Shown here: piece by piece, positions 1 through 64,000 of the stretch
Layout of the letters: each line of letters begins with the position of its first letter
How positions within the stretch are numbered: position 1 is the first letter of the stretch
Assembly (NCBI RefSeq): GCF_014524565.1
Contig: NZ_CP060139.1
Span: 937,501-1,001,500 of the forward strand
Direction of reading: 5' to 3'
Source of the DNA: Croceimicrobium hydrocarbonivorans
Lineage (GTDB): Bacteria > Bacteroidota > Bacteroidia > Flavobacteriales > Schleiferiaceae
DNA length: 64,000 nt
Notes under the pieces: generated by a model
The model's database searches: none
Seen by the model: the letters and a program-made list of their open reading frames with translations, nothing else
Told to the model about the DNA's origin: nothing
Made by a program: the position numbers and the translations under genes

Positions 1-67
1 CAATTACTTCTTAGTAATTTTTTTCAAGTGCCTTATGAACGTTTCCCGCTACTCTCGTAAGGGGCGG

Positions 68-97
68 CAAATATACACCGACTTCCCCGCTACGCAA
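68..97 (-). promoter_or_regulatory. Putative Bacteroidota promoter for a gene left of the window
   Basis: On the minus strand a TATATTTG box (68-75) matches the Bacteroidota -7 consensus TANNTTTG. A TTG lies 19 bases upstream (95-97), the usual -33 spacing. It would drive a transcript running off the left edge. Within 1-67 I see no convincing start codon. Inference from motif only. Confidence 0.35.
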
Positions 98-161
98 GCC
101 TTTCCAAAGTCTTTTTGTGAATTATTTCACAAGGAGCTGAAAGCCTGCACTATAAATTCCC

Positions 162-836
162 CTAAGGATTAGAAGAACTCACCGGAATCACCTTGCCATG
201 CAGGATTCCCGGTGCTTGCAAAGCGAAATTAAAGATGAACTTGGCCATCTCATCCGGCTGTGAAGCCGCCTCCAAATCCGGAAATGCATTGCGAAACATC
301 TCCGTGGCACTACTTCCCAGAGCCAAAGCATTCACCGTTATACCCTCTTCAGCCAATTCCGTAGCCAAACATTCGATCCAAATATTCATGGCGCCCTTAG
401 AACTACTATATACAGAGAGGCCCGGGAACTTCATACTGCCTCCAATACCACCTATACTACTAATGGCCAAAATCTGACTCCCCCTCTTTAACATAGGTAA
501 GAGTGCTTGGGTGAGAAAATAGGGGGCCATTACATTCGTATGATATAAAGATTGCATATCCTCTGGCAACATCTCCCGAAAGGGCTTATTAACGAAGGCC
601 GCCGCATTATGTATTAATAGGTCTATACTTTGTGTCTTCTCCTTAATATGTGCTGCCGCCTGATCCCAATCATTAATGTCGGTACAAATGGTCTCAACAT
701 TATCCTCTTCCCTAGCCAGAGCTTCTAAGGCCTCTGCTGAACGAGCTACCGCCAGTACTTGATGACCGGCCTTTGAAAACTGCTTGGCCAGCTCCTTTCC
801 TATTCCTCGGCTGGCTCCTGTAATTAATACTTTCAT
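162..836 (-). CDS. Short-chain dehydrogenase/reductase (SDR) family protein
   Basis: A 224-residue classical SDR, probably an NAD(P)-dependent oxidoreductase of unknown substrate. The nucleotide-binding motif TGASRGIG is at residues 6-13, the HNAA variant of the NNAG motif at 76-79, and the catalytic YxxxK as Tyr143/Lys147 with serines at 126-127. Length is usual for the family. It follows the pyruvate dehydrogenase genes on the same strand but is separated from them by a hairpin terminator, so it is probably a separate unit. Function beyond the fold cannot be named. Confidence 0.85.
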   Translation of the reverse strand: MKVLITGASRGIGKELAKQFSKAGHQVLAVARSAEALEALAREEDNVETICTDINDWDQAAAHIKEKTQSIDLLIHNAAAFVNKPFREMLPEDMQSLYHTNVMAPYFLTQALLPMLKRGSQILAISSIGGIGGSMKFPGLSVYSSSKGAMNIWIECLATELAEEGITVNALALGSSATEMFRNAFPDLEAASQPDEMAKFIFNFALQAPGILHGKVIPVSSSNP

Positions 837-853
837 CTTATATAGCTATATAC

Positions 854-883
854 AAAAATGCCCCGGCGTAAACCAGGGCATTT
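854..883 (-). terminator. Rho-independent terminator after pdhC
   Basis: The inverted repeat AAATGCCC/GGGCATTT, followed on the minus strand by a T-run, lies just beyond the E2 stop codon. It ends the pdhA-pdhC unit. Confidence 0.7.
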
Positions 884-900
884 CTATTTGTGTATTTCGA

Positions 901-2142
901 TTAGAGCAACATATTTAATGGGCTCTCCAATATTCCTTTAAAGGTTTGCAAGAAGGCAGCACCTGAGGCGCCGTCAACCACACGGTGATCACAGCTTAAG
1001 GTTACCTTCATTACATTACCGGGAACTACCTCGCCATTTTTAACCACCGGTACCTGCTTAATTCCGCCTACGGCTAAAATACAAGCATCCGGACTATTTA
1101 TAATAGCGGTAAACTCTTCAATCCCGAACATTCCCAGATTTGAAATAGTAAAGGTATTTCCTTCCCATTCCTGAGGTTGCAATTTCTTATCGCGCGCTTT
1201 GCCCGCAAATTCTTTTGCTTCCTTATTAATGGTAGCCAAACCTTTTTGGTCAGCATGACGAATTACCGGTACCAGTAATCCCTCATCTACGGCCACAGCC
1301 ATTCCTATATTAATATCATGATTGCGACGAATCACATCACCATCCCAACTAGAATTAATAACTGGATGTTGCTTTAGAGCTACCGCCGCGGCTTTAATCA
1401 CAAAATCATTAAAGCTGATTTTGGTTTCGGCCACCGCATTAATACTCTTACGTGCCTCGATAGCCTGATCCATATCTATATCTAAAGTCAGATAAAAATG
1501 TGGAGCCGAGAATTTCGATTCACTTAATCGACGCGCAATGGTTTTACGCATTTGTGAAACGGGCAACTCATCATAGGCCATTCCCGCAGGAGCTGCGCCA
1601 GCAGAACCCATATTAACTTGAGGTGCTGCAGCAGGAGCAGATGCAGGCGCTTGATAATTGTCGATATCGCGCTTAACGATACGACCACCTTCGCCACTGC
1701 CTTTCACTTGATTAATATCAATGCCTTTATCTTCTGCTAATTTCTTCGCTAAAGGGGACGCCTTTAATCGATCGCCATTAGCTGCAGGAGCTTCTATCTT
1801 TTCTTCCGCTACTGGAGCAGGAGCTGCTTCGGGAGCACTTTCTTTTTCTTCTTTAGGAGCTGGGGCTGATCCACCACCATTTAATAAGGCGGAAATATCT
1901 TCACCCTTTTCTCCTAGGATGGCTAGAATAGAATCCACCGGAGCGGTATTTCCTTCCTCTACGCCAATATGTAATAATACACCTTCCTGAAAAGCCTCAA
2001 ATTCCATGGTGGCTTTATCAGTTTCGATTTCCGCTAAAAGATCTCCTTCTTCTACTTTATCTCCGATTTGCTTGTGCCACTTAGCCACGGTACCTTCTTC
2101 CATGGTGTCGCTCAAGCGGGGCATGTTTACTACTTCTGCCAT
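901..2142 (-). CDS. pdhC: Pyruvate dehydrogenase E2, dihydrolipoamide acetyltransferase
   Basis: A 413-residue E2 that transfers the acetyl group from lipoamide to CoA. In order it has one lipoyl domain (ETDKATMEFE around the lipoylated lysine, about residues 40-50), an Ala/Pro/Glu-rich linker, a peripheral subunit-binding domain (about 128-160, with KASPLAKKLA), a second Ala/Pro linker, and the catalytic domain ending with DHRVVDG near residue 385, which holds the active-site His. It begins 11 bp after the E1-alpha stop on the same strand, so the two are co-transcribed. E1-beta is not in the window. A branched-chain oxoacid complex is possible but less likely given the partner. Confidence 0.92.
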   Translation of the reverse strand: MAEVVNMPRLSDTMEEGTVAKWHKQIGDKVEEGDLLAEIETDKATMEFEAFQEGVLLHIGVEEGNTAPVDSILAILGEKGEDISALLNGGGSAPAPKEEKESAPEAAPAPVAEEKIEAPAANGDRLKASPLAKKLAEDKGIDINQVKGSGEGGRIVKRDIDNYQAPASAPAAAPQVNMGSAGAAPAGMAYDELPVSQMRKTIARRLSESKFSAPHFYLTLDIDMDQAIEARKSINAVAETKISFNDFVIKAAAVALKQHPVINSSWDGDVIRRNHDINIGMAVAVDEGLLVPVIRHADQKGLATINKEAKEFAGKARDKKLQPQEWEGNTFTISNLGMFGIEEFTAIINSPDACILAVGGIKQVPVVKNGEVVPGNVMKVTLSCDHRVVDGASGAAFLQTFKGILESPLNMLL

Positions 2143-2153
2143 GCTATAATCTC

Positions 2154-3152
2154 TTAATGGGTTTTAATAAATGGATAGTCCTCCTGGATGTATACATTCT
2201 TGTATAAATTGGAAGCATCCGGGAAAGGTGACTCATCCGCATATTGCACGCATTCATTCACCAAATCCTTAACGCGATCTTCGATCTCCTTAAGCTCGGC
2301 TTCGGTAGCGTACTTTTTATCTTGAATTACTTTGTGCACGATTCCGATTGGATCACGCTTCTGATATTCGGCCACCTCTTCCTTGGTACGGTAATGCTGA
2401 GCATCCGACATAGAGTGGCCTTTATAACGGTAGGTACGAATTTCTAAGAAGCTAGGACCTTTTCCGCTACGAGCGCGATCTACTGCAGTTTGCATGGCCT
2501 GGTAAACAGTTACCGGATCCATACCATCCACCGGTTCGCAGGGCATATCGTAGCCTAATCCTAATTTATAGATATCTGTATGGTTAGCGGTACGCTCCAC
2601 AGAGGTACCCATTGCATAACCATTATTCTCTACCACAAAAACTACCGGAAGATTCCACAGCATCGCCAGGTTCATCGTTTCATGGAAACTTCCCTGACGA
2701 ACGGCTCCATCACCCATATAACAAAGGGTAACTGCTCCGGTCTCTAAATACTTATCGGCGAAAGCCAATCCTGCACCTAAAGGAATTTGACCTCCCACGA
2801 TGCCATGACCTCCAAAGAAGTTATGCTCCTTTGAGAACATGTGCATGGAGCCCCCATTTCCTTCGGAGGTACCACCGGTTTTACCGCAAAGCTCGGCCAT
2901 AATCTTACGAGGATCTACTCCCAGCGCTATAGGCTGAACATGGTTACGGTAAGCCGTGATCATGCGATCGTTTTCTTCCATTGCAAATGCCGAACCCGCA
3001 AGCACGGCTTCCTGGCCATTGTAAAGGTGGAGGAATCCGCGAATCTTCTGTTGAATGTAGAGGGCGGCTGCCTTATCTTCAAACTTGCGCCAGAACAGCA
3101 TATCTTCATACCATTGTAGATATACCTTCTTGGTGATCTTCTTCTTAGGCAT
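2154..3152 (-). CDS. pdhA: Pyruvate dehydrogenase E1 component, alpha subunit
   Basis: A 332-residue thiamin-diphosphate-dependent E1-alpha. The TPP/Mg motif GDGAVRQG...NLPVVFVVENN is near residues 145-176, and the phosphorylation-loop-like region YRYKGHSMSDA is near 241-251. It decarboxylates pyruvate with a separate E1-beta subunit and passes the acetyl group to E2, encoded immediately downstream. A minus-strand TAAATTTG box (3175-3182) lies about 25 bases before the ATG and is a likely promoter. Confidence 0.93.
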   Translation of the reverse strand: MPKKKITKKVYLQWYEDMLFWRKFEDKAAALYIQQKIRGFLHLYNGQEAVLAGSAFAMEENDRMITAYRNHVQPIALGVDPRKIMAELCGKTGGTSEGNGGSMHMFSKEHNFFGGHGIVGGQIPLGAGLAFADKYLETGAVTLCYMGDGAVRQGSFHETMNLAMLWNLPVVFVVENNGYAMGTSVERTANHTDIYKLGLGYDMPCEPVDGMDPVTVYQAMQTAVDRARSGKGPSFLEIRTYRYKGHSMSDAQHYRTKEEVAEYQKRDPIGIVHKVIQDKKYATEAELKEIEDRVKDLVNECVQYADESPFPDASNLYKNVYIQEDYPFIKTH

Positions 3153-3174
3153 TGTTCTATTTGATTGAGAACGG

Positions 3175-3182
3175 CAAATTTA
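3175..3182 (-). promoter_or_regulatory. TANNTTTG -7 box upstream of pdhA
   Basis: On the minus strand TAAATTTG fits the Bacteroidota -7 consensus, 23 bases before the pdhA start codon. No clear -33 TTG is seen at the standard distance. Confidence 0.4.
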
Positions 3183-3203
3183 TACAAAAAGCCTGCAAGG
3201 ACA

Positions 3204-3692
3204 CTATTCAGGAAGATGACTTTCGTTAAAGCTGAAAGGCATTAAATGTCGAGTGCTTTCTGCCCTGAAAACCAGCTCTTCAGCCGGGTAAATCAGAAAG
3301 AGTTCAAGGCCGCTCTGTTGTTTATATTCATACTCAGCCATTACTTGCAAGCATCCTCCGCAAGGAAATGGCAGATTAGTTGACGTATCTGGTACACAAA
3401 CTGCCAGAGCTTCGAAGGTCATATTTGGAAATTGTACTCCCGCCGCAAACAAGGCCACCCTTTCCGCACATAATCCGCTAGGATAAGCGGCATTTTCCTG
3501 ATTGGCACCTTGAATGATAGTTTGATTGGCCAAACGTACGGCCGCTCCAACTTGAAATTTACTGTAAGGGGAATGACTTCGGTTGCGTGCCTCCAGTGCT
3601 TTTTGCACCAGCTCCCATTCTGATGGATTTAAATCTTGATAGGATTGAGCTTGGAGCTCGCAATGGAATTCTAGTTTCTTGATATTCTTCAA
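3204..3692 (-). CDS. cdd: Cytidine deaminase
   Basis: A 162-residue homotetrameric-type cytidine deaminase converting cytidine/deoxycytidine to uridine/deoxyuridine in pyrimidine salvage. The substrate-binding segment SPYSKFQVGAAV (about 41-52), the catalytic zinc motif CAE (about 75-77) and the second zinc motif PCGGC (about 110-114) are all present. It starts 4 bp after the porV stop, so it is the last gene of a porU-porV-cdd unit; this linkage is common in flavobacteria. Confidence 0.92.
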   Translation of the reverse strand: MKNIKKLEFHCELQAQSYQDLNPSEWELVQKALEARNRSHSPYSKFQVGAAVRLANQTIIQGANQENAAYPSGLCAERVALFAAGVQFPNMTFEALAVCVPDTSTNLPFPCGGCLQVMAEYEYKQQSGLELFLIYPAEELVFRAESTRHLMPFSFNESHLPE

Positions 3693-3696
3693 TGAA

Positions 3697-4878
3697 TTAC
3701 TCTGCTTGTTCGAAATTGAATAACAGGGTAAAGCGCAAAGTGTTTTCGAGTGGACTGCGAACTACAGCAGAAGCTGGAATTAAATAAGCGAAATCCAATC
3801 CGAATACATTGTACTGAATACCCAATCCGATGGTATAGTATTGACGTCCCCCCTTATTAGGATCCTCATACTGGTATCCACCTCTGAAGGCAAACTTATT
3901 ATCGTACCAATATTCGGCACCGATATTAATATTGATTTCTTCCAATTCCTCGCTGGTTCCTCCAGGAGCATCATTGAAAGATTGGAATACTCCGGCGAAT
4001 GCCGATACATTATCATCTACCCCAGCAATGATCTCACCATTGTCATCCAATACCGGAGGAGTAGGTACTAAAAGTTTATTTAAATCTACGTACACCGAAA
4101 AACGGTTGTATCTATCAATATCCAAATGGTAACCACCACCTAATCGCAGGTTGGCCGGAATAAAGTCGGCACTCTCTTGAGAAGTACCATAGCTAATCTT
4201 ACCTCCTACATTGGAGATATTCAAACCCCCACTAAAACTTTGGTACTGGCCATTCCCCATCGACTTGCGATCACTCTGATAGTAGAATCCTAAATCGGCC
4301 GCCAAGGAAGAACCCGGGGTAGTTTCAATTCCGGCAGTTTGCAAACCATTGGTTAAATCGCTGTAGATAAAACGAAGGCCAACCCCCATACTAAAGTTGT
4401 TGCTCAACTTCAATCCATAGCCCGCGTTTAAAGTCATCTCATAAGGCTGACCTGTTCCTTGGGGTTGATTGTCTTGATCGCGGAAATTAATTTCTCCTAG
4501 AGAGAAGTAGCGCATGGCGATGGCCAAACCTTGCTTATCATCAAATTTAGTGGCGTAAGAAACGTGAGCTAAATTGATATCATTCACCAAACGGTTTAAC
4601 CAGGGCGTATAGCTTAAGGAAAGAGAATTGGTTCCATCCTCTAAAAAGGCCAGCTTACCGGTATTCCAATACACTGAATTTGCATCAGGCGCAGTAGCTG
4701 CACCTACGTCTCCCATACCCCCGGCACGGGCGTCTGGAGAAACGGCAATAATGGGAACAGCAACTGATATGGTGCGGAGTTCGGCGAAATAATCACCATC
4801 CCCTTTGAGATTTCCAAATTGGGCATGTAAGCCGAAAGCGCTGAAAATAAATAGGCTAAGAGCAAAAAATTGCTTCAT
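3697..4878 (-). CDS. porV: Type IX secretion outer-membrane protein PorV (LptO)
   Basis: A 393-residue FadL-like beta-barrel with an N-terminal signal peptide (MKQFFALSLFIFSAFGLHAQ) and repeated amphipathic strands ending in an aromatic terminal strand. PorV shuttles type IX cargo from the translocon to the sortase PorU. The motif ARAGGMGDVGAA near residue 51 is typical of the family. It directly follows porU on the same strand (49-bp gap), matching the conserved gldJ/porU/porV locus. Confidence 0.9.
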   Translation of the reverse strand: MKQFFALSLFIFSAFGLHAQFGNLKGDGDYFAELRTISVAVPIIAVSPDARAGGMGDVGAATAPDANSVYWNTGKLAFLEDGTNSLSLSYTPWLNRLVNDINLAHVSYATKFDDKQGLAIAMRYFSLGEINFRDQDNQPQGTGQPYEMTLNAGYGLKLSNNFSMGVGLRFIYSDLTNGLQTAGIETTPGSSLAADLGFYYQSDRKSMGNGQYQSFSGGLNISNVGGKISYGTSQESADFIPANLRLGGGYHLDIDRYNRFSVYVDLNKLLVPTPPVLDDNGEIIAGVDDNVSAFAGVFQSFNDAPGGTSEELEEININIGAEYWYDNKFAFRGGYQYEDPNKGGRQYYTIGLGIQYNVFGLDFAYLIPASAVVRSPLENTLRFTLLFNFEQAE

Positions 4879-4927
4879 CTTTTCTTTTTAGAAGGGGCAA
4901 AAATAAGTTTTCTATACAAACGCGGGG

Positions 4928-7900
4928 TTAACGTAACACTACCAATTTTTCGTATACGTCCGCTGAACTATTATCGCTAAGGGAACGAACTTTCACACGA
5001 TAAACGTATACCCCCTTCCCGATTTTATCTCCATAATCATCTAATCCATTCCAACTGATGCCGGTAACACGGTTTCCAGCACTCAATACTTCTTGATTAA
5101 TGGTCTTTACCAATTTACCTGAAACCGTAAATATTTGCACTTGCACCTCCAAAGGCTGATTGGCCCGATTGTGCTCAAATTGAAATTCGGTATAAGTGGT
5201 AAAAGGATTGGGATAGTTCAATACGCGCTCCAAGGCCAGGTCTGCCGATTCGGCCACCACAAATTCGGTTGTAGCCTCTGAAGGATTATTATAAATATCG
5301 AAGGCCCGCAAATCCAATTGGTAAGATCCAGGCTCCAAATCAAATAACTGGTAACGCAAGGAACCGGATTTATAGGAATTGAGATCCGCCTCATAATATT
5401 CATTTAGGATATAAGGCTGGTCACTAGCTTTATTTAAGACAGCACGCAAATCCTGACCAATGCCATTCCCCACCGTATTAATACCACTAGAGTCGCGCAG
5501 CTCGGCATAGATATAAGGATCCGATCCGGTAATGCCGCCACGCACAAAGCTGGCATCATTCATAAAGAGTTGAATTTCGGGGCCCTCTTCATCGGCCGGA
5601 GCATTTTCATTAAATCCACCCACAAGAATGGAATCATAAGCACCGGCGGCATCCCGATCATTTACAGCATCGTAGGCATACATGCTCACCTTACCAAAGC
5701 CGAATTGATAATTGATCCCTAAGGGTGCGCGAAATTGCACGGTCCAGAGGCCATTATTCACCTCTACCTTTCCACGATAAATCAAACTATTGCGTTCCTG
5801 GAAGTTCACCGGGCTACCTACCCCATCATTCACTAAGGTTTGACGCTGGGTTTCCTTATCGAATACGCTAATGTTCAAAATGCCATTAAAATCATTCATC
5901 AGTTGACCATTGAGGTCTACTACCTGGCCATCTAATTCCACCAAAGAAAGAGCCTTAATAGTGTCTTGCGCCAAAGCGATGTCTACCGCATTAAAATCGG
6001 TAAGCTCCACTCCATATTCCGGAATAGCCAAACGTAAGGCAGGATCTCCTACCAATGAAAATTTGGTTTTGGTATTTCGGCTGCGCACAAAATCATCATT
6101 CTTAGCCGCACGGAAAATCTGTCCTAAAGTTTGAGGCACCCCATTGGGTCGAGCCAAAATGGTATCGAAAATAGCCTCATTAAGATCTACCGCTCCTTGC
6201 ACCCCCACTACTCGGGTAGTAGATAAAAGAGCTACTGCACCACCGCGAGGATTAAGCAATAACTGCTCCCCGGCCGATACTCGCTTGGGATCATCGTAGC
6301 GGGTAAACTCACAGGTGATGGTAATAAAGAGTGGCAAGGCATCGTAATTGGTCCAACCATTTACATCCGATAGCTGTAAAAGCTTTTCGGAGGCCAGACC
6401 GATTTCCCCACCATGACCGATATAATTCACCAACAAACATCCTCTTTGTACGGCTCGAAACATATCACGCTGAGCCTCCGGATAAGACTGACTGCCGGTA
6501 CTGGTTTGCTGCTGATAGGCATCCTGGTAAATCTTCTGCACATTAAAGGCATTGGAGGCCCGCTTAGTAAGATTGTAAAGGTTTTCGGATCGAGGCACGA
6601 AATAGGTGCGTTCCCATCCTAAATCCACATCATCACTCATTAATAGAACCCTGCTTCTCCACTCTCCAAAGCGACCGGTACCTTCCACATAGTTCTTCAC
6701 CTTGTTCACGTAGTTTCGGGCTTCGGCGGCAGTACTTACGGTAATACGACCGATCCCTAAATCCATAATGGCACCTTGAAAATTGGTGGCTTCACCGGGA
6801 TCCATATAGGCAAAGAAGTCATCTGTAATACTAGATAGACCTAAAGAGTAGCTATAGCTCGACTCCCAAGTGGGAACAAAATTATTGTTGCCCGTAATGC
6901 GATCCTTATAATCGTAGGAAGCATCACCAAAAAGCAAAACGTATTTAAACTGATCATTCTGGGAACGATCGTATAAGTCCTTAATAAAATCACGAACGGC
7001 ACTAAGGTCCTGACCACCGGAACCGTATTCATTGTAAATCTCTTCGGTGCTAACTACTGCGGTTGCAACATTATCTGAACCATTATGGAAATCCGCCAGC
7101 TCTTGTGCCGATTCCAGGAAATTAGGATGACTGATGATCACCATTTCAGGAACGGTCATCGCATGTAAGTCCTGATTTTCGATTAAGCCGATATAAGCAG
7201 GTGCATCGAAGTTGGTACCCGTAAAAGCCACATATTCATTTAGCTCACTGAGGTCGGCATTGAATTCATAAATTCCACTGCCATTAAAGGCCCCGGGTAC
7301 ATATTGATGTTCTCCCAGTCGATTGATCTGCCAAACGGTAATGTCATTAGGCGGATTCTCAATTCGGAAGGTTCCTACCGCTCCTGCCGCCAAGCTGCGA
7401 CTATCGCGGAATTGAATCATATTTCCCGCCCCGGCAAAATTGAGAGCACGACGAACATTCAGTTCAATTTTATCTAACCAGGCTACTCCGGTAGGATTAG
7501 CTGAATTATCGTAAGTGAGGTTCAAAGTAAGATTGGAGGCTTGAGCGGTAAAGGTCCCGCGTTGATCCGCTCTTTGCACAAAGGCAGGGTAATCACCCGA
7601 AGTTTCATAGGCACTAATCCCGTTACTCATAACCGTTTGGTTGGCATAGCGAGTATTTAAGGAAGTACCTCCAGTAGAAGCACGTCCTACGGCATCCACT
7701 CGAATTTTCACGGCTTCAGCTAAAACAAGATTCGGAAAGGAAAAATTGTAATTATAACTGAGGGTAAACTCAAAGATATCGCCGTACCAGGCTCTACCGG
7801 TACCTACCAAGTTAACCAGGTCTTCCTCCACCGCGTCAAAATCGTCAAAACTGCTTATTACTTGCTGAGGATTGGAGGGCAAGTTCATGGTCTCCATGCT

Positions 7901-8782
7901 CTTAGCATTGCCCGCATCCACACTTACAAATACGAAGTTGTGATCGCGGTAAATATTATGTCGGTAATCAAAACGATCGCCACTGCTGTTATAGGTCCAA
8001 TCATGGGGACCATAAGCATAAAAGAGGATGTAGTCATTGTTATTGAAGTCTCCATCATTATTGGCATCCACCGCTTTAAATGAACGCTCTTGCAGATCTA
8101 TAGTGCGGGCAGCATTGAAGCTTTCGGGAAGCATGGCTTGGTCATTCGCTAATAATCGAATGGAAGCGATTTTCACATCACCATCCCCAATTTTATGCTG
8201 ATTAAAAAAGTCGGGAGTCAACTTATAGATTCCGCTTTCGCTGATGCGCAGTTTATGCCATTTCCCGGTAGACAGTTGGCTATTCGCCAGATTTTTAGCC
8301 CGACGAATTAAGGGAGCTTCCGGCTTGCGCTGACCCTTTAACACCTGCCACTGCAATTGTGTAATGCGATAAACTTGATTGCCTTCTTTATAGAAAGGAA
8401 TCAAGCAATAGGAAATTCGGGAAGCAGTTCGAGAATAGCCTGCATAATTTTGATAGAGGAGTGCCTCCTTGCTGGGAAGCTCAATATTTCGGAGCACCCA
8501 TTTTTCACGATTGGGAACGAGCTCAGAACTAAGAACCCTTAATTGAACTGAATCCGAAGCCCGGAACTCAGCTGGCAGTGCTGCACAAAATTGCGGCAGC
8601 CCATAGTAATCCGGATGCATATCTGCCGCTTTCAAGGAGGGTAAGAAAGTTTCGCCTTCCGGCCCGGTGGGAATCGGCTCCAACCATTGGAGTTGCACGG
8701 TGCCACTTTGAGCCTGTGCTAAGGCCCATGTACTGGTAAATAAGAGGGTAAAGAGAACTAAAATGCTCTTCATGAAATCCAT
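4928..8782 (-). CDS. porU: Type IX secretion sortase PorU, C25 peptidase
   Basis: A 1284-residue secreted gingipain-like (C25) sortase. It cleaves the C-terminal signal of type IX cargo at the cell surface and attaches anionic lipopolysaccharide in species that use it. The signal peptide is at residues 1-22. The C25 domain includes LLFGDASYDYKDR (about 620-632), the catalytic His in YIGHGGE (about 790) and the catalytic Cys in ITCEF (about 823). The C-terminus has a FlgD-like immunoglobulin fold (NYPNPF near 1188). A second Met at residue 4 is an alternative start. Confidence 0.92.
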   Translation of the reverse strand: MDFMKSILVLFTLLFTSTWALAQAQSGTVQLQWLEPIPTGPEGETFLPSLKAADMHPDYYGLPQFCAALPAEFRASDSVQLRVLSSELVPNREKWVLRNIELPSKEALLYQNYAGYSRTASRISYCLIPFYKEGNQVYRITQLQWQVLKGQRKPEAPLIRRAKNLANSQLSTGKWHKLRISESGIYKLTPDFFNQHKIGDGDVKIASIRLLANDQAMLPESFNAARTIDLQERSFKAVDANNDGDFNNNDYILFYAYGPHDWTYNSSGDRFDYRHNIYRDHNFVFVSVDAGNAKSMETMNLPSNPQQVISSFDDFDAVEEDLVNLVGTGRAWYGDIFEFTLSYNYNFSFPNLVLAEAVKIRVDAVGRASTGGTSLNTRYANQTVMSNGISAYETSGDYPAFVQRADQRGTFTAQASNLTLNLTYDNSANPTGVAWLDKIELNVRRALNFAGAGNMIQFRDSRSLAAGAVGTFRIENPPNDITVWQINRLGEHQYVPGAFNGSGIYEFNADLSELNEYVAFTGTNFDAPAYIGLIENQDLHAMTVPEMVIISHPNFLESAQELADFHNGSDNVATAVVSTEEIYNEYGSGGQDLSAVRDFIKDLYDRSQNDQFKYVLLFGDASYDYKDRITGNNNFVPTWESSYSYSLGLSSITDDFFAYMDPGEATNFQGAIMDLGIGRITVSTAAEARNYVNKVKNYVEGTGRFGEWRSRVLLMSDDVDLGWERTYFVPRSENLYNLTKRASNAFNVQKIYQDAYQQQTSTGSQSYPEAQRDMFRAVQRGCLLVNYIGHGGEIGLASEKLLQLSDVNGWTNYDALPLFITITCEFTRYDDPKRVSAGEQLLLNPRGGAVALLSTTRVVGVQGAVDLNEAIFDTILARPNGVPQTLGQIFRAAKNDDFVRSRNTKTKFSLVGDPALRLAIPEYGVELTDFNAVDIALAQDTIKALSLVELDGQVVDLNGQLMNDFNGILNISVFDKETQRQTLVNDGVGSPVNFQERNSLIYRGKVEVNNGLWTVQFRAPLGINYQFGFGKVSMYAYDAVNDRDAAGAYDSILVGGFNENAPADEEGPEIQLFMNDASFVRGGITGSDPYIYAELRDSSGINTVGNGIGQDLRAVLNKASDQPYILNEYYEADLNSYKSGSLRYQLFDLEPGSYQLDLRAFDIYNNPSEATTEFVVAESADLALERVLNYPNPFTTYTEFQFEHNRANQPLEVQVQIFTVSGKLVKTINQEVLSAGNRVTGISWNGLDDYGDKIGKGVYVYRVKVRSLSDNSSADVYEKLVVLR

Positions 8783-8981
8783 AAATTAAACTGTGTTGGC
8801 TTCAAAACGTTGCGAAGATAGACTTAGTATTCCACAGAACTTCACATAATAGACGTAGGAAATTCGAGTTCTTAAAGACAGAATGTGTAAAAAATCATTT
8901 TATTTGCCTTCTTGGAATCTCCACAGCCCTGAACTGTGGTCAATAATTTGTATCATTGTAGCCCCAAACTCTTTAGAGAGG

Positions 8982-9965
8982 ATGAACAAAAGACTACTAA
9001 CCTTTTTTGCAATTTTGGCTCTGGGCAGCACCCAAGTGCTTCAAGCACAGGATGCTCATTTCAGTCAATTCTATGCAAACCCCATGTATTTGAACCCCGC
9101 ATTTGCTGGGGTGGCCAAATGCCCGCGCCTTAACCTAAATTACCGGAATCAGTATCCGGTATTGAATGTGTACCAAACCTATAGTGCCAGCTACGATCAA
9201 TATGTAGAGCCACTGAACGGTGGGGTGGGAATTCTGCTAATGCGCGATGAGGCCGGAGACGGTGCCTTCTCAACAACCGATGCAAGCCTCGTATACAGCT
9301 ACCACTTAAAAGCATCTCGTAAGTTTAGCATCCTAGCTGGTTTTCAAGGTACCTATCGCCAGATTGCGATCGACTGGAACAGCTTCACCTTCCCGGATGA
9401 GATCGATCCCTATTTTGGATTCGTTCGTGAAACCTCTGAGCCTAATCCCGGTAGCAATACCGTAAGTGCATTCGACCTTACCGCTGGATTAATTGGCTAT
9501 ACCGAAAAATTCTACTTTGGCTTTGTTGCCTCTCACCTTACTCAACCCGATGTAAGCTTCTTTGTACAAGATCGCTTACCGATGAAATTCACTGCCCACA
9601 TGGGCTTCACTATTCCTTTAGGTCGTAAACGTTTGGTTACCGACTTACAGAATTACTTGATTCCAAACATTGTATACCAAGTACAAGGACCTTACGATCA
9701 AATTACAACCAGCCTCGCCTTTTCGCGTGGCGATTTCAAAGGAGGCTTAGGATTCCGTAGCAGTACTACTAACCCAGATGCTTTAGTGATTTTGGTAGGC
9801 TATACGCCTCTCGAAGGAAACTGGGGCTTTGGTTACAGCTACGATTATACCATCTCCAGTATTGCTAACAATTTGGGAGGAGCCCATGAACTGACCTTAA
9901 GCTATCAGTTCCCTTGTCGTGCCCCTCGCAAAAAGACCAAAGCAATAAGTTGCCCTAAGTTTTAG
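8982..9965 (+). CDS. PorP/SprF family outer-membrane protein
   Basis: A 327-residue type IX secretion-associated beta-barrel. After a signal peptide ending LQAQ it has the family signature DAHFSQFYANPMYLNPAFAG. I chose the ATG at 8982 because it gives a clean signal peptide; an in-frame ATG at 8883 would add 33 residues unlike one. Divergent from porU and 30 bp before gldJ, it belongs to the gliding/secretion locus. PorP/SprF paralogues are numerous, so the exact partner cannot be named. Confidence 0.85.
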   Translation: MNKRLLTFFAILALGSTQVLQAQDAHFSQFYANPMYLNPAFAGVAKCPRLNLNYRNQYPVLNVYQTYSASYDQYVEPLNGGVGILLMRDEAGDGAFSTTDASLVYSYHLKASRKFSILAGFQGTYRQIAIDWNSFTFPDEIDPYFGFVRETSEPNPGSNTVSAFDLTAGLIGYTEKFYFGFVASHLTQPDVSFFVQDRLPMKFTAHMGFTIPLGRKRLVTDLQNYLIPNIVYQVQGPYDQITTSLAFSRGDFKGGLGFRSSTTNPDALVILVGYTPLEGNWGFGYSYDYTISSIANNLGGAHELTLSYQFPCRAPRKKTKAISCPKF

Positions 9966-9995
9966 TTATAAAGACCTTAAGAATCAATTGTTGAT

Positions 9996-11582
9996 ATGAA
10001 CCGATTGAATTTTCTAAAATCATTGAGCCCAGCCTTGGCAGCAGCATTTCTGCTCAGTTCATGTGGTGGCGATTCATCAAATACCACCGGATGGGCCTAT
10101 AATGATTCCGATAATGGCGGATTCTCTGTAAATACCGATTACGAAGGACAAGAAACCGGTCCCGGTTTAGTCTTTGTTGAAGGCGGTACCTTTACCATGG
10201 GTCGCGTAGAACAAGATGTGTATCAAGATTGGGATAATATTCCCCGTCAAGTTTCAGTACAGTCTTTCTACATTGACGAAAACGAAATTACCAATACCGA
10301 CTACCGCGAATACCTCTACTGGATTCGTCGTGTATTTGATATTGACTACTATCCAGAAATTTTAACCACTGCTTTACCAGATACCTTGGTATGGCGCGAC
10401 GAGCTCTCTTACAATGAAATGTATGTAGAGAACTACTTCCGTCACCCTGCCTATAATTTCTATCCTGTAGTAGGTGTGAGTTGGATTCAAGCGATGAAGT
10501 ACTGCTCTTGGCGTACCGACCGTGTAAACGAGAATATTCTGATCGAACAAGGAATCTTCAACGAATTCCCAGATCAAAGTGATGCAGACCACTTTAATAC
10601 TGAAGTATACCTTTACAAGAGTGGTGAATATACCCAGCAAAACAAAGCTGGTTTAGAAGATCACAACCCTAATAGCCCATTTGGTGATGAAGGTCGTCCT
10701 GTACGTATTGAGGATGGTATCTTATTACCTAAGTACCGTCTCCCAACCGAAGCCGAGTGGGAATATGCGGCTTATGGTAACATTGGAAGCCGTGTATACA
10801 ACCGAGTTACTGACGCGAACAAATTTACTTGGAATGGTTCTGCTTCTCGTAACCCAGAAGCTGATCAGCGTGGTGATATGTTAGCGAACTTTAAGCGTGG
10901 CCGTGGTGACTATATGGGAACCGGTGGTTGGTTAAATGACCAAGCTGCTACTACCATGCAGGTAAAATTTTACCCTCCTAATGATTACGGTTTATATGAT
11001 ATGGCTGGTAACGTTGCCGAATGGGTAATGGATGTTTACCGTCCCCTTACTTTAGAAGATGTTCGTGGCTTAAACCCGTACCGTGGTAATGAGTTTAAAA
11101 CCTGGGATAAAGACTATCAAGGTTTAGGTGCTCTAGAAGTATTACAAGAACCACAAAGAGATGGCGATTCTAACATCGTAGCATTACCTGGTGAATTACC
11201 TCGTCGTGATGTTACTGAAGAAGAAAACTTAAACCGTCGTAACTACAAGAAAGCAGACTATCGTGACCATATCGATGGTGATAAGCAATCTTCTATCTAT
11301 TACGATGCTGAAACCGAAGAAGGTGAGCCATTAATGTATGATTATGCCACCACTACCCTAGTAGGTAATACCACTCGTGTATTTAAAGGTGGTAGCTGGA
11401 AAGACAATGCTTATTGGTTAAGCCCTGGTACCCGTCGCTTCCTGGAAGAAGATCAGTCTACTGACTTTATCGGATTCCGTTGTGCTATGGACCGTGTAGG
11501 ATTCCAGAACCTCGACCCTGATCGTGAAAAACGACACAAGAAACCAAAGCGCGACAAGTTCAAGCGTTACAATTATAATTAA
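9996..11582 (+). CDS. gldJ: Gliding motility lipoprotein GldJ
   Basis: A 528-residue lipoprotein (lipobox LLSSC, Cys23) with a formylglycine-generating-enzyme-like (SUMF1) fold: GGTFTMGR near 66-73, a central LPTEAEWEYAA, and C-terminal KGGSWKD...FIGFRCA. GldJ is needed for gliding and type IX secretion and is not expected to be an active sulfatase modifier. Placement beside porU/porV and murF matches the flavobacterial locus. It ends with a basic KKPKRDKFKR tail and a terminator. Confidence 0.92.
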   Translation: MNRLNFLKSLSPALAAAFLLSSCGGDSSNTTGWAYNDSDNGGFSVNTDYEGQETGPGLVFVEGGTFTMGRVEQDVYQDWDNIPRQVSVQSFYIDENEITNTDYREYLYWIRRVFDIDYYPEILTTALPDTLVWRDELSYNEMYVENYFRHPAYNFYPVVGVSWIQAMKYCSWRTDRVNENILIEQGIFNEFPDQSDADHFNTEVYLYKSGEYTQQNKAGLEDHNPNSPFGDEGRPVRIEDGILLPKYRLPTEAEWEYAAYGNIGSRVYNRVTDANKFTWNGSASRNPEADQRGDMLANFKRGRGDYMGTGGWLNDQAATTMQVKFYPPNDYGLYDMAGNVAEWVMDVYRPLTLEDVRGLNPYRGNEFKTWDKDYQGLGALEVLQEPQRDGDSNIVALPGELPRRDVTEEENLNRRNYKKADYRDHIDGDKQSSIYYDAETEEGEPLMYDYATTTLVGNTTRVFKGGSWKDNAYWLSPGTRRFLEEDQSTDFIGFRCAMDRVGFQNLDPDREKRHKKPKRDKFKRYNYN

Positions 11583-11589
11583 GAAATTA

Positions 11590-11615
11590 GCCCCGTTTAA
11601 CGACGGGGTTTTTTT
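11590..11615 (+). terminator. Terminator between gldJ and murF
   Basis: CCCCGT-TTAACG-ACGGGG is followed by seven T. The T-run abuts the murF ATG, so murF either uses read-through or starts close to this hairpin. Confidence 0.75.
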
Positions 11616-12896
11616 ATGGACATCAGCAATCTTTACGATCTCTTCCTTAGCAGCACCGGCATTTGTACCGACACTAGAAAGCTGCAGAAAGGACAACTCT
11701 ATATCGCATTAAAAGGCGAGAATTTTAATGGCAATGCTTTCGCTGAAAAGGCCCTCAATGAAGGCGCCTGCGCAGCCCTTATTGATGAAGCACAATACGA
11801 AGGTCCTAATCGCATTCTGGTAGAAGATGGCTTAAAGGCCCTCCAGGAGTTAGCCCTTTTCCATCGCCGGCAATTAAAGATCCCCGTGATTGGCTTAACC
11901 GGAAGTAATGGCAAAACCACCAGTAAGGAATTAACGGTTTCCGTCCTTAAACAGAAGTTCAGGGTGGCTGCTACCGTAGGCAACCTCAATAATCATATTG
12001 GCGTACCCTTAACCCTGCTCAGCATTACCGAGGAGCATGAAATAGCGGTGGTAGAAATGGGCGCTAATGCTCAAAAGGAGATTGAATTTCTATCCAGTCT
12101 TTCCTTACCGGATATCGGCTTTATTACCAATTTCGGGAAGGCGCATTTAGAAGGTTTCGGTGGACCAGAAGGCGTAATTAAAGGCAAAAGCGAACTCTTC
12201 GAAAATCTTCGTCAACGGAATAAATTGGCTTGGGTATCGATTACAGATCCCATTCAATTGGAGCGCAGCGAAGGCATGGAACGTTGTACTTATGGCGCTT
12301 CTGAAAATGCTGACTTCCCGGTTTACCCCATCGAAAATTCAGGGAGCTTTGTAAAGGTGCATTATCAGGATCGGGAGATCCAATCGCACTTAACCGGAGC
12401 TTATAACTTTAGCAATATTGCCATTGCCATAAGTTTGGGCGCGCATTTTGGCCTTTCGGCGGATGCGATCCAAGCGGGCATTGAATCCTACCAACCCCAA
12501 AACAATCGCTCACAATTAGGCGAAGGACAACATAACCTTTTGGTAAAGGATTATTACAATGCCAATCCCAGCAGTATGGAAGCGGCCTTGAAAAACTTTG
12601 CGGAGCTCACCGAGCGCCCTCAGGACTCGAAATGGGTTATTCTCGGAGATATGTTCGAATTGGGAGATTATGAAGCAGAAGAACATCAGAAAATAGCAGA
12701 TTTGGCGCTTAGTCAAGGCTATGAAAATACCATCTTAGTAGGAAAGGCCTTTGCCGCGACGCAAGGAAATGCTGTAAAGTTCGAACAAACTGCTGCCCTC
12801 CTACCCTGGCTGGAAACGCATCTGCCGAAAGGCAAATTAATCCTGGTAAAAGGGAGCAGAGGCATGACCTTGGAGAAAGCAGCGGAATTGCTCTAA
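11616..12896 (+). CDS. murF: UDP-N-acetylmuramoyl-tripeptide--D-alanyl-D-alanine ligase
   Basis: A 426-residue cytosolic Mur ligase that adds D-Ala-D-Ala to the peptidoglycan precursor. The ATP-binding loop GLTGSNGKTTSKE is near residues 92-104, with central-domain VVEMGAN and C-terminal DYYNANPSSM. The N-terminus is short but complete (TDTRKLQKGQ uridine-site segment). The last 110 bases before the final codons (12780-12889) are repeated perfectly at 14201-14310. Confidence 0.93.
   Translation: MDISNLYDLFLSSTGICTDTRKLQKGQLYIALKGENFNGNAFAEKALNEGACAALIDEAQYEGPNRILVEDGLKALQELALFHRRQLKIPVIGLTGSNGKTTSKELTVSVLKQKFRVAATVGNLNNHIGVPLTLLSITEEHEIAVVEMGANAQKEIEFLSSLSLPDIGFITNFGKAHLEGFGGPEGVIKGKSELFENLRQRNKLAWVSITDPIQLERSEGMERCTYGASENADFPVYPIENSGSFVKVHYQDREIQSHLTGAYNFSNIAIAISLGAHFGLSADAIQAGIESYQPQNNRSQLGEGQHNLLVKDYYNANPSSMEAALKNFAELTERPQDSKWVILGDMFELGDYEAEEHQKIADLALSQGYENTILVGKAFAATQGNAVKFEQTAALLPWLETHLPKGKLILVKGSRGMTLEKAAELL
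12780..12889 (+). repeat. murF 3'-end direct repeat, copy 1
   Basis: 110 bases inside murF identical to 14201-14310. After it this copy continues GCTCTAA while copy 2 continues ATTGTAG; with the shared bases both encode Ala-Ala-Glu-Leu-Leu-stop through different codons. Confidence 0.95.
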
Positions 12897-12898
12897 AC

Positions 12899-13009
12899 TT
12901 TAAAAGATTTCTAGCCTTAGGACCTGTAAGTGACTACATAGAATACTTATATGATACGGTTTACTTAGACTCAAATGAATATTACTTAGTCGTACCAATT
13001 GAGAATTAA
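12899..13009 (+). pseudogene. C-terminal gene remnant downstream of murF
   Basis: An open frame without a start codon runs into a stop at 13007-13009. It encodes FKRFLALGPVSDYIEYLYDT and continues with VYLDSNEYYLVVPIEN. It looks like the tail of a real protein whose front is missing, lying between murF and the next lipoprotein gene inside the repeat-bounded segment. No family recognised. Confidence 0.4.
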
Positions 13010-13019
13010 CTGAAAGTGT

Positions 13020-14168
13020 ATGCTTATTAAAACTTTTAAGAGAGCCTTTTTGGCTCTCTTAGTTTTTCACCTTGGTATTAGCTGTCGGGATTCCACCACT
13101 ATGGTGGACAAGGTACCCTATCTAAAACTGGATACTAATCAGAGGGTTCGATTGGAAGCGCAAGTAAATTCAAGCCGCGCCTACCTCAAATGGAGGATCA
13201 ATGATCAAGATACCATTGGACACTACATTTATGCGGATACTCTTTTTGAGTTTAAAAAGAAAGACTTAGAGCAAGCCTATTTTAAAAGGAAAATCAGAGC
13301 ATACCCATCAGAGCGAAAGGGAATCTATTTAAATCCTATCTATAATTATTCTGACCATAGTATTTACAGCCTTTCTGCAGAACTGGGTAATCAAAAATTA
13401 GCCATTCACAATTTAGAGGATGCCTCTTTTAGAACTCATATTCTCCCTCAAAAAATAAATGGCTACCAAGCCTACTTTGCGCTCAATGATCTTTACCCTC
13501 CCATTGTTCTCGGTGACTCACTCATACTACTCAATTGCAATTTCCCAAATCTTGGACGGCACCATCAAACCAAAGAACTCTATTCCTTAGGCATTGACGC
13601 TGTCTTTAAATTGAAAGAGGATAGTTTAGTTTTTAAGCAACTAATTGGAATGTATCCCGCTCATTACCAAAATTCCGTTTACATCCTCAATGATTTTCAC
13701 CCTTCCAGGTCTGCTGCTAGGGGGAAAATTTATTACGGCTTCAAATACAGTAACAGAGTCTACTATTACGAGTGGAATACCGAGCAAAGGAAATTTACAA
13801 GGCACATATTAAAGCCCAATAAACTACTGAATGTAAGTCCACTGGAGGTGCTGTCTTCCGAGGAGTTCAATGATGGCCGATCGAGTAAAAAACAATTTGA
13901 AGAGCCTGGATTTCTAGATTTAGAAATAGATGAAAGCGACGGATCAATCTATCGCATTTACCGAGCACCTGATAGCATCACAGACTATAAACCTCGCCGA
14001 GACCTCCTCTATAAAGAGGACTTTTATCTCCTTAAGTACGATTCTTCACTTCAATTTATCAAAGCTGAATACCAAAGTTCCAATCAAGTAATCATGAATT
14101 TACAGCGTAATGGAAGCCTATTTTGGTTTAATGCGGTGGGAAATTCCAATGTTTATTGGTTAAAGTAA
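13020..14168 (+). CDS. Lipoprotein, DUF4221-like putative beta-propeller
   Basis: A 382-residue lipoprotein (lipobox HLGISC, Cys22). It has repeated strand-rich segments and ends with a Trp-containing short tail. The layout (calcium-poor, YxLxxE/D strands, KxDxS near the C-terminus) resembles Bacteroidota DUF4221/six-bladed-propeller lipoproteins, but I recognise this only loosely. It is the sole intact gene between the two copies of the murF 3'-end repeat and is probably a recent local insertion. Confidence 0.7.
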   Translation: MLIKTFKRAFLALLVFHLGISCRDSTTMVDKVPYLKLDTNQRVRLEAQVNSSRAYLKWRINDQDTIGHYIYADTLFEFKKKDLEQAYFKRKIRAYPSERKGIYLNPIYNYSDHSIYSLSAELGNQKLAIHNLEDASFRTHILPQKINGYQAYFALNDLYPPIVLGDSLILLNCNFPNLGRHHQTKELYSLGIDAVFKLKEDSLVFKQLIGMYPAHYQNSVYILNDFHPSRSAARGKIYYGFKYSNRVYYYEWNTEQRKFTRHILKPNKLLNVSPLEVLSSEEFNDGRSSKKQFEEPGFLDLEIDESDGSIYRIYRAPDSITDYKPRRDLLYKEDFYLLKYDSSLQFIKAEYQSSNQVIMNLQRNGSLFWFNAVGNSNVYWLK

Positions 14169-14200
14169 AGGTTCGAGCAAAGTTTATAGCCTTCTTTAAT

Positions 14201-14310
14201 TTCGAACAAACTGCTGCCCTCCTACCCTGGCTGGAAACGCATCTGCCGAAAGGCAAATTAATCCTGGTAAAAGGGAGCAGAGGCATGACCTTGGAGAAAG
14301 CAGCGGAATT
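14201..14310 (+). repeat. murF 3'-end direct repeat, copy 2
   Basis: 110 bases identical to the end of murF (12780-12889), followed by TTATTGTAG completing the same C-terminus with different codons. No murF body precedes it. It ends 26 bp short of the stop codon of the convergent minus-strand gene. Confidence 0.95.
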
Positions 14311-14336
14311 ATTGTAGGACGCCTGGCGGAGATTAT

Positions 14337-14867
14337 TCAAGAATTCCGTTGACGGATCGGTATCTGAATCCCAAAAATCAGAGAACTCTCATAGTCCCCT
14401 ACTACGTCTTGCGCATTCACCACGCCATCCATTAGATCGGAGCCCCAGTAATTGAAATCCACTTTAAGAGAATATTGGATATTGGGGCGACTAAGACTGG
14501 AAGGATAGGCAATACTGAAGCTACCATTTAGCCCAAGTCCCATACTTTGATTATAGGATAGGCCAATTCCGGCAAAGACATCACCGTACTTCTTTAACTG
14601 TAGAAATCGCCCTCCGGTTTGGGCGCTGATTATTGAATTTCTGAGACTAAGTCTTTCACTTCCGAATACGGGCTGCGCCCATTCAGCTTGATGGATGGCT
14701 CCCGTATAATGCTTGAAGCCTACTGAGAAATATTGCCTCCCAAATAGCGCCTTCACATTCGAATCTATCGTAAATAATGGTAGACTAGCCGGGTATTTCC
14801 CTACATCTGTATGTACCGATGTAAAGCCCAGGCCCAAAGAAATTAGCCAAGTAGTAAGATAAGACAT
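14337..14867 (-). CDS. Hypothetical outer-membrane beta-barrel-like protein
   Basis: A 176-residue protein with a hydrophobic N-terminus (MSYLTTWLISLGLGFTSVHT) and alternating strand-like segments rich in Tyr, Phe, Ser and Gly (FAGIGLSYNQSMGLGLNG, IQYSLKVDFNYWG). It resembles the small PorP/PorT-type barrels of Bacteroidota, perhaps a paralogue of the type IX accessory barrels nearby. No family name is supported. It converges on the repeated murF tail. Confidence 0.65.
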   Translation of the reverse strand: MSYLTTWLISLGLGFTSVHTDVGKYPASLPLFTIDSNVKALFGRQYFSVGFKHYTGAIHQAEWAQPVFGSERLSLRNSIISAQTGGRFLQLKKYGDVFAGIGLSYNQSMGLGLNGSFSIAYPSSLSRPNIQYSLKVDFNYWGSDLMDGVVNAQDVVGDYESSLIFGIQIPIRQRNS

Positions 14868-15100
14868 AGCCCCTGTTTAATTTGCTCAAAATTGTATCGC
14901 TCCCCAGCGCTGAACTGTAAAACAAAATCTGTTTTTACATAGATCAATGCGGATCTTTATTAATCAGAGTGCTGTTTTCACAGACATGCCAACACTCTAA
15001 ATAAATCCACAATCGAAAAGCAAATCCACTTCCCTTAAAAAACCAAGAAGAAAAAACAGGTATAGCTAAAATTAAAAAGGCCCTAAGAAAGGACCATAAA

Positions 15101-15132
15101 AAAAAGCCCTTCCATATCTGAAAGGGCTTTTT
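15101..15132 (-). terminator. Terminator after the acyl-CoA dehydrogenase
   Basis: AAAGCCCTT and AAGGGCTTT form a strong hairpin with A/T runs on both sides, just beyond the stop codon at 15152. It could work on both strands. The rest of 14868-15151 shows nothing I can name. Confidence 0.75.
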
Positions 15133-15151
15133 GTGTATGTAGAATCGCTAC

Positions 15152-16294
15152 TTAGTCGGCCAATACCGCACGAGAGATTACAATCTTTTGAATTTCGGAA
15201 GTACCCTCATAAATCTGAGTGATCTTCGCATCGCGCATTAAACGCTCTACATGGTATTCTTTTACGAATCCGTATCCACCGTGTACTTGCACAGCCTCTA
15301 CGGTAGTTTTCATGGCCACGTCTGATGCGTATAATTTAGCCATAGCACTTTCCTTGTCGAAGTTCATACCATTGTCTTTCAACCAGGCGGCACGTAAACA
15401 CATTAAGCGAGCGGCATCGATCTCAGTAGCCATATCAGCTAATTTGAAACCTACTCCCTGGTGCTTTCCAATCTCTTTACCGAAGGTCTTACGTTCTTTA
15501 GCATACTTCACGGCTAATTCATAAGCACCACTGGCGATACCCAAAGCTTGAGAAGCGATACCAATACGGCCACCACTCAATACCTTCATGGCGAATTTGA
15601 AACCGAAGCCTTCTTCACCAATGCGGTTTTCCTTAGGCACTTTTACATCCTGGAACATTAAAGAATGGGTATCAGAACCACGAATTCCCATTTTGTCTTC
15701 TTTCTTACCTACGGTAAAACCTTCCATATCGCGCTCAACGATCAAGCAGTTAATTCCGCGGTGACCTTTCTCCACATCCGTTTGGGCCATTACCAAGTAA
15801 ACGCTAGCCGAACCACCATTGGTGATCCAGTTTTTGTTACCGTTTAAAAGGTAGTGATCGCCCATATCGATGGCGGTGGTTTTTTGAGAAGTAGCATCTG
15901 ATCCAGCTTCGGGCTCAGACAGGCAGAAAGCACCAATGATTTCACCGGTAGCTAAGCGCTTCAAGTATTTTTCTTTTTGCTCTTCGGTACCAAATTTCTC
16001 CAGACCCCAGCAAACCAAGCTATTGTTTACCGACATGATTACGGAAGCAGAAGCATCTACCTTAGAAATCTCTTCCATGGCTAAAACATAGGAGATGGTA
16101 TCGAGACCAGCACCATTGTACTTAGGATCTACCATCATACCCAAGAAGCCCAATTCTCCCATTTTCTTCACCTGCTCGGCTGGGAATTGTTGCTTGTCAT
16201 CACGTTCGATTACGCCAGGAAGTAATTCATTCTGAGCGAAATCGCGCGCTGCTTGTTGGATCATTAAATGCTCCTCCGTAAGTTCAAAATTCAT
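15152..16294 (-). CDS. Acyl-CoA dehydrogenase (butyryl/short-chain type)
   Basis: A 380-residue FAD flavoenzyme catalysing alpha,beta-dehydrogenation of acyl-CoA. Signatures are CLSEPEAGSDA (about 123-133), WITNGGSA in the FAD/substrate region, GGRIGIASQALGIA, and the catalytic-base region QIYEGTSEIQ (about 361-370). Full family length, single gene flanked by a terminator. A TACCTTTG box upstream is a likely promoter. Confidence 0.92.
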   Translation of the reverse strand: MNFELTEEHLMIQQAARDFAQNELLPGVIERDDKQQFPAEQVKKMGELGFLGMMVDPKYNGAGLDTISYVLAMEEISKVDASASVIMSVNNSLVCWGLEKFGTEEQKEKYLKRLATGEIIGAFCLSEPEAGSDATSQKTTAIDMGDHYLLNGNKNWITNGGSASVYLVMAQTDVEKGHRGINCLIVERDMEGFTVGKKEDKMGIRGSDTHSLMFQDVKVPKENRIGEEGFGFKFAMKVLSGGRIGIASQALGIASGAYELAVKYAKERKTFGKEIGKHQGVGFKLADMATEIDAARLMCLRAAWLKDNGMNFDKESAMAKLYASDVAMKTTVEAVQVHGGYGFVKEYHVERLMRDAKITQIYEGTSEIQKIVISRAVLAD

Positions 16295-16335
16295 AGCTAT
16301 TATTTTTAATCTTGTAGGGTCCGTTAATTGGAGTG

Positions 16336-16343
16336 CAAAGGTA
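16336..16343 (-). promoter_or_regulatory. TANNTTTG box upstream of the acyl-CoA dehydrogenase
   Basis: The minus-strand TACCTTTG lies about 42 bases before the start codon and fits the -7 consensus. No -33 element at the usual spacing is evident. Confidence 0.35.
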
Positions 16344-16379
16344 AGTTAAATGGCGCAAAATCTTTATCCTAAAGCTAGA

Positions 16380-17432
16380 ATGAGAGTCTTAGGTTTAATG
16401 TCGGGAACCTCTTTAGATGGTCTCGACCTCTGCCTGGTAGAATTCGACTGCGAGGCCAGCGGTACCTATCGCATTCTGGCCGCCGAAACCTATGCCTATC
16501 CCAAGCATTGGCAAGAAGCCCTCAGCTTCAAAAACTTAGAAGCCCGGGCCCTGCATCAATTGGATGAGGACTACAGTCGCTATTTAGCCAGTCAAGTACA
16601 GCGGTTTTGCCAGGAGCATGCGCAAGGCCAGGAGGATATCGACTTTATCGGTTCCCACGGGCATACCTGGTTTCATGAACCGGATAAGGGTATTAGCTAT
16701 CAAATTGGAAATCGACCGATATTGGCCATTGAATCCGGCTTCCCTGTAATCTGCGATTTTAGGCTACAGGATGTAGCTTTGGGAGGACAGGGTGCTCCAT
16801 TGGTTCCTATTGGCGATCGAGATTTGTTTGCTGACCAGCAGGCTTGTCTGAACTTGGGGGGCTTTGCTAATATATCGGCCGACATCAAAGGCCAAAGGAG
16901 GGCTTGGGATATCGCCCCCTGCAATCTCGGCATGAACCATTATTGCCAGCAATTGGGCTTGGCTTATGACGCATCCGGCCATGTCGCCGCCAGTTATGCC
17001 CATGATGATGTGCTCTTTGCCCAACTCAATGCCCTAGAATACTATGCATTAGAAGCACCCAAAAGTTTGGGCCGCGAATGGTTAGATGCCGTAGTATTTC
17101 CGCTCTTGGCGAAATCGGCCCTGAGCCCGGAAGTAATCATCGCTACCTTAAACAGACATTGCGCCTATCAGATTGCGCAAAGCTTAAATCGCTATCAACT
17201 GAAGCAGGTGCTTATTAGCGGGGGTGGCGCCTATAATCAAACCCTTATCGATTCCATTGGCATTTGGGGTAGCTTCGATTTAGAGATCGCGGAAACTACT
17301 TTATTGGAATTTAAAGAAGCCCTGATTTTCGCCTATCTCGCCTATTTACAGGTACAGGGAAAAAACAATGTTTTGGCTTCGGTTACGGGAGCCCGCAGGG
17401 ATCATTGCAGCGGGATACGTTTTGATCCGTAA
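16380..17432 (+). CDS. anmK: Anhydro-N-acetylmuramic acid kinase
   Basis: A 350-residue kinase that converts anhydro-MurNAc to MurNAc-6-phosphate in cell-wall recycling. The N-terminal phosphate loop GLMSGTSLDG is at residues 5-14 and the C-terminal ISGGGAYN near 287-294. I chose the ATG at 16380 because homologues start only a few residues before GLMSGTS; an in-frame ATG at 16350 adds ten residues and cannot be excluded. Divergent from the acyl-CoA dehydrogenase. Confidence 0.9.
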   Translation: MRVLGLMSGTSLDGLDLCLVEFDCEASGTYRILAAETYAYPKHWQEALSFKNLEARALHQLDEDYSRYLASQVQRFCQEHAQGQEDIDFIGSHGHTWFHEPDKGISYQIGNRPILAIESGFPVICDFRLQDVALGGQGAPLVPIGDRDLFADQQACLNLGGFANISADIKGQRRAWDIAPCNLGMNHYCQQLGLAYDASGHVAASYAHDDVLFAQLNALEYYALEAPKSLGREWLDAVVFPLLAKSALSPEVIIATLNRHCAYQIAQSLNRYQLKQVLISGGGAYNQTLIDSIGIWGSFDLEIAETTLLEFKEALIFAYLAYLQVQGKNNVLASVTGARRDHCSGIRFDP

Positions 17433-17452
17433 TTCATCACCTTTATTTAAGA

Positions 17453-17479
17453 TTGGGGCAGGCTCTTTTTATACTTTTG
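17453..17479 (+). promoter_or_regulatory. Putative promoter of the Glu/Leu dehydrogenase gene
   Basis: TTG at 17453 and TACTTTTG at 17472-17479 resemble the Bacteroidota -33/-7 pair (16-base spacer, slightly short). They end 21 bases before the ATG at 17501, which supports that start over the in-frame TTG at 17453. Confidence 0.4.
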
Positions 17480-17500
17480 TTGGCGCTCAAAAAAGCGTCC

Positions 17501-18727
17501 ATGAAAGACCTATTAAAGATATACGAAAACAAGCCGGCGGAAATCGTTTTCCACTGGCATGATAGTGAAACAACTGCCGAAGGATGGGTAGTTATCAATT
17601 CCTTACGTGGTGGAGCTGCCGGTGGTGGCACCCGGATGCGCGAAGGCCTCAATGAGCACGAAGTGCTGAGCCTTGCCAAAACCATGGAAATCAAATTTAC
17701 CGTTGCCGGTCCTCCTATTGGTGGGGCTAAGAGCGGAATCAACTTTAATCCGAATGACCCACGCAAAGAAGGCGTTTTAAAACGTTGGTATGCCGCGGTT
17801 AAGCCTTTATTGAAGAACTACTATGGCACCGGTGGTGACCTGAATGTAGACGAGATTCACGAGGTTATTCCCATCACATCCAATATGGGTATCGAACACC
17901 CGCAAGAGGGAGTTTTGATGGGTCACTTTGCTCCGAATAGCGAGCAGAAACAACAAAAGATTGAACAGCTGCAAAAAGGCGTGCTCCTACCCGTACATAA
18001 AGCCGACTATACTCCTGGTGAGGCTGGTCAGTACACCGTTGCCGATTTAATTACGGGTTATGGTACTGCCGAGAGTGTGCGTCATTTCTACGATATCTAC
18101 GGTGGCGACTTAGCCGGAAAGCGCGTAATTATTCAAGGTTGGGGAAATGTGGCTTCCGCCGCAGCTTTTTACCTGGCTCAAGAAGGCGCTAAAATTGTAG
18201 GTATTATTGATCGCGTAGGTGGTATTATTGAGCCGGCTGGCTTAAGCTACGATCGCATTAAAGAACTCTACAATGCGCGTAAAGGCAATTATTTGGTTGC
18301 CGATGATATGCTGAGCTTTGAGGAAGCCAATGAAAAGATTTGGAGCACTGGCGCCGAGATCTTTATTCCGGCTGCCGCTTCACGTTTGATCAGCAAAGAC
18401 AATTTAGATCAAATGATCGCCAATGGTTTGGAAGTAATCTCTTCCGGAGCCAATGTGCCCTTTGCCGATACTGAAATTTTCTACGGTCCGATTGCCGAGT
18501 ATGCCGATCAAAAGGTAAACTGCATTCCCGACTTTATCTCGAACTGCGGTATGGCCCGGGTATTTGGTTACCTGATGCAAGGTGCGGCCACCCTAACTGA
18601 TGAAGCGATCTTTACGGACACCTCAAGCATTATCCGCGAAGCCCTGGTTGAAACCCACAAATTGAAGGCGGATAAATTGGAACTCACCAAAACTGCTTAC
18701 GAAATCGCTCTGAAACAACTAATTTGA
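17501..18727 (+). CDS. Glu/Leu/Phe/Val dehydrogenase family protein
   Basis: A 408-residue NAD(P)-dependent amino-acid dehydrogenase. The dimerisation/catalytic N-domain holds GGAAGGGTRM (about 34-43) and the glycine-rich PPIGGAKSGI with the catalytic Lys (about 69-78). The Rossmann domain begins VIIQGWGNVASAAA (about 210). It probably deaminates glutamate or a branched-chain amino acid. An NhaD antiporter gene follows after 6 bp, probably in the same transcript. Confidence 0.87.
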   Translation: MKDLLKIYENKPAEIVFHWHDSETTAEGWVVINSLRGGAAGGGTRMREGLNEHEVLSLAKTMEIKFTVAGPPIGGAKSGINFNPNDPRKEGVLKRWYAAVKPLLKNYYGTGGDLNVDEIHEVIPITSNMGIEHPQEGVLMGHFAPNSEQKQQKIEQLQKGVLLPVHKADYTPGEAGQYTVADLITGYGTAESVRHFYDIYGGDLAGKRVIIQGWGNVASAAAFYLAQEGAKIVGIIDRVGGIIEPAGLSYDRIKELYNARKGNYLVADDMLSFEEANEKIWSTGAEIFIPAAASRLISKDNLDQMIANGLEVISSGANVPFADTEIFYGPIAEYADQKVNCIPDFISNCGMARVFGYLMQGAATLTDEAIFTDTSSIIREALVETHKLKADKLELTKTAYEIALKQLI

Positions 18728-18733
18728 TAAACC

Positions 18734-20143
18734 ATGATTTACTCCTTAATGGTTGTGGTCTTTGTGCTGGGTTACCTAGCCATTGCCCTGGAACACAACA
18801 TTAAAATCGATAAAGCGGCCTCGGCCTTAATGACCGGAACCATCTGTTGGGCTCTGTACGTTATTGGTGCCGAAGGAATCATAGATTTCCATTCTGTTCC
18901 GCATTGGATTTCGGATATGTTCGCTGAAGAAAAGAACATTACCGATCAGCATGAAATCGTGACCCACTATGTAACGGAATTCCAAATCCTGGAACACCTG
19001 GGGGAAATCGCTTCGATTTTATTCTTCCTGATGGGTGCCATGACCATTGTGGAGTTGGTGGATGCACATGAAGGTTTTTCGGTAATTACCGATCGTATTA
19101 AAACCACCAGTCGCCGCAGCCTCCTTTGGATCATCTGTATATTAACCTTCTTCTTCTCTGCTGCTTTGGATAACCTTACTACCTCGATTGTAATGGTATC
19201 CTTGCTACGGAAGTTGATTGACGACAAGAAGGACCGTTGGCTATTTGCCGGTATGGTAGTGATTGCCGCTAATGCCGGTGGGGCCTGGTCTCCAATTGGT
19301 GATGTAACGACCACCATGCTGTGGATTGGCGGTCAGATTAGCGCCGGGGCTGTAATCATTAAATTAATTCTTCCCAGTTTAATTGCCCTGATTGTTCCTT
19401 TAATCGTACTAACGCCTCGCATGAAAGGCAATGTAACGCGCCCTCGCAAAGCCGAAGGCAAGGAGCATTTTGTAAACCCTACTACCGAACGCGAGCGCAA
19501 TATTGTATTTGGCGTAGGTGTAGGTGGTTTGCTTTTCGTTCCCCTGTTTAAGACCTATACTCACCTCCCTCCTTTTATGGGAATGATGTTGAGTTTAAGT
19601 GTGCTGTGGATGATCACTGAAATTATGCACCGTTCTAAAAACCGTGAGACCAAATCCAAGCTATCAGTGATTGGAGTTTTACGTAAGATTGATACCGCCA
19701 GTGTATTATTCTTCCTGGGAATTTTATTGGCAGTAGCCAGCTTACAATCCGCCGGACAATTAGGCGCCTTAGCTAATACCCTCGATAATAATATTGGCAC
19801 CGGCACCGAAACGGGAGTGTATTCCGTGGGGGTTATTATTGGTCTCTTATCTGCCATTGTAGATAATGTGCCTTTGGTAGCCGCTTCTATGGGTATGTAT
19901 GATATTGATCCAACTATGGGCGGTTTATTCGCTTCGGATGGATTGTTCTGGGAATTCCTGGCTTATTGCGCTGGTACCGGAGGTTCGGCCTTGATCATTG
20001 GTTCTGCTGCTGGTGTAGCGGTAATGGGCTTGGAGAGTATCTCATTTGGTTGGTACCTGAAAAAGATTTCCATTTTGGCGATCATTGGCTATTTCGCAGG
20101 TGCCGCCACTTACATTATTCAAGAATCGATCTTCCACCTTTAG
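18734..20143 (+). CDS. nhaD: NhaD-type sodium:proton antiporter
   Basis: A 469-residue inner-membrane antiporter with about a dozen hydrophobic segments. ALDNLTTSIVMVSLLRK and the Asp-rich IVDNVPLVAASMGMYD are signature segments of the ArsB/NhaD superfamily, and ANAGGAWSPIGDVTTTMLWI carries conserved ion-path residues. It exports Na+/Li+ in exchange for protons, fitting a marine organism. Ends before a strong terminator. Confidence 0.9.
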   Translation: MIYSLMVVVFVLGYLAIALEHNIKIDKAASALMTGTICWALYVIGAEGIIDFHSVPHWISDMFAEEKNITDQHEIVTHYVTEFQILEHLGEIASILFFLMGAMTIVELVDAHEGFSVITDRIKTTSRRSLLWIICILTFFFSAALDNLTTSIVMVSLLRKLIDDKKDRWLFAGMVVIAANAGGAWSPIGDVTTTMLWIGGQISAGAVIIKLILPSLIALIVPLIVLTPRMKGNVTRPRKAEGKEHFVNPTTERERNIVFGVGVGGLLFVPLFKTYTHLPPFMGMMLSLSVLWMITEIMHRSKNRETKSKLSVIGVLRKIDTASVLFFLGILLAVASLQSAGQLGALANTLDNNIGTGTETGVYSVGVIIGLLSAIVDNVPLVAASMGMYDIDPTMGGLFASDGLFWEFLAYCAGTGGSALIIGSAAGVAVMGLESISFGWYLKKISILAIIGYFAGAATYIIQESIFHL

Positions 20144-20164
20144 GGAAGATTTGAGACTAATACC

Positions 20165-20205
20165 AATCCTACTGAAGGCTAAAATCCCTCAGCAGGATTT
20201 TTTTT
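20165..20205 (+). terminator. Terminator after nhaD
   Basis: The arms AATCCTACTGA and TCAGCAGGATT pair with one A/C mismatch and are followed by a run of T. Confidence 0.8.
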
Positions 20206-20296
20206 GCTCTTAACCTCCCCTTGTTAATTTCTATTTGGATAAGCATACGAGGCGCTGGCAAGCTCCCGTTATATTTACGATCTATAAGAATATTCC

Positions 20297-20995
20297 ATGA
20301 AATTAAGCTTTCTGCAAATGAGCATGGCCGAAGGAGACAGCCTGGCCACCGAACCCGTAGAGAAAACTTTAAGCATTTGGGAGCTGGTAAGCAGCGGTGG
20401 TCCTGGCGGAATCGCCATTATGTCGGTGCTGTTTATCCTCTCCGTAATTGCGGTTTACATATTTGTTGAGCGCTGGGGCGCGATTAAGCGAGCCAACCAA
20501 ATGGAGGGCAACTTCATGGAAGGTATTCGCAGCAATGTATTGGCCGGTAATTTAGATGCCGCCCGTAACCTTTGCTCCAGCGAAGACACCCCTGCGGCCC
20601 GCATGATTTCCAAAGGAATTTCGCGCATTGGCAAACCCCTAAAGGATATTAATGCCGCCATCGAAAACACTGGTAAACTCGAAGTATCTTCCTTAGAAAC
20701 CAATCTCCCTACCCTGGCTACCATTTCGGGAGCCGCCCCAATGATTGGATTCTTGGGTACGGTAATCGGGATGATTTTAGCCTTCCACGAAATGGCTGCA
20801 GCCGGTGGACAGATTAATATTGAGATGTTGGCCGAAGGAATTTACACCGCCATGAGTACTACCGTAGCCGGTTTGGCCGTTGGTATTTTAGCTTACCTGG
20901 GTTATAACATTCTGGTAAGCCGTGTAAATAAGACCATTTACAATATGGAATTACGGGCCACCGAATTCCTCGACCTATTGAACGAACCTGCCTAA
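20297..20995 (+). CDS. exbB: ExbB/TolQ/MotA family proton-channel protein
   Basis: A 232-residue inner-membrane protein with one N-terminal membrane helix (about 37-57) and two near the C-terminus around the proton channel, including ISGAAPMIGFLGTVIGMI and STTVAGLAVGILAYLG. It powers TonB-dependent outer-membrane transport. It begins a compact exbB-exbD-tonB-folC operon; exbD starts 1 bp after its stop. Confidence 0.9.
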   Translation: MKLSFLQMSMAEGDSLATEPVEKTLSIWELVSSGGPGGIAIMSVLFILSVIAVYIFVERWGAIKRANQMEGNFMEGIRSNVLAGNLDAARNLCSSEDTPAARMISKGISRIGKPLKDINAAIENTGKLEVSSLETNLPTLATISGAAPMIGFLGTVIGMILAFHEMAAAGGQINIEMLAEGIYTAMSTTVAGLAVGILAYLGYNILVSRVNKTIYNMELRATEFLDLLNEPA

Positions 20996-20996
20996 T

Positions 20997-21389
20997 ATGG
21001 ACTTACAACGCAGATCGAAAGTAAGCGCCGAATTCAACATGAGCAGTATGACGGATATCGTCTTCCTGCTCCTGATCTTCTTTATGCTGGCTTCAACCCT
21101 GGTTACCACCAGTGCCCTGGATTTGGTCTTACCTAAAAGCGAAGCCCAAACCGTGAAGCGTAAAGATGTATCGGTAAACATTGACCCCAATAAACAAATT
21201 TCGGTGGGTAGTGTAATTGTATCATTGTCAGAATTAGAGCGTGAAGTATTAAAGCAGGTAGCCGGAAAAGAAGAGGCGGTAGTAATACTACGTGCCGATA
21301 AAAGCGTACCTTATGAAATGGTGGTAAAGGTGATGGACATTGCCTATCGCAACCGCCTTAAAATGATTGCCGCAACCGATCCCAGCTAG
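20997..21389 (+). CDS. exbD: ExbD/TolR family biopolymer transport protein
   Basis: A 130-residue single-pass protein. The membrane helix has the essential Asp (SSMTDIVFLLLIFFMLAS, Asp near residue 19) and is followed by a periplasmic domain. It partners ExbB and is adjacent on both sides within the operon. Confidence 0.92.
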   Translation: MDLQRRSKVSAEFNMSSMTDIVFLLLIFFMLASTLVTTSALDLVLPKSEAQTVKRKDVSVNIDPNKQISVGSVIVSLSELEREVLKQVAGKEEAVVILRADKSVPYEMVVKVMDIAYRNRLKMIAATDPS

Positions 21390-22211
21390 ATGGATATCGA
21401 GGAAGAAAAAAATAATCGCCGTAGGGCCTTAATCAGCACCCTGGTTATCCATGGAGCGCTGTTTATCCTGTTCCTCTTTGTGGGGCTCACCTATTATGAT
21501 CCCAAGCCGGAGGATGGCATCCTTATTAATTTCGGGAATAGTGAAACCGGTCAGGGTGAAGTGTATGAAGCCCCCAGCAGTGGCTCTCCTCAAAACCAAG
21601 CCAGCACCCCGGTCGAAACTCAGCAAGTAATGACCCAGGATGTGGAAGATGCCCCCAGCATCGACCAAAGCAGCAATACCAGCACTCCGGTGGAGCCTGA
21701 TCCTGAACCTCAGGAAACCACCAATAATCCTAACGAAACCGATAATCAGCAGGTTCCGGATGAACCGGATCTCAAACCTTCGGAAAGCTTACAGAACCTA
21801 ATAAATAATGCCTCCAATTCCCAAAGTGGCGGTCAAGGTATTACCGAAGGCAGTGGCGATCAAGGTCGGGAAGATGGTGATCCCAATTCGAATAATTATA
21901 CCGGAAACGGCGGTGGCGGAAATGGCGATGGCAATTACCTTTTGGGCAATCGTAAAGCCCTGGCCAAACCCAAACCCGAACCCTGCGAAGCTTCGGGACG
22001 GGTAGTCGTAAAAATCTATGTAGATCCTAAGGGTAATGTGGTGCGTGCGGTAGCCGGTGAGAAAGTTCCCGGTGGAGCAGCCACCACTACCACCAGCTCT
22101 TGTTTATTTGAGCGTGCCCGTAAAGCAGCTATGCAAACCACCTTTGAAGCCGATCGCGATGCACCGGTACAGCAAAGTGGTTATATCATTTACAATTTCA
22201 CCAAGAATTGA
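21390..22211 (+). CDS. TonB-like energy transducer
   Basis: A 273-residue protein with an N-terminal cytoplasmic stretch, one membrane helix (about 14-32), a long Pro/Gln/Asn/Gly-rich periplasmic linker, and a TonB-like C-terminal domain (GRVVVKIYVDPKGNVVRAVA). It starts immediately after exbD and its stop overlaps the folC start, so translation is coupled. Confidence 0.85.
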   Translation: MDIEEEKNNRRRALISTLVIHGALFILFLFVGLTYYDPKPEDGILINFGNSETGQGEVYEAPSSGSPQNQASTPVETQQVMTQDVEDAPSIDQSSNTSTPVEPDPEPQETTNNPNETDNQQVPDEPDLKPSESLQNLINNASNSQSGGQGITEGSGDQGREDGDPNSNNYTGNGGGGNGDGNYLLGNRKALAKPKPEPCEASGRVVVKIYVDPKGNVVRAVAGEKVPGGAATTTTSSCLFERARKAAMQTTFEADRDAPVQQSGYIIYNFTKN

Positions 22212-23446
22212 GTTCCTATAGCGAAACACTGGACTGGCTCTTTCAGCAATTGCCCATGTACCAGCGCATTGGTCAGGCGGCCTATAAAGCCGACCTAAGC
22301 AATACCCTAACCTTAATGGAGATATTGGAGCAACCGCAGCAAAGCTTTAAAAGTGTGCATGTGGCCGGCACCAATGGTAAGGGCTCCAGTTCGCATATGC
22401 TGGCGGCCATCTTTCAAGAGGCAGGCTATAAAACCGGCTTGTACACCTCCCCCCATTTAGTTGATTTCCGGGAGCGCATCCGCATTAATGGCCAAATGAT
22501 TTCGGAAGCTGCCGTAGTTGATTTTGTGGAGCAATACCGTGATCAGTTCAGTTCATTGGGTCTCTCCTTTTTTGAGATGAGCGTGGGCCTGGCATTCGAT
22601 TATTTCCGTAAGGAAGAAGTGGATATAGCCATTGTAGAAGTTGGCATGGGCGGCCGCTTTGATAGCACCAATGTACTGCTACCCGAATTGAGTTTAATTA
22701 CCCATATCGGCTTAGATCACACCCAATTTTTAGGCGATACCTTAGGCGCTATTGCGGGCGAAAAAGCAGGCATCATCAAGCCCGGTGTTCCGGTTGTGAT
22801 AAGTGAAAGGCAGCCCGAATGCGATCCGGTATTTAAGAAGAAGGCCGCTGAAATGGAAGCGCCTTTGTTCTTTGCCATAGATCAGGTCCGACCTTCCCGC
22901 TTGTATATGGAGCTCGACCTGAAAGGTGCCTATCAGGAAAACAATTTACGCGGAGTTTTAGCGGCGGTAGATCAATTGCAAGCCAAGGGATGGAATATCC
23001 AGGCTTCGGTAGAAAGTGCCTTGAGCCAGGTTTGCGCCCTTACGGGATTACGTGGCCGTTGGGAGATCTTGAGTCGCAAGCCCCTTACCATTTGCGATAC
23101 CGGACATAATTTCACCGGCATCCAAGCCTTGATGGAGCAAATCAAAGGCCTTAGCTATCGCCAATTGCATATCGTTTGGGGCATGGTTGGCGATAAGCAG
23201 ATTAAAGACATTTTGCGGATCTTACCCCAAAGCGCTTTTTATTATTTCACCAAGGCGGAAATCCCCCGTGCCCTTGATGCGGAAACTCTTAAACGCGAAG
23301 CCCTCAAATTTGGCTTGGCGGGTAAGGCTTATGCCGATGTGCCCAGCGCGGTAAAGGCCGCTCAGGCGCATACCTTAAGCGATGATCTCATCTTTATTGG
23401 GGGCAGCACCTTTGTGGTGGCGGATTATTTGACCCATTTAGCATAG
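22208..23446 (+). CDS. folC: Folylpolyglutamate / dihydrofolate synthase
   Basis: A 412-residue Mur-ligase-like enzyme adding glutamate to folates. The P-loop AGTNGKGSSSHML is near residues 53-65, with EVGMGGRFDSTN (about 142-153) and LRGRWEIL near 283. The start codon is TTG, overlapping the end of the tonB-like gene by 4 bp; the sequence MYQRIG near residue 17 is typical of Bacteroidota FolC N-termini and supports this start. Confidence 0.9.
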   Translation: MSSYSETLDWLFQQLPMYQRIGQAAYKADLSNTLTLMEILEQPQQSFKSVHVAGTNGKGSSSHMLAAIFQEAGYKTGLYTSPHLVDFRERIRINGQMISEAAVVDFVEQYRDQFSSLGLSFFEMSVGLAFDYFRKEEVDIAIVEVGMGGRFDSTNVLLPELSLITHIGLDHTQFLGDTLGAIAGEKAGIIKPGVPVVISERQPECDPVFKKKAAEMEAPLFFAIDQVRPSRLYMELDLKGAYQENNLRGVLAAVDQLQAKGWNIQASVESALSQVCALTGLRGRWEILSRKPLTICDTGHNFTGIQALMEQIKGLSYRQLHIVWGMVGDKQIKDILRILPQSAFYYFTKAEIPRALDAETLKREALKFGLAGKAYADVPSAVKAAQAHTLSDDLIFIGGSTFVVADYLTHLA

Positions 23447-23679
23447 AGTAGAGGATCGCCGGCTTAGTCTTTTTTTTTATTCCTCTACAGAATTTCGACA
23501 GTTAATCCCAGAACTAGCTAAAAGGCGGAAGTCCCTTAATTCAAAACTCCTGAGCCCCAACCAAGGGCCAGCCCTTATTCTTTAAGCGAATATGCAGCGA
23601 GAAGCCACTCAATCAGCGGCTTTAGAGCACACAATAGAGCCACTCGAAGCAAGGTTATTAAAAGATAAAAACCTTGATT

Positions 23680-24078
23680 ATGAGTGTAGAATATCATGTA
23701 GTGCCCAAGCGTTCGCCGCGGGCTATAGAGGCGCCAGCTAAATGGTATCCGATTTTAAAGCGCACCGACACCCTTAGCACCGATGAACTCAGCCGAAATA
23801 TAAGTGCTCGCTGCAGCTTGCACCAAGCCGATGTACAGGCCGCATTAATTGCCCTGAGCCATGAGATTCGCCGGGCTAGCGCAGAGGGCAAGGCCATTTG
23901 TCTTGATCATTTGGGTACCTTCTCCTTAGGTATAAATGGAGAAGGCTTAAGCGATGCCAGCAAAGTGCGGCCCTGGCATATTAAAAAGGTCTATTTGCGC
24001 TTTCATCCCGATAAACGCATTAAGTCCTGGTTAAAGGAGCTTCGTTTTAAACGTGCGGCCAAATCAAGGACAGGTTAA
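23680..24078 (+). CDS. HU-like DNA-binding protein (HU-HIG type)
   Basis: A 132-residue protein whose core (ISARCSLHQADVQAALIAL, then LDHLGTFSL and VRPWHIKKVYLRFHP) matches the HU/IHF-like HU-HIG domain of Bacteroidota. It ends in a basic tail. ATG at 23680 is preferred to an in-frame TTG 6 bases upstream. It probably binds DNA as a dimer. It is the last core gene before the cassette array and has no integrase features. Confidence 0.8.
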   Translation: MSVEYHVVPKRSPRAIEAPAKWYPILKRTDTLSTDELSRNISARCSLHQADVQAALIALSHEIRRASAEGKAICLDHLGTFSLGINGEGLSDASKVRPWHIKKVYLRFHPDKRIKSWLKELRFKRAAKSRTG

Positions 24079-24155
24079 GGCAACAGTTCCCACCATTGCA
24101 GGATGCTCTCACTAAAAGCTCTGCAACTTTTATCCAAAAGCTCAAGAGCATTGTA

Positions 24156-24196
24156 AAAAACCTCAAGTACTTTTAGTAAAAGCACTTGAGGTTTTT
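24156..24196 (+). terminator. Terminator after the HU-like gene
   Basis: CCTCAAGT and ACTTGAGG arms, extended by CTTTTAGTAAAAG, are followed by five T. It insulates the array from upstream transcription. Confidence 0.8.
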
Positions 24197-24421
24197 CCAT
24201 TAAGTTCCATTGGCTTGATTAAAAGCTTCCTATTGATCGAAGCCCTTCTACCGCTAATTGGATTAAACATCGTCGTCTGGCCTAGTAAAAGCCTCCTAAA
24301 GAATTAGCTTGACTACCCTAAAGTAATTTCCAAACGAAAGGTTATAATCTTTGGATTTACTCACACCTGTTTCAACAGAATTAAACTAGCCATCTTTTAG
24401 ATTCTAACTCAGACTTACCCT

Positions 24422-24536
24422 ATGTTAAAGAAATATCTGGCCCTAATAGCAATTGCCCCACCGAGACCTACAATTTGTAAGCACCAAGGCCTTGCTGGGT
24501 ATTAAAAGCCCTTTTGATGAATTGGACCTCGACTAA
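24422..24536 (+). pseudogene. Collapsed secreted-protein gene remnant
   Basis: An ATG at 24422 opens a signal-peptide-like MLKKYLALIAIA that soon runs out. In a neighbouring frame a plausible C-terminus (RDLQFVSTKALLGIKSPFDE, then LDLD and stop at 24534-24536) overlaps it. This suggests a gene with its middle deleted. The rest of 24079-24570 (about 490 bp) shows only the terminator and nothing else I can name. Confidence 0.3.
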
Positions 24537-24570
24537 ATGTTTAATTTAGGGTTTTAAGCTTAATTTACAT

Positions 24571-24647
24571 CTACAACCTACAGTAGGGATATATCTCGCT
24601 CGGTGTAGTATATACACAACATTACTAGAGATATAAACAAGTTAGCG
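24571..24647 (+). other. Left-end attC-like or attI-like site
   Basis: CTACAAC (24571-24577) and GTTAGCG (24641-24647) bracket an inverted repeat TATATCTC/GAGATATA. It has attC geometry, but no cassette head (GTTGTAG) matching its R'' is found upstream. It is the leftmost core site, so it may be the place where new cassettes enter, or the tail of a truncated cassette. Confidence 0.45.
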
Positions 24648-25016
24648 CGCAGCGCCCACAGCACCGCAAACCTTGCGTGCTCATTTCACCGTTGTCTTGG
24701 TGGAAAACAAATCAGCGTCGTTAAAAGAATAAAATCTGGAAGCTGAGGGTTTGCGGAGAACCTTCTGGTTAAAAAATGGGCGGAGCCTAGTCCTTACCTT
24801 AAAGCAAGACTTTGAGCGCTCAATAATATCAGGACTTTAGGTGATTTCCTGGTTTTATAATAAAAATAGGTGTGGAAAGATTAAGCCGCTCGCTAACAAC
24901 ACCTATACCTTATAAGGCTACTTTCATTCCCGGTAGAAATTACGATATTTAACTGATCTATAAATCCAAAGGCATACCTAACGGCTTCACTAGTCCTTAC
25001 AAGGTATAGGCCGAAC
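24641..25016 (+). repeat. Small-ORF cassette C1 (copy 1, disrupted reading frame)
   Basis: A 376-bp cassette identical to 31654-32029 except one base (A at 24989, G at 32002), and related to 29740-30104. Compared with the latter, its small frame has a stop (TAA at 24730-24732) and a one-base deletion just after, but the downstream part (about 24751-24815, FAENLLVKKWAEPSPYLKAR) keeps the amino-acid sequence. Hairpins AGCAC-GCAA/TTGC-GTGCT and CAGGA/TCCTG could also act at RNA level. Confidence 0.85.
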
Positions 25017-25023
25017 GTTAGGG
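24891..25023 (+). other. attC site of C1 (class E)
   Basis: R'' CGCTAAC is the complement of the cassette head GTTAGCG; R' is GTTAGGG. The arms CCTATACCTT and AAGGTATAGG pair. Same class as the sites at 29980 and 31904. Confidence 0.88.
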
Positions 25024-25027
25024 TGCA

Positions 25028-25057
25028 ATGTCAACAAAACGAAAACGAAACGAATGA
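25028..25057 (+). CDS. Nine-codon basic leader peptide overlapping the next gene
   Basis: ATG at 25028 encodes MSTKRKRNE and stops with TGA overlapping the ATG of the next gene (ATGA at 25054-25057). It lies just inside the cassette head. It could couple translation of the downstream gene, or be chance. Confidence 0.3.
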   Translation: MSTKRKRNE

Positions 25058-25920
25058 TATTCAATATTTACTACATAAATTTTCCTAAAGTATATGAGAT
25101 TAAAATGATGTTAGGGAATATCATTTTACTTAATAAAGAATTAGAAAAGAACAAAAACATAGAAGGAGGAGCTGAACTTGGGGCAAAAATTGACATTGGT
25201 AATAAATTCTTCAAATTATTTAATATAGAAGGAGACGGTAAAGGTAGAATTTCTGGAAGTTCAGCTCAAAAAGTACTTGAAACATTTGAGGTTAAAACCA
25301 CAAAATCAGTTATTCTAAATGATGTTTTAGAAAATTCTAAACCTATTAAATCATTTGACAAAGTTGTTGAAGGTGAACTTATCAGAATTGATAATGTCTC
25401 TCTAACTTTAGAAAATGAACCTGAATTAAGAGTTGTAAAATTATTTACCAGTGATGCTTTTAAAGGCATGACCGTTCCAGGGGCCAAAGGTTTCGATATG
25501 AACAATCTTTTCAATTCAATGTTTAAAGATTATGCATATAAGTTAAAAGGTACAATTTCAGATTTAGAGCAAAATATCCTTATCAAAATACCGATGACAT
25601 TTGAAAATGAATTTGAAAGCTCATATAGTGTAGATGATTTATTTATTGGAAAGGTATCATTAGTCGGTCTTTACAAAGGAAAAATCAAACTTGGAGAATT
25701 AAAAAACTCTTTAGAATTTTTTCAAGAAATAGGTAATATCCAAAATATGGTAAGTCCTCAAAGCGAAGATGACGAAATTCAGAACAGTCAATATGAGGAT
25801 ATAAAAAACACTAACACCTATAACCCATTTTTGAGTAGTTTACAAGATGATAAGGAATATCATTACATTGATATATTATCAATCATTCAAATTATAAATA
25901 CACCGAAAAAGAATGATTAG
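25054..25920 (+). CDS. Partner protein of the AAA+ ATPase, unknown family
   Basis: A 288-residue soluble protein, first gene of the two-gene cassette C2. The segment GGAELGAKIDIGNKFFKLFN (about 40-59), followed by a Ser-rich turn and VLNDVLE, is loosely reminiscent of DUF6414-type proteins found in defence neighbourhoods; I am not sure of this. Its end overlaps the next gene by 8 bp, so the two are translationally coupled and probably act together. No catalytic motif is seen. Confidence 0.75.
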   Translation: MIFNIYYINFPKVYEIKMMLGNIILLNKELEKNKNIEGGAELGAKIDIGNKFFKLFNIEGDGKGRISGSSAQKVLETFEVKTTKSVILNDVLENSKPIKSFDKVVEGELIRIDNVSLTLENEPELRVVKLFTSDAFKGMTVPGAKGFDMNNLFNSMFKDYAYKLKGTISDLEQNILIKIPMTFENEFESSYSVDDLFIGKVSLVGLYKGKIKLGELKNSLEFFQEIGNIQNMVSPQSEDDEIQNSQYEDIKNTNTYNPFLSSLQDDKEYHYIDILSIIQIINTPKKND

Positions 25921-27076
25921 TAAGGAGGAGCTTTATCTATATAATCTTTCAAAGTACAAGGAACTTAAGTCGTATTATTCAGAGCAAGAGAAGGAGATTT
26001 TAAGTATAACAGAATTCATTCAGAATGAATCGTTAATTACTGAATCAATAGGCTACGAATATGTAGTCGATATAACTGCTATGACTAACATTAATCAGTA
26101 TAACACTGAAAGGTTAATTAACCTTTTTGATGACTCTTTCACTTTTATCGCAAACATAAAACATAAAAGCTTTTTTGAGGAAGAATTAAGATTTTGTTTT
26201 GACAAGTTTGTAGTTTTCGATGACTATATTGAGGATGAAGATGACTTAGAAGATAGAAAAAAACATTCTACCAAAAAGCATAAAAAAATAATTGACCTTG
26301 ACCAAGACCAATTGCAACTGTTCCTTGAAAAAATTAACCAATCTCTTTACGGACATCAAAAGTTTAAAGATGACTTCAAAAAACAAGTAGAAAATTTTAG
26401 AGTATTTAATAAACTTGGAGAACATCTAATATTATCACTTTTCCTTATGGGAGATTCTGGTGTTGGCAAAACCGAAGTAGCGAGAGCAATCCACAAAGCA
26501 CTTGGAGGCGAAAACAAAATGGCTAAAGTTAATTTTGGTAATTACAGTAGTGATAATTCGCTAAACTCATTAATCGGAAGTCCACGAGGTTATATAGGTA
26601 GTGAAGACGGAGAAATTTTTATAAGAGTTGCGGAATCTGATACAGGAATAATATTAATCGATGAATTCGAAAAATCGAACTCAACGCTTTTCAATTACTT
26701 TCTTGATGTATTAGAAAATGGCAAAATGATTAGTTCTTTAGCTCACGAAATCGACCTAAATGGTTTCATAATGATTTTCACTTCTAATGTATCTAAAGAA
26801 AATTTTAAAAAGGTCATCTCACCCGAATTAAGGTCAAGATTTGATTACAAAGGGTATTTCTCTATTCTTAAATCAGAGGATAAAAGTAAATATGTTGAAT
26901 TTAGATTAAATAGTATTATTCGAAAATTCAATAAAAATGTAGCTAATATTTTGGATGACAACTTCAAATACGAAGTTTTCAAACAAATCAATGTGACTAA
27001 ATTCAAGAATATGAGAGATTTGAATAAGAGTATTAAACAAATATTCGTTAGAGAACTGAAAACTAAATTAATATAA
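25913..27076 (+). CDS. Clp-type AAA+ ATPase (solo HSP100 NBD2-like)
   Basis: A 387-residue ATPase. After a 170-residue N-terminal region with an acidic patch (about 104-113) comes one AAA+ module: Walker A GDSGVGKT (180-187), pore-loop-like GYIG (226-229), Walker B IILIDE (246-251), sensor-1 Asn292 and arginine finger in SPELRSRFD (303-311). The order matches the second domain of ClpB/ClpX-like unfoldases, but no peptidase-docking or zinc domain is seen. Together with the coupled upstream gene it may form a remodelling or antiphage pair. Confidence 0.85.
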   Translation: MISKEELYLYNLSKYKELKSYYSEQEKEILSITEFIQNESLITESIGYEYVVDITAMTNINQYNTERLINLFDDSFTFIANIKHKSFFEEELRFCFDKFVVFDDYIEDEDDLEDRKKHSTKKHKKIIDLDQDQLQLFLEKINQSLYGHQKFKDDFKKQVENFRVFNKLGEHLILSLFLMGDSGVGKTEVARAIHKALGGENKMAKVNFGNYSSDNSLNSLIGSPRGYIGSEDGEIFIRVAESDTGIILIDEFEKSNSTLFNYFLDVLENGKMISSLAHEIDLNGFIMIFTSNVSKENFKKVISPELRSRFDYKGYFSILKSEDKSKYVEFRLNSIIRKFNKNVANILDDNFKYEVFKQINVTKFKNMRDLNKSIKQIFVRELKTKLI

Positions 27077-27084
27077 AACACTGC

Positions 27085-27215
27085 ACACAACAATGGCTAT
27101 AAGTAATTGCTTGTTCTCGCCTACTTCTGAAAATCCTCGCGGATTTTCAGTTTGGTGTGTACTTGCTAAGTTAAGTGCTAAACCACGCAACTACTCATAG
27201 CCGAGACCGTTAGCC
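27085..27215 (+). other. attC site of C2
   Basis: R'' ACACAAC and R' GTTAGCC; arms GGCTATAAGTA and TACTCATAGCC. It holds a perfect nested hairpin, CTGAAAATCC-TCGC-GGATTTTCAG (27127-27150). Confidence 0.82.
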
Positions 27216-27226
27216 ACCATAGCAAA

Positions 27227-27685
27227 ATGAAAAAGATAATCTCCATAATAATTCTGTTAATATCAGCTTTTGCAATAAAGGCTCAAACTGACACTGTTGA
27301 AATAATATTTAATGGATTTTATGATGTTGGTGAAGGAACAAATGGTAACAAATACTATTCAATTCTTTTTGACTCAGTATATTATGAAAATGAAAACCTA
27401 CAGTTCATAAGGATTCTGTCATTAGGCAACAGGCTGGAGGTAGCAGAATCTCTTGTTCAGGGTAGAACTTACAAAGTAGCAATACAACGCAAACTACAAT
27501 ACAGTTGTGGTTGCTCGGACAACCTGATTAATATACGCTCAAACCGTGCAATGACAGACGAAGGGACTTTATTTGGCTCCAATTTTCTTGAAGAACAAAA
27601 AATAATTGCAAAGGAAAGTACTTGTGAATACAAGGCAATTGAAGATTACTACATACTTGAAATAAAAAATAAAAACGGTGGCTAA
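27227..27685 (+). CDS. Secreted hypothetical protein (C3)
   Basis: A 152-residue protein with a Sec signal peptide (MKKIISIIILLISAFAIKAQ) and a small beta-rich domain with a Cys pair (YSCGCSDN, about 91-98). Exported to the periplasm or beyond; family unknown. It resembles cassette C24 in size and style but I cannot show homology. The stop codon TAA lies within the R'' box of its attC. Starts 18 bp after the core site. Confidence 0.8.
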   Translation: MKKIISIIILLISAFAIKAQTDTVEIIFNGFYDVGEGTNGNKYYSILFDSVYYENENLQFIRILSLGNRLEVAESLVQGRTYKVAIQRKLQYSCGCSDNLINIRSNRAMTDEGTLFGSNFLEEQKIIAKESTCEYKAIEDYYILEIKNKNGG

Positions 27686-27739
27686 CAAAACCTATACGCA
27701 ATGCCCTTCGGGACACTGCGCATAGCCAAACCGTAAGCC
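27680..27739 (+). other. attC site of C3 (class A), GTA core
   Basis: R'' GGCTAAC is complementary to head GTTAGCC and the match runs 10 bp. Arms CTATACGCAATGCCC and GGGACACTGCGCATAG. R' reads GTAAGCC instead of GTT. Confidence 0.9.
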
Positions 27740-27754
27740 ATTTGAAAAAACCAG

Positions 27755-28177
27755 ATGAAAAGAATTCTGACAATAACAATTCTTGGACTTTCAATAATAA
27801 GTTGCTCAGACAATAAGGGCGGGCTTGACGACAAAACTCAAACTTTGGAATTGACCTATATAGCCTGGGCTTGCGACTGTGCTAATTGGGCGACAAAAGA
27901 AGACCTTAACAAGTATGCTGACAATTTAGGAGACACATTAGCCAATCGAAGTATTTTCATTGAACCTGCTAACAAATCATTGGTATTGCCTGACACGCTC
28001 GGCTACAGTAATGACGTAATTAAATTCGAAGGACAATTCTACAATGAAAAAGGATTTCCGAAAAATTATCAATCTTTTGAAAACCCTGACAAAGCAAGAG
28101 TTTTTAGATACACAGGATACGAAGTAGTAAAAAGCAACTACAGGAAATATCAAGATTTTGGAACCAAAAGTGAATAA
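27755..28177 (+). CDS. Lipoprotein of unknown function (C4)
   Basis: A 140-residue lipoprotein (lipobox SIISC, Cys17). Conserved-looking features are a CDCANW motif (about 40-45) and a strand-rich middle ending in FRYTGYEVVKSNY. Proteins of this look are frequent in Bacteroidota genomes but have no function that I know. It starts 22 bp after an unusual GTAAGCC core. Confidence 0.78.
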   Translation: MKRILTITILGLSIISCSDNKGGLDDKTQTLELTYIAWACDCANWATKEDLNKYADNLGDTLANRSIFIEPANKSLVLPDTLGYSNDVIKFEGQFYNEKGFPKNYQSFENPDKARVFRYTGYEVVKSNYRKYQDFGTKSE

Positions 28178-28187
28178 AAAAAACGGC

Positions 28188-28317
28188 TTACAACACAGCA
28201 TATAGCTTATGGCGGGTAAACGGCTGCCAGCAAAGTTTTCATTCCGTAACCAAGTTTGGTTTCGGTGGACAGCAAAGTGCTTCGAAACCGCCACAAGCCA
28301 TATGAAAACCGTTGCAC
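28188..28317 (+). other. attC site of C4 (class B)
   Basis: R'' TTACAAC, R' GTTGCAC; arms GCATATAGCTTATGGCGG and CCGCCACAAGCCATATG. The extended tail GGCTTACAAC versus head GTAAGCC suggests the head lost TTG. Confidence 0.87.
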
Positions 28318-28350
28318 CCAATTTGACGAGCGCCCTAAGAAAGACATAAA

Positions 28351-28914
28351 ATGGAATTATTTAAAAGGATTATTGAAGTAGTTGACGCGAATCTGATTCA
28401 TAGTCTGATTCCAATAATTCTGATATTAATGCTTATCGAACTGATTTTCCAAAACCGATTTGAAACGAAAAAAGTCCTGAATTTAATTCGTAGGACAATC
28501 ATTATTTATACCATAGTAACATTTACTTTCTATCTGATTGGAATGGTTATGAATCCAGATGAACACGTCTTTATTAATCGAGCAACTGGATCTTATGCTT
28601 GGGCTTATTGGATAATGCTTTTGTCGGCTCTAATTTTACCTCTGACTTTATTCATTAAAAAATTAGCGTCAAGATTTTGGTATGTCCTATTGGTTGCGTT
28701 CGTTATAAAAAGCGGAATGTATTTTGAACGTTTTGTAATTATTACAACAAGCTTCCATAGAGGCTATCAAAAGGAAAATGGAAACGCTGGACTTTTCGAA
28801 TCAATATCGTATGGAATTGGAATATTCTTTTTGCAAAGTATAGTAATTGTGATACTGACATTGGGAATATTTGAAAAAAAAAAACTAGGTACAACACTGT
28901 ATAACAAATCATAG
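28351..28914 (+). CDS. Multi-pass membrane protein (C5)
   Basis: A 187-residue protein with about five hydrophobic helices (near 16-32, 44-66, 80-100, 110-124, 146-172) and basic loops. No transport or enzymatic motif is visible. Family unknown. The C-terminal basic tail (EKKKLGTTLYNKS) reads into the attC site. Confidence 0.7.
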   Translation: MELFKRIIEVVDANLIHSLIPIILILMLIELIFQNRFETKKVLNLIRRTIIIYTIVTFTFYLIGMVMNPDEHVFINRATGSYAWAYWIMLLSALILPLTLFIKKLASRFWYVLLVAFVIKSGMYFERFVIITTSFHRGYQKENGNAGLFESISYGIGIFFLQSIVIVILTLGIFEKKKLGTTLYNKS

Positions 28915-28956
28915 CCGCCTATCGGCAGGCTACGCTTATTATACTCAACGTTGGGC
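28889..28956 (+). other. attC site of C5
   Basis: R'' GTACAAC and R' GTTGGGC; arms ATAGCCGCCTATCGG/CAGGCTACG. Short (68 bp), overlapping the end of the cassette gene. Confidence 0.7.
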
Positions 28957-28965
28957 AACATTTGA

Positions 28966-29634
28966 ATGAAATACATCTCCATCATACTGACATTAACCTT
29001 TTTCCTGACTGGTGAACCTGGTTTTGGACAAGAACTACATTTTGGATATCATCTGGTAAATGAAGACAGTACACTTTCTCGGAACAACATAAAATCCTTG
29101 ACTGTAAAGAATTGTATTGGGAGTAGTTGCATGGAGGTCAATTACGAATTTAATTCTCTAGGACTTATTACTAAACTTGCTCCGGCAATCATCAATCCCT
29201 ATTCGACATGGGAATATTACCCAGACGGTAGAATAAAAGCTAAATACAGCAAGAATCACTGTTGTGATTCAGACACGATTTTTTCCTCGACACATTATGA
29301 GTATGGGTTCAATGATAACCTTAAATATGTGATCTATCGATCTTACAAAAATGGAATGGTGATTAAGGAAGACACCTTAGACAAGGAAAAAGAAGTTGAC
29401 CTGAAAAACTATCCAACCATTCGAAACGAAATAGGTCAAGTTATCGAACAGACCTTAACCGACTTATACTATCCATGTGGTATCGTATTCAAAGGAACTC
29501 ATAGAATTAGATACCACTATTTGGACAATGGACTTATCGATTATGGAAAAATCTACAACGACCAAGGTGAATTGATTGTAGACTTGAAATATGAATATGA
29601 AAAAGAAATAAAAACGTTGCCCAACAAAGGCTAA
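28966..29634 (+). CDS. Secreted protein with MORN/YD-like repeats (C6)
   Basis: A 222-residue exported protein (signal peptide about 1-21, MKYISIILTLTFFLTGEPGFG). It contains spaced aromatic/Gly repeats such as WEYYPDGRIKAKYS and YHYLDNGLIDYGKIYNDQGE, like the toxin-antidote MORN-variant or YD-type repeats of Bacteroidota. Likely periplasmic. Function unknown; C18 looks similar in style. Confidence 0.75.
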   Translation: MKYISIILTLTFFLTGEPGFGQELHFGYHLVNEDSTLSRNNIKSLTVKNCIGSSCMEVNYEFNSLGLITKLAPAIINPYSTWEYYPDGRIKAKYSKNHCCDSDTIFSSTHYEYGFNDNLKYVIYRSYKNGMVIKEDTLDKEKEVDLKNYPTIRNEIGQVIEQTLTDLYYPCGIVFKGTHRIRYHYLDNGLIDYGKIYNDQGELIVDLKYEYEKEIKTLPNKG

Positions 29635-29746
29635 AGCTAATGCGGTTGACGGGTAAACAGTAAATTACAAATTCTAACTAAAATCCGTCTCGGTCGACTT
29701 TAATTTGGGTTCCAAACCGGCACTAGCTTTAGCCGAGCCGTTAGCG
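29619..29746 (+). other. attC site of C6 (class G)
   Basis: R'' GCCCAAC, part of a 10-bp perfect complement to the head GTTGGGCAAC; R' GTTAGCG; arms GGCTAAAGCTA and TAGCTTTAGCC. Confidence 0.9.
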
Positions 29747-30104
29747 CGCAGCGCCGCAAACTTGGCGTGCTCACTATACCGTAGTCTTGGTGGATAACAA
29801 ATCGGTGTCATTAAAAGAAAAAAATCTGAAAAGCAGAGAGTTTGCGGAGAACCTTCTGGTTAAAAAGTGGGCGGAGCCCACGCCTTACCTTAAAGCAAAA
29901 CTCTGAGTGCTCAAGAATATCAGGACTTTGTGTGTTTCCTGGTTTTATAAATAATAATTCCAAGAAAGATTAAGCCGCTCGCTAACAACACCTATACCCT
30001 ATAAGGCTTCTATCTTACCCGGTAGAAATAACGATATTTAACAGATTACAAATCCAACGACATACCTACCGGCTTCGCAAGTCCTTACAAGGTATAGGCC
30101 GAAC
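29740..30104 (+). repeat. Small-ORF cassette C7 (diverged copy with open frame)
   Basis: A 365-bp diverged relative of cassettes C1 and C10. No conventional long gene is present in 29635-30125; the region holds an attC site, this cassette and its own attC. Confidence 0.85.
29787..29906 (+). CDS. Putative 39-residue peptide in cassette C7
   Basis: TTG at 29787 (or GTG at 29790) opens a frame ending TGA at 29904-29906: MVDNKSVSLKEKNLKSREFA, then ENLLVKKWAEPTPYLKAKL. The same amino acids, with mainly synonymous or conservative base changes, are readable in C1 and C10 despite their disruptions. The frame is open upstream back to 29745 and conservation extends there, so the true start is uncertain and may be missing. 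Confidence 0.5.
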   Translation: MVDNKSVSLKEKNLKSREFAENLLVKKWAEPTPYLKAKL

Positions 30105-30111
30105 GTTAGCT
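29980..30111 (+). other. attC site of C7 (class E)
   Basis: R'' CGCTAAC pairs with the head GTTAGCG; R' GTTAGCT. Arms CCTATACCCTATAAGG and CCTTACAAGGTATAGG. Confidence 0.88.
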
Positions 30112-30125
30112 GCTATTAGAAAGAA

Positions 30126-31052
30126 ATGGACGAAGGACTATTCAAACGACTAAACCTAAGAGACTTTTTGAAGGACTCTCCATTCCTTAATCCACTTAAG
30201 GAGCATTACCCTGATTACCTGAGACAACTACTTGAAAGAACCTTAGACTATTGGAACCAGAGAGAGTTAGAAAAAGCCAAAGAGCACATAGCGACATTTA
30301 ATTCAAACTTTGACGGCTTTCAAATAGGCAAGTTGATTGAGTTGGCTATTGACTTTAAAGAAATTGATGCTGAAAAGACAATTGTTTATTTAGATAGTAT
30401 TCCTGAAACCCAAAGAGAAGAAACTTCGACTGCATTCGCGTTTCATTTCGTTAAGGCGGTTTTGTATTTCAGTTTATGGGATATTGACAAAGCCCGAGAT
30501 GAGTGCGATAAGGCAATATCCTTTGACAACAAATTAGGAGTAACATACTACTTAAGGGGAACTTGTTATGCATTACGAGAATTGCACTCCAGAGCGATTC
30601 CAGATTATAAGAAAGCCTTAAAAGACGACTACAAAAAGAATGAGATTACCGCAAACCTTGCCTATAGTTATTTAAGAACTCAGAACCATAGGAAAGCACT
30701 ACGACTACACAAACGAATAGTCGACAAATTTCCCGAAAACGATAAAGTGCAATACAATACAGGCCTTTGTTTCAAGAGATTTAAGAAGCACAAGAAAGCA
30801 GTCAAGTATTTTAATAAAGCAATTCAATTGAATCCAGAAAATGCAGGATATAAGCTAACAAGGGGACGAGTCTTAATGAGACTAAAAAGACATAAGGAAG
30901 CTGAATCCGATTTACAGTTTGCATTTGACTCAAGCAATCAGATTTCAGGAGCATTACTAAGAATTAATTCTGAAGTCCTTGAAAACAAGATTTCTTCAAG
31001 ACAAGCGAATAAGAAAGTATTAGATTTAATAAGAAATAAAAACAGCAGCTAA
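30126..31052 (+). CDS. Cytosolic TPR protein (C8)
   Basis: A 308-residue protein without signal peptide, built of tetratricopeptide repeats from about residue 110 onward (YYLRGTCYALRELHSRAIPD, FKKHKKAVKYFNKAIQLNPE and so on). Probably a protein-protein interaction scaffold. The stop codon TAA is supplied by the R'' box. Head and tail of this cassette match over 10 bp. Confidence 0.85.
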   Translation: MDEGLFKRLNLRDFLKDSPFLNPLKEHYPDYLRQLLERTLDYWNQRELEKAKEHIATFNSNFDGFQIGKLIELAIDFKEIDAEKTIVYLDSIPETQREETSTAFAFHFVKAVLYFSLWDIDKARDECDKAISFDNKLGVTYYLRGTCYALRELHSRAIPDYKKALKDDYKKNEITANLAYSYLRTQNHRKALRLHKRIVDKFPENDKVQYNTGLCFKRFKKHKKAVKYFNKAIQLNPENAGYKLTRGRVLMRLKRHKEAESDLQFAFDSSNQISGALLRINSEVLENKISSRQANKKVLDLIRNKNSS

Positions 31053-31112
31053 CAAAACCTATAAGCAATAGCGCCCTGCGGGACACTACTGCTCATAGCC
31101 AAACCGTTGTAG
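31047..31112 (+). other. attC site of C8 (class A)
   Basis: R'' AGCTAAC, 10-bp complement to head GTTAGCTGCT; R' GTTGTAG; arms CTATAAGCAATAG and CTACTGCTCATAG. Confidence 0.9.
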
Positions 31113-31130
31113 AGCATTTAAAGAAACGAG

Positions 31131-31583
31131 ATGATAATACTAAATGTATCCTTTGGCATTTACGCCTTCCTTCCACAAGGATGGTTATTTATGATTACGA
31201 TAATTCTAATTGAATGCCTTGGACTAAGCTACCTTTTGACTAAAAAATGGTACGATGGAAAAGCATTCAAGACTGCAATTTTCTCTAATCTGATTAGCGG
31301 AATATTCGGTATTGTAACTTCGATGATTCTAAATGGTGGATGGTGGTTAGTGGTTTGGTTTCCTTGGGTAAGTGACAATGAAGTAAGTGGAACGAAAGGA
31401 TTCAAATGGTTAGCAATTTTTTATGCAATTGCTTTTGTATTAACCTTACTCATTGAAGGATTAGTGAATTACTTAATGTTGAAAAAAGATTATAAGAAGC
31501 CCCAAATTCTTCTGACAACATTAATTGTAAATATCATTAGCTATGTAATTGGATCGTTAGCTATGTATTCATACAGCTTTTAG
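31131..31583 (+). CDS. Small four-helix membrane protein (C9)
   Basis: A 150-residue protein with about four transmembrane helices (near 2-30, 44-64, 86-110, 122-146) and a Trp-rich extracytoplasmic stretch (GGWWLVVWFPWVSD). No motif is recognised. Starts 25 bp after the core site; cassette head and tail match over 10 bp. Confidence 0.75.
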   Translation: MIILNVSFGIYAFLPQGWLFMITIILIECLGLSYLLTKKWYDGKAFKTAIFSNLISGIFGIVTSMILNGGWWLVVWFPWVSDNEVSGTKGFKWLAIFYAIAFVLTLLIEGLVNYLMLKKDYKKPQILLTTLIVNIISYVIGSLAMYSYSF

Positions 31584-31600
31584 AAAAATGAAAAAACGCT

Positions 31601-31660
31601 CTACAACAAAACCTATACGCAATGCCCTTCGGGACACTGCGCATAGCCAAACCGTTAGCG
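31601..31660 (+). other. attC site of C9 (class A)
   Basis: R'' CTACAAC, 10-bp complement to head GTTGTAGAGC; R' GTTAGCG; arms CTATACGCAATGCCC and GGGACACTGCGCATAG. Confidence 0.92.
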
Positions 31661-32029
31661 CGCAGCGCCCACAGCACCGCAAACCTTGCGTGCTCATTTC
31701 ACCGTTGTCTTGGTGGAAAACAAATCAGCGTCGTTAAAAGAATAAAATCTGGAAGCTGAGGGTTTGCGGAGAACCTTCTGGTTAAAAAATGGGCGGAGCC
31801 TAGTCCTTACCTTAAAGCAAGACTTTGAGCGCTCAATAATATCAGGACTTTAGGTGATTTCCTGGTTTTATAATAAAAATAGGTGTGGAAAGATTAAGCC
31901 GCTCGCTAACAACACCTATACCTTATAAGGCTACTTTCATTCCCGGTAGAAATTACGATATTTAACTGATCTATAAATCCAAAGGCATACCTAACGGCTT
32001 CGCTAGTCCTTACAAGGTATAGGCCGAAC
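31654..32029 (+). repeat. Small-ORF cassette C10 (copy 3, same as C1)
   Basis: 376 bp, differing from 24641-25016 by one base. It carries the same stop and one-base deletion in the small frame, so it was duplicated after the frame broke. It sits 7 kb from copy 1 with nine cassettes between. Confidence 0.93.
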
Positions 32030-32036
32030 GTTAGCA
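31904..32036 (+). other. attC site of C10 (class E)
   Basis: R'' CGCTAAC pairs with head GTTAGCG; R' GTTAGCA; same arms as the site at 24891. Confidence 0.88.
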
Positions 32037-32053
32037 CACATAAAAGAACAAGA

Positions 32054-32683
32054 ATGGCAACATGGACAAGATTTTATATTAACTCTTCAAATTCTGAAAA
32101 AACAACTAATATTTTAAAAGAACTTTCAGGAATCACAGAGTCATCTAATGGAAATATACCTGCAGATTTTCATGATTCGTTTTTAATGGATGAAAAAGCC
32201 AACCCTAATTATATCCTATTCTCTGAAATACAGAAAAACTGGATTACAGTGCTTTATAATTCTGACAGTAAAATTGAAAGTTGGGCTCAACGAATTTCAG
32301 AAGAACTCAATTGCATTGTCATTGTCACAATCGGACAGAATACAGTAGATTATTACTACTTTTCTCAATTTCTAAATGGTGAAAAGAAAAGAGAAATTGA
32401 AGTTTGCTATGGAGACGATATTGAACCAATAAATTTTGGAGCTCCCTATGATTTTGAAGAAGAAGAGCCTGGTGAAAAGCAAGAATATGACGATGAGATA
32501 TCATATCTATTTGACTTTGATAGTCTAGAAAGATATTCTCAAAATTTTGGACTTGAAATTCAGTCTGATTGGGATAATATCACTTGGACAATTCTTAAAG
32601 GGGTTCAAAGTCAAAAGACTACAAAAGATTTTATCGACCAACATCTGAGAGGCATTAAGAAACCTTGGTGGAAGTTCTGGTAA
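32054..32683 (+). CDS. Hypothetical acidic cytosolic protein (C11)
   Basis: A 209-residue soluble protein, strongly acidic in the middle (DFEEEEPGEKQEYDDE, about 135-150), ending in the aromatic tail KKPWWKFW. The N-terminal half (RFYINSSNSEKTTNILKELS) has the strand-helix pattern seen in several immunity-like proteins; that is only an impression. Head and tail match over 10 bp. Confidence 0.75.
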   Translation: MATWTRFYINSSNSEKTTNILKELSGITESSNGNIPADFHDSFLMDEKANPNYILFSEIQKNWITVLYNSDSKIESWAQRISEELNCIVIVTIGQNTVDYYYFSQFLNGEKKREIEVCYGDDIEPINFGAPYDFEEEEPGEKQEYDDEISYLFDFDSLERYSQNFGLEIQSDWDNITWTILKGVQSQKTTKDFIDQHLRGIKKPWWKFW

Positions 32684-32696
32684 AATAAAAAACGTG

Positions 32697-32893
32697 TGCT
32701 AACAAGATGTATAGCCAATAGGGCAATTTGGAATAAATTGAAAGTCCTGTTCTTTTAGCAGGCAACGCCAAAACAAAGTTTTGACGTTTAACAAAAAGAA
32801 AATTAAAAGTAAAAACGTTTGTTTTGGCTTAGCGGTAAACCGAAAGTAAAACGCTTCCAATCTGCCCTACTGTCCATACACAGACCGTTACCA
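32697..32893 (+). other. attC site of C11 (class C, 197 bp)
   Basis: R'' TGCTAAC, 10-bp complement to head GTTAGCACAC; R' GTTACCA; arms GTATAGCCAATAGGGC and GCCCTACTGTCCATAC. Long inner spacer with AAAACAAAGTTTTGA and CAAAACAAACG-type partners. Confidence 0.87.
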
Positions 32894-32907
32894 CCAATTA
32901 AAAAAGA

Positions 32908-33495
32908 ATGAAGTTCAAATTTCAAATTATCATTTCCATATTCTGTTTTCTTGTACTCACTTCTTGTAAACAGAATGTTACTGTTGAAGATGATAAAGGA
33001 AATTCACTTGAATTCGAAATCACCAACATTGAACTTACTTCAAGCGAAAAAGAAGCTCGGAAAGACAGTCTTATCATTCGTAACATCAATAAATTCTTAA
33101 AGGAGAATAACTCAGCAGTCGTACAGAACTACTTCTTTCTGTGTGACACTTTAAACATTCAACCTTTTAGAGATTATAATCCACAACACAAAAATTCGAA
33201 CATTAACATTCATCTTGGCAAAAAGGAAGTATCTATCCGACCATTACCTGGATCTTATAGAATTGAAGACGGGCCATTTGGACAATATAAAATTACAGAT
33301 GACAGCCTCGGAACATTTCATAGCTATGTCATTGAAATTAGATTAACCGATGATTTCGAAGTTCAAGACTATCATTCTACTTTACGGTTTTCCAAAAATG
33401 TAGGCGGAATTAACAGATTAAGTTTCAAGCGAGATATTGAATCAGATGAACAATACTTAATCGAAGAGAAAAAAGAAAAAAATAACTGGTGGTAA
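32908..33495 (+). CDS. Lipoprotein of unknown function (C12)
   Basis: A 195-residue lipoprotein (lipobox VLTSC, Cys20) with alternating charged strands, ending in EEKKEKNNWW. The stop codon overlaps the R'' box. Head and tail match over 10 bp. No recognised domain. Confidence 0.78.
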   Translation: MKFKFQIIISIFCFLVLTSCKQNVTVEDDKGNSLEFEITNIELTSSEKEARKDSLIIRNINKFLKENNSAVVQNYFFLCDTLNIQPFRDYNPQHKNSNINIHLGKKEVSIRPLPGSYRIEDGPFGQYKITDDSLGTFHSYVIEIRLTDDFEVQDYHSTLRFSKNVGGINRLSFKRDIESDEQYLIEEKKEKNNWW

Positions 33496-33639
33496 CAAAG
33501 CATATAGCTTATGGCGGGTGAACAGCTGCCAGCAAGCCTGCCTGCCGACAAGCAGGGTTTTCGCTCCATAGCCAGCTCAGGTTTCGGTGGACAGGAAAAT
33601 TCTTCGAAACAGCCACAAGCCATATTCAAACCGTTAGGC
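33490..33639 (+). other. attC site of C12 (class B)
   Basis: R'' TGGTAAC, 10-bp complement to head GTTACCACCA; R' GTTAGGC; arms GCATATAGCTTATGG and CCACAAGCCATATTC. Confidence 0.92.
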
Positions 33640-33664
33640 ACAAGCTAAAACAACAGGAACAGAA

Positions 33665-34387
33665 ATGACACCAAAACAACAATTAGAATCAATCCTCTCA
33701 AATGAATACGAATCGGAAGACGGAGAGTTGTATAGGGTTGAATTGTTGGACGGTATGACGGACAGCGAAATAGAAAACCTAAAAAATCAACTTCCTAATA
33801 ATTTTTTACCGAACGAAATCGAAAAATTACTGAGATTCAGTAAAGGTTTTGAATTCTATGGACTTGAAGAAGTCCGTTTTGATGCATTTGGTCATTTCGG
33901 ATTTGAAGAAATGTTCCCAAACTCAATCCAACTCGCAGGAGATGGATTTGGAAATTTTTGGATTTTGGATATTGACTCAAAAGGAAACTGGAATTCAGTT
34001 TACTATGTCTGTCACGATCCTGCTGTATTAGTGAAACACTCTGAAAATTTATCGGAATTCATAAAACACGTTGACGAATTCGGACAAAAAGGAAATCAAT
34101 CCAACTTAGACATTATTCACGAAAAGACCGTAATGGACATTTGGAGCGAAAAAGTCGGGATAATGAAAAAAAATGAAAAGGACTATGACTCTGAAAACGA
34201 ACAAGTTGAATTGCCTGAATTGTTTTTAGTAGCAGACTTGACTGATAAACCAATAAAAACAGGGTTTCCTTGGGGAAAATCAGGTCCGAACACAAAAATT
34301 ACAAGACCGACTGACGAACCGGTTTGGATTGTTGAGAAACGAGTGAAACAAGGTTTTCTATCAAGACTTTTTGGTGGAAAGAAATAA
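33665..34387 (+). CDS. SMI1/KNR4 (SUKH) family protein (C13)
   Basis: A 240-residue cytosolic protein. Residues about 28-145 have the SUKH signature: an LP.nFLPNEIEKLLRFSKGFEFYG start, then FPNSIQLAGDGFGNFWILDI and VYYVCHDPAVLVKHSENLSEFI. SUKH proteins often act as immunity proteins against contact-dependent or polymorphic toxins; no toxin gene is adjacent here. The C-terminal region ends in FLSRLFGGKK. Confidence 0.82.
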   Translation: MTPKQQLESILSNEYESEDGELYRVELLDGMTDSEIENLKNQLPNNFLPNEIEKLLRFSKGFEFYGLEEVRFDAFGHFGFEEMFPNSIQLAGDGFGNFWILDIDSKGNWNSVYYVCHDPAVLVKHSENLSEFIKHVDEFGQKGNQSNLDIIHEKTVMDIWSEKVGIMKKNEKDYDSENEQVELPELFLVADLTDKPIKTGFPWGKSGPNTKITRPTDEPVWIVEKRVKQGFLSRLFGGKK

Positions 34388-34396
34388 AATGCCAGT

Positions 34397-34524
34397 GCCT
34401 AACAAAAACTATAAGCAAGCGGGGCGACAGTGAAAAACGAAACGATAAACTATTAACTAACTTTAGGCTCGGTTGACAGGAAAGTGCTTCTAAAGCCCGC
34501 CTGCTCATAGTCAAACCGTTGTGT
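34397..34524 (+). other. attC site of C13 (class D)
   Basis: R'' GCCTAAC, 9-bp complement to the head GTTAGGCAC; R' GTTGTGT; arms CTATAAGCAAGCGGG and CCCGCCTGCTCATAG. Confidence 0.88.
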
Positions 34525-34535
34525 GGCATTAAAAA

Positions 34536-35069
34536 ATGAAGAACTTAAAATACATATTGACATTTTTACTGACGGCTTTAATTTTTTCAGCGTGTAATCA
34601 ATCGACTGACAAAAAATCTGAAAAAGCTGCAGAAAATGAAGAAGTAGTTAAGTCCAAAAACGTTACTGAAACTATTTCAACAGACATTAACAAACTTGAA
34701 AAATTACTTGACCTTTCGGCTTATAGACCTACTTCTGTAAAATTCAAGTATATCTATATTAACAATTCAGGTCAAAACGAGCGAATTTCAGTTCCCGGAC
34801 CATCTGACTACACACTAGAAGCCCTTTTGTACTTTGATACAGTCACAATGGAGAAATTCTATGAGTTTGACAGAAATGCTGAATATGACGCTCCAAATTT
34901 CAAGAAAGAGCAATTCAATTTTGATTGGCTTCCAAACGATATACAAGAAGAATTATTGAATAGTAATCTAAACTACCACGGACATCCTGACTTCTTTTTT
35001 GGAACAGGTAACAATGGTAAATCTTGGTATTTAGAGAACAAAATATTGATAAGAAAAGAGACGAATTAA
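34536..35069 (+). CDS. Lipoprotein of unknown function (C14)
   Basis: A 177-residue lipoprotein (lipobox LIFSAC, Cys20) with a Lys/Glu-rich linker then a compact domain containing FDWLPNDIQEELL and GHPDFFFGTGNNGKSWYLEN. Head and tail match over 10 bp. Family unknown. Confidence 0.78.
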   Translation: MKNLKYILTFLLTALIFSACNQSTDKKSEKAAENEEVVKSKNVTETISTDINKLEKLLDLSAYRPTSVKFKYIYINNSGQNERISVPGPSDYTLEALLYFDTVTMEKFYEFDRNAEYDAPNFKKEQFNFDWLPNDIQEELLNSNLNYHGHPDFFFGTGNNGKSWYLENKILIRKETN

Positions 35070-35081
35070 AATAAAAACGCC

Positions 35082-35231
35082 ACACAACAACGCATATAGC
35101 TTATGGCGGGTGAACAGCTGCCAGCAAGCTTACCTGCCGACAAGCAGGGTTTTCGCTCCATAGCCAGCTTAGGTTTCGGTGGACAGGAAAGTGCTTCAAA
35201 ACCGCCACAAGCCATATCCAAACCGTTGGCA
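35082..35231 (+). other. attC site of C14 (class B)
   Basis: R'' ACACAAC, 10-bp complement to head GTTGTGTGGC; R' GTTGGCA; arms GCATATAGCTTATGGCGG and CCGCCACAAGCCATATCC. Confidence 0.92.
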
Positions 35232-35241
35232 GCAATATAAA

Positions 35242-35886
35242 ATGAAGACCGTTTTCAAAATAATATTAGTCGTATTGACATTCGCAGTTCTTGGAATACT
35301 GTACTTTGCTAGATACACGACTATTAAATCAGGTTCGGACGAAATCCTATTCTTTAATCCATTCACAATTGACGAAGTTGGTTTCAGAGACAATTATGAA
35401 ACTGCAATTGCGTATATTAAAAAAGGCGACAACTCCACTGCTAGGAAATATTTTGAGAAAGCAATTAAATATCGTGGATCCCACAACGAGCGAGTAAGAG
35501 AGAATATTTACTCGGACGGAAATGGATTATGGGAATACAAACAAGATAAGCTTTTGAAATTCTCACATTGCTACGAAAACCTTGGAATGCTCGATAGTGC
35601 GATGACCTGCCTCGAACCAGCACTATACAATTTTGAACGATACCATTTTCCGACAGAAGACCAATTCTTCCGAATTGCGATAGAGAAATATGGAAAAGAC
35701 GAAGTAATTAATGAACTAGTATTAGCTCTGGCTCATATCCAAGAAATTGACTGTTTCATGTGTATGGACTATTACATTGAGTTTAAAGGAATAAAAGTTG
35801 GACTTGACATTAACGACATAGAAGTTGACAAAAATGAACTCTTTGAAAAATTAAAGAAAAAATACTGTGACCAACAAAGCATATAG
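35242..35886 (+). CDS. Membrane-anchored TPR-like protein (C15)
   Basis: A 214-residue protein with an N-terminal membrane anchor (about 6-24) followed by helical repeats (YETAIAYIKKGDNSTARKYF, LKFSHCYENLGMLDSAMTCL). I use the ATG at 35242, directly after the cassette head, rather than an in-frame ATG in the preceding attC. The C-terminus (KYCDQQSI) is encoded by attC sequence. Confidence 0.78.
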   Translation: MKTVFKIILVVLTFAVLGILYFARYTTIKSGSDEILFFNPFTIDEVGFRDNYETAIAYIKKGDNSTARKYFEKAIKYRGSHNERVRENIYSDGNGLWEYKQDKLLKFSHCYENLGMLDSAMTCLEPALYNFERYHFPTEDQFFRIAIEKYGKDEVINELVLALAHIQEIDCFMCMDYYIEFKGIKVGLDINDIEVDKNELFEKLKKKYCDQQSI

Positions 35887-36019
35887 CTTATGGCGGGTTA
35901 ACGGTTGCCAGCAAGCTTGCCGCCGACAAGCAGGGTTTTCGCGCTCCGTAGCCAGCTTTGGTTTATGTGGACAGGAAAGTGCTTCGAATCCGCCACAAGC
36001 CATATGCAAACCGTTAACA
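35869..36019 (+). other. attC site of C15 (class B)
   Basis: R'' GACCAAC only partly complements the head GTTGGCA; R' GTTAACA; arms GCATATAGCTTATGGCGG and CCGCCACAAGCCATATGC. It overlaps the gene's last six codons. Confidence 0.85.
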
Positions 36020-36031
36020 AAAATTAAAACA

Positions 36032-36484
36032 ATGAAAGTATATAAATTCATCATTGCGTTTTTCATTGTTTCGTTTATCTCTTCTTGTGGCTCAAGTGAC
36101 GATCCAAGAAATGACGAAAAAACTCAACTTATAGAAGAAATTGAAAATGATGGATTCAAATATATTGGCCCTGCTCAAACACAAAATGGAATTTGGGACA
36201 CTTTAATGCTTGGGTATACGGATAGGAAAAATGGAGTTTATCACAATAAGTCTGAAAGGTTTGAAAAACTTAAGATTAAAGGGTATGAATTTGAAGAAGT
36301 GTCGGACGAATTATACAAAACAGTAATACTGATTTATAGTTTCGAATTCAATGATTCAGAAGAGGAAAAGAAATTTGAGAATTTTCAGAAATACATACTG
36401 AACTATCAAAGACATTTAAAAAATCAGGTAGAATTCTATCAACAAAACGGAAAATGGTATTTACGATTTGAACCAATGCCATGA
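36032..36484 (+). CDS. Lipoprotein of unknown function (C16)
   Basis: A 150-residue lipoprotein (lipobox SFISSC, Cys19) with a mixed alpha/beta body (DTLMLGYTDRKNGVYHNKSE). The start at 36032 sits 19 bp into the cassette; an open extension through the attC upstream is artefactual because it would translate the recombination site. Head and tail agree at 9 of 10 positions. Confidence 0.76.
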   Translation: MKVYKFIIAFFIVSFISSCGSSDDPRNDEKTQLIEEIENDGFKYIGPAQTQNGIWDTLMLGYTDRKNGVYHNKSERFEKLKIKGYEFEEVSDELYKTVILIYSFEFNDSEEEKKFENFQKYILNYQRHLKNQVEFYQQNGKWYLRFEPMP

Positions 36485-36503
36485 TGAAGATAAGAAAACC
36501 TTT

Positions 36504-36697
36504 TGCTAACACTGTATATAGCAAATAGGGCGTTCGGTGGTTTTAGAAAGTTCAGTACTATTTACAAACCCCGCCAAATCGTTGATTTGGCTTTTAAGAA
36601 TGAATAAATTAAAAACAAAATACAACGCTTTGGCTCAGTGCAAACTCGAAAGTTCATCGCTTCTACTGCCCTACTTGCCATATACTAAACGTTAGCT
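36504..36697 (+). other. attC site of C16 (class C)
   Basis: R'' TGCTAAC, R' GTTAGCT; arms TATATAGCAAATAGGGC and GCCCTACTTGCCATATA, plus internal CGCCAAATCG/CGATTTGG-like elements. Confidence 0.88.
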
Positions 36698-36710
36698 TTA
36701 ATTTAGAAAA

Positions 36711-37984
36711 ATGAAGTACTTCCTGACAGTAACATTCTTAATCGCTTCTATCAGCGCAAAATCACAACAAGTTGATGGAGGAAATGGACATGCAATAATT
36801 TTAGATTCAAATGGAATTGTTTATACAATTGGTAGAAATAACTTTGGTCAAATTGGTGACAGTACTTTCATAAACACTAGTGTTCCAATAGAAGTAAGTC
36901 GACTTCCAAAAGCAATGAGAATATCACGTGGTTATGATCATTCTCTGGCAATAGATTCATCTGGATACATTTGGGCTTGGGGAAGAAACAACTATGGACA
37001 ATTAGGAACGTCTATTCTGTATGACTACAATACACCTCAAAAACTTTCAGGCCATTCTGATTTTATTGCTGTAGAGGGTGGTCATTGGCATACTGTTTCT
37101 CTAAAACGAGACGGAACTGTTTGGACTTGGGGTCATAATTATTACGGTGAATTAGGAAACGGAACGAGAGAGCATAGCCAGTACCCGACTCAAGTTATTA
37201 CAAATGACCAGAACGTTTTAACCGAAATTATTCAAATCGCAAGTGTTGGTTATCACACCCTAGCGCTAAATAGTAAAGGAGAAGTCTATTCCTGGGGAGG
37301 GAACACTTATGCTTCATTGGGACACACAAAAAATAAAATTCAGCCTTATGCTGAAAAAATTAAATCCCTTTCAAATATTACCTCAATTGCAACAGGTTGG
37401 CATCATTCGGTAGCCCTAAATGATAATGCGAAGTTTTCATATGGGGATCAGACCCATCTACTCAGAACCGAGAATCTACAGGCTCATTTTTTCAATCTAT
37501 AAAAAAAGTAAATGGTTTACCACAGATTAAAGAAATTGCTTGTGGTAGCTGGCACACTTTGGCTATAGACTCGAATGGTGAGACTTGGGGATGGGGCAAA
37601 AACCATTTCGGCATGCTTGGAACAGGAGACACTTTGAGTACATCTACTCCTATCAAACTTAAATTACCTGTTGGCATCTGTGCAATTGGTGGAGGTTGTT
37701 TTCAGTCTTTAGCAGTTGATACCGCTGGAAACATTTGGACTATGGGGGATAACCCAAGCGGTCAACAAGGTCAAGGGAATTATGATAGATTGCATTACCC
37801 TAAAAAGGTATTATTTGAAGCCAAAGCAGGAGAACCGAATAATGGACTAGTTACTACTATTCAGTCGATAAATTACAAATTTTGGATATCCAGAATACTG
37901 AAATACCTCCTCTTCATAACAAGTATATTTCTGAACATTTACCTATATAAAAAACTAAAGCTAACAATGGCTAAAAAATCATAG
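36711..37984 (+). pseudogene. Secreted RCC1-repeat protein, frameshifted (C17)
   Basis: A signal peptide (about 1-19) is followed by RCC1 propeller repeats (GHAIILDSNGIVYTIGRNNFGQ, WAWGRNNYGQLG, WTWGHNYYGELGNG, WGWGKNHFGMLGTGD). The frame breaks near 37428: restoring one G in AATGCGAAG would join the first part (stop at 37500-37502) to the second, which runs to 37982-37984 and ends in a membrane helix (YLLFITSIFLNIYLY). This is a one-base deletion or a sequencing error. RCC1 propellers mediate binding; the partner is unknown. Confidence 0.85.
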
Positions 37985-38027
37985 CTGCCCTACGGGACAG
38001 CAACGCTTTTTAGCCGAGCCGTTGAGC
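37959..38027 (+). other. attC site of C17 (class H)
   Basis: R'' AGCTAAC, 10-bp complement to head GTTAGCTTTA; R' GTTGAGC; arms GGCTAAAAA and TTTTTAGCC with CTGCCC/GGGACAG inside. Confidence 0.9.
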
Positions 38028-38033
38028 AATTAA

Positions 38034-38504
38034 ATGAAACAGAATATCATCATAACTCTATTAATTCTATTTCCAATTCTGTTATCAGGTCAGAACAATG
38101 AAGTTTCAGTCCTTGTAGAAAATGAGGTGGACACAGTTCTCACCTTTAAGAGAGAATTTAAAAGAAGTGGAAAACTAAAAAGGAGTAGGACTTTGATTGA
38201 AGTTAAAGTACTGAATAGCTATGGACTTCCAGTACTCAATCAAGTTTACCGAAAGAATAAAATTAGTTGGGAAAAACGTATCGAGTATTATGACGATAAT
38301 TCTGTGAGAAGAACTATTGACATAAAGGGAAGTGACACAACTGTAACGAACTGGGGTAGAAAGGAGTTTAAATATATTATTACTGGAGGACTTCCTGACT
38401 ATATCCCAAAAGTTGAATATTATCCCAACGGACTTATGAAAACTGAGACAAGTATTGGAAATAACGGGGAGTTTAGACTAGAATATGAGTATATAATGAA
38501 ATGA
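38034..38504 (+). CDS. Secreted MORN-like repeat protein (C18)
   Basis: A 156-residue exported protein (signal peptide MKQNIIITLLILFPILLSGQ) with repeated WEKRIEYYDDNSVRRTIDIK and PKVEYYPNGLMKTETS units like MORN-variant repeats. Function unknown. The start codon is only 13 bp from the core site. Confidence 0.76.
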   Translation: MKQNIIITLLILFPILLSGQNNEVSVLVENEVDTVLTFKREFKRSGKLKRSRTLIEVKVLNSYGLPVLNQVYRKNKISWEKRIEYYDDNSVRRTIDIKGSDTTVTNWGRKEFKYIITGGLPDYIPKVEYYPNGLMKTETSIGNNGEFRLEYEYIMK

Positions 38505-38512
38505 AAAACTGC

Positions 38513-38572
38513 TCACAACAACACCAATACGCTATGCCCATCGGGACACTGCGCAAAGCCAAACCGTTGCGC
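38513..38572 (+). other. attC site of C18 (class A)
   Basis: R'' TCACAAC, R' GTTGCGC; arms CAATACGCTATGCCC and GGGACACTGCGCAAAG. Tail GTTGTGAGCA (reverse complement) versus head GTTGAGCA: two bases differ in length. Confidence 0.83.
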
Positions 38573-38581
38573 GTCATTAAA

Positions 38582-39139
38582 ATGAGAAACCTAATAACAT
38601 ATTTTGTTCTACTTACGTGTATTCTATCGTGCGCTGATAAAGTGAAGAAACTTGAACACGTAAAGTTGAACATCTACAGAAACACCATTGACAGCTCACT
38701 GGTATATGAAACTTTCGCTGTGGACATAGGAAAAGTGTACCATCCTGTCCCAAACAATTTGAATATTGAAACCGCAAATGACTATGGTGAATGGTTAATT
38801 GATGATAGAACAGTATTCGCCTGGTACAACACCAGTGATGGTAGGCTTCTAAATGAACTTGAGATTGCCGACAGGGCGACATTCCTTGTATTAGACAGTT
38901 CAATCTATGGCAAAGACAAAAACCATGTTTACGATACTCGGCACGGAATTATAGAAAAAGCAGATTTAGAAACTTTTGAAGCCGTTAAGATAGAAGTTGA
39001 TGGTAGAGTTGCTTACGCCAAGGACAAAGACAATTATTTCTTTTGGGACGAAATCGTGACTGACACCTTGGGTTTTGCCAAAGAATATAGAAAGTTGAAA
39101 ATAAAAAATGAACACCCAACAAAACCTAAACGGCATTAA
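38582..39139 (+). CDS. DKNYY-family lipoprotein (C19)
   Basis: A 185-residue lipoprotein (lipobox ILSC, Cys17). The second half has DKNYY-type units (YGKDKNHVYDTRHGIIEKAD and AKDKDNYFFWDEIV) typical of the DKNYY family of extracytoplasmic proteins of unknown role. ATG at 38582 follows the core; a longer frame upstream runs through attC and is not real. Confidence 0.78.
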   Translation: MRNLITYFVLLTCILSCADKVKKLEHVKLNIYRNTIDSSLVYETFAVDIGKVYHPVPNNLNIETANDYGEWLIDDRTVFAWYNTSDGRLLNELEIADRATFLVLDSSIYGKDKNHVYDTRHGIIEKADLETFEAVKIEVDGRVAYAKDKDNYFFWDEIVTDTLGFAKEYRKLKIKNEHPTKPKRH

Positions 39140-39164
39140 AACGCAGTTTAGTCCAACCCTAGGC
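39114..39164 (+). other. attC site of C19, degenerate core
   Basis: R'' ACCCAAC; arms CCTAAACGGCATTAAAACGC and GTTTAGTCC. The core reads CCTAGGC rather than GTTAGGC. Confidence 0.72.
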
Positions 39165-39175
39165 ACACATTTAAA

Positions 39176-39877
39176 ATGAAACAAATCGTGTCAATCATAT
39201 TAACCCTATTAGCATTGAATTCTTGCCAAAATCGAGAAGAAAAGAAAGTAGAGCGAGTGAATGAACAGTCTGAAGAAAAGGAATTGCCATATTCTGACCT
39301 TATTCTTTATGACCACTTTGACAATGAACTTTTACTTGACACAATATCGAATCATTTCGAAGCTCAATTTTCACCAACGTATATTGGAGAATTAAGAGAC
39401 TCAATAAAGTTGACATACAAGCCTGCCAAAATTGAAAACCGTACACCTGATTGGGATAAATATAGAAGACCGAACCCGAAAGATTTAGGAATTTATATCG
39501 ACACAACTAAAACAATTGGTTTTTCAATGAGTATTTGGGAATACTATAAAAAACCTGAATATCGTGTGGGGAAAAAATCTTACCCAGTTATTATTGAAAA
39601 TAATAGCACTGACACTTTAAGTATAGGATTAGGAGATATTTTGCCGATGACAACAGAGATTTTAGATTCTCTTGGACAATGGACAGAAATTGAGAGACCT
39701 TTTATTTACGACTGTGGTACCGGACTAACAGAGTTCTTTCTTCCACCTAATCAAATTGCGATTACGGCACTAAGACAGAATTTTGGAACGTCCAAAGCTA
39801 AGTTTAGGGTAAAATATGAACTCGATGATAGTGCTGTTTATTCGAATGAAATAAATGGAAAAATACAAATTGAATAA
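39176..39877 (+). CDS. Lipoprotein with Ig-like C-terminal domain (C20)
   Basis: A 233-residue lipoprotein (lipobox LALNSC, Cys17) with a charged linker. The final 100 residues (YPVIIENNSTDTLSIGLGDI, then FRVKYELDDSAVYSNEINGK) look like an immunoglobulin-type beta-sandwich. Function unknown. Confidence 0.76.
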   Translation: MKQIVSIILTLLALNSCQNREEKKVERVNEQSEEKELPYSDLILYDHFDNELLLDTISNHFEAQFSPTYIGELRDSIKLTYKPAKIENRTPDWDKYRRPNPKDLGIYIDTTKTIGFSMSIWEYYKKPEYRVGKKSYPVIIENNSTDTLSIGLGDILPMTTEILDSLGQWTEIERPFIYDCGTGLTEFFLPPNQIAITALRQNFGTSKAKFRVKYELDDSAVYSNEINGKIQIE

Positions 39878-39890
39878 AATAAAAAACGCC

Positions 39891-40020
39891 ACCTAACAAC
39901 GCATATAGCTTATAGCGGGTGAACGGCTACCAGCAGGGTTTTTACTCCGTAGCCAGCTTAGGTTTCGGTGGACAGGAAAGTGCTTCGAAACCGCCACAAG
40001 CCATATGCAAACCGTTAGCT
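39891..40020 (+). other. attC site of C20 (class B)
   Basis: R'' ACCTAAC, R' GTTAGCT; arms GCATATAGCTTATAGCGG and CCGCCACAAGCCATATGC. Confidence 0.88.
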
Positions 40021-40031
40021 TGCATTTGAAA

Positions 40032-40514
40032 ATGACGAAAATTCTACAAATAATAATATTGACTGTATTGTTAACGAGCTGTACTGACTCGGACAAAATA
40101 TTACAGGGAAATAATTTTGACGAAGGAGATTGGTTATTTGTCAACGTGAACTATGTTGACGAAACTTTGGAAATGATTGATGATGAATCGGTTCTAAAAC
40201 AAAACAAAAATGGAATATGGGTGACACCGCTGGGTGATTGCGGTGGAACAACTTGTGATGGTTTTCTGAAGCTGTATAAGGACGGAAAGCTCGTTAAAGA
40301 AGATGAATATTTAACTCGAGCCGCTTTAGTTGAAACGAACGAATTAAAAAATAGCTACAGAAAAGGAATTGATTGGACAATTGACCCAATTGATGAATCG
40401 AGATTCACGTTTTTGTGGGACAGCTTGAAAACAGAAAATGTATATCCGACTGTTTACCACACTCAACCAGCGGACAAAGACATTATTTGGGCTTATAAAA
40501 TTGATGAAAAATAA
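40032..40514 (+). CDS. Lipoprotein of unknown function (C21)
   Basis: A 160-residue lipoprotein (lipobox VLLTSC, Cys17) with a Cys pair (GDCGGTTCDG, about 77-86) that could be disulfide-bonded. It starts 18 bp after the core; head and tail match over 9 bp. Family unknown. Confidence 0.76.
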   Translation: MTKILQIIILTVLLTSCTDSDKILQGNNFDEGDWLFVNVNYVDETLEMIDDESVLKQNKNGIWVTPLGDCGGTTCDGFLKLYKDGKLVKEDEYLTRAALVETNELKNSYRKGIDWTIDPIDESRFTFLWDSLKTENVYPTVYHTQPADKDIIWAYKIDEK

Positions 40515-40522
40515 AAAAACCA

Positions 40523-40720
40523 AGCTAACACAGCATATAGCTTATGGCGGGTGAACGGCTGCCAGCAAGCTTGCCTGCCGACAAGCAGGGTTTTCGCTAC
40601 GTAGCCAGCCTTGGTTTCGGTAGACCAGCCTACATTTCACTCCGGACAGGCAGGCAGAATAACTTCGAATGGAAAATCAGCGAAGCTAAACCGCAGGTAG
40701 ATTTATGCAAACCGTTCGCC
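40523..40720 (+). other. attC site of C21 (class B, enlarged)
   Basis: R'' AGCTAAC, R' GTTCGCC (non-consensus). Arms GCATATAGCTTATGGCGG and a diverged right arm ending GATTTATGCAAACC. The centre holds an extra block with CGGACAGGCAGGCAG. Confidence 0.8.
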
Positions 40721-40729
40721 TACATTGAG

Positions 40730-41404
40730 ATGAAAGAGAGAAGTAAAGTCCTAATATTATTGCTGATTGGTTTTATGGTTTCGAATGCCTATGGAACTAT
40801 TCAGACATCAGAGTATTTAGTTATTGGCACTGATACTATAATGATTGAAGAATATCCATTAAATATTAAAATCAATCAGGATACAACACTATTGACAAGA
40901 GGGCAAAAGAAAAATGCAGATGGAAGTTTTTCAATGTGTATATCAAGCGGGTGCTGGAGAGGTTATATAGGTACTTGGACTCTAATTAATGATTCCCTCT
41001 TTCTTATAAACCTTGTCCCTCCTTGTGAATTAAAGAGAAATGAAGAAAACCCACTAGCCATTGAAAAATTATTTAAAAACTCGATTACTTCTATTGGTGT
41101 TTTTGCTAGCTGGGTAAATGACACATTGAACACCAGATGTATAATGTTGCCGTGTGACAAAGTAGCTTTCCATTTCATCATTTCGAATGGAGTTGTTACT
41201 AATAAATTTGAAACAATCAACAAAGACTGGTTAGAACGACATCCTGAATATCAAAAACCTTCCGAAAATGAAATTGAATCCGAAACAGAAAATATTGAAC
41301 TAGATAATTCAAATCAATATGCATGGTATCTTCTTATTGCTGGCATTATACTAGTGATATTATTAATAAATAAACGTAGGCTAATAAAGGCTAAAAAATC
41401 ATAG
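40730..41404 (+). CDS. Exported protein with C-terminal membrane anchor (C22)
   Basis: A 224-residue protein: N-terminal signal (about 6-20, VLILLLIGFMVSNAYG), a soluble domain with Cys-containing MCISSGCWRGYIGTW (about 68-82), and a C-terminal helix (AWYLLIAGIILVILLI, about 198-213) with a basic end KAKKS coded by attC. Possibly anchored facing the periplasm. Family unknown. Confidence 0.74.
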   Translation: MKERSKVLILLLIGFMVSNAYGTIQTSEYLVIGTDTIMIEEYPLNIKINQDTTLLTRGQKKNADGSFSMCISSGCWRGYIGTWTLINDSLFLINLVPPCELKRNEENPLAIEKLFKNSITSIGVFASWVNDTLNTRCIMLPCDKVAFHFIISNGVVTNKFETINKDWLERHPEYQKPSENEIESETENIELDNSNQYAWYLLIAGIILVILLINKRRLIKAKKS

Positions 41405-41447
41405 CTGCCCTGCGGGACAGCAACGCCTTTTAGCCGGAACCTTAGCT
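41379..41447 (+). other. attC site of C22 (class H)
   Basis: R'' GGCTAAT, core CTTAGCT; arms GGCTAAAAA and TTTTAGCCGG with CTGCCC/GGGACAG inside. Close relative of the site at 37959. Confidence 0.82.
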
Positions 41448-41466
41448 ACATTATAAAACCTGACTC

Positions 41467-41979
41467 TTGAAAAGGAGCATATATAAAGCAATAAACATAT
41501 CGAACGAAAATGTTCTATTTGCGACATTAACGACAATCCTATCCTTTATCCTTGGAATTTTTGGCTACACAATTTCAATCGCTTCTGAACACATTCCATT
41601 TTTCATATCCGCGCCAATCGTAACCTTTCCTTTAAGCTATATACTTTGGAAACGGACATTTACCTCAAACAGAAAAATCAGGGTGAGCAGTCTTTTAATG
41701 ATGTCCTTCTTCTTGACGATTCTTTTACACTATTTTAATTTCGTGGCTTTAGGTCTCGGCAATCTAATATGCTATTACCTAACAGGGAATTGCACGGACT
41801 ATTCTGGAGATGTTGAATCGTTTATTGAAATAATATCGTGGATTGGACTTTTAAGGACTTCGATATCACTATACTACTGTGGACTTTTAACATGGACCTT
41901 AATATTCCTAACTGGACTTTATGTAAAGAAAAAAATTACTGCTGCCAACAAAAACTATAAGCAAACGGGGCGACAGTGA
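41467..41979 (+). CDS. Four-helix membrane protein, TTG start (C23)
   Basis: A 170-residue protein with about four membrane segments (near 17-36, 40-58, 75-100, 118-152). The start codon TTG at 41467 is the first usable codon after the core; no ATG is available nearby in frame. The last residues (NKNYKQTGRQ) are translated from attC. Family unknown. Confidence 0.68.
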   Translation: MKRSIYKAINISNENVLFATLTTILSFILGIFGYTISIASEHIPFFISAPIVTFPLSYILWKRTFTSNRKIRVSSLLMMSFFLTILLHYFNFVALGLGNLICYYLTGNCTDYSGDVESFIEIISWIGLLRTSISLYYCGLLTWTLIFLTGLYVKKKITAANKNYKQTGRQ

Positions 41980-42070
41980 AAAATGAAACGATTAAACCAT
42001 TAAATAACTTTCGGCCGGCTGACAGGGAATTGCTTCTAAAGCCCGCCTGCTAACAGTCAAACCATTAGTG
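41943..42070 (+). other. attC site of C23 (class D)
   Basis: R'' TGCCAAC, core ATTAGTG; arms CTATAAGCAAACGGG and CCCGCCTGCTAACAG. Confidence 0.83.
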
Positions 42071-42080
42071 CCAATTTGAA

Positions 42081-42536
42081 ATGAAGACAATTCTCACAAT
42101 CATATCACTATTCTTAACGACTTTGCTTTCGGCTCAAAACGACACTCTTGAATTGATCGTAGACTTAAAAAATATAGAAACTAGAGACATACGAAATATG
42201 ATTCCAGATTCTAAATTTACTACGCCTCTTAAAGACACAACTTTAACAGGAGAAATTGTTGAACTATGCAAAGGATACCATATTCATCATCTCGGATACA
42301 TATTGGGAATTCTTAAGATTAAATCCTCAATTACAGATTCAATTTTTCAAATTATTCTTCCCGACAATGACCAGGTTAACCATTTAACCAAAGGACAACA
42401 GGTAACTGTAATAATTGAACCATATAATCCTGATGACAAAGAACTGAACGAGACAACAGGATTGACCTGCACAACCATAAGGGGTTCAAATTTGAGTAAA
42501 TTGAAAAAAATAAAAACTGGCACTAACAACAAATAA
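42081..42536 (+). CDS. Secreted hypothetical protein (C24)
   Basis: A 151-residue exported protein (signal peptide MKTILTIISLFLTTLLSAQ) with a beta-rich body (LTGEIVELCKGYHIHHLGYI, then QQVTVIIEPYNPDD). Its size and plan recall C3. Head and tail match over 9 of 10 bases, the core base having changed to A. Confidence 0.76.
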   Translation: MKTILTIISLFLTTLLSAQNDTLELIVDLKNIETRDIRNMIPDSKFTTPLKDTTLTGEIVELCKGYHIHHLGYILGILKIKSSITDSIFQIILPDNDQVNHLTKGQQVTVIIEPYNPDDKELNETTGLTCTTIRGSNLSKLKKIKTGTNNK

Positions 42537-42652
42537 ACTCGAGTCGACTTTAATCCCGCTCCGGCTGGGACTTTCCGGTTGACAGAGACACCTTTCGTTT
42601 CTTTACAATACCACGGACGAAGCCGTCCTGCGTTTATTCAGAACCATTGGTA
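42521..42652 (+). other. attC site of C24 (class F)
   Basis: R'' CACTAAC, core ATTGGTA; arms AATAAACTCG and GCGTTTATT, with a G/C-rich centre (CCGCTCCGG). Confidence 0.83.
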
Positions 42653-42661
42653 GCAATTAAA

Positions 42662-43233
42662 ATGAAGACAATTCACCTTGCACTAATTCTTTTGTCGGGC
42701 TTTTGACAACATCGACCAATTGTCAAAATGATAATGAAGTAAGCACAACAATTCATTCCGACCGAATTAAAATCAACTACGACTTTGAAAACCTTAGATT
42801 GTTTTTGAACTCGACTGTAACCGAAACAAAGTCACGTATCGACTGGAAATGGGATCATATGAATTCCAGAAACGGCTACCCCGACACAACTGGCATAGAA
42901 TATTTCGAGAACCGTGACCAGCCATATTTCAAGTTTGACGACCAGGTAACCTTACCTGCCCTTTCAATTATCACCGACAAGAATAAAATCATTGAGTTCT
43001 ACGCAGCGACAATTTTCACACTAGCCAAGCATGACAGGGAAACGATAATTGCCGTAATGGATAGTTTAAACCCTTATGACCTTCTAAATCAGACCGAAGT
43101 ACGACAAGCTATCCTGGAAACCTCAAGATATTATCGTGAAACCGAGAATTTTGAAGAAGAACTGATATTGGATTTAGCTGAAGAAGAATATGGATACTCT
43201 CGAATGAGTTACGAGATAAAAATTAAAAAATAA
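42662..43233 (+). pseudogene. Lipoprotein gene with frameshifted signal peptide (C25)
   Basis: ATG at 42662 gives MKTIHLALILLSGF then TGA at 42704-42706. Adding one T to the TTTT run at about 42701-42704 would join it to the open frame that follows (LTTSTNCQNDNEVS), making a lipoprotein with Cys near residue 20. The body (about 176 residues) has no recognised domain. A homopolymer sequencing error is possible; otherwise the gene is dead. Confidence 0.7.
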
Positions 43234-43240
43234 AAAGGTA

Positions 43241-43367
43241 CCCCAACAAAACCTAAAGCTCATGCGGCCTTTTCGTCTTCGGCAGACGCAGACACGGTTG
43301 ACGATGACGGTCTCAGTTCTTTAGGAACTTGCGGAAAGCCGCACTAGCTTTAGCCAAACCGTTGTGA
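43241..43367 (+). other. attC site of C25 (class G)
   Basis: R'' CCCCAAC, R' GTTGTGA; arms CCTAAAGCTCATGCGGC and GCCGCACTAGCTTTAG. Confidence 0.86.
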
Positions 43368-43375
43368 GTCATAAG

Positions 43376-44098
43376 ATGAAACTTGAAAGAAGATTTATAA
43401 CACTAATGCTCGTAATAGTTGTTGTCGACTTGGCAACCAAACTATTAGCCCTTAACACTCTGCCTTTCCAGCAGAAAATCTTTTTAATTGGTGATAAAAT
43501 AAGCTTCTATTTGACTTTCAATGAGGAAGCAACTGGTGGTCAAGCTGGTTATTTATTGGAACAAGAATTTAATAAAAACCAAACTTTAGTACTTAACGCA
43601 ATAGCAGCATTTATTCTGATAGGTTTCGTTTTCATGATCAAGAAACAGAATATCAAAAAGCTATTCAAATGGCTTATAATCATTGGCATATACATTTTGA
43701 CTAGTATAATACTTGAGCTGATCAAACCTAGCCTAAATATCGAAGTAAGTACTTGGACAGCATCTCTAGTTTCTAAAATTGCAGGAATATCCATTTACTT
43801 AACAATACTGACTTTCATCAATAATTCTCAACTGAAATTATTTTTCTGGATGGTAATTTCTGCAGGATTAGGCAACTTATTAAGTCATTTCTATTACCCA
43901 TATAGGATTGTTGACTTTATTAACATCGATGGTAGTTACGAACTTCTGAGAATAGGCGTATTCAATCTGGCAGACTTGGCTTTTGACCTTGGTATAATAG
44001 GGATATTTGTAACCCTAATTGTATTGACTGTTAACAAAATAAAATCTAAACGACTCACAACAAACGCTAAAAATGAATATGCGAACAGAGCTGACTGA
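43376..44098 (+). CDS. LspA-like signal peptidase II homologue (C26)
   Basis: A 240-residue membrane protein with the signal peptidase II motif order: VVVDLATK (Asp18), YLTFNEEATGG (Asn49), GLGNLLSH (Asn167) followed by IVDF (Asp180), and FNLAD (Asp200). Asp180 and Asp200 correspond to the catalytic pair. The usual DR after GN is replaced by SH. Longer than typical LspA because of an extra helix-rich insert. It may cleave prolipoprotein signal peptides, apt for an array full of lipoproteins. Its last 13 residues are attC-encoded; head and tail match over 10 bp. Confidence 0.82.
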   Translation: MKLERRFITLMLVIVVVDLATKLLALNTLPFQQKIFLIGDKISFYLTFNEEATGGQAGYLLEQEFNKNQTLVLNAIAAFILIGFVFMIKKQNIKKLFKWLIIIGIYILTSIILELIKPSLNIEVSTWTASLVSKIAGISIYLTILTFINNSQLKLFFWMVISAGLGNLLSHFYYPYRIVDFINIDGSYELLRIGVFNLADLAFDLGIIGIFVTLIVLTVNKIKSKRLTTNAKNEYANRAD

Positions 44099-44172
44099 AA
44101 GGACATTGCTAACAGAAAACCCATCTGCAATTAGGAATGGTGGCGCATACTCATTTTAGCTGGTCGTTGCCA
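44055..44172 (+). other. attC site of C26
   Basis: R'' TCACAAC, 10-bp complement to head GTTGTGAGTC; R' GTTGCCA; arms GCTAAAAATGA and TCATTTTAGC. It overlaps the end of the LspA-like gene. Confidence 0.88.
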
Positions 44173-44181
44173 CACATTAAA

Positions 44182-45258
44182 ATGAAAACGACACTTCCGA
44201 CTATATTGATTCTAATTTTGACTTTCTCCGCCTTTGGAAACGATGGTGTTTACCTGACTCGTGGAAGTGTAATTTATCCGACTCAAGAGACAAAAATCTC
44301 TTTGGAAAAGGAAATCCTTTCATTCTCAGTCAAAGACAGACTTGCTTACGTTGACATTCAATTCCAGTTCAATAATCCTGAGAATACGGACAGAAAACTA
44401 TTAATTGGCTTTCAAGCTCCAACAGCGGCAGGTGACGTTTCGGACTCTCTAAGTAAGGCAAATCAAATAAGCAACTTCACAATTATCCAAGACGGGCAGA
44501 TTCTTCCTTACAGACTGAAAGCTGCCAAATGTGAAGATTGTGAATTGAAAGACCCTAGGGATTTCAATTTCTCCCAATTTGAGCCAGGAGTTTTTGTCTT
44601 CCTTTTTGAAATTACTTTTAAGCCAGGCCTAAATCAGATAAACCACAGTTATAGCTTTCCAGCAAGCAACAACGTTTCATTTGACCAATTCTACAATTAC
44701 ATTTTGACAACAGGCTCAAAATGGGCAGGCGGAAAAATCAAAGACTTGACTGTTAATATTGACATGGGAAGAAACCAATATTTCTATGTAAACGACATTT
44801 TCGGTCAGACAGCAAATTGGTCAATTGTTGGAACAGGAAAACTAACAAATGAAAAGTTCGACTATATCGACAATGACTCTTGCAGAATGGTCAGAACTCT
44901 TGAAGGTCAGCTTCAAATAAGCGTAAAAGACTTCAGTCCAACTAAGAATATTGAATTTGGTATAGTAAGCAGATACTCTTTTACAAGTTACCCAGTTGAC
45001 TATGATAAAATTAGAACAGGGAAAATTGTTTCTATTGGTAACATGACTTTAGAAGCTGATTACTCAAAAGATGAACTTAGACTTCTAAGAAATACGATTT
45101 ATGCTCAATACGGATACGACTTCAATAGTCCTGACCTTAAGGAGTACTTTTCTCAATTTGCTTGGTATATGCCCGATCCGAATTTGAAAATGGAAGACAT
45201 AAAACTGACCGAAAAAGAAAAGGCTTTTATAGACAAAATATTGACGAAAGAAAAATAA
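44182..45258 (+). CDS. Secreted DUF4424-like protein with YARHG domain (C27)
   Basis: A 358-residue exported protein. The signal peptide (about 1-20) is followed by a beta-rich DUF4424-like region (LAYVDIQFQFNNPENTDRKL) and a C-terminal YARHG domain (LRLLRNTIYAQYGYDFNSPD, about 296-340). YARHG domains are extracellular and thought to bind or sense wall components. ATG at 44182 is the first start after the core. Head and tail match over 10 bp. Confidence 0.8.
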   Translation: MKTTLPTILILILTFSAFGNDGVYLTRGSVIYPTQETKISLEKEILSFSVKDRLAYVDIQFQFNNPENTDRKLLIGFQAPTAAGDVSDSLSKANQISNFTIIQDGQILPYRLKAAKCEDCELKDPRDFNFSQFEPGVFVFLFEITFKPGLNQINHSYSFPASNNVSFDQFYNYILTTGSKWAGGKIKDLTVNIDMGRNQYFYVNDIFGQTANWSIVGTGKLTNEKFDYIDNDSCRMVRTLEGQLQISVKDFSPTKNIEFGIVSRYSFTSYPVDYDKIRTGKIVSIGNMTLEADYSKDELRLLRNTIYAQYGYDFNSPDLKEYFSQFAWYMPDPNLKMEDIKLTEKEKAFIDKILTKEK

Positions 45259-45266
45259 AAATCGTG

Positions 45267-45326
45267 TGGCAACAAAGGGTATAGTGCATGCCCTTCCGGA
45301 AACCATGCCTAGTTAAACCCTTTGAC
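45267..45326 (+). other. attC site of C27
   Basis: R'' TGGCAAC, 10-bp complement to head GTTGCCACAC; core CTTTGAC. Arms GTATAGTGCATGCCC and GGAAACCATGCCTAGTTAAAC. Confidence 0.83.
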
Positions 45327-45331
45327 ACAAT

Positions 45332-45790
45332 ATGAAAGAAATAACAGCTCTTCTAATCAGTCTTATTTTCAGCTTTACCGTTTCTGCACAAAAAAACATC
45401 AATTTGGGAGAATGTGAAATCCTGAGAATCGACTCGATTGCTCTCTGTTCCTCTCATTATTCAATAACTGTTCTGACCTCGCTTGACACTTTCCGGTCAG
45501 TAATTCCGAAATCTGTAATTGAAAGCCCTCTCAAGGAATTGACTGGAAAAACAAGAAAAATTTCCGCTGAACCTATTGATAGCTTAATCTTGGACATAGA
45601 CTCAAAACTAGTTTATATAGCACTCGTCGGAACTGTCTCTAGCGATCCAGACTACGACCAGTATGATCAGATAAGCTACACCTGGAAGGTCAAAAAGAAC
45701 CTTTGGAAAAAAGAAGAAATAGAATTGAATCTATCGTACTACTACCACAACAAGAAAGAAACGAATCTTCTGATCACGAAAATCGAATAA
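45332..45790 (+). CDS. Secreted hypothetical protein (C28)
   Basis: A 152-residue exported protein (signal peptide MKEITALLISLIFSFTVSAQ) with two Cys (ECEILRIDSIALC) and a beta-rich body. Starts 12 bp from the core. Family unknown. Confidence 0.74.
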   Translation: MKEITALLISLIFSFTVSAQKNINLGECEILRIDSIALCSSHYSITVLTSLDTFRSVIPKSVIESPLKELTGKTRKISAEPIDSLILDIDSKLVYIALVGTVSSDPDYDQYDQISYTWKVKKNLWKKEEIELNLSYYYHNKKETNLLITKIE

Positions 45791-45800
45791 AAAATACTGT

Positions 45801-45931
45801 ACCCAACAACAAATAAACACCAGGCAGTTTTAATTGCACTGCTAGGCTTGGCCGAGATAGACAGAGAAACATTCCTTTTCTTCACAAGGCCACAAAAGAA
45901 GACACCCTGGATTTATTAAAACACATTGCCC
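45801..45931 (+). other. attC site of C28 (class F)
   Basis: R'' ACCCAAC, core ATTGCCC; arms AATAAACACCAGG and CCTGGATTTATT. Confidence 0.78.
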
Positions 45932-45942
45932 GCAATTTTAAA

Positions 45943-46476
45943 ATGAAACAACAGATGCCCTTAATAATCCTATTTCTTTTTCTGGGATTACAAGCTTGTT
46001 CTCAACAAAATTCAACCGAATTAGAAATCTATCATTCAGAAAAATATGGCTTCACCATTGACAAGCCAAAAAGCTGGGCTATATCGATACCACCAGATTC
46101 CTTAAAACTTGACGCGGTAGGCTTTCAACAAGTTGCAGAAAATAATGACACTTCTATTTTAGCTCATATCGACATTGTAATCGAAGAGACTAAACATGAT
46201 CAACTTAAAGACTTTGTTAAACAGACTATTAATAATGCAAAAGACTATTTTGAAAACTTTGAACTTATAAGTCAAAATGAATTCAAAAACGGCTCCTTAA
46301 AAGGTGAAAATTTTGTATTCACTTCATCATTTGGTGACATGCATTTTAAATCATCTGTATTTGCCTATTACATAAATGGTAAAATCTACATAATTACAGC
46401 AGAATCGGACTCACAAGATTTCCAAGAACTTGAAATGCTTTTTGAAACGATAGGTAAATCATTTGAAATAAAATAA
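45943..46476 (+). CDS. PsbP/DcrB-like lipoprotein (C29)
   Basis: A 177-residue lipoprotein (lipobox GLQAC, Cys19). EKYGFTIDKPKSWAISIP, followed by strand-helix units ending in YYINGKIYIITAESDSQDF, follows the PsbP/DcrB-like fold common in Bacteroidota lipoproteins. Cassette C37 and the partial gene at the right edge appear related in plan. Confidence 0.76.
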   Translation: MKQQMPLIILFLFLGLQACSQQNSTELEIYHSEKYGFTIDKPKSWAISIPPDSLKLDAVGFQQVAENNDTSILAHIDIVIEETKHDQLKDFVKQTINNAKDYFENFELISQNEFKNGSLKGENFVFTSSFGDMHFKSSVFAYYINGKIYIITAESDSQDFQELEMLFETIGKSFEIK

Positions 46477-46485
46477 AAAGACTGC

Positions 46486-46611
46486 TGGCAACAAAATCTA
46501 AGAAATAGCTTAGATCACAGCTTCCGCTTAGTTCACACTCTTTCGATAACTTCGAACTCGGCCGATACTTAGGTACTTGTAAATTACCATACCTTATACA
46601 AACCCTTAGCA
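46486..46611 (+). other. attC site of C29
   Basis: R'' TGGCAAC, core CTTAGCA; arms are weak (AAATCTAAGAAATAG). Tail and head agree at 8 of 10 positions. Confidence 0.65.
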
Positions 46612-46630
46612 ACAATTAAATTTATTAGAA

Positions 46631-47155
46631 ATGAAAACCGTAAAAACTAGACTTTTAGGATTAATTGCTTTGATCGCATTAACATCAAATTTTGTGATGG
46701 CACAGTCTGACACTAAGATTCGTTATACTGCATCTGCGGAGCTTTTTATAAATGACACGCCTCTTGATGGTCAGACCAAGCTTAAGGAATTGATAGCGAA
46801 CCTAGGAGAACCAAGTAAAAAAGTGGACTACCCAAACGGTGAGACAAGCTACTTTTATGAAGAAATTGGAATTGTGTTTTTCACTAAAGATGGTATAGTA
46901 AAAGGACTTGGCATAAATTTCAATTGGGATGGAGACGAAAAATTTCCAGAGAAAACATTCACAGGCACCTTAAACCTTGGCGATTCAGAAATTGAAAAAG
47001 AAACTAAGAGTGAATCAATAGCTGCAATAAAATCAATTGAGTTCATTTGCCCTATTCCGATAATGTGTGCATCTAAGGACAGAGAAGCGAAAATAAATTG
47101 TGCAGTTGCTTTTAAAGACGAAAAATTGACTCAAGTAGCATTTATCATAAACTAG
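46631..47155 (+). CDS. Secreted hypothetical protein (C30)
   Basis: A 174-residue exported protein (signal peptide ending NFVMAQ, about 1-25). KELIANLGEPSKKVDYPNGE, followed by YEEIGIVFF, matches a Bacteroidota domain of unknown function that compares predicted and observed segments; I cannot name it surely. ATG at 46631 fits the signal peptide. Confidence 0.72.
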   Translation: MKTVKTRLLGLIALIALTSNFVMAQSDTKIRYTASAELFINDTPLDGQTKLKELIANLGEPSKKVDYPNGETSYFYEEIGIVFFTKDGIVKGLGINFNWDGDEKFPEKTFTGTLNLGDSEIEKETKSESIAAIKSIEFICPIPIMCASKDREAKINCAVAFKDEKLTQVAFIIN

Positions 47156-47166
47156 AAAATAACCGT

Positions 47167-47318
47167 AGCTCACAAGGTATAAAGCAATTAGGGCAAGCAG
47201 TGGTTTAGGGAAGTTCAGTGCTATTTACCAATTGCGCCAAATCGTTGATTTGGCTCAGTTTAAAATTGAATGTTTATCGCTTTCTACAGCCCAATTTGCC
47301 ATATACTAAACCTTGGGC
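47167..47318 (+). other. attC site of C30 (class C, decayed)
   Basis: R'' AGCTCAC is mutated; core CTTGGGC. Arms GTATAAAGCAATTAGGGC and GCCCAATTTGCCATATAC remain clear. Confidence 0.72.
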
Positions 47319-47371
47319 AGCATAAGAGAAATGGACTTAAACTGCCACAAGCCATACCCAAACCCTTGGCG
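47312..47371 (+). other. Relic cassette: right half of a class B attC
   Basis: Only 53 bp separate two CTT cores. The content (GCCACAAGCCATACCC) is the right arm of a class B site, so a cassette has been deleted down to part of its attC. Confidence 0.65.
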
Positions 47372-47380
47372 TTAATTAAA

Positions 47381-47941
47381 ATGAAAATATTTCTGACAGA
47401 CCAAAAAAAGAACTTTGAAAAACATCTCAAGAGCTTTAGAAAAAAGTCTGTCATGGGCTACGATAAAAATCGGTTGACAGAAAAGGTTTCGACAATTGAC
47501 ATCACAACGGACAAGGTTGACTTTAAGGTTCTATTTGACTACAAAATCTTTCCTGACAATATCATGACCCATTTGACAGAATGGAAATTGAATAACCGAG
47601 AAATGAAAGCAGGAGACATAATAGTTCAACAAGTTTTCATTCCACCGACAAAGACTTTCTCGCAAAAAGTCGTTTTTGGAGTTAGAATAAATGAAATCAT
47701 TGAGGAACCGACAAAAAAAGGTTTTAGCTACGAGACATTAGATGGTCACGTTGAAAAAGGAATTTCGACTTTCACATTAGAACAGACAGATGAAAAGACC
47801 ATTTTCAAAATCCTGACTTATTCAGCCCCAGGAAATATTTTGACCCGAGCTTTAGGACCGATTTTTTCGAGACCCTATCAGAAGTACTCGACCCAACAAG
47901 CCTTGAAAAATGTAAAACAACAAATAAAAAAAAGCATATAA
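47381..47941 (+). CDS. DUF1990 family protein (C31)
   Basis: A 186-residue cytosolic protein. GFSYETLDGHVEKGISTFTL, followed by FKILTYSAPGNILTRALGPI and a basic C-terminal helix, matches the DUF1990 family. Function unknown. ATG at 47381 follows the core and relic; a longer frame upstream passes through attC. Confidence 0.8.
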   Translation: MKIFLTDQKKNFEKHLKSFRKKSVMGYDKNRLTEKVSTIDITTDKVDFKVLFDYKIFPDNIMTHLTEWKLNNREMKAGDIIVQQVFIPPTKTFSQKVVFGVRINEIIEEPTKKGFSYETLDGHVEKGISTFTLEQTDEKTIFKILTYSAPGNILTRALGPIFSRPYQKYSTQQALKNVKQQIKKSI

Positions 47942-47987
47942 CAAAACCTAAACTGCATTAAAACGCCGTTTAGCCAGAGCGTTATGG
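47936..47987 (+). other. attC site of C31
   Basis: R'' ATATAAC, R' GTTATGG; arms CCTAAACTGCATTAAAACGC and CGTTTAGCC. The tail does not match its own head. Confidence 0.7.
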
Positions 47988-48011
47988 CTAAGAGAATAAA
48001 ATAGAATCTAT

Positions 48012-48530
48012 ATGAGTTCAACTAGATGGTTTGACGAAAATGGGGACGAAATAATAAGAGAGCCTGTTAATCTTGACGAGACTGAACACATTGCAGAAAT
48101 CGGTGGAACCTTTGAAGCATTTAGCGTTGGGGTGAACTTTTATTCTGAGGACTTGGACAGGCACGAGATTACTAGATTAATTGGCGTAGAACCAACAAAA
48201 TCTTGGAATCCTAATGAAAGACACCCTATTGGTAACTCAAATAAGACAAGAATTACAGATTGGGGTAAATGGTATTTAACTTCAAAAAGAGATAATACTG
48301 AATTGAATCAGAAATTAGAGGACTTGTTAAACTCACTGACCTCTGATTTAGAAACATGGAAAAAATTAACTTCTAAATACCATGCTTGGATTGACGTTGC
48401 AGGTTACATGGAGAATTGGAATAGAGGCTTTAGTCTTAAACCCGAGCTAATGCGAATGCTAAGTGACAGAAACCTTGAAGTCGTATTTGACATTTATTAC
48501 GATGGAGAAGAAGAAAATGATGCTGATTAA
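48012..48530 (+). CDS. DUF4279 family protein (C32)
   Basis: A 172-residue acidic cytosolic protein. FSVGVNFYSEDLDRHEITRL, followed by IGVEPTKSWNPNERHP and RITDWGKWYL, matches the DUF4279 family, which often sits among immunity-like genes. No signal peptide. Starts 31 bp after the core. Confidence 0.8.
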   Translation: MSSTRWFDENGDEIIREPVNLDETEHIAEIGGTFEAFSVGVNFYSEDLDRHEITRLIGVEPTKSWNPNERHPIGNSNKTRITDWGKWYLTSKRDNTELNQKLEDLLNSLTSDLETWKKLTSKYHAWIDVAGYMENWNRGFSLKPELMRMLSDRNLEVVFDIYYDGEEENDAD

Positions 48531-48542
48531 AAAACTCCATAC

Positions 48543-48602
48543 CTACAACAAAACCTATTCGCAATGCCCTAAGGGACACTACGCATAGCCAAGACCTTGG
48601 CT
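48543..48602 (+). other. attC site of C32 (class A)
   Basis: R'' CTACAAC, core CTTGGCT; arms CTATTCGCAATGCCC and GGGACACTACGCATAG. Confidence 0.82.
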
Positions 48603-48613
48603 ACCATTTAAAA

Positions 48614-49252
48614 ATGAACGAGTACGAAAATTTAAACAGAGAACTTAGTGAGGCTGGTGTTCCGGATCATGTTTTCATGGAACAGAAAGGAAAGCCTATT
48701 GATACTCTGGTTAATACAAAAACATCGTCTCATCCTTATGAAGATATTTTGATTGAATACCTATATAAATTGTCAGGTAGCAACTTAGAAATGGTAGTGC
48801 GTGCCTTGACAGAAAAGAAAAACAAGAAAGCTGCGCCTTACTTATTGAAAATCATCCAACGTAGAAATGGACTTTCAAAACATAATCTATGGGCTGTAGG
48901 AAATGCTTTATACACGATTGACAATAAGAACACCTACTCAGAAATTATGAACCTCTGTCGTGACAAGTCACTTGGAATTGGCAGAGCAAAGCTTTTTGGA
49001 GTTCTCTCGAGAATCAGAACAGAGGAGGCATTCGATATTCTGGTTAAAAATCTGTCCGATCAAGAAGTGAGAGGAGATGTTATTGAAGCGCTCGGTAGGT
49101 TTGGGGATCCTAAGGCAATTCCCCTTTTAGAAAATTTGACCCCAGACAAAGAGAAGTATGAGTTCAAAGCTAGGAACACTGCATTGAAAAGATTGAAAGA
49201 AAAAAAACTGGGTTCAACCTTGGGTATAAAAAATAGGTCGGACTGTGCTTAA
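48614..49252 (+). CDS. HEAT-repeat protein (C33)
   Basis: A 212-residue cytosolic protein of HEAT/PBS-like repeats (SNLEMVVRALTEKKNKKAAP, EEAFDILVKNLSDQEVRGDV, PKAIPLLENLTPDKEKYEFK). Probably a binding scaffold. Related repeat proteins appear among immunity genes, but no partner is seen. Confidence 0.82.
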   Translation: MNEYENLNRELSEAGVPDHVFMEQKGKPIDTLVNTKTSSHPYEDILIEYLYKLSGSNLEMVVRALTEKKNKKAAPYLLKIIQRRNGLSKHNLWAVGNALYTIDNKNTYSEIMNLCRDKSLGIGRAKLFGVLSRIRTEEAFDILVKNLSDQEVRGDVIEALGRFGDPKAIPLLENLTPDKEKYEFKARNTALKRLKEKKLGSTLGIKNRSDCA

Positions 49253-49258
49253 TGCAAG

Positions 49259-49337
49259 TTTGCAGCAAAGAGCAAGCATTATCTCAGTGGGCAAATACGT
49301 GGCTCCGAAATGCCCTATTCATACCCGAGCCTTTGGC
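49259..49337 (+). other. Decayed attC site of C33
   Basis: Core CTTTGGC. Only weak arms (GGGCAAATACG / GAAATGCCCTATTC) and no clear R'' remain. Confidence 0.4.
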
Positions 49338-49347
49338 GGTAATTAAT

Positions 49348-50163
49348 ATGAAACACTCGATAACCCTACTAATAATCCTTTTCGCTTTTGCAGCACAAGG
49401 ACAAAAGAAGGCGGAAAAGCTTTTCCAGAAAGCCATTTCCAACTATGAGAGCGGAAATTATTATGATGCTGCGACGGACTTTCAGGAAATTGCAGAGAAC
49501 CATAAAAGGTTTAAATACCATGACCAGTGCTTTTATAACACAGCATATTCATATCATCAAGCTGACAGTCTCACTTTAGCAATTACCTGGTATGAGAAAA
49601 TAAGAGCTTCAAATTTGAAAGATGACAATAGAGTTGGTGGAAGGGGAATTTTGGAACCTTATGCTAATTACAAGCACTACTCTACTTTCAATATTGCCAC
49701 AATTGAGTACAATCGAGAAAATTATGAGAAGGCACTTGAGTACTATCGACAATCCTTAGAAAAGTACCCTTACTATAATGAATCAGGAACTGACTTAAGA
49801 ACAAACAAAAATCAACTGACCATTTACGTAAGCGATTGCTTAGAGAAGCTTGAAAAATATGAAGAAGCACTTCTTACGATTGTTCCTGAAGCACTGGACT
49901 CCAAGAGAAGCTCAAACTATGAATCAGTTGTAAAGCGCTCCATCGAAATAATTACTGACCATTTTGACAAAGAAAAAATACAGCAAGAACTTAGTACTGC
50001 TCTTGAAACATTAGAGAAAAACGAAAAGGAAGGTTCCTATTCTATCACAATACGGAATAAAAAGATAAAGCTCTTTCCATATTGGTTAGATGATGACTCA
50101 ATTGACGGACTGAAAAAAGAAATTATTGACTCAGAATTTTGGAAAAAGTTGATTGAAGAATAA
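49348..50163 (+). CDS. Secreted TPR protein (C34)
   Basis: A 271-residue exported protein (signal peptide MKHSITLLIILFAFAAQGQ) with tetratricopeptide-like repeats (AEKLFQKAISNYESGNYYDA, FNIATIEYNRENYEKALEYY). Likely periplasmic. ATG at 49348 is the one that gives the signal peptide. Confidence 0.8.
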   Translation: MKHSITLLIILFAFAAQGQKKAEKLFQKAISNYESGNYYDAATDFQEIAENHKRFKYHDQCFYNTAYSYHQADSLTLAITWYEKIRASNLKDDNRVGGRGILEPYANYKHYSTFNIATIEYNRENYEKALEYYRQSLEKYPYYNESGTDLRTNKNQLTIYVSDCLEKLEKYEEALLTIVPEALDSKRSSNYESVVKRSIEIITDHFDKEKIQQELSTALETLEKNEKEGSYSITIRNKKIKLFPYWLDDDSIDGLKKEIIDSEFWKKLIEE

Positions 50164-50168
50164 TGACT

Positions 50169-50297
50169 AATGCCACAATGGAAAATCAAATAAGCGATAA
50201 AGTAGTAAATTCAAGACTTCTTGAGCGCTTTAAAATTGTTTCGCTTTGATAAAATGAAGTCATCAATCGCCTACTTTGCATGTACTCACCGTTGACC
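50169..50297 (+). other. Decayed attC site of C34
   Basis: R' GTTGACC is good; the left side (ATGCCACAA) is mutated. Some resemblance to class C (CGCCTACTTTGCATGTAC). Confidence 0.5.
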
Positions 50298-50308
50298 ACA
50301 ATTAAAAA

Positions 50309-50920
50309 ATGCTAGAACTACCACCTACAGTTCGGATCCCAAGAGAAGATGAAACTCCGCCTGATAAGTCTGTTCGTGAACGCCTTAAAAAATACACTAC
50401 CGCGAACATTGTTGAGGGATATTCACTCTCTAAAAATCTTAAAACAAGTGATTCGCCTCTTTTCGATTTCTATGCAGAAATTAACGTCAACAACTCTCGT
50501 CTTTGGAATTTGGTTTCGAATCTTGCTTCCTTGTTTCCCGAAAACCTTTCCTTAATCTTTGGTTATGACAGTGACCATCTTTTTTATGGGAACTACAGGG
50601 AAAAACATTCAATATTGACTGAAATAGAGCCGTTTAAAAGAGAACTGGTCCAAGATGGGTTCATGGAATGGGGACTTATTTATCATGACGAGAATAGACT
50701 AGTCGAGATTTTCGTTAAAGGACCAAAGTACCTTCAATGTTGGGGTGACAACCTACAAGCATTCCTTGAAATTATTGAGACTTTCGGTTTAAATGAAATA
50801 CCCAACCTTGAGTTTATTGATGAATATCCGAAAGTAATTGAATCACTATGGCATATGGATAATTCGGTTTATCAAACTTCAGAATTGATTGAGAAACTAA
50901 AAGAAAAAAACTGTGGCTAA
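50309..50920 (+). CDS. Hypothetical cytosolic protein (C35)
   Basis: A 203-residue acidic protein without signal peptide. DSDHLFYGNYREKHSILTEI, followed by FMEWGLIYHDENRLVEIFVK, has the alternating pattern of immunity-type proteins; I recognise no family. Stop TAA overlaps R''. Head and tail agree at 8 of 10 bases. Confidence 0.76.
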   Translation: MLELPPTVRIPREDETPPDKSVRERLKKYTTANIVEGYSLSKNLKTSDSPLFDFYAEINVNNSRLWNLVSNLASLFPENLSLIFGYDSDHLFYGNYREKHSILTEIEPFKRELVQDGFMEWGLIYHDENRLVEIFVKGPKYLQCWGDNLQAFLEIIETFGLNEIPNLEFIDEYPKVIESLWHMDNSVYQTSELIEKLKEKNCG

Positions 50921-50978
50921 CAACGACTATAAATCATGTCGCTCCGCGCCACGCCTCATAGCCAAACCCTTGTTGCCA
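50915..50978 (+). other. attC site of C35
   Basis: R'' GGCTAAC; right core either CTTGTTG (50969) or GTTGCCA (50972). Arms CTATAAATCATGTCG and CGCCTCATAG. Confidence 0.72.
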
Positions 50979-50992
50979 ATTTAAAAGACACC

Positions 50993-51496
50993 ATGAAACC
51001 ACTATTCATTTTGATGATCTTCTTTAGCCTAAACTCATTTGGTCAGGATCAAGAACTATTGCAACAAATGATACAAGGCTGCCTTTCAGATTCAACCTTC
51101 AAATACACCGTGCTTAATGAGCCTGATCATAAATGTATCGACAAGCCTACTTATTCGATCCCATATGGAGCAGCCAACTATACAGCTGACTTAGAACTTG
51201 ATTTAACTTTTAATGGAGCATCTCTGCATGAACATTATTATAGCGATTCAACAAAGTGTTTTCCATTTCAGATTTCTTTTCTTCAAAAATCAAAGTCACG
51301 CTACGAAATATCGGTGAGCTATATTATTTCAATACCACTATCATGTGAACACCTGGAAGGCCATGGAAAAAATCATGGTTGCTTCAGTAGAAAGGTAATT
51401 TCTATACGCCGAAAAATCAAAATCAAAAGGAATGGAGACTGGAAAATAAGGGATACTCAATACTATAACCGAATTATGTCCGGTACCTTTCTTTGA
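50993..51496 (+). CDS. Secreted hypothetical protein (C36)
   Basis: A 167-residue exported protein (signal peptide MKPLFILMIFFSLNSFG). It has six or more Cys (QGCLSDS, HKCIDK, STKCFP, SCEHLEGHGKNHGCF), suggesting a disulfide-stabilised periplasmic or secreted domain. Family unknown. Confidence 0.74.
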   Translation: MKPLFILMIFFSLNSFGQDQELLQQMIQGCLSDSTFKYTVLNEPDHKCIDKPTYSIPYGAANYTADLELDLTFNGASLHEHYYSDSTKCFPFQISFLQKSKSRYEISVSYIISIPLSCEHLEGHGKNHGCFSRKVISIRRKIKIKRNGDWKIRDTQYYNRIMSGTFL

Positions 51497-51621
51497 AACA
51501 ACCGAAAAATAAATTCGGTTTTAATCCTGCTTCGCTATTGGCTTTAGGATGGACTGACAGACCTTTCGTTTTTTTACCAAATCGCGGAAGAAGCCGCCCT
51601 GCTCTTATTCAAACCTTTGTG
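51496..51621 (+). other. attC site of C36 (class F, decayed)
   Basis: R'' AAACAAC, core CTTTGTG; sequence TTTTAATCC...GACAGACCTTTCGTTT and the right end GCCGCCCTGCTCTTATTC align with the class F sites. Confidence 0.65.
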
Positions 51622-51638
51622 GCACAAAAAACCAAGAC

Positions 51639-52271
51639 ATGAACAAACTTTTGACATTAGTTTCAATTCTGACAACATTGACCTTCATTTCGTGCGGACA
51701 ACCGGACCCAAACAAACAGATTGATGAAGGCACTGTAAAAGATAATACCTATACAAGTGAAGAAATTGGTTGGACAATAAAAATACCAGACGGTTGGACG
51801 GTAATCAATCAAGAACAAACTCAAGCCAATAATGAGAGAGGATTAAATGCCCTGGAAGAAACTCTAGAGAATGAAATAGATTTAAGCGGACTGAAAAACC
51901 TAATTGGGTTTCAAAAAAATCAATTCAACATATTTCAGTCTTCTTCCGAGCCATTTGAACTTGAATATGATGGTGAGTGGGAAGAAAATAATGCCGCTCT
52001 AAAAGAGGTTATTTATACAACATATTTGAATCAAGGTATGAGAGCAGACTCATCCGCTACTACTACTGAAGAAATCGATGGTTTAGAATTCCAAAGGTTT
52101 AGTTTTACCATTTACAGCCCAAAGGGTGAAGTAATAATGAAACAAACTATGTACAGCAGACTAATTAATGGCTTTGACTTTGGTGTAAACTTGAACTACA
52201 ACAATGACGAAGACAAAGAAATAATGCTAGAAGCATGGAAAAACTCAACTTTTAAAAAACAGCACGGCTAA
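51639..52271 (+). CDS. PsbP/DcrB-like lipoprotein (C37)
   Basis: A 210-residue lipoprotein (lipobox TFISC, Cys19). YTSEEIGWTIKIPDGWTVIN starts a PsbP/DcrB-like domain, ending MKQTMYSRLINGFDFGVNLN. Same plan as C29 but clearly diverged. The attC that should follow is truncated. Confidence 0.78.
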   Translation: MNKLLTLVSILTTLTFISCGQPDPNKQIDEGTVKDNTYTSEEIGWTIKIPDGWTVINQEQTQANNERGLNALEETLENEIDLSGLKNLIGFQKNQFNIFQSSSEPFELEYDGEWEENNAALKEVIYTTYLNQGMRADSSATTTEEIDGLEFQRFSFTIYSPKGEVIMKQTMYSRLINGFDFGVNLNYNNDEDKEIMLEAWKNSTFKKQHG

Positions 52272-52300
52272 ACCGCCACAATCCCCATGCAAACCGCAGT
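52265..52300 (+). other. Truncated attC remnant of C37
   Basis: GGCTAAACCGCCACAATCCCCATGC is an R''-like start joined directly to a class B right arm, so the centre is deleted; the core reads CGCAGTA. Confidence 0.5.
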
Positions 52301-52313
52301 AGTACATTAAGAA

Positions 52314-52733
52314 ATGACAAACAGATATTTAAGCTACTATCAAATTATCGGAATCATTGTATCGATGACCATAATTTCAATTTGGGCTTTTAAAGTAGGG
52401 GGCATGATGCCATTCTACATTCTGTTTGCAGGACTTCTTTTTTCACCATTTATCATTGTTTCGACCCTTTCTCTTTTGGACCTTGAAGCATATAAAAAAA
52501 CAATAAAAGGAGGAATTTGGACCGGAACGGTTCTTTTGCTAGCCCTCTCCTATTCCCTACCATTTTTCTTTGAATGGGGCGGAGTAATACTAGCCTTAAT
52601 TTGCACTGGAATAGGCTTTTACATTTGGACTAAAAGAACTGAAATTGAGTGGCAAATCTCAATTTTCAATGTAATCGGAACTTCCATCGTGACGGTAATT
52701 TTGATTTCAATAATTGCCGCAGGGCTAAGCTAA
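52314..52733 (+). CDS. Small four-helix membrane protein (C38)
   Basis: A 139-residue protein with about four membrane helices (near 8-28, 32-54, 64-82, 84-104, with a final helix 118-138). No polar motif is seen. Family unknown. Confidence 0.7.
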   Translation: MTNRYLSYYQIIGIIVSMTIISIWAFKVGGMMPFYILFAGLLFSPFIIVSTLSLLDLEAYKKTIKGGIWTGTVLLLALSYSLPFFFEWGGVILALICTGIGFYIWTKRTEIEWQISIFNVIGTSIVTVILISIIAAGLS

Positions 52734-52740
52734 AAAAAAG

Positions 52741-52875
52741 CGGGCTACCACATTGGCTATAGCAAATGCCGGCTGACTGACTAGAAATGATGATATTACA
52801 ACTAACAACATTCAGCCCAGCGGACAAAGGTTCGGTTTCAAAATCCCGTGCTTACCATAGCCAGGGCCCTTGCCG
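52741..52875 (+). other. attC site of C38, decayed
   Basis: GGCTACCAC opens and CTTGCCG closes; arms TTGGCTATAGCAAATGCC and TACCATAGCCAGG still pair. Confidence 0.62.
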
Positions 52876-52883
52876 CACATAAA

Positions 52884-53345
52884 ATGAACCTGTGGAAAAT
52901 CATATCAATTAGCTTCTTCACTGCAGCTGTTTTCAGTTGTTCTGAAAACATTGGAAAGGAAAAAGTGAACCATACTGAAGAATTGAAACCGGATAGTTGT
53001 AATCAAGTTAGTAAAGACGCTAACTTATTGCCAGTCAAAAACAAATGGCAACTGTTAAAGATAAACAGAGCTTGGGAGCAAGCACCTGAAGTCCCTCCTC
53101 AAAGAGAGCTTTGGGATTTCTCCAATGGAGACTCATTAATTGTTCTAGCTGACGGACAAACTTTATTCAAGTTTAAAACTAATTGGAAATATGACTATTC
53201 AGCTTTTAGCGGTGATTCAACATGGATAATGACTAGAATAAAGGACGCACATAGTCCAAGGGTTGACTTTGAAATAAACCTATATAAGGACACTCTAGAG
53301 CTGTTTGAACAGTGCGAGAGTTTCATTCTTGTAAAGAAAGAATAA
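52884..53345 (+). CDS. Lipocalin-like lipoprotein (C39)
   Basis: A 153-residue lipoprotein (lipobox AVFSC, Cys19). The second part (KWQLLKINRAWEQAPEVPPQ, then ELWDFSNGDSLIVLADGQ) has the strand pattern of lipocalin-like proteins that report weight change on ligand binding. ATG at 52884 gives the signal peptide. Confidence 0.74.
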   Translation: MNLWKIISISFFTAAVFSCSENIGKEKVNHTEELKPDSCNQVSKDANLLPVKNKWQLLKINRAWEQAPEVPPQRELWDFSNGDSLIVLADGQTLFKFKTNWKYDYSAFSGDSTWIMTRIKDAHSPRVDFEINLYKDTLELFEQCESFILVKKE

Positions 53346-53436
53346 ATTACAGTCAAAATATAAAGCAATGACTTAGGGCAAACTTGAAAGTTAATCACTT
53401 TATACTGCCCTACGCGCCAAATACAAAACCTTAGCA
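53346..53436 (+). other. Decayed attC site of C39 (class C)
   Basis: Core CTTAGCA; AATATAAAGCAATGACTTAGGGC and CTGCCCTACGCGCCAAATA retain class C arms, without a clear R''. Confidence 0.5.
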
Positions 53437-53462
53437 ACCACAGCCTCCGCAATTAAAACCTT

Positions 53463-54236
53463 ATGAAAGTAATACTGATTTTTACGATTCTAATTTCCTG
53501 GGGAATCGTGCAAGGCCAAAGCAATGATTTTGACAAGCTAATTTCAAAATACGGTAAAGAAGGAACTGAGATAGACAGTGTTCAATTAAGAAAATATTTT
53601 GACGTTGACCTGCATCCTGATATCGCACCGTCCGGATATGCTGATAAAATCATCCTTCGCAAACCAAACATGATTGGTTTGACCTGTAAAGTTATATGCA
53701 CAGCAGGAGGCGGATGTGAATCCAGCAAACTACGGATTTTTGATTATGAGGGTAATGTTTTAGGAAAGCTTAAGGATTTCGAGCATTTTTTCGCAGACTG
53801 TAGTGATCAAAATGAAAAATATTGCGAATACATTTCTGATTCGATTTTAATAGTCGTCGATAAGGTCAAGGCACAAAAAGACTGCGATACTGACTCCTTA
53901 GTAAAATTGGAAATATCCATAGAAACCTACAGAATTAAAAATAACGGCGAGGTAATTAAATTGGATAGAAAGCAAATTGACACAAGACGTGAGTATTTTT
54001 TTACTTCCATTAAATTACTTTCGGACTCAGACCTTAAGGATAAATCTAAAATTGATTTAGCCACCATGAGAAATGAGATTTATGCAGCTCATGGCTACAT
54101 TTTTAAAACCGACAAATGGCGAAATTATTTTAAAACACAAAGTTGGTACGCACCCAGGTTTGACAATGTCAATAACGACTTGACTTTGATAGAGAAAGAA
54201 AATATTAAATTGATTCAGAAACACGAGAAGCATTAA
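53463..54236 (+). CDS. Secreted YARHG-domain protein (C40)
   Basis: A 257-residue exported protein (signal peptide ending IVQGQ, about 1-19). A Cys-containing middle region (CKVICTAGGGCESSKL) is followed by a C-terminal YARHG domain (MRNEIYAAHGYIFKTDKWRN, about 201-245). Related to C27 through that domain only. Confidence 0.8.
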   Translation: MKVILIFTILISWGIVQGQSNDFDKLISKYGKEGTEIDSVQLRKYFDVDLHPDIAPSGYADKIILRKPNMIGLTCKVICTAGGGCESSKLRIFDYEGNVLGKLKDFEHFFADCSDQNEKYCEYISDSILIVVDKVKAQKDCDTDSLVKLEISIETYRIKNNGEVIKLDRKQIDTRREYFFTSIKLLSDSDLKDKSKIDLATMRNEIYAAHGYIFKTDKWRNYFKTQSWYAPRFDNVNNDLTLIEKENIKLIQKHEKH

Positions 54237-54429
54237 GGTTCGCATTTCAATGTAGCCCAGCCAAATCCTTGATTTCGCTCAGTTCAAAATGAAACTTTTG
54301 AAACTTAGCATTGCAATAGAATTTTTTTCATGGATACGGCATTGATGTTTACGCTGAACTAAAAACGGGGACCAAGTAAAGCGAAAGCCTATGAAAAGCC
54401 GACCTATTCAGACCCTTATTTACTCCAAA
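54237..54429 (+). other. Decayed intercassette region
   Basis: Fragments such as CCAAATCCTTGATTTCGCTC resemble the class C centre, but no R'' or core can be assigned. Possible core CTTATTT near 54416. Confidence 0.35.
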
Positions 54430-55371
54430 ATGAAAAAGGCTCTATCCCTAGTTACTGCATTACTTTTACTGACTTCTTGTGCTACAATTTTCAACGAATC
54501 GCATACGAACATCACTTTTTACAGCACCGAAGCGATTCAGATTGTGTGCAAGCAGGATACCCTCAACACGATTGACAATAAGGCTATTTTGCAGGTTGAA
54601 AGAAAAAATGAGCCCTTGCAGCTTACTGTCTCCACAGATAGCTTAAGCAAAACCATAGAAATTGAAGCCAAGCACTCCTATAGATATTGGAGCAACCTAA
54701 TCGCTAATGGAGGCATTGGAATGCTCGTCGACAAAAACACGCCCAAGCGCTATACTTATGCGCATAGAATCTATATAAACGTCACCGATACATTGATCAG
54801 CTACAGCAACTACATTCAAGGTAAATCTAAAGGGGAAATAGACCTAACACTTTCCCTGCCTCATCTTAACTCATTCCTTCTTAAGCCTGAAAATGAAGGA
54901 GCTAAAACAAATACCGGTTTTTGGGGCTTAAACTTGGGCCTCGACTATTACCATTCCCAAAGGCAATTTTTCACTATCGGAATATCCTGGGTATCAGACT
55001 TTTTTGTCCCCTTACCTGCGGCAGTGGACCTAAGTGGTGAACTTGAACTGATGAGCTCAAGTTATGCTAGCTTTTCGAACAACCATAAACTTGGCCGTTT
55101 TTCACTAGGCTATGGCTTCGCCTACACAAAAAACATATGGGATTTCAAATATTTTGATCGATTTGACCCGCCGCCGCCAACCAGAGAAGCAGTTAAGAAA
55201 AGCAGCATTGCACTAGGATTCATTTTCCCTGCCTATTTTCAGCTCGGTAAACACTTTAATCTCGGACTAATTTATCGACCCACTTTCTTTCGCCCTGAAA
55301 TGACCGACAAATTCCAATATGAACATCTGATTAGTATAGATTTTGCCTGGAAAATAAGATTGAAGCAATAA
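54430..55371 (+). CDS. Lipoprotein with probable barrel-like C-terminal half (C41)
   Basis: A 313-residue lipoprotein (lipobox LLTSC, Cys17, then ATIF). The first half resembles Bacteroidota 'SCATI' lipoproteins with PEGA-like strands; the second (GLNLGLDYYHSQRQFFTIGI, ALGFIFPAYFQLGKHFNLGL) has alternating strands that could form or mimic an outer-membrane barrel. Longest single-frame lipoprotein of the array. Function unknown. Confidence 0.76.
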   Translation: MKKALSLVTALLLLTSCATIFNESHTNITFYSTEAIQIVCKQDTLNTIDNKAILQVERKNEPLQLTVSTDSLSKTIEIEAKHSYRYWSNLIANGGIGMLVDKNTPKRYTYAHRIYINVTDTLISYSNYIQGKSKGEIDLTLSLPHLNSFLLKPENEGAKTNTGFWGLNLGLDYYHSQRQFFTIGISWVSDFFVPLPAAVDLSGELELMSSSYASFSNNHKLGRFSLGYGFAYTKNIWDFKYFDRFDPPPPTREAVKKSSIALGFIFPAYFQLGKHFNLGLIYRPTFFRPEMTDKFQYEHLISIDFAWKIRLKQ

Positions 55372-55499
55372 TTAGAATTGAGAACCTATTTAAAGCTTAT
55401 TCCGGTTAAAAGGCCATTAGGCTTCAGTGGAAAGAAAAAAGCTTTGAATTGAAAATAAGCCTAACTAGAACGCCAGAAGCCCTGTGCAAACCCTTAGCC
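55372..55499 (+). other. Decayed attC site of C41 (class B-like)
   Basis: Core CTTAGCC; GCCAGAAGCCCTGTGCAAACC recalls the class B right arm. R'' not clear. Confidence 0.5.
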
Positions 55500-55512
55500 G
55501 CCATTTGAAAAA

Positions 55513-56097
55513 ATGAAATTTCTGATTCCAATTATAGTTCTGATCTCGACATTTAGCTGCAAATCAGAACTCGACAATCATGAAGTACAACTTCGTGAAA
55601 CTGACTCTTTAAAAACCAGGGAGCTAATCAACCAGATTTTAGAAAGGGAACAGAAATTCCCTAGGTTTCCAAGTTGCATTTCAGAAAAGCCTAGAGCAAT
55701 TGAACTCCGTAGGTATAAGCAATTTGACCAAATCTTAAACACCTATCTGGACATTAGAGATTCCATTCACCTCAAAATTCAAAAAGAAAAATTTAAGGAC
55801 TTCAAAATAAGTCCAGAATTAGCTGGTAAGCTTCAAATAATTACCGAGTACGACTTTGAAAAATTTGAGAATCAGAGTAAAACTAAGGGAACGGATTTTT
55901 TTGAAATCCTCGACTCTCTATGCGTGAACGGATATTTCTCGATAAGTAAACCCATATTTAACGAAACCTTCGATTTAGCTGTTGTCCAGACTGGTGTCAT
56001 CTGTGGAGGATTTTGTGGTGGTGGTGAGATGACGATATATGAATGGATTAATGGGAAATGGCTTGAGAAAGAAATAGTTTCAGTCTGGGTAAGTTGA
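55513..56097 (+). CDS. Lipoprotein of unknown function (C42)
   Basis: A 194-residue lipoprotein (lipobox STFSC, Cys16) with a helical middle and a C-terminal GVICGGFCGGGEMTIYEWIN, where Cys/Gly clusters suggest a compact beta-turn. Family unknown. Confidence 0.75.
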   Translation: MKFLIPIIVLISTFSCKSELDNHEVQLRETDSLKTRELINQILEREQKFPRFPSCISEKPRAIELRRYKQFDQILNTYLDIRDSIHLKIQKEKFKDFKISPELAGKLQIITEYDFEKFENQSKTKGTDFFEILDSLCVNGYFSISKPIFNETFDLAVVQTGVICGGFCGGGEMTIYEWINGKWLEKEIVSVWVS

Positions 56098-56114
56098 AAA
56101 AGCCTAAATAAAAA

Positions 56115-56123
56115 CGGTGGCTA
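56115..56123 (+). other. R'' remnant where an attC has been lost
   Basis: GTGGCTAGC, preceded by AAAAACG, is a mutated tail matching head CTTAGCC, but the rest of the attC is missing; the next gene starts 11 bp later. Confidence 0.5.
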
Positions 56124-56133
56124 GCAAATATTA

Positions 56134-56547
56134 ATGAAGTCAAAACTCAGAACATATTATTTCCTACAAGCGGGCCTGCTAATTCTAATTGCTTTTGCGG
56201 TATTTGAAACCTTAAGGTCTCTGCCCTATTTAAAAACCTGGACAGAATTGGGAAAATCAGGAATTGAATTAACGATTAGTACTGCACTTGTATTTGGGAT
56301 CTTGAGCATGGTAATCAATTCAACAAATTTTGTTCTGCTAAAAAATAATAAGACTAAAATAGCTTTTGATTTGCCTTCCATCATTTGGCTGATAATTGGT
56401 ATTAGCTATCTAATTGCTATACAAAATAGTGGTGCAGAATCACTTATAGAGTATCTTCCAATTGTCCTTTGTATCGAACCAATAATGTACAACCAAAGAA
56501 TAAAACATTTGCTTTCAAATGCTAAACTGCACTGGCACGCAGTTTAA
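56134..56547 (+). CDS. Small membrane protein (C43)
   Basis: A 137-residue protein with four helices (near 10-27, 44-66, 76-94, 100-116). Its frame continues through the small attC hairpin, coding the C-terminus KLHWHAV. Family unknown. Confidence 0.7.
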   Translation: MKSKLRTYYFLQAGLLILIAFAVFETLRSLPYLKTWTELGKSGIELTISTALVFGILSMVINSTNFVLLKNNKTKIAFDLPSIIWLIIGISYLIAIQNSGAESLIEYLPIVLCIEPIMYNQRIKHLLSNAKLHWHAV

Positions 56548-56549
56548 CC
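56519..56549 (+). other. Minimal attC-like hairpin of C43
   Basis: TAAACTGC-ACTGGCAC-GCAGTTTA is a perfect 8-bp stem like the central part of the site at 47936; flanking R boxes are absent. It lies within the end of the preceding gene. Confidence 0.5.
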
Positions 56550-56572
56550 AGAAAATAAGCACCTATTTAGAA

Positions 56573-56872
56573 ATGAAACTTGACGACCTTACAGAAATCA
56601 AAATAAACGCAAATGGTGAGACCAAACCATATGTCGACTCTGGCACAGAAATTCTTCTAGTCCAAGATGGAACCGTGTCAGTAGGGAAATTGAATTACAA
56701 TCCTAACGAATTCTACTCGACTGAAATTGAACACCCGACAAATAAGGAAGAACTGAATCCCCTAGCGACAGACATAGTAAAGTCTAAAAAACCTGAACTA
56801 CTGAGTTCCGATATATCTCATGTTCTGACTTGTCCGATTGACATCAAAGTCAAAATGAAATGGGAAAAATAG
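56573..56872 (+). CDS. Small hypothetical protein (C44)
   Basis: A 99-residue soluble protein without signal peptide, rich in Glu, Lys and Asn. ATG at 56573 follows the hairpin. No family recognised. Confidence 0.65.
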   Translation: MKLDDLTEIKINANGETKPYVDSGTEILLVQDGTVSVGKLNYNPNEFYSTEIEHPTNKEELNPLATDIVKSKKPELLSSDISHVLTCPIDIKVKMKWEK

Positions 56873-56879
56873 AAACCGC

Positions 56880-57073
56880 TACCAACAAGCCTACCTGCGG
56901 ACAAGCAGGGATTTCGCTTCAAAGCCAGCTTTGGTTGCGGTGGACCTGCTTTGTGGTTTTCAAGGCTTAGGTTCTTCGTAAAAACCCCATCATTAAGCAA
57001 GATGAACCCCGTGGAAAAAAACGAAATTCTACTACCTCAATTCAGCCACGGAAACCAGTACTAAACCTTAGCT
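56880..57073 (+). other. attC site of C44 (class B, decayed)
   Basis: R'' TACCAAC, core CTTAGCT; retains GACAAGCAGGGATTTCGCTTC and other class B middle sequence. Confidence 0.6.
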
Positions 57074-57085
57074 GTATTGGATTAA

Positions 57086-57745
57086 ATGAAACGAACAAAC
57101 CTAATCGGAATGATAATTATGGGCCTTTTTAGCTTTTTGGGGTGTAAATCGGACAAAAAAACTGATTCGAAATCTGCAATAGACCAAGAAATGCAGGATT
57201 CAATCGACAAATCGTTTGAAGAGTTCAACAGCAGAAGAATCTATACGACTTTAACCTCTGAAATTATTGATACCACGGAAGATTATAAATTGCTACAAAC
57301 CATTTTTGATAACATAGAAACCATTTTTGAAGAAGGTGAACAATACACCAAAGACAAAATCTCAAAACTGACGAAAGGGCAACAAGCAATCTTTTCAATA
57401 TGGATGCTACAAGCGGAAGTCAATAACGGGGGATTTAATCAATTCTATTATAACTCTAGTGGACAGTTTTCAGAAATGGCAAAAGACGGGCTGGAGTATA
57501 TTGGTGCTGAAAAATTGGCTGAATTAGTCGAAAAAGCAAATAAGACTTATTCAGATATTAAGGCTGAACTTGATTCAAAGGATGATGGAACAATTGAAAG
57601 CTTTAGTGAATCTTATGAAGACAACCCTCTGAACGATTTTGACCACAAATTTTATGAATTGGAAAAAGCTGAAAATTTGGACAGTTTACAAATCGTGTTC
57701 ATTCGGGAAAACAAAGAAGAATTCATAAAGCAAAAATGCAGCTAA
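57086..57745 (+). CDS. DUF4375 (DMP19-like) lipoprotein (C45)
   Basis: A 219-residue lipoprotein (lipobox SFLGC, Cys20). LTKGQQAIFSIWMLQAEVNN, followed by GGFNQFYYNSSGQF and an all-helical stretch, matches DUF4375, related to DMP19-like proteins and often found among immunity genes, though usually cytosolic. The stop overlaps R''; head and tail pair. Confidence 0.82.
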   Translation: MKRTNLIGMIIMGLFSFLGCKSDKKTDSKSAIDQEMQDSIDKSFEEFNSRRIYTTLTSEIIDTTEDYKLLQTIFDNIETIFEEGEQYTKDKISKLTKGQQAIFSIWMLQAEVNNGGFNQFYYNSSGQFSEMAKDGLEYIGAEKLAELVEKANKTYSDIKAELDSKDDGTIESFSESYEDNPLNDFDHKFYELEKAENLDSLQIVFIRENKEEFIKQKCS

Positions 57746-57799
57746 CAACAACTCTACGCAATACCCTGCAGGATACTGCGTATAGCCAAACCCTTGGGA
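57740..57799 (+). other. attC site of C45 (class A)
   Basis: R'' AGCTAAC, core CTTGGGA; arms CTACGCAATACCCTGC and GCAGGATACTGCGTATAG. Best-kept site of the distal part. Confidence 0.85.
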
Positions 57800-57819
57800 C
57801 TCCTTATTAAAAAGCGAAA

Positions 57820-58332
57820 ATGAATTCGATAAAAGGCATACTGGACAAAAGTGACTATGAAATCTATGATGACTACTTGAATTTTCAAGTGGACGCTTAT
57901 TGGCTTGACGAAAACCTTGAAGAACTCTATCCAGGTAATATGTACAAGGGAACAGTCCCGACCCTTTTGTTTTGGATGGAAATTGAAAAGGAGCGTGAAG
58001 TCGTTTGGAACAGAATATTACCTGACAAGGGACAAAAAGTAATCTGCCCCATTTTAATGTGTCCTGACGATTCTGATTTTTCTTGCATGCTGATTGACGC
58101 TGAAATTGAAAACACTGGTACGACAGTTAGATGGAATAAAATTGGGCTTGATCGAACTGAAGAGTTTGAACCGCAGAAAATAGGTTCCACAGTTGAATGG
58201 TTTGATAAAATGGAACCCCTTGAATTTGAGTTAGCCGAATACGAACAAATGCTTGGCGAATTCAAGAAACACTTTGAGATTGACAAACTGAAATGGGAAG
58301 TAAGGAATAGAGAATTTCAAGAAGGTAAATGA
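57820..58332 (+). CDS. Hypothetical acidic cytosolic protein (C46)
   Basis: A 170-residue soluble protein, strongly acidic, with many Trp (AYWLDENLEELYPGNMYKGT, FWMEIEKEREVVWNRI). Its look fits immunity-like proteins of Bacteroidota, but I recognise no family. Confidence 0.74.
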   Translation: MNSIKGILDKSDYEIYDDYLNFQVDAYWLDENLEELYPGNMYKGTVPTLLFWMEIEKEREVVWNRILPDKGQKVICPILMCPDDSDFSCMLIDAEIENTGTTVRWNKIGLDRTEEFEPQKIGSTVEWFDKMEPLEFELAEYEQMLGEFKKHFEIDKLKWEVRNREFQEGK

Positions 58333-58346
58333 AAAATAAATACGGT

Positions 58347-58513
58347 GCCCAACACAGCATATAGCTTTAAGCAGGTGAAAGGCTCCCAGCATTCCTAGCT
58401 ACCAACAAGCAAGGTTATCGCTCCCTAGCTATTTTGTTTCCGGGAAACCGGATTGCTTCGAATTGAAAATCAGCGTAGCTAAACAGCAACAAGCCCTATG
58501 CAAAGCCTTGGAC
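58347..58513 (+). other. attC site of C46 (class B)
   Basis: R'' GCCCAAC, core CTTGGAC; GCATATAGCTTTAAGC and GCAACAAGCCCTATGC arms. Confidence 0.75.
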
Positions 58514-58526
58514 CTAATAAAGACTC

Positions 58527-58997
58527 GTGGACTGGAAAAGACTTGAAAATACAATACATCAATTCGCGACTGAGATTGACGCTAAAGTTGAAAAAAGAGT
58601 AATTAGCTCCATTGGATATAAAGCAGAATGCTATGAATTTAAGGACTCCGCAGACCTTTATTATCGTTTTCAAATAACAAAACCCAGGATAGAGCTTGGC
58701 AGTAGTTTTTCCATTAGATCCGAACGTCCGGAAAAAGACATTGACATAAAGGCTAGAAAATGGCTTTTCTTAGGGCCAAGGATAAAAGCGAGCCCTAATC
58801 CAAGTAGGATTCTTTCTGATCTACTTAGAAGCTTGACAGATAAGTTGGATCAATTTACGATTCAGACCGACCCCTTCGATTTGACTTTTAGAACCAAGCT
58901 TATTGACTTAGACATTGATACCCTTCGGCTAATAAGACAAATACATCTTGAATTAAAAAATAACTATGCAGATCAAATTACACCCACATACCATTAG
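58527..58997 (+). CDS. Hypothetical cytosolic protein, GTG start (C47)
   Basis: A 156-residue soluble protein (MDWKRLENTIHQFATEIDAK) with no signal or motif I recognise. GTG at 58527 is the first start after the core. No recognisable attC follows (58998-59039 only). Confidence 0.68.
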   Translation: MDWKRLENTIHQFATEIDAKVEKRVISSIGYKAECYEFKDSADLYYRFQITKPRIELGSSFSIRSERPEKDIDIKARKWLFLGPRIKASPNPSRILSDLLRSLTDKLDQFTIQTDPFDLTFRTKLIDLDIDTLRLIRQIHLELKNNYADQITPTYH

Positions 58998-59039
58998 CAA
59001 CAAGCACCTTACATAAAGCCCAACTTATAATTAGAGAAG

Positions 59040-59765
59040 ATGAAAACAGCAGTACTTAGTATTTTGATAATTGGACTCGGCGCAATTTTAAATTCCTCCA
59101 AGCCCATAAGTACATCCGCCAATGCCAAGGATGTATCGAAAGTATCTTCGGAAGTAAGAGCAAAGGATTTCGTAGAAACTATAGAATCATTGGGTTATTT
59201 CAAATACGCCGATCCAGAGAATATTGAAAGGCTGAAGAAAAGTCATTTAGAAAGTTTTGACCCTGAAGGTGCCTGGGGAGGAATTTGGGATGATGAAACT
59301 AATTTGCCTCTTGATTATAGATATTACTTCTGTGATGGAGAGTACGTTTTTGAACAAGGTGGTTTTACAGGCATCTTGGAAGAAATGGATTTGACCTTCA
59401 AGAAAATAGGATTCAAACTAAGTATTGAAAACCACTACGAGGAATGGGACAGTGATAATCAATGGCTCAATCATAGAATTACCCTAAACGGCACTGAATA
59501 TGTGATTTTCAAAAACTTTACTAGAGGCTATGGATGGGGAGAGGCCGTTCAAAGATTAGCTGAGATAGTAAACTCTGAATTGGCGAAACAAAAAAAAGAC
59601 GAAAGAATTTATTTGATTAATGGTGGTAATGATGGGGCCCTGATTTTCCTGAATGATGGTCTTTATAAATACTTCTACGAAACCTTTACTGATCCCCAAT
59701 GGAAACCACTTGCAGTGAGCGAATGGGCAAAGCTTATGGGAGTACAAGAAATGGAGTTAGACTAA
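59040..59765 (+). CDS. Exported hypothetical protein (C48)
   Basis: A 241-residue protein with an N-terminal hydrophobic segment (VLSILIIGLGAILNSS, about 5-20) that may be a signal peptide. The rest is acidic and Trp/Tyr-rich (WGGIWDDETNLPLDYRYYFC, GYGWGEAVQRLAEIVNSELA). Family unknown. Confidence 0.72.
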   Translation: MKTAVLSILIIGLGAILNSSKPISTSANAKDVSKVSSEVRAKDFVETIESLGYFKYADPENIERLKKSHLESFDPEGAWGGIWDDETNLPLDYRYYFCDGEYVFEQGGFTGILEEMDLTFKKIGFKLSIENHYEEWDSDNQWLNHRITLNGTEYVIFKNFTRGYGWGEAVQRLAEIVNSELAKQKKDERIYLINGGNDGALIFLNDGLYKYFYETFTDPQWKPLAVSEWAKLMGVQEMELD

Positions 59766-59770
59766 AATAC

Positions 59771-59857
59771 AGCTAACACTGAATATCAAATCATATCCAC
59801 ATCTCTACAGGCAAGACTTCCTATACTATGCCTGCTAATCAATATTGAAAAACACTT
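59771..59857 (+). other. Decayed attC remnant of C48
   Basis: AGCTAAC opens; arms GGCAAGACTTCC and ATGCCTGCTAATC are weak and no core is left. Confidence 0.4.
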
Positions 59858-59965
59858 ATGGGAACTTGGGGCACAGGAATTTCTTCAAATGATCTTTACG
59901 AAGACATTAATTATGAATTCTTTAATTGTACAAAACCCGTACGCAATGCTTTCTTGGTACATTAA
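59858..59965 (+). pseudogene. Truncated MGTWGTG-type cassette gene
   Basis: ATG at 59858 encodes MGTWGTGISSNDLYEDINYE, the N-terminus of a widespread family starting MGTWGTG/MGAWGTG (DUF4259-like). After residue 23 it runs directly into attC sequence. The body of the gene has been deleted. Confidence 0.6.
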
Positions 59966-59985
59966 GCATTGCCAAATTGTTAAGG
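59926..59985 (+). other. attC site (class A, decayed), last recognisable core
   Basis: ACAAAACCCGTACGCAATGC and AAGCATTGCCAAATT are class A arms; core GTTAAGG at 59979-59985. Confidence 0.65.
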
Positions 59986-59996
59986 CCCATCTTAAA

Positions 59997-60479
59997 ATGA
60001 AGAAACCACGAGGACTTAAAAAGTATTACCAAAGACTTGAAACCGAGAACGACCTCAAAAAGTTAACTTGGTTTGATCTAGAAGATCCAAACGCGTGGTT
60101 TGACTACTGGCATTTACACTTTGACTGGAATGGGCTTGGGAACAATAGTTTCAAGAAACGAAAACCTCATCTCGACAAACTATTCCGGCACTTTCAACTT
60201 CTGGAAGAAGAAACTAAAAAGCTTAAAAAGGACTTTCAACTTTTTGCCGTTCTACAGGATTACAAAAGTGAGTACGATGCCCTGTACTTTCACACAAGAA
60301 ACCCAAACAAAGACAACTTTCCAATTAAATACAACAGCCTAAAACAGGAAAGCACCTTTACAAACCAAGATCTTGACGCCTATCTAAAAAAGCTTACTGA
60401 TTACGAGAAATTTTACGGTAGTGCTGAGGAGAACTATTGTGTACTTTTTAAAAAAGGCCTTGGTATAGAACCGAATTAA
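59997..60479 (+). CDS. Hypothetical cytosolic protein (C49)
   Basis: A 160-residue basic, aromatic-rich soluble protein (WFDLEDPNAWFDYWHLHFDW). ATG at 59997 lies just past the last clear core. Only 3 bp separate it from the next gene, so an attC between them has been lost or never existed. Family unknown. Confidence 0.7.
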   Translation: MKKPRGLKKYYQRLETENDLKKLTWFDLEDPNAWFDYWHLHFDWNGLGNNSFKKRKPHLDKLFRHFQLLEEETKKLKKDFQLFAVLQDYKSEYDALYFHTRNPNKDNFPIKYNSLKQESTFTNQDLDAYLKKLTDYEKFYGSAEENYCVLFKKGLGIEPN

Positions 60480-60482
60480 AAA

Positions 60483-61091
60483 ATGAAGAACCTGATTTCC
60501 CTACTGACTGTTCTGACCATTTTAGGATGTGCTAATACAGAGGTAGAAGAAAGGCCCCTTAGCTCCGACAGAATGGAGCTTGTTCCTGAACCTGATCAAG
60601 ATCTGAGAGGAAAATATGAAGAGTCAATCGGAAAAGATTCAGAGCTTATTCCTTCCACGACTTGTACAGTGAAAATTGAAGATTTCTTGAAACTCAAAGA
60701 CGAAGACCTTCATGCTGATTTCTTTTCCCAACTAGATTCAATGCGAAATGTGCCTTATCCTAATAAGGTTCAAGAAACTTCAATATCGGTCGACTTAACA
60801 CCCGAATATTTAAGTGAGTTTCTAGCCGACATCAGCTTAGATTCACTAAGCGCAAACAAGCAGTTCGAACAAGAGTATCATTTTAATATAGCCCCTAAGG
60901 ATTACACGGACCCCGAGATTTGTAAAGACAAAATTGCTGTGAGTTTTGACGCTGAGAAATGCGCATTTAGACTGAATGTTTACAACACCTTTCTTGTAGA
61001 ACCCAATTGGTGTACAGAATCTATGGTTGTTTACGGTTTCAAAATCGAAAATGACAAAATCATTGACTTTTGGCGACAAGAAGCCGGCTAA
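60483..61091 (+). CDS. Lipoprotein of unknown function
   Basis: A 202-residue lipoprotein (lipobox TILGC, Cys16) with an acidic linker. Paired Cys (TTCTV, EICKD, EKCAF, NWCTE) suggest disulfides. Possibly co-transcribed with the preceding gene. Family unknown. Confidence 0.75.
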   Translation: MKNLISLLTVLTILGCANTEVEERPLSSDRMELVPEPDQDLRGKYEESIGKDSELIPSTTCTVKIEDFLKLKDEDLHADFFSQLDSMRNVPYPNKVQETSISVDLTPEYLSEFLADISLDSLSANKQFEQEYHFNIAPKDYTDPEICKDKIAVSFDAEKCAFRLNVYNTFLVEPNWCTESMVVYGFKIENDKIIDFWRQEAG

Positions 61092-61151
61092 TAAATATAG
61101 GACTAGGTGCCTTTAATCGAACTCCAAACTAAAATCCAACTAAAAAGAACT

Positions 61152-61325
61152 ATGAATAAAAAGCTTAGAACCTATTTGATTTCCGGCTTAGTCCTGCTTT
61201 ATTTAGGACTGAGCGATGATAATTTCATGCTATCCTACCACGGAATTGCAGTTGCAGCAGGTCTAACCTCATTTGCATTTGCATACATTGAATGGAAGAA
61301 AGAAAGTGATAAGAATAAAGCATGA
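61152..61325 (+). CDS. Small membrane protein
   Basis: 57 residues with two hydrophobic segments (LISGLVLLYLGL and GIAVAAGLTSFAFAYI) and a basic C-terminal tail. ATG at 61152. Could be a fragment of a larger gene. Confidence 0.5.
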   Translation: MNKKLRTYLISGLVLLYLGLSDDNFMLSYHGIAVAAGLTSFAFAYIEWKKESDKNKA

Positions 61326-61412
61326 ATTTTTAAGCCTTGTCAACAATGCTTAAAATGCATGAGCTCCTGCCATCACTTAGGAAATCTTATCCGCGAGCAA
61401 ACCTTCAATTGA

Positions 61413-62108
61413 ATGGGTATATTCAAAATAAATAAAGACTTTAAAGTATTTAAGTCTGAAGTCAATTGGTTCCTGAGTCCTGATTCTAAAATCGAATTTC
61501 AAAAACAAAAAGAAATACGATTGAGCGAGGAATTCAAGGGCACTTTCCCTAATCTCACTAAGTTGATTTTAAAGTCAAGAGCAACTTTCTTAAGTATTGA
61601 TACTATAAACTACATCTTATTCGCTTGGGATACGCTTGATGGAAAGGTTTGCGGCTGGCTGAATCAGCAAGAAGCGGAACAGGAATTTAAATGTGAGCTA
61701 ATCCAAGAACATCATCTCCTGCTACAAAATATTGGTGGGATCCGAGAGTCATTTAATCCACCTGAGAATTCCTGTTCCAATAATCAGAACTTCATGTTTA
61801 TCGCTTCCGAATGTTCCAGAGGAATTGGAGATTATGTTAATTATTATCCAACAATGTGCGAGGAAGAAGGGAAACATCAGATTGACTATTCTACCCTTCT
61901 TGCATTTGCTAATGAAGCAAATGGGGCTTTAACGATGTACGACCCTAAGACCAAAAAAGTATTTCTTTTCTCTCATGACCATTGCTTTGAAAATGTGGAA
62001 TTCATGGAAAATCAACCTGAATATACCTTTCACACCTTTAAAAAGGTGGTGATATTCGAAGACTATGTTGAGGATCTAGCTAAAGAATGGATTGAAATAA
62101 TAAAATGA
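61413..62108 (+). CDS. Hypothetical cytosolic protein, possibly SUKH-like
   Basis: A 231-residue soluble protein. The C-terminal half (YYPTMCEEEGKHQIDYSTLL, ANGALTMYDPKTKKVFLFSH) has the strand layout of SUKH-type proteins, but the key LPxxY start is missing; a weak assignment. Confidence 0.65.
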   Translation: MGIFKINKDFKVFKSEVNWFLSPDSKIEFQKQKEIRLSEEFKGTFPNLTKLILKSRATFLSIDTINYILFAWDTLDGKVCGWLNQQEAEQEFKCELIQEHHLLLQNIGGIRESFNPPENSCSNNQNFMFIASECSRGIGDYVNYYPTMCEEEGKHQIDYSTLLAFANEANGALTMYDPKTKKVFLFSHDHCFENVEFMENQPEYTFHTFKKVVIFEDYVEDLAKEWIEIIK

Positions 62109-62139
62109 AACACTCGACAGCCTTGTTAATACTTAAATT

Positions 62140-63003
62140 ATGACAAGAATACTAGTCCTTTTAATGATTCTGTGCTCTGCAAATTCCTTTGCTCAGGAAT
62201 CCAAATTTTGCAATGCAGAAAAGTGCAGACTAGCAAAAAATCACGAAGCACATTTTGACCCCTATTACAATGGACACCTTTGTGAGAACTTCGATGCTAA
62301 TCAAGCTGATTTTAGTAATGAGTATTTCAGACTTCAAACAGAAAGGCTTTCGAAAATATCTGTCGATATAACTGACCAATTAGTCCAGTATAAATTTGAC
62401 ACCGACTCATTATTCAACACTGGCAATTCTCAACAAAATGGAATTATCGGATTGGATTACAAAAGAATAAGGTTTCATATTTCTGACACAAAACGAAAAG
62501 AAGGCAAATTAGAGTTTAGTATCCGTGGTAAATCCAATGTTTCAGGAAATATCTGTGACTTCAAGGGCAGTGTGAATATTCTCAAAATACTTGAAATTAA
62601 AGGGGAACATGGATTCCCCGACCAGGCTACACTTTTTGCAGAGTACGAGCTCTATGAAGACAGCACACAAAATCATGCAGGAATATTCAAGGGCACATTT
62701 GAATGCTCGATTGTTATTGATCACCAAAGAAAAGAAATCAAACTTGACGAAAGTTCCGAATATTCAGACGGTTACTATAACCGCACCTATGTGGGCACGT
62801 GGAAGTCTTATAATTCGGGAAACCTAAAAAAATGCATTTGGGGTGATTATCGACTTCCATTCACATTCGACTTTGACCAAGGTGATGGTGAAATGATAGG
62901 AAATGAAAAATACCTTGAAAATGGTTGGACAACATTTGGGGATGGCTCAGAATACGATTTCACAGCAGCTAAGCCCAGACTGAAAATTCAATGGTGGGAA
63001 TAA
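62140..63003 (+). CDS. Secreted hypothetical protein
   Basis: A 287-residue exported protein (signal peptide MTRILVLLMILCSANSFAQ) with an early Cys cluster (FCNAEKCRLAKNHEAHFDPY) and a beta-rich remainder. No family recognised. Lies 31 bp after the previous gene without an attC. Confidence 0.75.
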   Translation: MTRILVLLMILCSANSFAQESKFCNAEKCRLAKNHEAHFDPYYNGHLCENFDANQADFSNEYFRLQTERLSKISVDITDQLVQYKFDTDSLFNTGNSQQNGIIGLDYKRIRFHISDTKRKEGKLEFSIRGKSNVSGNICDFKGSVNILKILEIKGEHGFPDQATLFAEYELYEDSTQNHAGIFKGTFECSIVIDHQRKEIKLDESSEYSDGYYNRTYVGTWKSYNSGNLKKCIWGDYRLPFTFDFDQGDGEMIGNEKYLENGWTTFGDGSEYDFTAAKPRLKIQWWE

Positions 63004-63094
63004 AAACACCCTTAATGAGAATAATTGATAGGGCCAAATTAAGTACTAATAAATACCCTAGCTCTCAAAGCTAAAACGGCTGTAGTGCCTTAAA

Positions 63095-63505
63095 ATGGAT
63101 AAAAAAATAGGAGCCTATAAATCACCTGGAAAAGTTCACAGTTTTGACTTCGTTTTTGAAGGAGAAATCAGATTCGGACCGAATTACTATAAATTGATTT
63201 TGGACGGGGACTTGATTAACAATAGAATTTTTGGATTTGAATTTAAATGGCACCCTGAATCAAGGTACTTAGCACTGCAAGAGTGGCTAACCACTGACTA
63301 TCAAAAAGGACCGATCACGGCTTTGACATTAATAGACTTGAAAACAAGAAAGTTCGCCAAAATTTCAAAAGCTGATAAAGGTTATATCAGGCCACTGAAA
63401 TTTGAGAAGGAGCTAATAGTCTTTGAGAAGGAGTATTTGGCTAAAGGAAAGATAGTTGAGTATGAAATCAACTATGAGCAAATTGAAAACTGGGAAAAAG
63501 AATAA
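63095..63505 (+). CDS. Hypothetical cytosolic protein
   Basis: A 136-residue soluble protein with propeller-like strands (FGFEFKWHPESRYLALQEWL). The family is unknown to me; similar short proteins occur in immunity loci. ATG at 63095. Confidence 0.68.
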   Translation: MDKKIGAYKSPGKVHSFDFVFEGEIRFGPNYYKLILDGDLINNRIFGFEFKWHPESRYLALQEWLTTDYQKGPITALTLIDLKTRKFAKISKADKGYIRPLKFEKELIVFEKEYLAKGKIVEYEINYEQIENWEKE

Positions 63506-63663
63506 ATCCCAGGACATTTGCTAAGCTTCAGCATATAAATGCTTGGCTCTTGGCTTATTCTTCCCGATATTGACAACCCTTAATTAATCTAAAACCCATG
63601 CTTCTTGGCTTCGCAATTCCTTGAACTCTATTGCCTGAGCCTCGATATCAATTAAACAAAAAC

Positions 63664-64000
63664 CATGAGTAGAATCAAAACCATCGCACTGGCCATTTTG
63701 ACAATCGCAATTACAAGTGCCTTTACTTCAACAGTTGTTTTAGAAACAAAGTCACTGCTAAACGGCAAAGTAGAGATCAAAATGCCCAAGGACTTTGAAA
63801 TCATGTCTGATGAATTAATGAAGTTGAAATATCCCTCAGACAGGAGACCAACTTTAGTGTACTCTAACGAAAGCGGCGAAATAAATGTAGCTCTAAACCA
63901 CACCCAAAACCAAGCTAGTCAAGAGCTAATTCCCGCTTATAAAGACAATTTCGTTAAGACCTTTAAAAACCTGTATCCAACGGCTAAATGGAAAGACAGT
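63664..64000 (+). CDS. Exported PsbP-like protein, cut by the window edge
   Basis: The 5' part of a gene: signal peptide (about 1-22, ending TSAFTS) then LNGKVEIKMPKDFEIMSDEL, like C29 and C37. Continues beyond 64000. Confidence 0.65.

Follow-up and report, generated by a model that had tools for sequence, protein, structure and literature searches.

The stretch of the Croceimicrobium hydrocarbonivorans genome analysed here (64,000 nucleotides, called the window) carries a true integron gene cassette at 43362–44166, and the cassette encodes an aspartyl peptidase that is homologous to LspA and has a predicted LspA fold. The protein is not a canonical LspA. As judged by sequence, it belongs with three relatives to a rare, separate branch of LspA, of which at least four members are known here. 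With a probability of about 0.6, we consider it a working intramembrane aspartyl peptidase of this divergent branch of family A8, which would cleave substrates resembling prolipoproteins, would differ from the host LspA in specificity or in its response to inhibitors, and would be an accessory enzyme rather than a replacement.

The ORF starts with an ATG at 43376 and ends with a stop codon at 44096–44098, and frame and translation of the 240 amino acids on the forward strand were confirmed. The coordinates, frame and numbering given in the original prediction (43376–44098, Asp180 in IVDF, Asp200 in FNLAD) were correct. The product matches PF01252 (Peptidase_A8) with an E value of 2.2e-12 and 47.8 bits, the curated cut-off being 25. 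This match consists of two stretches that overlap in their profile range (1–89 and 52–141 in the genome search), a sign of an insertion in the cassette protein. With TIGR00077 (lspA) the window protein reached 38.8 bits (E 8e-10) against a cut-off of 73.95, and none of the four clade members reached this cut-off in the profile comparison. The miss is uninformative, since the host LspA (57.4 bits) also stays below the cut-off, as does an LspA from a Salmonella cassette (68.5 bits). Table 1 lists the features of the cassette and its gene.

Table 1. Features of the LspA-like gene cassette; positions refer to the window.
Feature	Position	Strand	Basis
attC site upstream of the cassette, R′ = GTTGTGAG at 43361–43368	43240..43368		scan score 56.3, strongest class of the array; bottom-strand attC hairpin, z −2.66
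Gene cassette, 805 bp	43362..44166	+	R′ and R″ at the two ends 8/8 complementary
attC site of the cassette itself, R″ = CTCACAAC at 44054–44061, overlapping the 3′ end of the ORF	44054..44173		scan score 28.7; folds, z −2.23
LspA-like aspartyl peptidase, 240 aa, six predicted membrane helices	43376..44098	+	PF01252, AlphaFold2 model, comparison with PDB, four-member clade
Codons of the inserted stretch (residues ~63–134) with two extra predicted membrane helices (67–89 and 93–120)	43562..43777	+	model, pLDDT ~55–69 in this part; alignment
Codons of Ser170-His171, in place of Asp-Arg of known LspA	43883..43888	+	alignment
Codon of catalytic Asp180, in RIVDF	43913..43915	+	alignment
Codon of catalytic Asp200, in FNLAD	43973..43975	+	alignment

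The sequences GTTGTGAG and CTCACAAC are exact reverse complements, as expected for the two ends of one cassette, and the ends of the next cassette (GTTGCCAC and GTGGCAAC) are likewise complementary. One ORF is bounded by the attC sites, its orientation is the same as that of its neighbours, and both sites fold on the bottom strand. The complementarity of 8/8 and the folding of both flanking sites confirm that the gene is carried as a cassette, as had been proposed. For the background, 37 of 841 non-adjacent site pairs reached 7/8 and 6 reached 8/8. Among neighbouring pairs 8 of 40 reached 7/8, which is a rough lower bound, and the list of 40 holds spurious internal sites (one within the LspA-like ORF) and misses real ones. 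The attC scan covered the window and 60 kb of flanking chromosome, with 7,500 flank bases masked. Sites with a score of at least 28 numbered 30 from 24 to 64 kb and 4 over the other 84 kb; five Markov shuffles of the whole 124 kb gave 1–4 such sites.

The LspA-like gene lies about 18 kb into this array, between two unrelated cassettes. The search of the genome with the integron integrase model TIGR02249 (part of one flank being masked) gave no match over the cut-off, which gives the array the appearance of an attC cluster lacking an integrase; seven weak matches are all located far from the array. The statement that some fifteen cassettes of the array encode lipoproteins was about right, as 14 array ORFs pass a crude lipobox pattern. 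The preceding cassette (42662–43233) seems to be frame-broken, with a signal-peptide-like start in a different frame from the rest of its ORF. Within the array a 300-base repeat is present in two identical copies (24641–24940 and 31654–31953), and parts of it occur in a third, diverged copy near 29744–30046. Outside the array there is a 113-base repeat (12777–12889 and 14198–14310, 99% identical).

The cassette protein is homologous over both halves to solved LspA (signal peptidase II; PF01252, family A8; PDB entries 5dir, 6ryo and 6ryp), with which it shares the catalytic dyad, the D..TK motif of TM1, N49, GN, FN.AD and the predicted core fold. It differs from them in having six predicted helices instead of four, in the exchanges D109 to S, R110 to H and G102 to A, and in a rebuilt lid. 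Our reference was the set of 14 highly conserved LspA residues that PMC6952399 names, and 9 of these 14 are identical in the window protein. The core set D18, K22, N49, N167, F196, N197 and A199 is retained together with both catalytic aspartates, and besides the three exchanges mentioned, G54 is changed to E in the rebuilt loop and V116 to I. Box B and the lid that follows it read N49-E-E-A-T-G-G-Q, compared to the usual N-x-G. An insert of about 70 residues (~63–134) sits between the Asn49 box and the helix matching TM2 of known LspA and explains why the protein is longer than normal, a feature that had been noticed before. The reported change of DR to SH (Ser170-His171) also held, and since the serine is invariant in all four clade members it is a feature of the clade and no isolated oddity.

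A family search with the single protein (88 genomes) gave the protein itself and two weak matches, of which the one inspected is no LspA. The phylum search with the single protein (395 genomes) gave distant matches only, the best outside match (1e-6) being an ordinary LspA, and a single-protein scan of species genomes found no match. The alignment-based scan of 84,980 species genomes detected a protein of Hymenobacter nitidus BT635 (44% identity over residues 3–205, E 6e-48); otherwise only ordinary LspA occurred among the matches listed, and 80 loci were kept. With a two-sequence profile, 2 of 395 genomes of the class had a match at E ≤1e-12, our own genome and one designated G1096 (2.8e-44). 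Two of 390 genomes were found in the order to which Hymenobacter belongs (Hymenobacter nitidus and G1245, 4.1e-71), and within the genus Hymenobacter it was 1 of 120 genomes at 1e-6.

The clade thus comprises the window protein and the three relatives from Hymenobacter nitidus, G1096 and G1245, which are 36–41% identical and score 60.6, 52.5 and 52.3 bits with PF01252, all above the cut-off. Pairwise identity among the four members is 28–44%. They align over the whole length with 42 invariant positions, which cluster in TM1, in box B and in the D180 and D200 regions. Invariant are D18, K22 and N49 in TM1 and box B, K94, K98 and K134 in and beside the insert, and further on N167, S170, F172, Y173, P175, D180, F181, I182, Y188, L190, R192, I193, G194, F196, N197, A199 and D200. 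The rewritten extracytoplasmic lid and the insert of ~70 residues are common to all four. The window and Hymenobacter proteins are 51% identical in residues 1–62, 32% in the insert (63–134) and 65% in the active-site part (161–206). The survival of the dyad at pairwise identities as low as 28–44% argues for selection on catalysis.

At the D109 position all 106 comparison LspA rows have D, while all four clade members have S. The R110 position is R in 94 of the 106 rows (80 compact and 14 long-loop), S in 11 and G in 1; the four members have H, H, L and Y and no arginine. The lid glycine is G in 106/106 rows, and E or Q in the two clade members placed in that alignment. In a quick IQ-TREE analysis of 110 rows and 169 columns, the four members group together with an SH-aLRT of 100, and the long-loop group stands apart (99). 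Six of the 80 loci lacked a complete N-terminal motif and were left out, and 3 more that were short or badly started were dropped before the tree was built. Apart from the host protein, the long-loop rows (25) were selected by hand from a search whose motif filter skipped 28 of 91 loci, some of which are not LspA. Constraining the four members to group with the long-loop rows was not rejected (p-AU 0.855), and we therefore claim only a separate clade. A closer relation of the clade to compact LspA than to the long-loop type, as the free trees have it, was not adopted, since the constrained long-loop tree, which the unconstrained search did not reach, has the higher likelihood.

An AlphaFold2 model of the window protein, built on 52 of 75 available rows, had a mean pLDDT of 79.4 and a pTM of 0.65; values by block were 55–69 for residues 51–130 and 78–94 for most other blocks. 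It shows six long helices (residues 3–28, 67–89, 93–120, 127–146, 151–173 and 198–239), the extra two with low confidence. Foldseek against the PDB gave five matches below 0.001, and all of them are LspA chains (6ryo, 6ryp, 5dir; 2.7e-6 to 3.6e-5). VIA-align gave Z scores of 13.6, 13.5 and 13.4 to 6ryp, 6ryo and 5dir, with 155, 149 and 148 residues aligned and an rmsd of 3.2–4.2, and the next unrelated chain reached 6.7. For the separately folded Hymenobacter relative (34 rows) the Z scores to LspA entries were 16.8, 16.7 and 16.0, followed by 5.9. Both models put D180 into a strand, and D200 is predicted close to where the last helix begins, which agrees with LspA. The predicted fold thus matches solved LspA, and at the level of fold comparison no arrangement with the two aspartates apart was seen. 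Together with the PF01252 match this upholds the view of an LspA-type peptidase that has kept its catalytic dyad. The two-sequence profile matches 9emz and 5dir at E ~2e-4 and 6ryo weakly; in its alignment TM2 of LspA corresponds to the helix starting near residue 130, with the extra hairpin preceding it. From model and alignment we infer two extra membrane helices, six in total compared to the four of LspA. The lysine-rich loop between them (~92–100) would fit a cytoplasmic turn.

The 4.04 Mb genome has one other PF01252 locus (1944282–1944824), which encodes a 212-residue LspA of the long-loop type; this protein exceeds the cut-off of PRK14788, its own NCBIfam model. A survey of the order (395 genomes) gave a match in 363, nearly all of them with a single one. 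With a separate host LspA present, the cassette gene adds to the housekeeping enzyme and need not replace it. The host LspA also has S at the R110 position, like 11 of 26 long-loop rows, so that the loss of R110 alone is not decisive. The cassette gene is not a copy of the host gene, as the two fall into different tree groups and are 21% identical in a MAFFT alignment.

No match to the window protein was found in plasmids, phages or viral contigs, and viral scans with alignments or with a relative as well as plasmid searches with two relatives were empty. In Hymenobacter nitidus the gene forms an AT-rich island of about 0.8 kb (31–37% GC in 300-base windows) in surroundings of about 60–69% GC. 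A 10-base direct repeat (CTACACCGTA, starting at 3949 and 4750) borders the island, and the genes on either side are taken to be folK-like and fabD-like. Both flanks could be aligned in 21 of 29 further Hymenobacter loci, with a gap of 47 to 1264 bases between them, and the gaps that were inspected contain dissimilar ORFs or none. At the closest Hymenobacter locus (fabD 90% identical) there is a stretch of 723 bases whose ends GTTAGCGGTA and TACCGCTAAC are exact complements, followed by a 135-base attC-like hairpin that was found by eye; this stretch is very likely a cassette. The gap before fabD in Hymenobacter (L094, L176–L204) appears as a hotspot for single genes that differ from one another and are often AT-rich. 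At least one of them (L176, 580–1439) resembles an isolated integron cassette that has an attC-like hairpin.

In G1096 and G1245 the LspA-like gene is located among ordinary chromosomal genes, and in one relative a rhomboid protease gene of the same orientation ends 25 bases before it. When the loci of the relatives were compared, no shared neighbour apart from the LspA-like gene itself pointed to a partner. The attC scanner was silent at the Hymenobacter nitidus, G1096 and G1245 loci. It is tuned to the array of the window and missed the attC-like site of L176, so this silence does not show that the three genes never were cassettes. One lipoprotein-like cassette protein of the array (27755–28177) has a relative at L218 10823–11227 (40% over 103 residues), 2.4 kb from the LspA-like gene of G1096.

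LspA as a cassette is already known, and the present one comes from a different, much stranger branch. The likely primary source for the lsp cassette of class 2 integrons is reportedly Barlow and Gobius 2006. When plasmids were searched with an ordinary compact LspA, 954 records matched, and the best 4 of 954 are from Salmonella. Two Salmonella records were inspected and show the order intI2, dfrA14, signal peptidase II, followed in one by a DUF4156-annotated lipoprotein-like gene. The ends of this lspA cassette are exact complements (R′ GTTAGTTG at 3921 and R″ CAACTAAC at 4427 of L221). At ≥99% identity its lspA was present in 75 of 72,556 plasmid records, all from Salmonella, and in none of 20,395 E. 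coli records. According to a review, class 2 integrons can carry such cassettes (PMC6856922), and lspA beside dfrA14 in pESI-like plasmids is mentioned in PMC11939482. In Salmonella Infantis and in our window alike, LspA is a real gene cassette. Unlike our protein, the Salmonella LspA is an ordinary compact one of 165 aa with, as read by eye, DR and the usual box B, and the two are 38% identical over just 58 columns. As one cassette derives from the ordinary LspA group and the other from a separate clade, LspA entered cassettes at least twice. The protein described here is therefore more unusual in architecture than the original prediction stated, and less novel as an LspA cassette. The Salmonella class 2 integron lies on plasmids of the pESI type (L221 3921–4539, CP066336.1, and L220) and holds, in this order, dfrA14, the ordinary lspA cassette and a lipoprotein-like gene that is interrupted by an in-frame stop. 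Here, too, an LspA cassette adjoins a lipoprotein gene, in a clinically relevant setting.

LspA3 and LspA4 of Myxococcus xanthus, encoded in the myxovirescin cluster (PMC8689077), are accessory LspA paralogues like the one described here. According to the same source, LspA proteins of M. xanthus complement a loss of lspA in E. coli only when lpp is absent. They lie in a biosynthetic cluster, self-protection is proposed for them, and that account does not describe them as cassettes; the genes inspected around our cassette form a cassette array and include no biosynthetic cluster for an LspA inhibitor. In Tn6362 (pbrR-zntA-lspA) an LspA is likewise found on a mobile element, there within a transposon-borne, metal-related region for which the account in PMC5955447 mentions no cassette. 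No description of a six-helix LspA was found in the open-licence PMC literature.

If the cassette protein is an active accessory peptidase, it would insert into the membrane with six helices and cleave its substrate by means of the two aspartates and a water molecule, as in LspA. The changed lid and DR position would alter what the pocket holds, and the enzyme would be added to the cell as an accessory function without replacing the host LspA. The gain may be a new substrate set or the escape from LspA inhibitors. Service to lipoproteins encoded by the cassettes, as originally suggested, would be a speculative role. Activity itself can be questioned, since the exchange R110A reduced the activity of S. 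aureus LspA to 0% and R110K to 50% (PMC6952399). A catalytically dead relative, acting by binding prolipoproteins or in some other way that needs no catalysis, would agree with this and with the loss of two conserved active-site residues (D109 and R110), one of them essential in S. aureus LspA. However, the four members, at only 28–44% identity, all retain the two aspartates and the remaining core active-site positions, and the serine of the host LspA at R110 indicates that other residues can take over the role of the arginine; R192, invariant in the clade and also common in compact LspA, is a candidate. We regard a dead enzyme as quite improbable. That the cassette is intact but silent, an unexpressed passenger deep in a long array with no integrase nearby, is also unlikely but deserves some weight: the gene is ~18 kb into the array, no integrase model exceeded the cut-off anywhere in the genome searched, and one neighbouring cassette seems frame-broken. 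The ORF is nevertheless intact, and at least two relatives are chromosomal and outside any recognisable array, which implies that the protein is used somewhere.

The altered pocket allows two further explanations, both of which we consider unlikely. The protein could keep lipoprotein maturation going when globomycin- or myxovirescin-type antibiotics block the host LspA, with the drugs losing their grip at the altered DR position and lid. In S. aureus LspA, Arg110 is bonded by both antibiotics, which also lean on the flexible extracytoplasmic loop (PMC6952399); exactly these two places, the Arg110 position and the lid, have been rewritten in the clade. Additional lspA copies occur in producing organisms, and the myxovirescin cluster contains two of these (PMC8689077). 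The second, unrelated LspA cassette adjoins dfrA14 in class 2 integrons. On the other hand, the globomycin IC50 of the published mutants, measured with a lipoprotein substrate, fell below the wild type in all cases (PMC6952399). This higher sensitivity of single mutants weighs against a simple resistance reading, and the arginine change is found in the host LspA, too. The protein could instead be a repurposed A8 protease that cuts other membrane peptides and not lipobox precursors, with the inserted hairpin as a new docking face. The rebuilt box B and lid, the two added predicted helices and the position 25 bases after a rhomboid protease gene in one relative would suit this explanation, but N49, N197 and the dyad are kept, and no shared neighbour gene points to a partner.

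Taking the active accessory peptidase one step further, the clade could be an undescribed six-helix branch of signal peptidase II that has spread among Bacteroidota both in cassette form and by insertion of the single gene, and that matures its own precursors or works when the ordinary LspA is inhibited. Such a mobile second route of lipoprotein processing is a tentative idea, which we hold possible yet on balance doubtful. LspA is the target of antibiotics, and resistance through changes in the target itself is regarded as hard to evolve, as the drugs lean on conserved residues (PMC6952399). A natural mobile relative of LspA that has kept the dyad and changed exactly these surroundings offers a direct test of this idea. 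The presence of two unrelated LspA groups in cassettes suggests that an extra LspA is repeatedly useful, and it is worth testing which substrates an enlarged relative with a rebuilt pocket cuts, or which drugs it resists.

A compact second LspA is found in Bacteroidota and other phyla (e.g., L048, L106), and it has the same short spacing of ~20 residues between the two aspartates as the cassette protein. In 12 of 16 genomes re-searched it is an extra copy beside the housekeeping LspA, a situation that also applies here. Unlike the cassette protein, these proteins mostly have 160–200 aa and no insert, and DR is present in 80/80 rows. In several compact LspA (L098, L101, L106, L156 and others) a Cys directly precedes the conserved TM1 aspartate (GC-D), and the first helix of these proteins thus itself resembles a lipobox.

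Follow-up and report, generated by a model that had tools for sequence, protein, structure and literature searches.

Array Layout and Platform Edge

The window analysed here is a 64,000-nucleotide stretch (positions 937,501 to 1,001,500 of contig C1) of the 4.04 Mb, single-contig genome of Croceimicrobium hydrocarbonivorans (G000). From about 24.6 kb onward it carries tandem, mostly single-gene cassettes separated by attC-like sites, whose boxes read NNNYAACAANNNCTATA (R') and ATANNCAAACCNTTRRC (R''). We located cores by scanning with N, the core base, left free and by searching with a covariance model that masked it. Because N was uninformative both in the position matrices and in the covariance model, the choice of sites could not favour any core base. 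This yielded 44 cores, all on the same strand, with matches to the masked model of up to 59 bits. The scan model was derived from the window array itself, so strongly decayed sites, including those lacking TT or the C at -1, are under-represented. A search against Rfam returned no matches.

The array begins at an attI-like edge, in which AACAAG is followed by TTAGCGCG. Positions 24,459 to 24,628 are 87% identical to the corresponding position of the congeneric genome G001, where cassettes also come next. No recombinase gene was found adjoining this edge and G000 holds no integron integrase, leaving the edge as the only platform component. At the far end, almost no recognisable sites were found from 58.6 kb of the window to genome position 1,033 kb. 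The matching far flank is reached about 2 kb past the end of the G001 array; thus, about 36 kb of G000 at this place is absent from G001.

The edge and the cores are as follows (all on the + strand; positions within the window).

24459..24641, attI-like platform edge, first core G at 24641
25017..38572, proximal block of 18 R'' cores, all G: 25017, 27209, 27733, 28311, 28950, 29740, 30105, 31106, 31654, 32030, 32887, 33633, 34518, 35225, 36013, 36691, 38021, 38566
39159..39165, R'' core C (CTA; second T lost)
40014..40020, R'' core G
40714..40720, R'' core G
41441..41447, R'' core C
42064..42070, R'' core A; boundary complementarity 9/9
42646..42652, R'' core A
43361..43367, R'' core G
45320..45326, R'' core C; R' AAC at 45273
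45925..45931, R'' core A; G in the orthologous G004 cassette
46605..46611, R'' core C; R' AAC at 46492
47312..47318, R'' core C
47365..47371, R'' core C; attC without its 5' part
47981..47987, R'' core G; the sole distal site of intact appearance
48596..48602, R'' core C; R' AAC at 48549, short attC otherwise intact
49332..49338, R'' core T; initially annotated as CTT at 49331
50291..50297, R'' core G; R' unrecognisable
50969..50975, R'' core C; R' AAC at 50921, otherwise intact
51616..51622, R'' core T; initially annotated as CTT at 51615
52296..52302, R'' core G, TT changed to CA
52869..52875, R'' core C; R' reads CAC at 52751
53430..53436, R'' core C
54415..54421, R'' core C
55493..55499, R'' core C; boundary complementarity 7/9
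57067..57073, R'' core C
57793..57799, R'' core C; R' AAC at 57746, short attC otherwise intact
58507..58513, R'' core C; the syntenic G001 site (L024:10892) is also C

The tandem reading frames are separated by attC sites with a pairable R' (AAC) and R'' (NTTRRRY), as in an integron array. We also checked cassette boundaries by the complementarity of each cassette's first nine bases (TTRRRYNNN) to its own R' box. Most proximal cassettes have 8 or 9 of these bases complementary, as in cassettes that close into circles, which identifies the array as one of integron type. Mean complementarity falls from 8.1/9 in the proximal half to 5.7/9 in the distal half (p = 8e-4).

A Position-Dependent Switch of the Core Base

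When the core base was masked for site detection, the 18 proximal cores (25,017 to 38,566) were GTT without exception. The seven middle cores (39,159 to 43,361) comprise three G, two C and two A, and the 19 distal cores (45,320 to 58,507) comprise 13 C, three G (47981, 50291 and 52296), two T and one A. Non-G cores thus accumulate along the array (Mann-Whitney p = 1e-6). C accounts for 15 of all 20 non-G cores (p = 1.7e-4 against equal thirds). The excess persists under the most lenient null that we used, a C share of 0.38, taken from the differences that G000 and G001 show at 4-fold sites following a C (p = 9e-4 for all non-G cores; p = 5e-4 for the distal ones), although this main statistic rests on only 16 to 20 changed sites.

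These counts confirm the initial annotation in its main observation, a proximal half of GTT cores and a distal half of mostly CTT cores. Its distal list needs some correction: two of the positions given as CTT lie within CTTT, where the aligned core base is T (49331 and 51615), while C cores at 50969 and 54415 and the A core at 45925 had been left out; the remaining listed positions hold. Nor does the switch set in at 45.3 kb, as had been proposed; it starts near 39 kb as a mixture of G, C and A rather than abruptly.

The change is confined almost entirely to a single base. In the distal sites, the base at -1 is C in 19/19, and the bases at +1 and +2 are each T in 18/19. N is substituted in 16/19 sites, as compared to 2/57 neighbouring positions at -1, +1 and +2 (Fisher test, 1e-11), although the conservation of neighbours may in part reflect ascertainment, as sites without TT are harder to detect. 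The covariance model leans little on the -1 and TT bases, and all six distal sites that it finds (45320, 46605, 47981, 48596, 50969 and 57793) keep them. Four short attC sites (45320, 48596, 50969 and 57793) retain both boxes and the stem, with C simply replacing G. Since the neighbours of N have barely changed, ordinary decay is ruled out, in agreement with the earlier suspicion that random decay would not produce the same base so often.

attC Class, Ancestry and Mutation Spectrum

The initial annotation had offered three possible sources for the C cores: an older attC lineage, a recombinase with a different preference and a directional mutation bias. An older lineage does not fit the distribution of attC classes. 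C cores occur in several of them (the short 47-base type, the CAAGCCATATG type, the ACTAAAC type and the CCAGGGCC type), and these classes also have G copies, either proximally in the window or in another genome, for example at 31654, 35225 and 36691 of the window and at L068:6708. The switch is thus independent of attC class. In the C sites with a readable R', the pairing base is nearly always still C, with the triplet reading AAC in most of them and CAC for 52869; hence there has been no matching change on the pairing side. A one-base deletion of G, sliding the preceding C into the core, can likewise be set aside, as spacing to the CAT/CAAAC box is unaltered.

We also looked for orthologs of distal cassettes in which a sister genome retains G where the window has C. 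Only one cassette was informative (45,321 to 45,925), and there the contrast is G versus A: the 81% identical copy in G004 ends its attC with G. This comparison suggests that G was probably the ancestral core state at that cassette. The site at 58,507 carries C in G000 and likewise in G001 (93% identical), whose genomes differ by 6-7%, indicating that this change is old and precedes their split.

A general mutation bias finds no support in the comparison of G000 with G001, as differences between G and C make up only 37 of 429. A first tally by sequence context, in which C accounted for 26 of 55 changes of G after C, hinted at a hotspot converting C-G to C-C. At 4-fold sites, however, G after C changed to C in 60 cases, to A in 60 and to T in 37 (a C share of 38%), and non-coding C-G sites gave A six times, T six times and C not once (0/12), so that a CpG hotspot was also rejected. 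The G000/G001 substitution spectrum does not explain the excess of C (p of about 5e-4 under the most lenient null). What survives of the proposed directional mutation is a position- and lineage-specific change, with which the data agree.

Core Bases in Other Genera and in the Rest of the Genus

A scan of GTDB and IMG/VR contigs with a free-N pattern gave 154 matches, of which 150 carry G, two A, one T and one C. Thus, no intact C-core population is apparent among these contigs, contrary to what the suggestion of a recombinase with another preference would lead one to expect. Such an enzyme could conceivably have acted earlier in the history of this genus. Arrays of other Bacteroidota genera (391 sites) comprise G359, A17, T10 and C5, a tally in which some low-scoring sites may be chance matches; a stricter threshold of 26 leaves the same contrast (C2 versus A10 and T5). 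The genomes compared were sampled as one per species, and sample sizes are modest. Within these limits, the non-G cores of the distal window (C13, A1, T2) differ from those of the other genera (Fisher test, 1.6e-5). So do those of the rest of the genus, which number C8, A2 and T1 in the raw count and C6, A2 and T1 once the 58,507 ortholog and one spurious site are dropped (Fisher test, 0.006). Cases in the genus arrays lie mostly at the far end: C is the last core in L020, L024 and L041, and in L018 two G sites follow it.

The switch to C is thus concentrated in this genus. A generic C bias across Bacteroidota can be discarded, given that non-G cores elsewhere are mostly A and T. The initial annotation had set a preference for C against equal shares of A, C and T at decayed cores in a broader set; the preference fails as a general rule (A17, T10, C5) but not as a rule for this genus. 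C is enriched among the changed cores of the window and of the genus; in the window the core base follows position and does not track attC class.

A Recombinase Beside Related Arrays

Among the 88 family genomes searched, no gene scored above the integron-integrase cut-off, and neither G000 nor its genus has a recognisable one. Related arrays do have a candidate enzyme. In G022, a tyrosine recombinase of 380 residues adjoins an attC array, and relatives with 33-43% identity lie upstream of attC arrays and on the same strand at 11 loci in different genomes (a count that leaves out the duplicates L015 and one of L071/L190). Distances between recombinase and array range from 0.4 to 7.7 kb, and no attC was detected on the opposite strand at these 11 loci. 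G000 itself lacks the array-type recombinase; its relatives there are only XerC- and XerD-like.

The closest solved structures to the profile of the recombinase family are an archaeal XerC-like protein (4a8e) and XerA (5hxy). IntI4 (2a3v) aligns in two pieces, with chain residues 16-184 and 246-319 matching 105-273 and 292-365 of the query; residues 185-245 of the IntI4 chain remain unmatched, and the profile search splits IntI4 in the same way. An AlphaFold model of L115, of modest confidence (mean pLDDT 71), places no helix between 276 and 291. These alignments and the model point to a Xer-like recombinase that would lack the I2 alpha-helix insertion expected between the KDR patch and HxLRH, and so would not count as an IntI. 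I2 has been described as exclusive to integron integrases, on which it confers single-strand recombination (PMC7790495). The I2-less recombinase is co-located with attC arrays, and it may be the enzyme that moves their cassettes. Its presence beside the arrays may outrank the base switch in novelty.

Proposed Replacement of the Scissile Base in Place

We favour the reading, to which we give an even chance of being right, that the window holds an ageing integron-type array in which an in-place, lineage-specific substitution of the scissile base disables old attC sites while their cassettes persist. The proximal end at about 24.6 kb would be the point at which new cassettes enter, with attC cut between the G and the TT of the core. 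Farther out, among the older cassettes, the core base preceding the cut would have been substituted in place at one site after another, mostly from G to C and regardless of attC class, with the flanking C and TT retained. An altered core base would break its pairing with R' and also remove the single base of homology required for strand transfer; with both lost, the sites should no longer be cut and the cassettes would become fixed in the chromosome.

Experimental work on class 1 integrons lends this step some plausibility. There, the bottom-strand AAC triplet (GTT on the top strand) is conserved across attC sites and provides the microhomology with attI needed for strand transfer; mismatches within the triplet lower binding of IntI1, and a change of AAC to AAA in attI1 abolished recombination in a reported test (PMC4792948). 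The L boxes of attI, in turn, never carry G/C, which prevents exchange there (PMC2727003). Since changes to the class 1 triplet abolish recombination or reduce binding, a changed N should likewise stop cutting here. Judged in this way, 18 of the 19 distal boundaries look disabled: 16 by their N, 52296 by its loss of TT, and 50291 for want of a readable R'.

The most likely driver would be survivorship or selection for permanence, as boundaries that cannot be cut would persist while cleavable ones are removed. Of the possible changes, C may be the one that the recombinase tolerates least, although this is conjecture. Two observations count against survivorship alone: changes to TT would also be favoured under it but are rare (one site), and G to A would be expected as the commonest substitution, yet this is not seen. 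The three distal sites that still have G likewise count against the favoured reading.

Among the other readings, one supposes an earlier origin for the distal half, from a pool of CTT-core cassettes moved by a recombinase preferring C, and a later one for the proximal half, through a recombinase preferring G. The distal position of the C block, the retention of TT and of C at -1 as though the sites functioned with C, and the C cores at or near the distal ends of other arrays in the genus (L018:15039, L020:15711 and L041:19508 in minus-strand coordinates, and L024:10892) would all suit it. We nevertheless think it unlikely, given a single C in the 154 free-N matches and five in the 391 sites of other genera, an R' that is still AAC in most C sites where it is readable, with no paired change, and several C-site classes that also exist with G. 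Neutral decay with a context-dependent bias from C-G to C-C in this genus is quite unlikely as well. It can draw on the 4-fold sites after C, where G changes to C as often as to A; however, non-coding C-G sites show no change to C, a symmetric CpG process would turn the C at -1 into G (seen in 0/19), and such a bias leaves unaccounted for why N is changed in 16/19 sites with its neighbours intact.

The recombinase might also have caused the change itself, if abortive cleavage of the bottom strand left a 5'-OH end opposite N and misrepair then replaced the base. This would explain why the substitutions are limited to the base next to the scissile phosphate, and the change does occur in arrays of the recombinase-bearing genomes G003, G004 and G005. 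Repair off the intact strand would, however, restore G, and C is not what other genera show, although their recombinase is of the same type, so we regard this route as improbable. We also know of no route by which it would yield C. Still harder to credit is a second compatibility class, in which C sites would recombine with each other and not with the G of attI: the need for the cleaved triplet as microhomology with attI (PMC4792948) and the predominance of C over a mix of bases speak for it, but there is no sign of exchange among C sites, and a changed triplet lowers integrase binding itself (PMC4792948). A broader proposal, tentative and on the doubtful side, is that Bacteroidota have a widespread integron-like system run by the I2-less, Xer-like recombinase, and that the G to C switch in this genus retires cassettes or moves them into a second compatibility class, making the old half permanent.

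Comparison with Known Integron Systems

In many respects the array resembles the sedentary chromosomal integrons of Vibrio and Xanthomonas, with tandem one-gene cassettes, attC boxes of the RYYYAAC and GTTRRRY form, cassette starts complementary to their own R', and older cassettes lying farther from the platform. It differs from them in having changed mainly at one cut base, from G to C, instead of by scattered decay, and in the absence from its genome of an IntI bearing the I2 helix. With at least two attC sites and no integron integrase nearby, it also corresponds to what IntegronFinder terms a CALIN, an attC cluster lacking an integron integrase, here in an integrase-free genome. Its more than 40 sites lie far above the CALIN mean of almost 6 (PMC9024848). 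For Bacteroidetes proper, in the literature searched, IntegronFinder 2.0 lists only In0 elements from earlier work, together with one complete integron, in Salinibacter ruber (PMC9024848).

The recombinase of the related arrays shares the conserved R, K, HxxR, H and Y residues with IntI4 (2a3v), XerA (5hxy) and the archaeal XerC-like protein (4a8e). It differs from IntI4 in lacking a stretch of about 60 residues (chain 185-245), the expected location of the I2 helix, and from IntI integron integrases in lying upstream of its array in the same orientation.

The transition of a cassette from mobile to permanent gene is poorly understood. Disabling cassettes through the one base adjacent to the cut, by a change from G to C, is a route that is not seen in related genera and that should freeze cassettes in place. 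A change in the same direction at more than ten boundaries, with neighbours left intact, would mark the fixation of cassettes directly and might serve as a clock along the array. The I2-less recombinase beside attC arrays in many Bacteroidota, in turn, bears on the origin of integrons.

Cassette Array and Flanking Regions

A 1.3 kb segment at 12777-14310 lies between 113-base direct repeats (99%) and carries a 382-residue ORF with no Pfam match; the segment gave no alignment to the sister genome of the same genus (G001) at the matching place. Within the array, the first cassette with ORFs (25054-27076) holds two genes matching the PADLOC candidate defence families PDC-M37A (E-value 2e-109) and PDC-M37B (5e-149).

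At 47313-47365, the 3' end of one attC stands immediately after another R'', and this 53-base remnant is a truncated cassette. In G001 (L024:10130-11351, the locus matching the array), the 42.6 kb cassette is fused straight to the 58.5 kb cassette. The fusion point, equivalent to window positions 43247 and 58353, is near R' boxes (CCCAACA) and not at R''; the two genomes differ at this junction by 15 kb, through either deletion or insertion.

From 58600 through 64000 and on to genome position ~1,033,500, ~36 kb is missing from G001 at the matching place. Almost no attC sites are recognisable in this stretch, which may represent the oldest section of the array, now erased. A 78% identical copy of one of its ORFs (60483-61091) adjoins attC cassettes in Lishizhenia (L188).

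Cassette Movement and Recombinases

A cassette without a long ORF occurs in three copies (24642-25017, 29741-30105 and 31655-32030). The 100% identity of 300 bases between two of them (24641-24940 and 31654-31953) points to recent cassette movement. Despite this sign, the genome holding the window yielded no array-type recombinase gene. Members of one family of Xer-like tyrosine recombinases of ~380 residues, without the IntI I2 helix, were found upstream of attC cassette arrays, on the same strand, at 11 Bacteroidota-type loci:

L050:3674-4816, minus strand, Xer-like recombinase gene
L018:18029-19171, minus strand, Xer-like recombinase gene
L041:14059-15213, minus strand, Xer-like recombinase gene
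L021:14524-15657, minus strand, Xer-like recombinase gene
L071/L190, L078, L115, L118, L180, L202 and L212, further loci with Xer-like recombinases

These I2-less recombinases and their attC arrays possibly constitute an independent or ancestral integron system.
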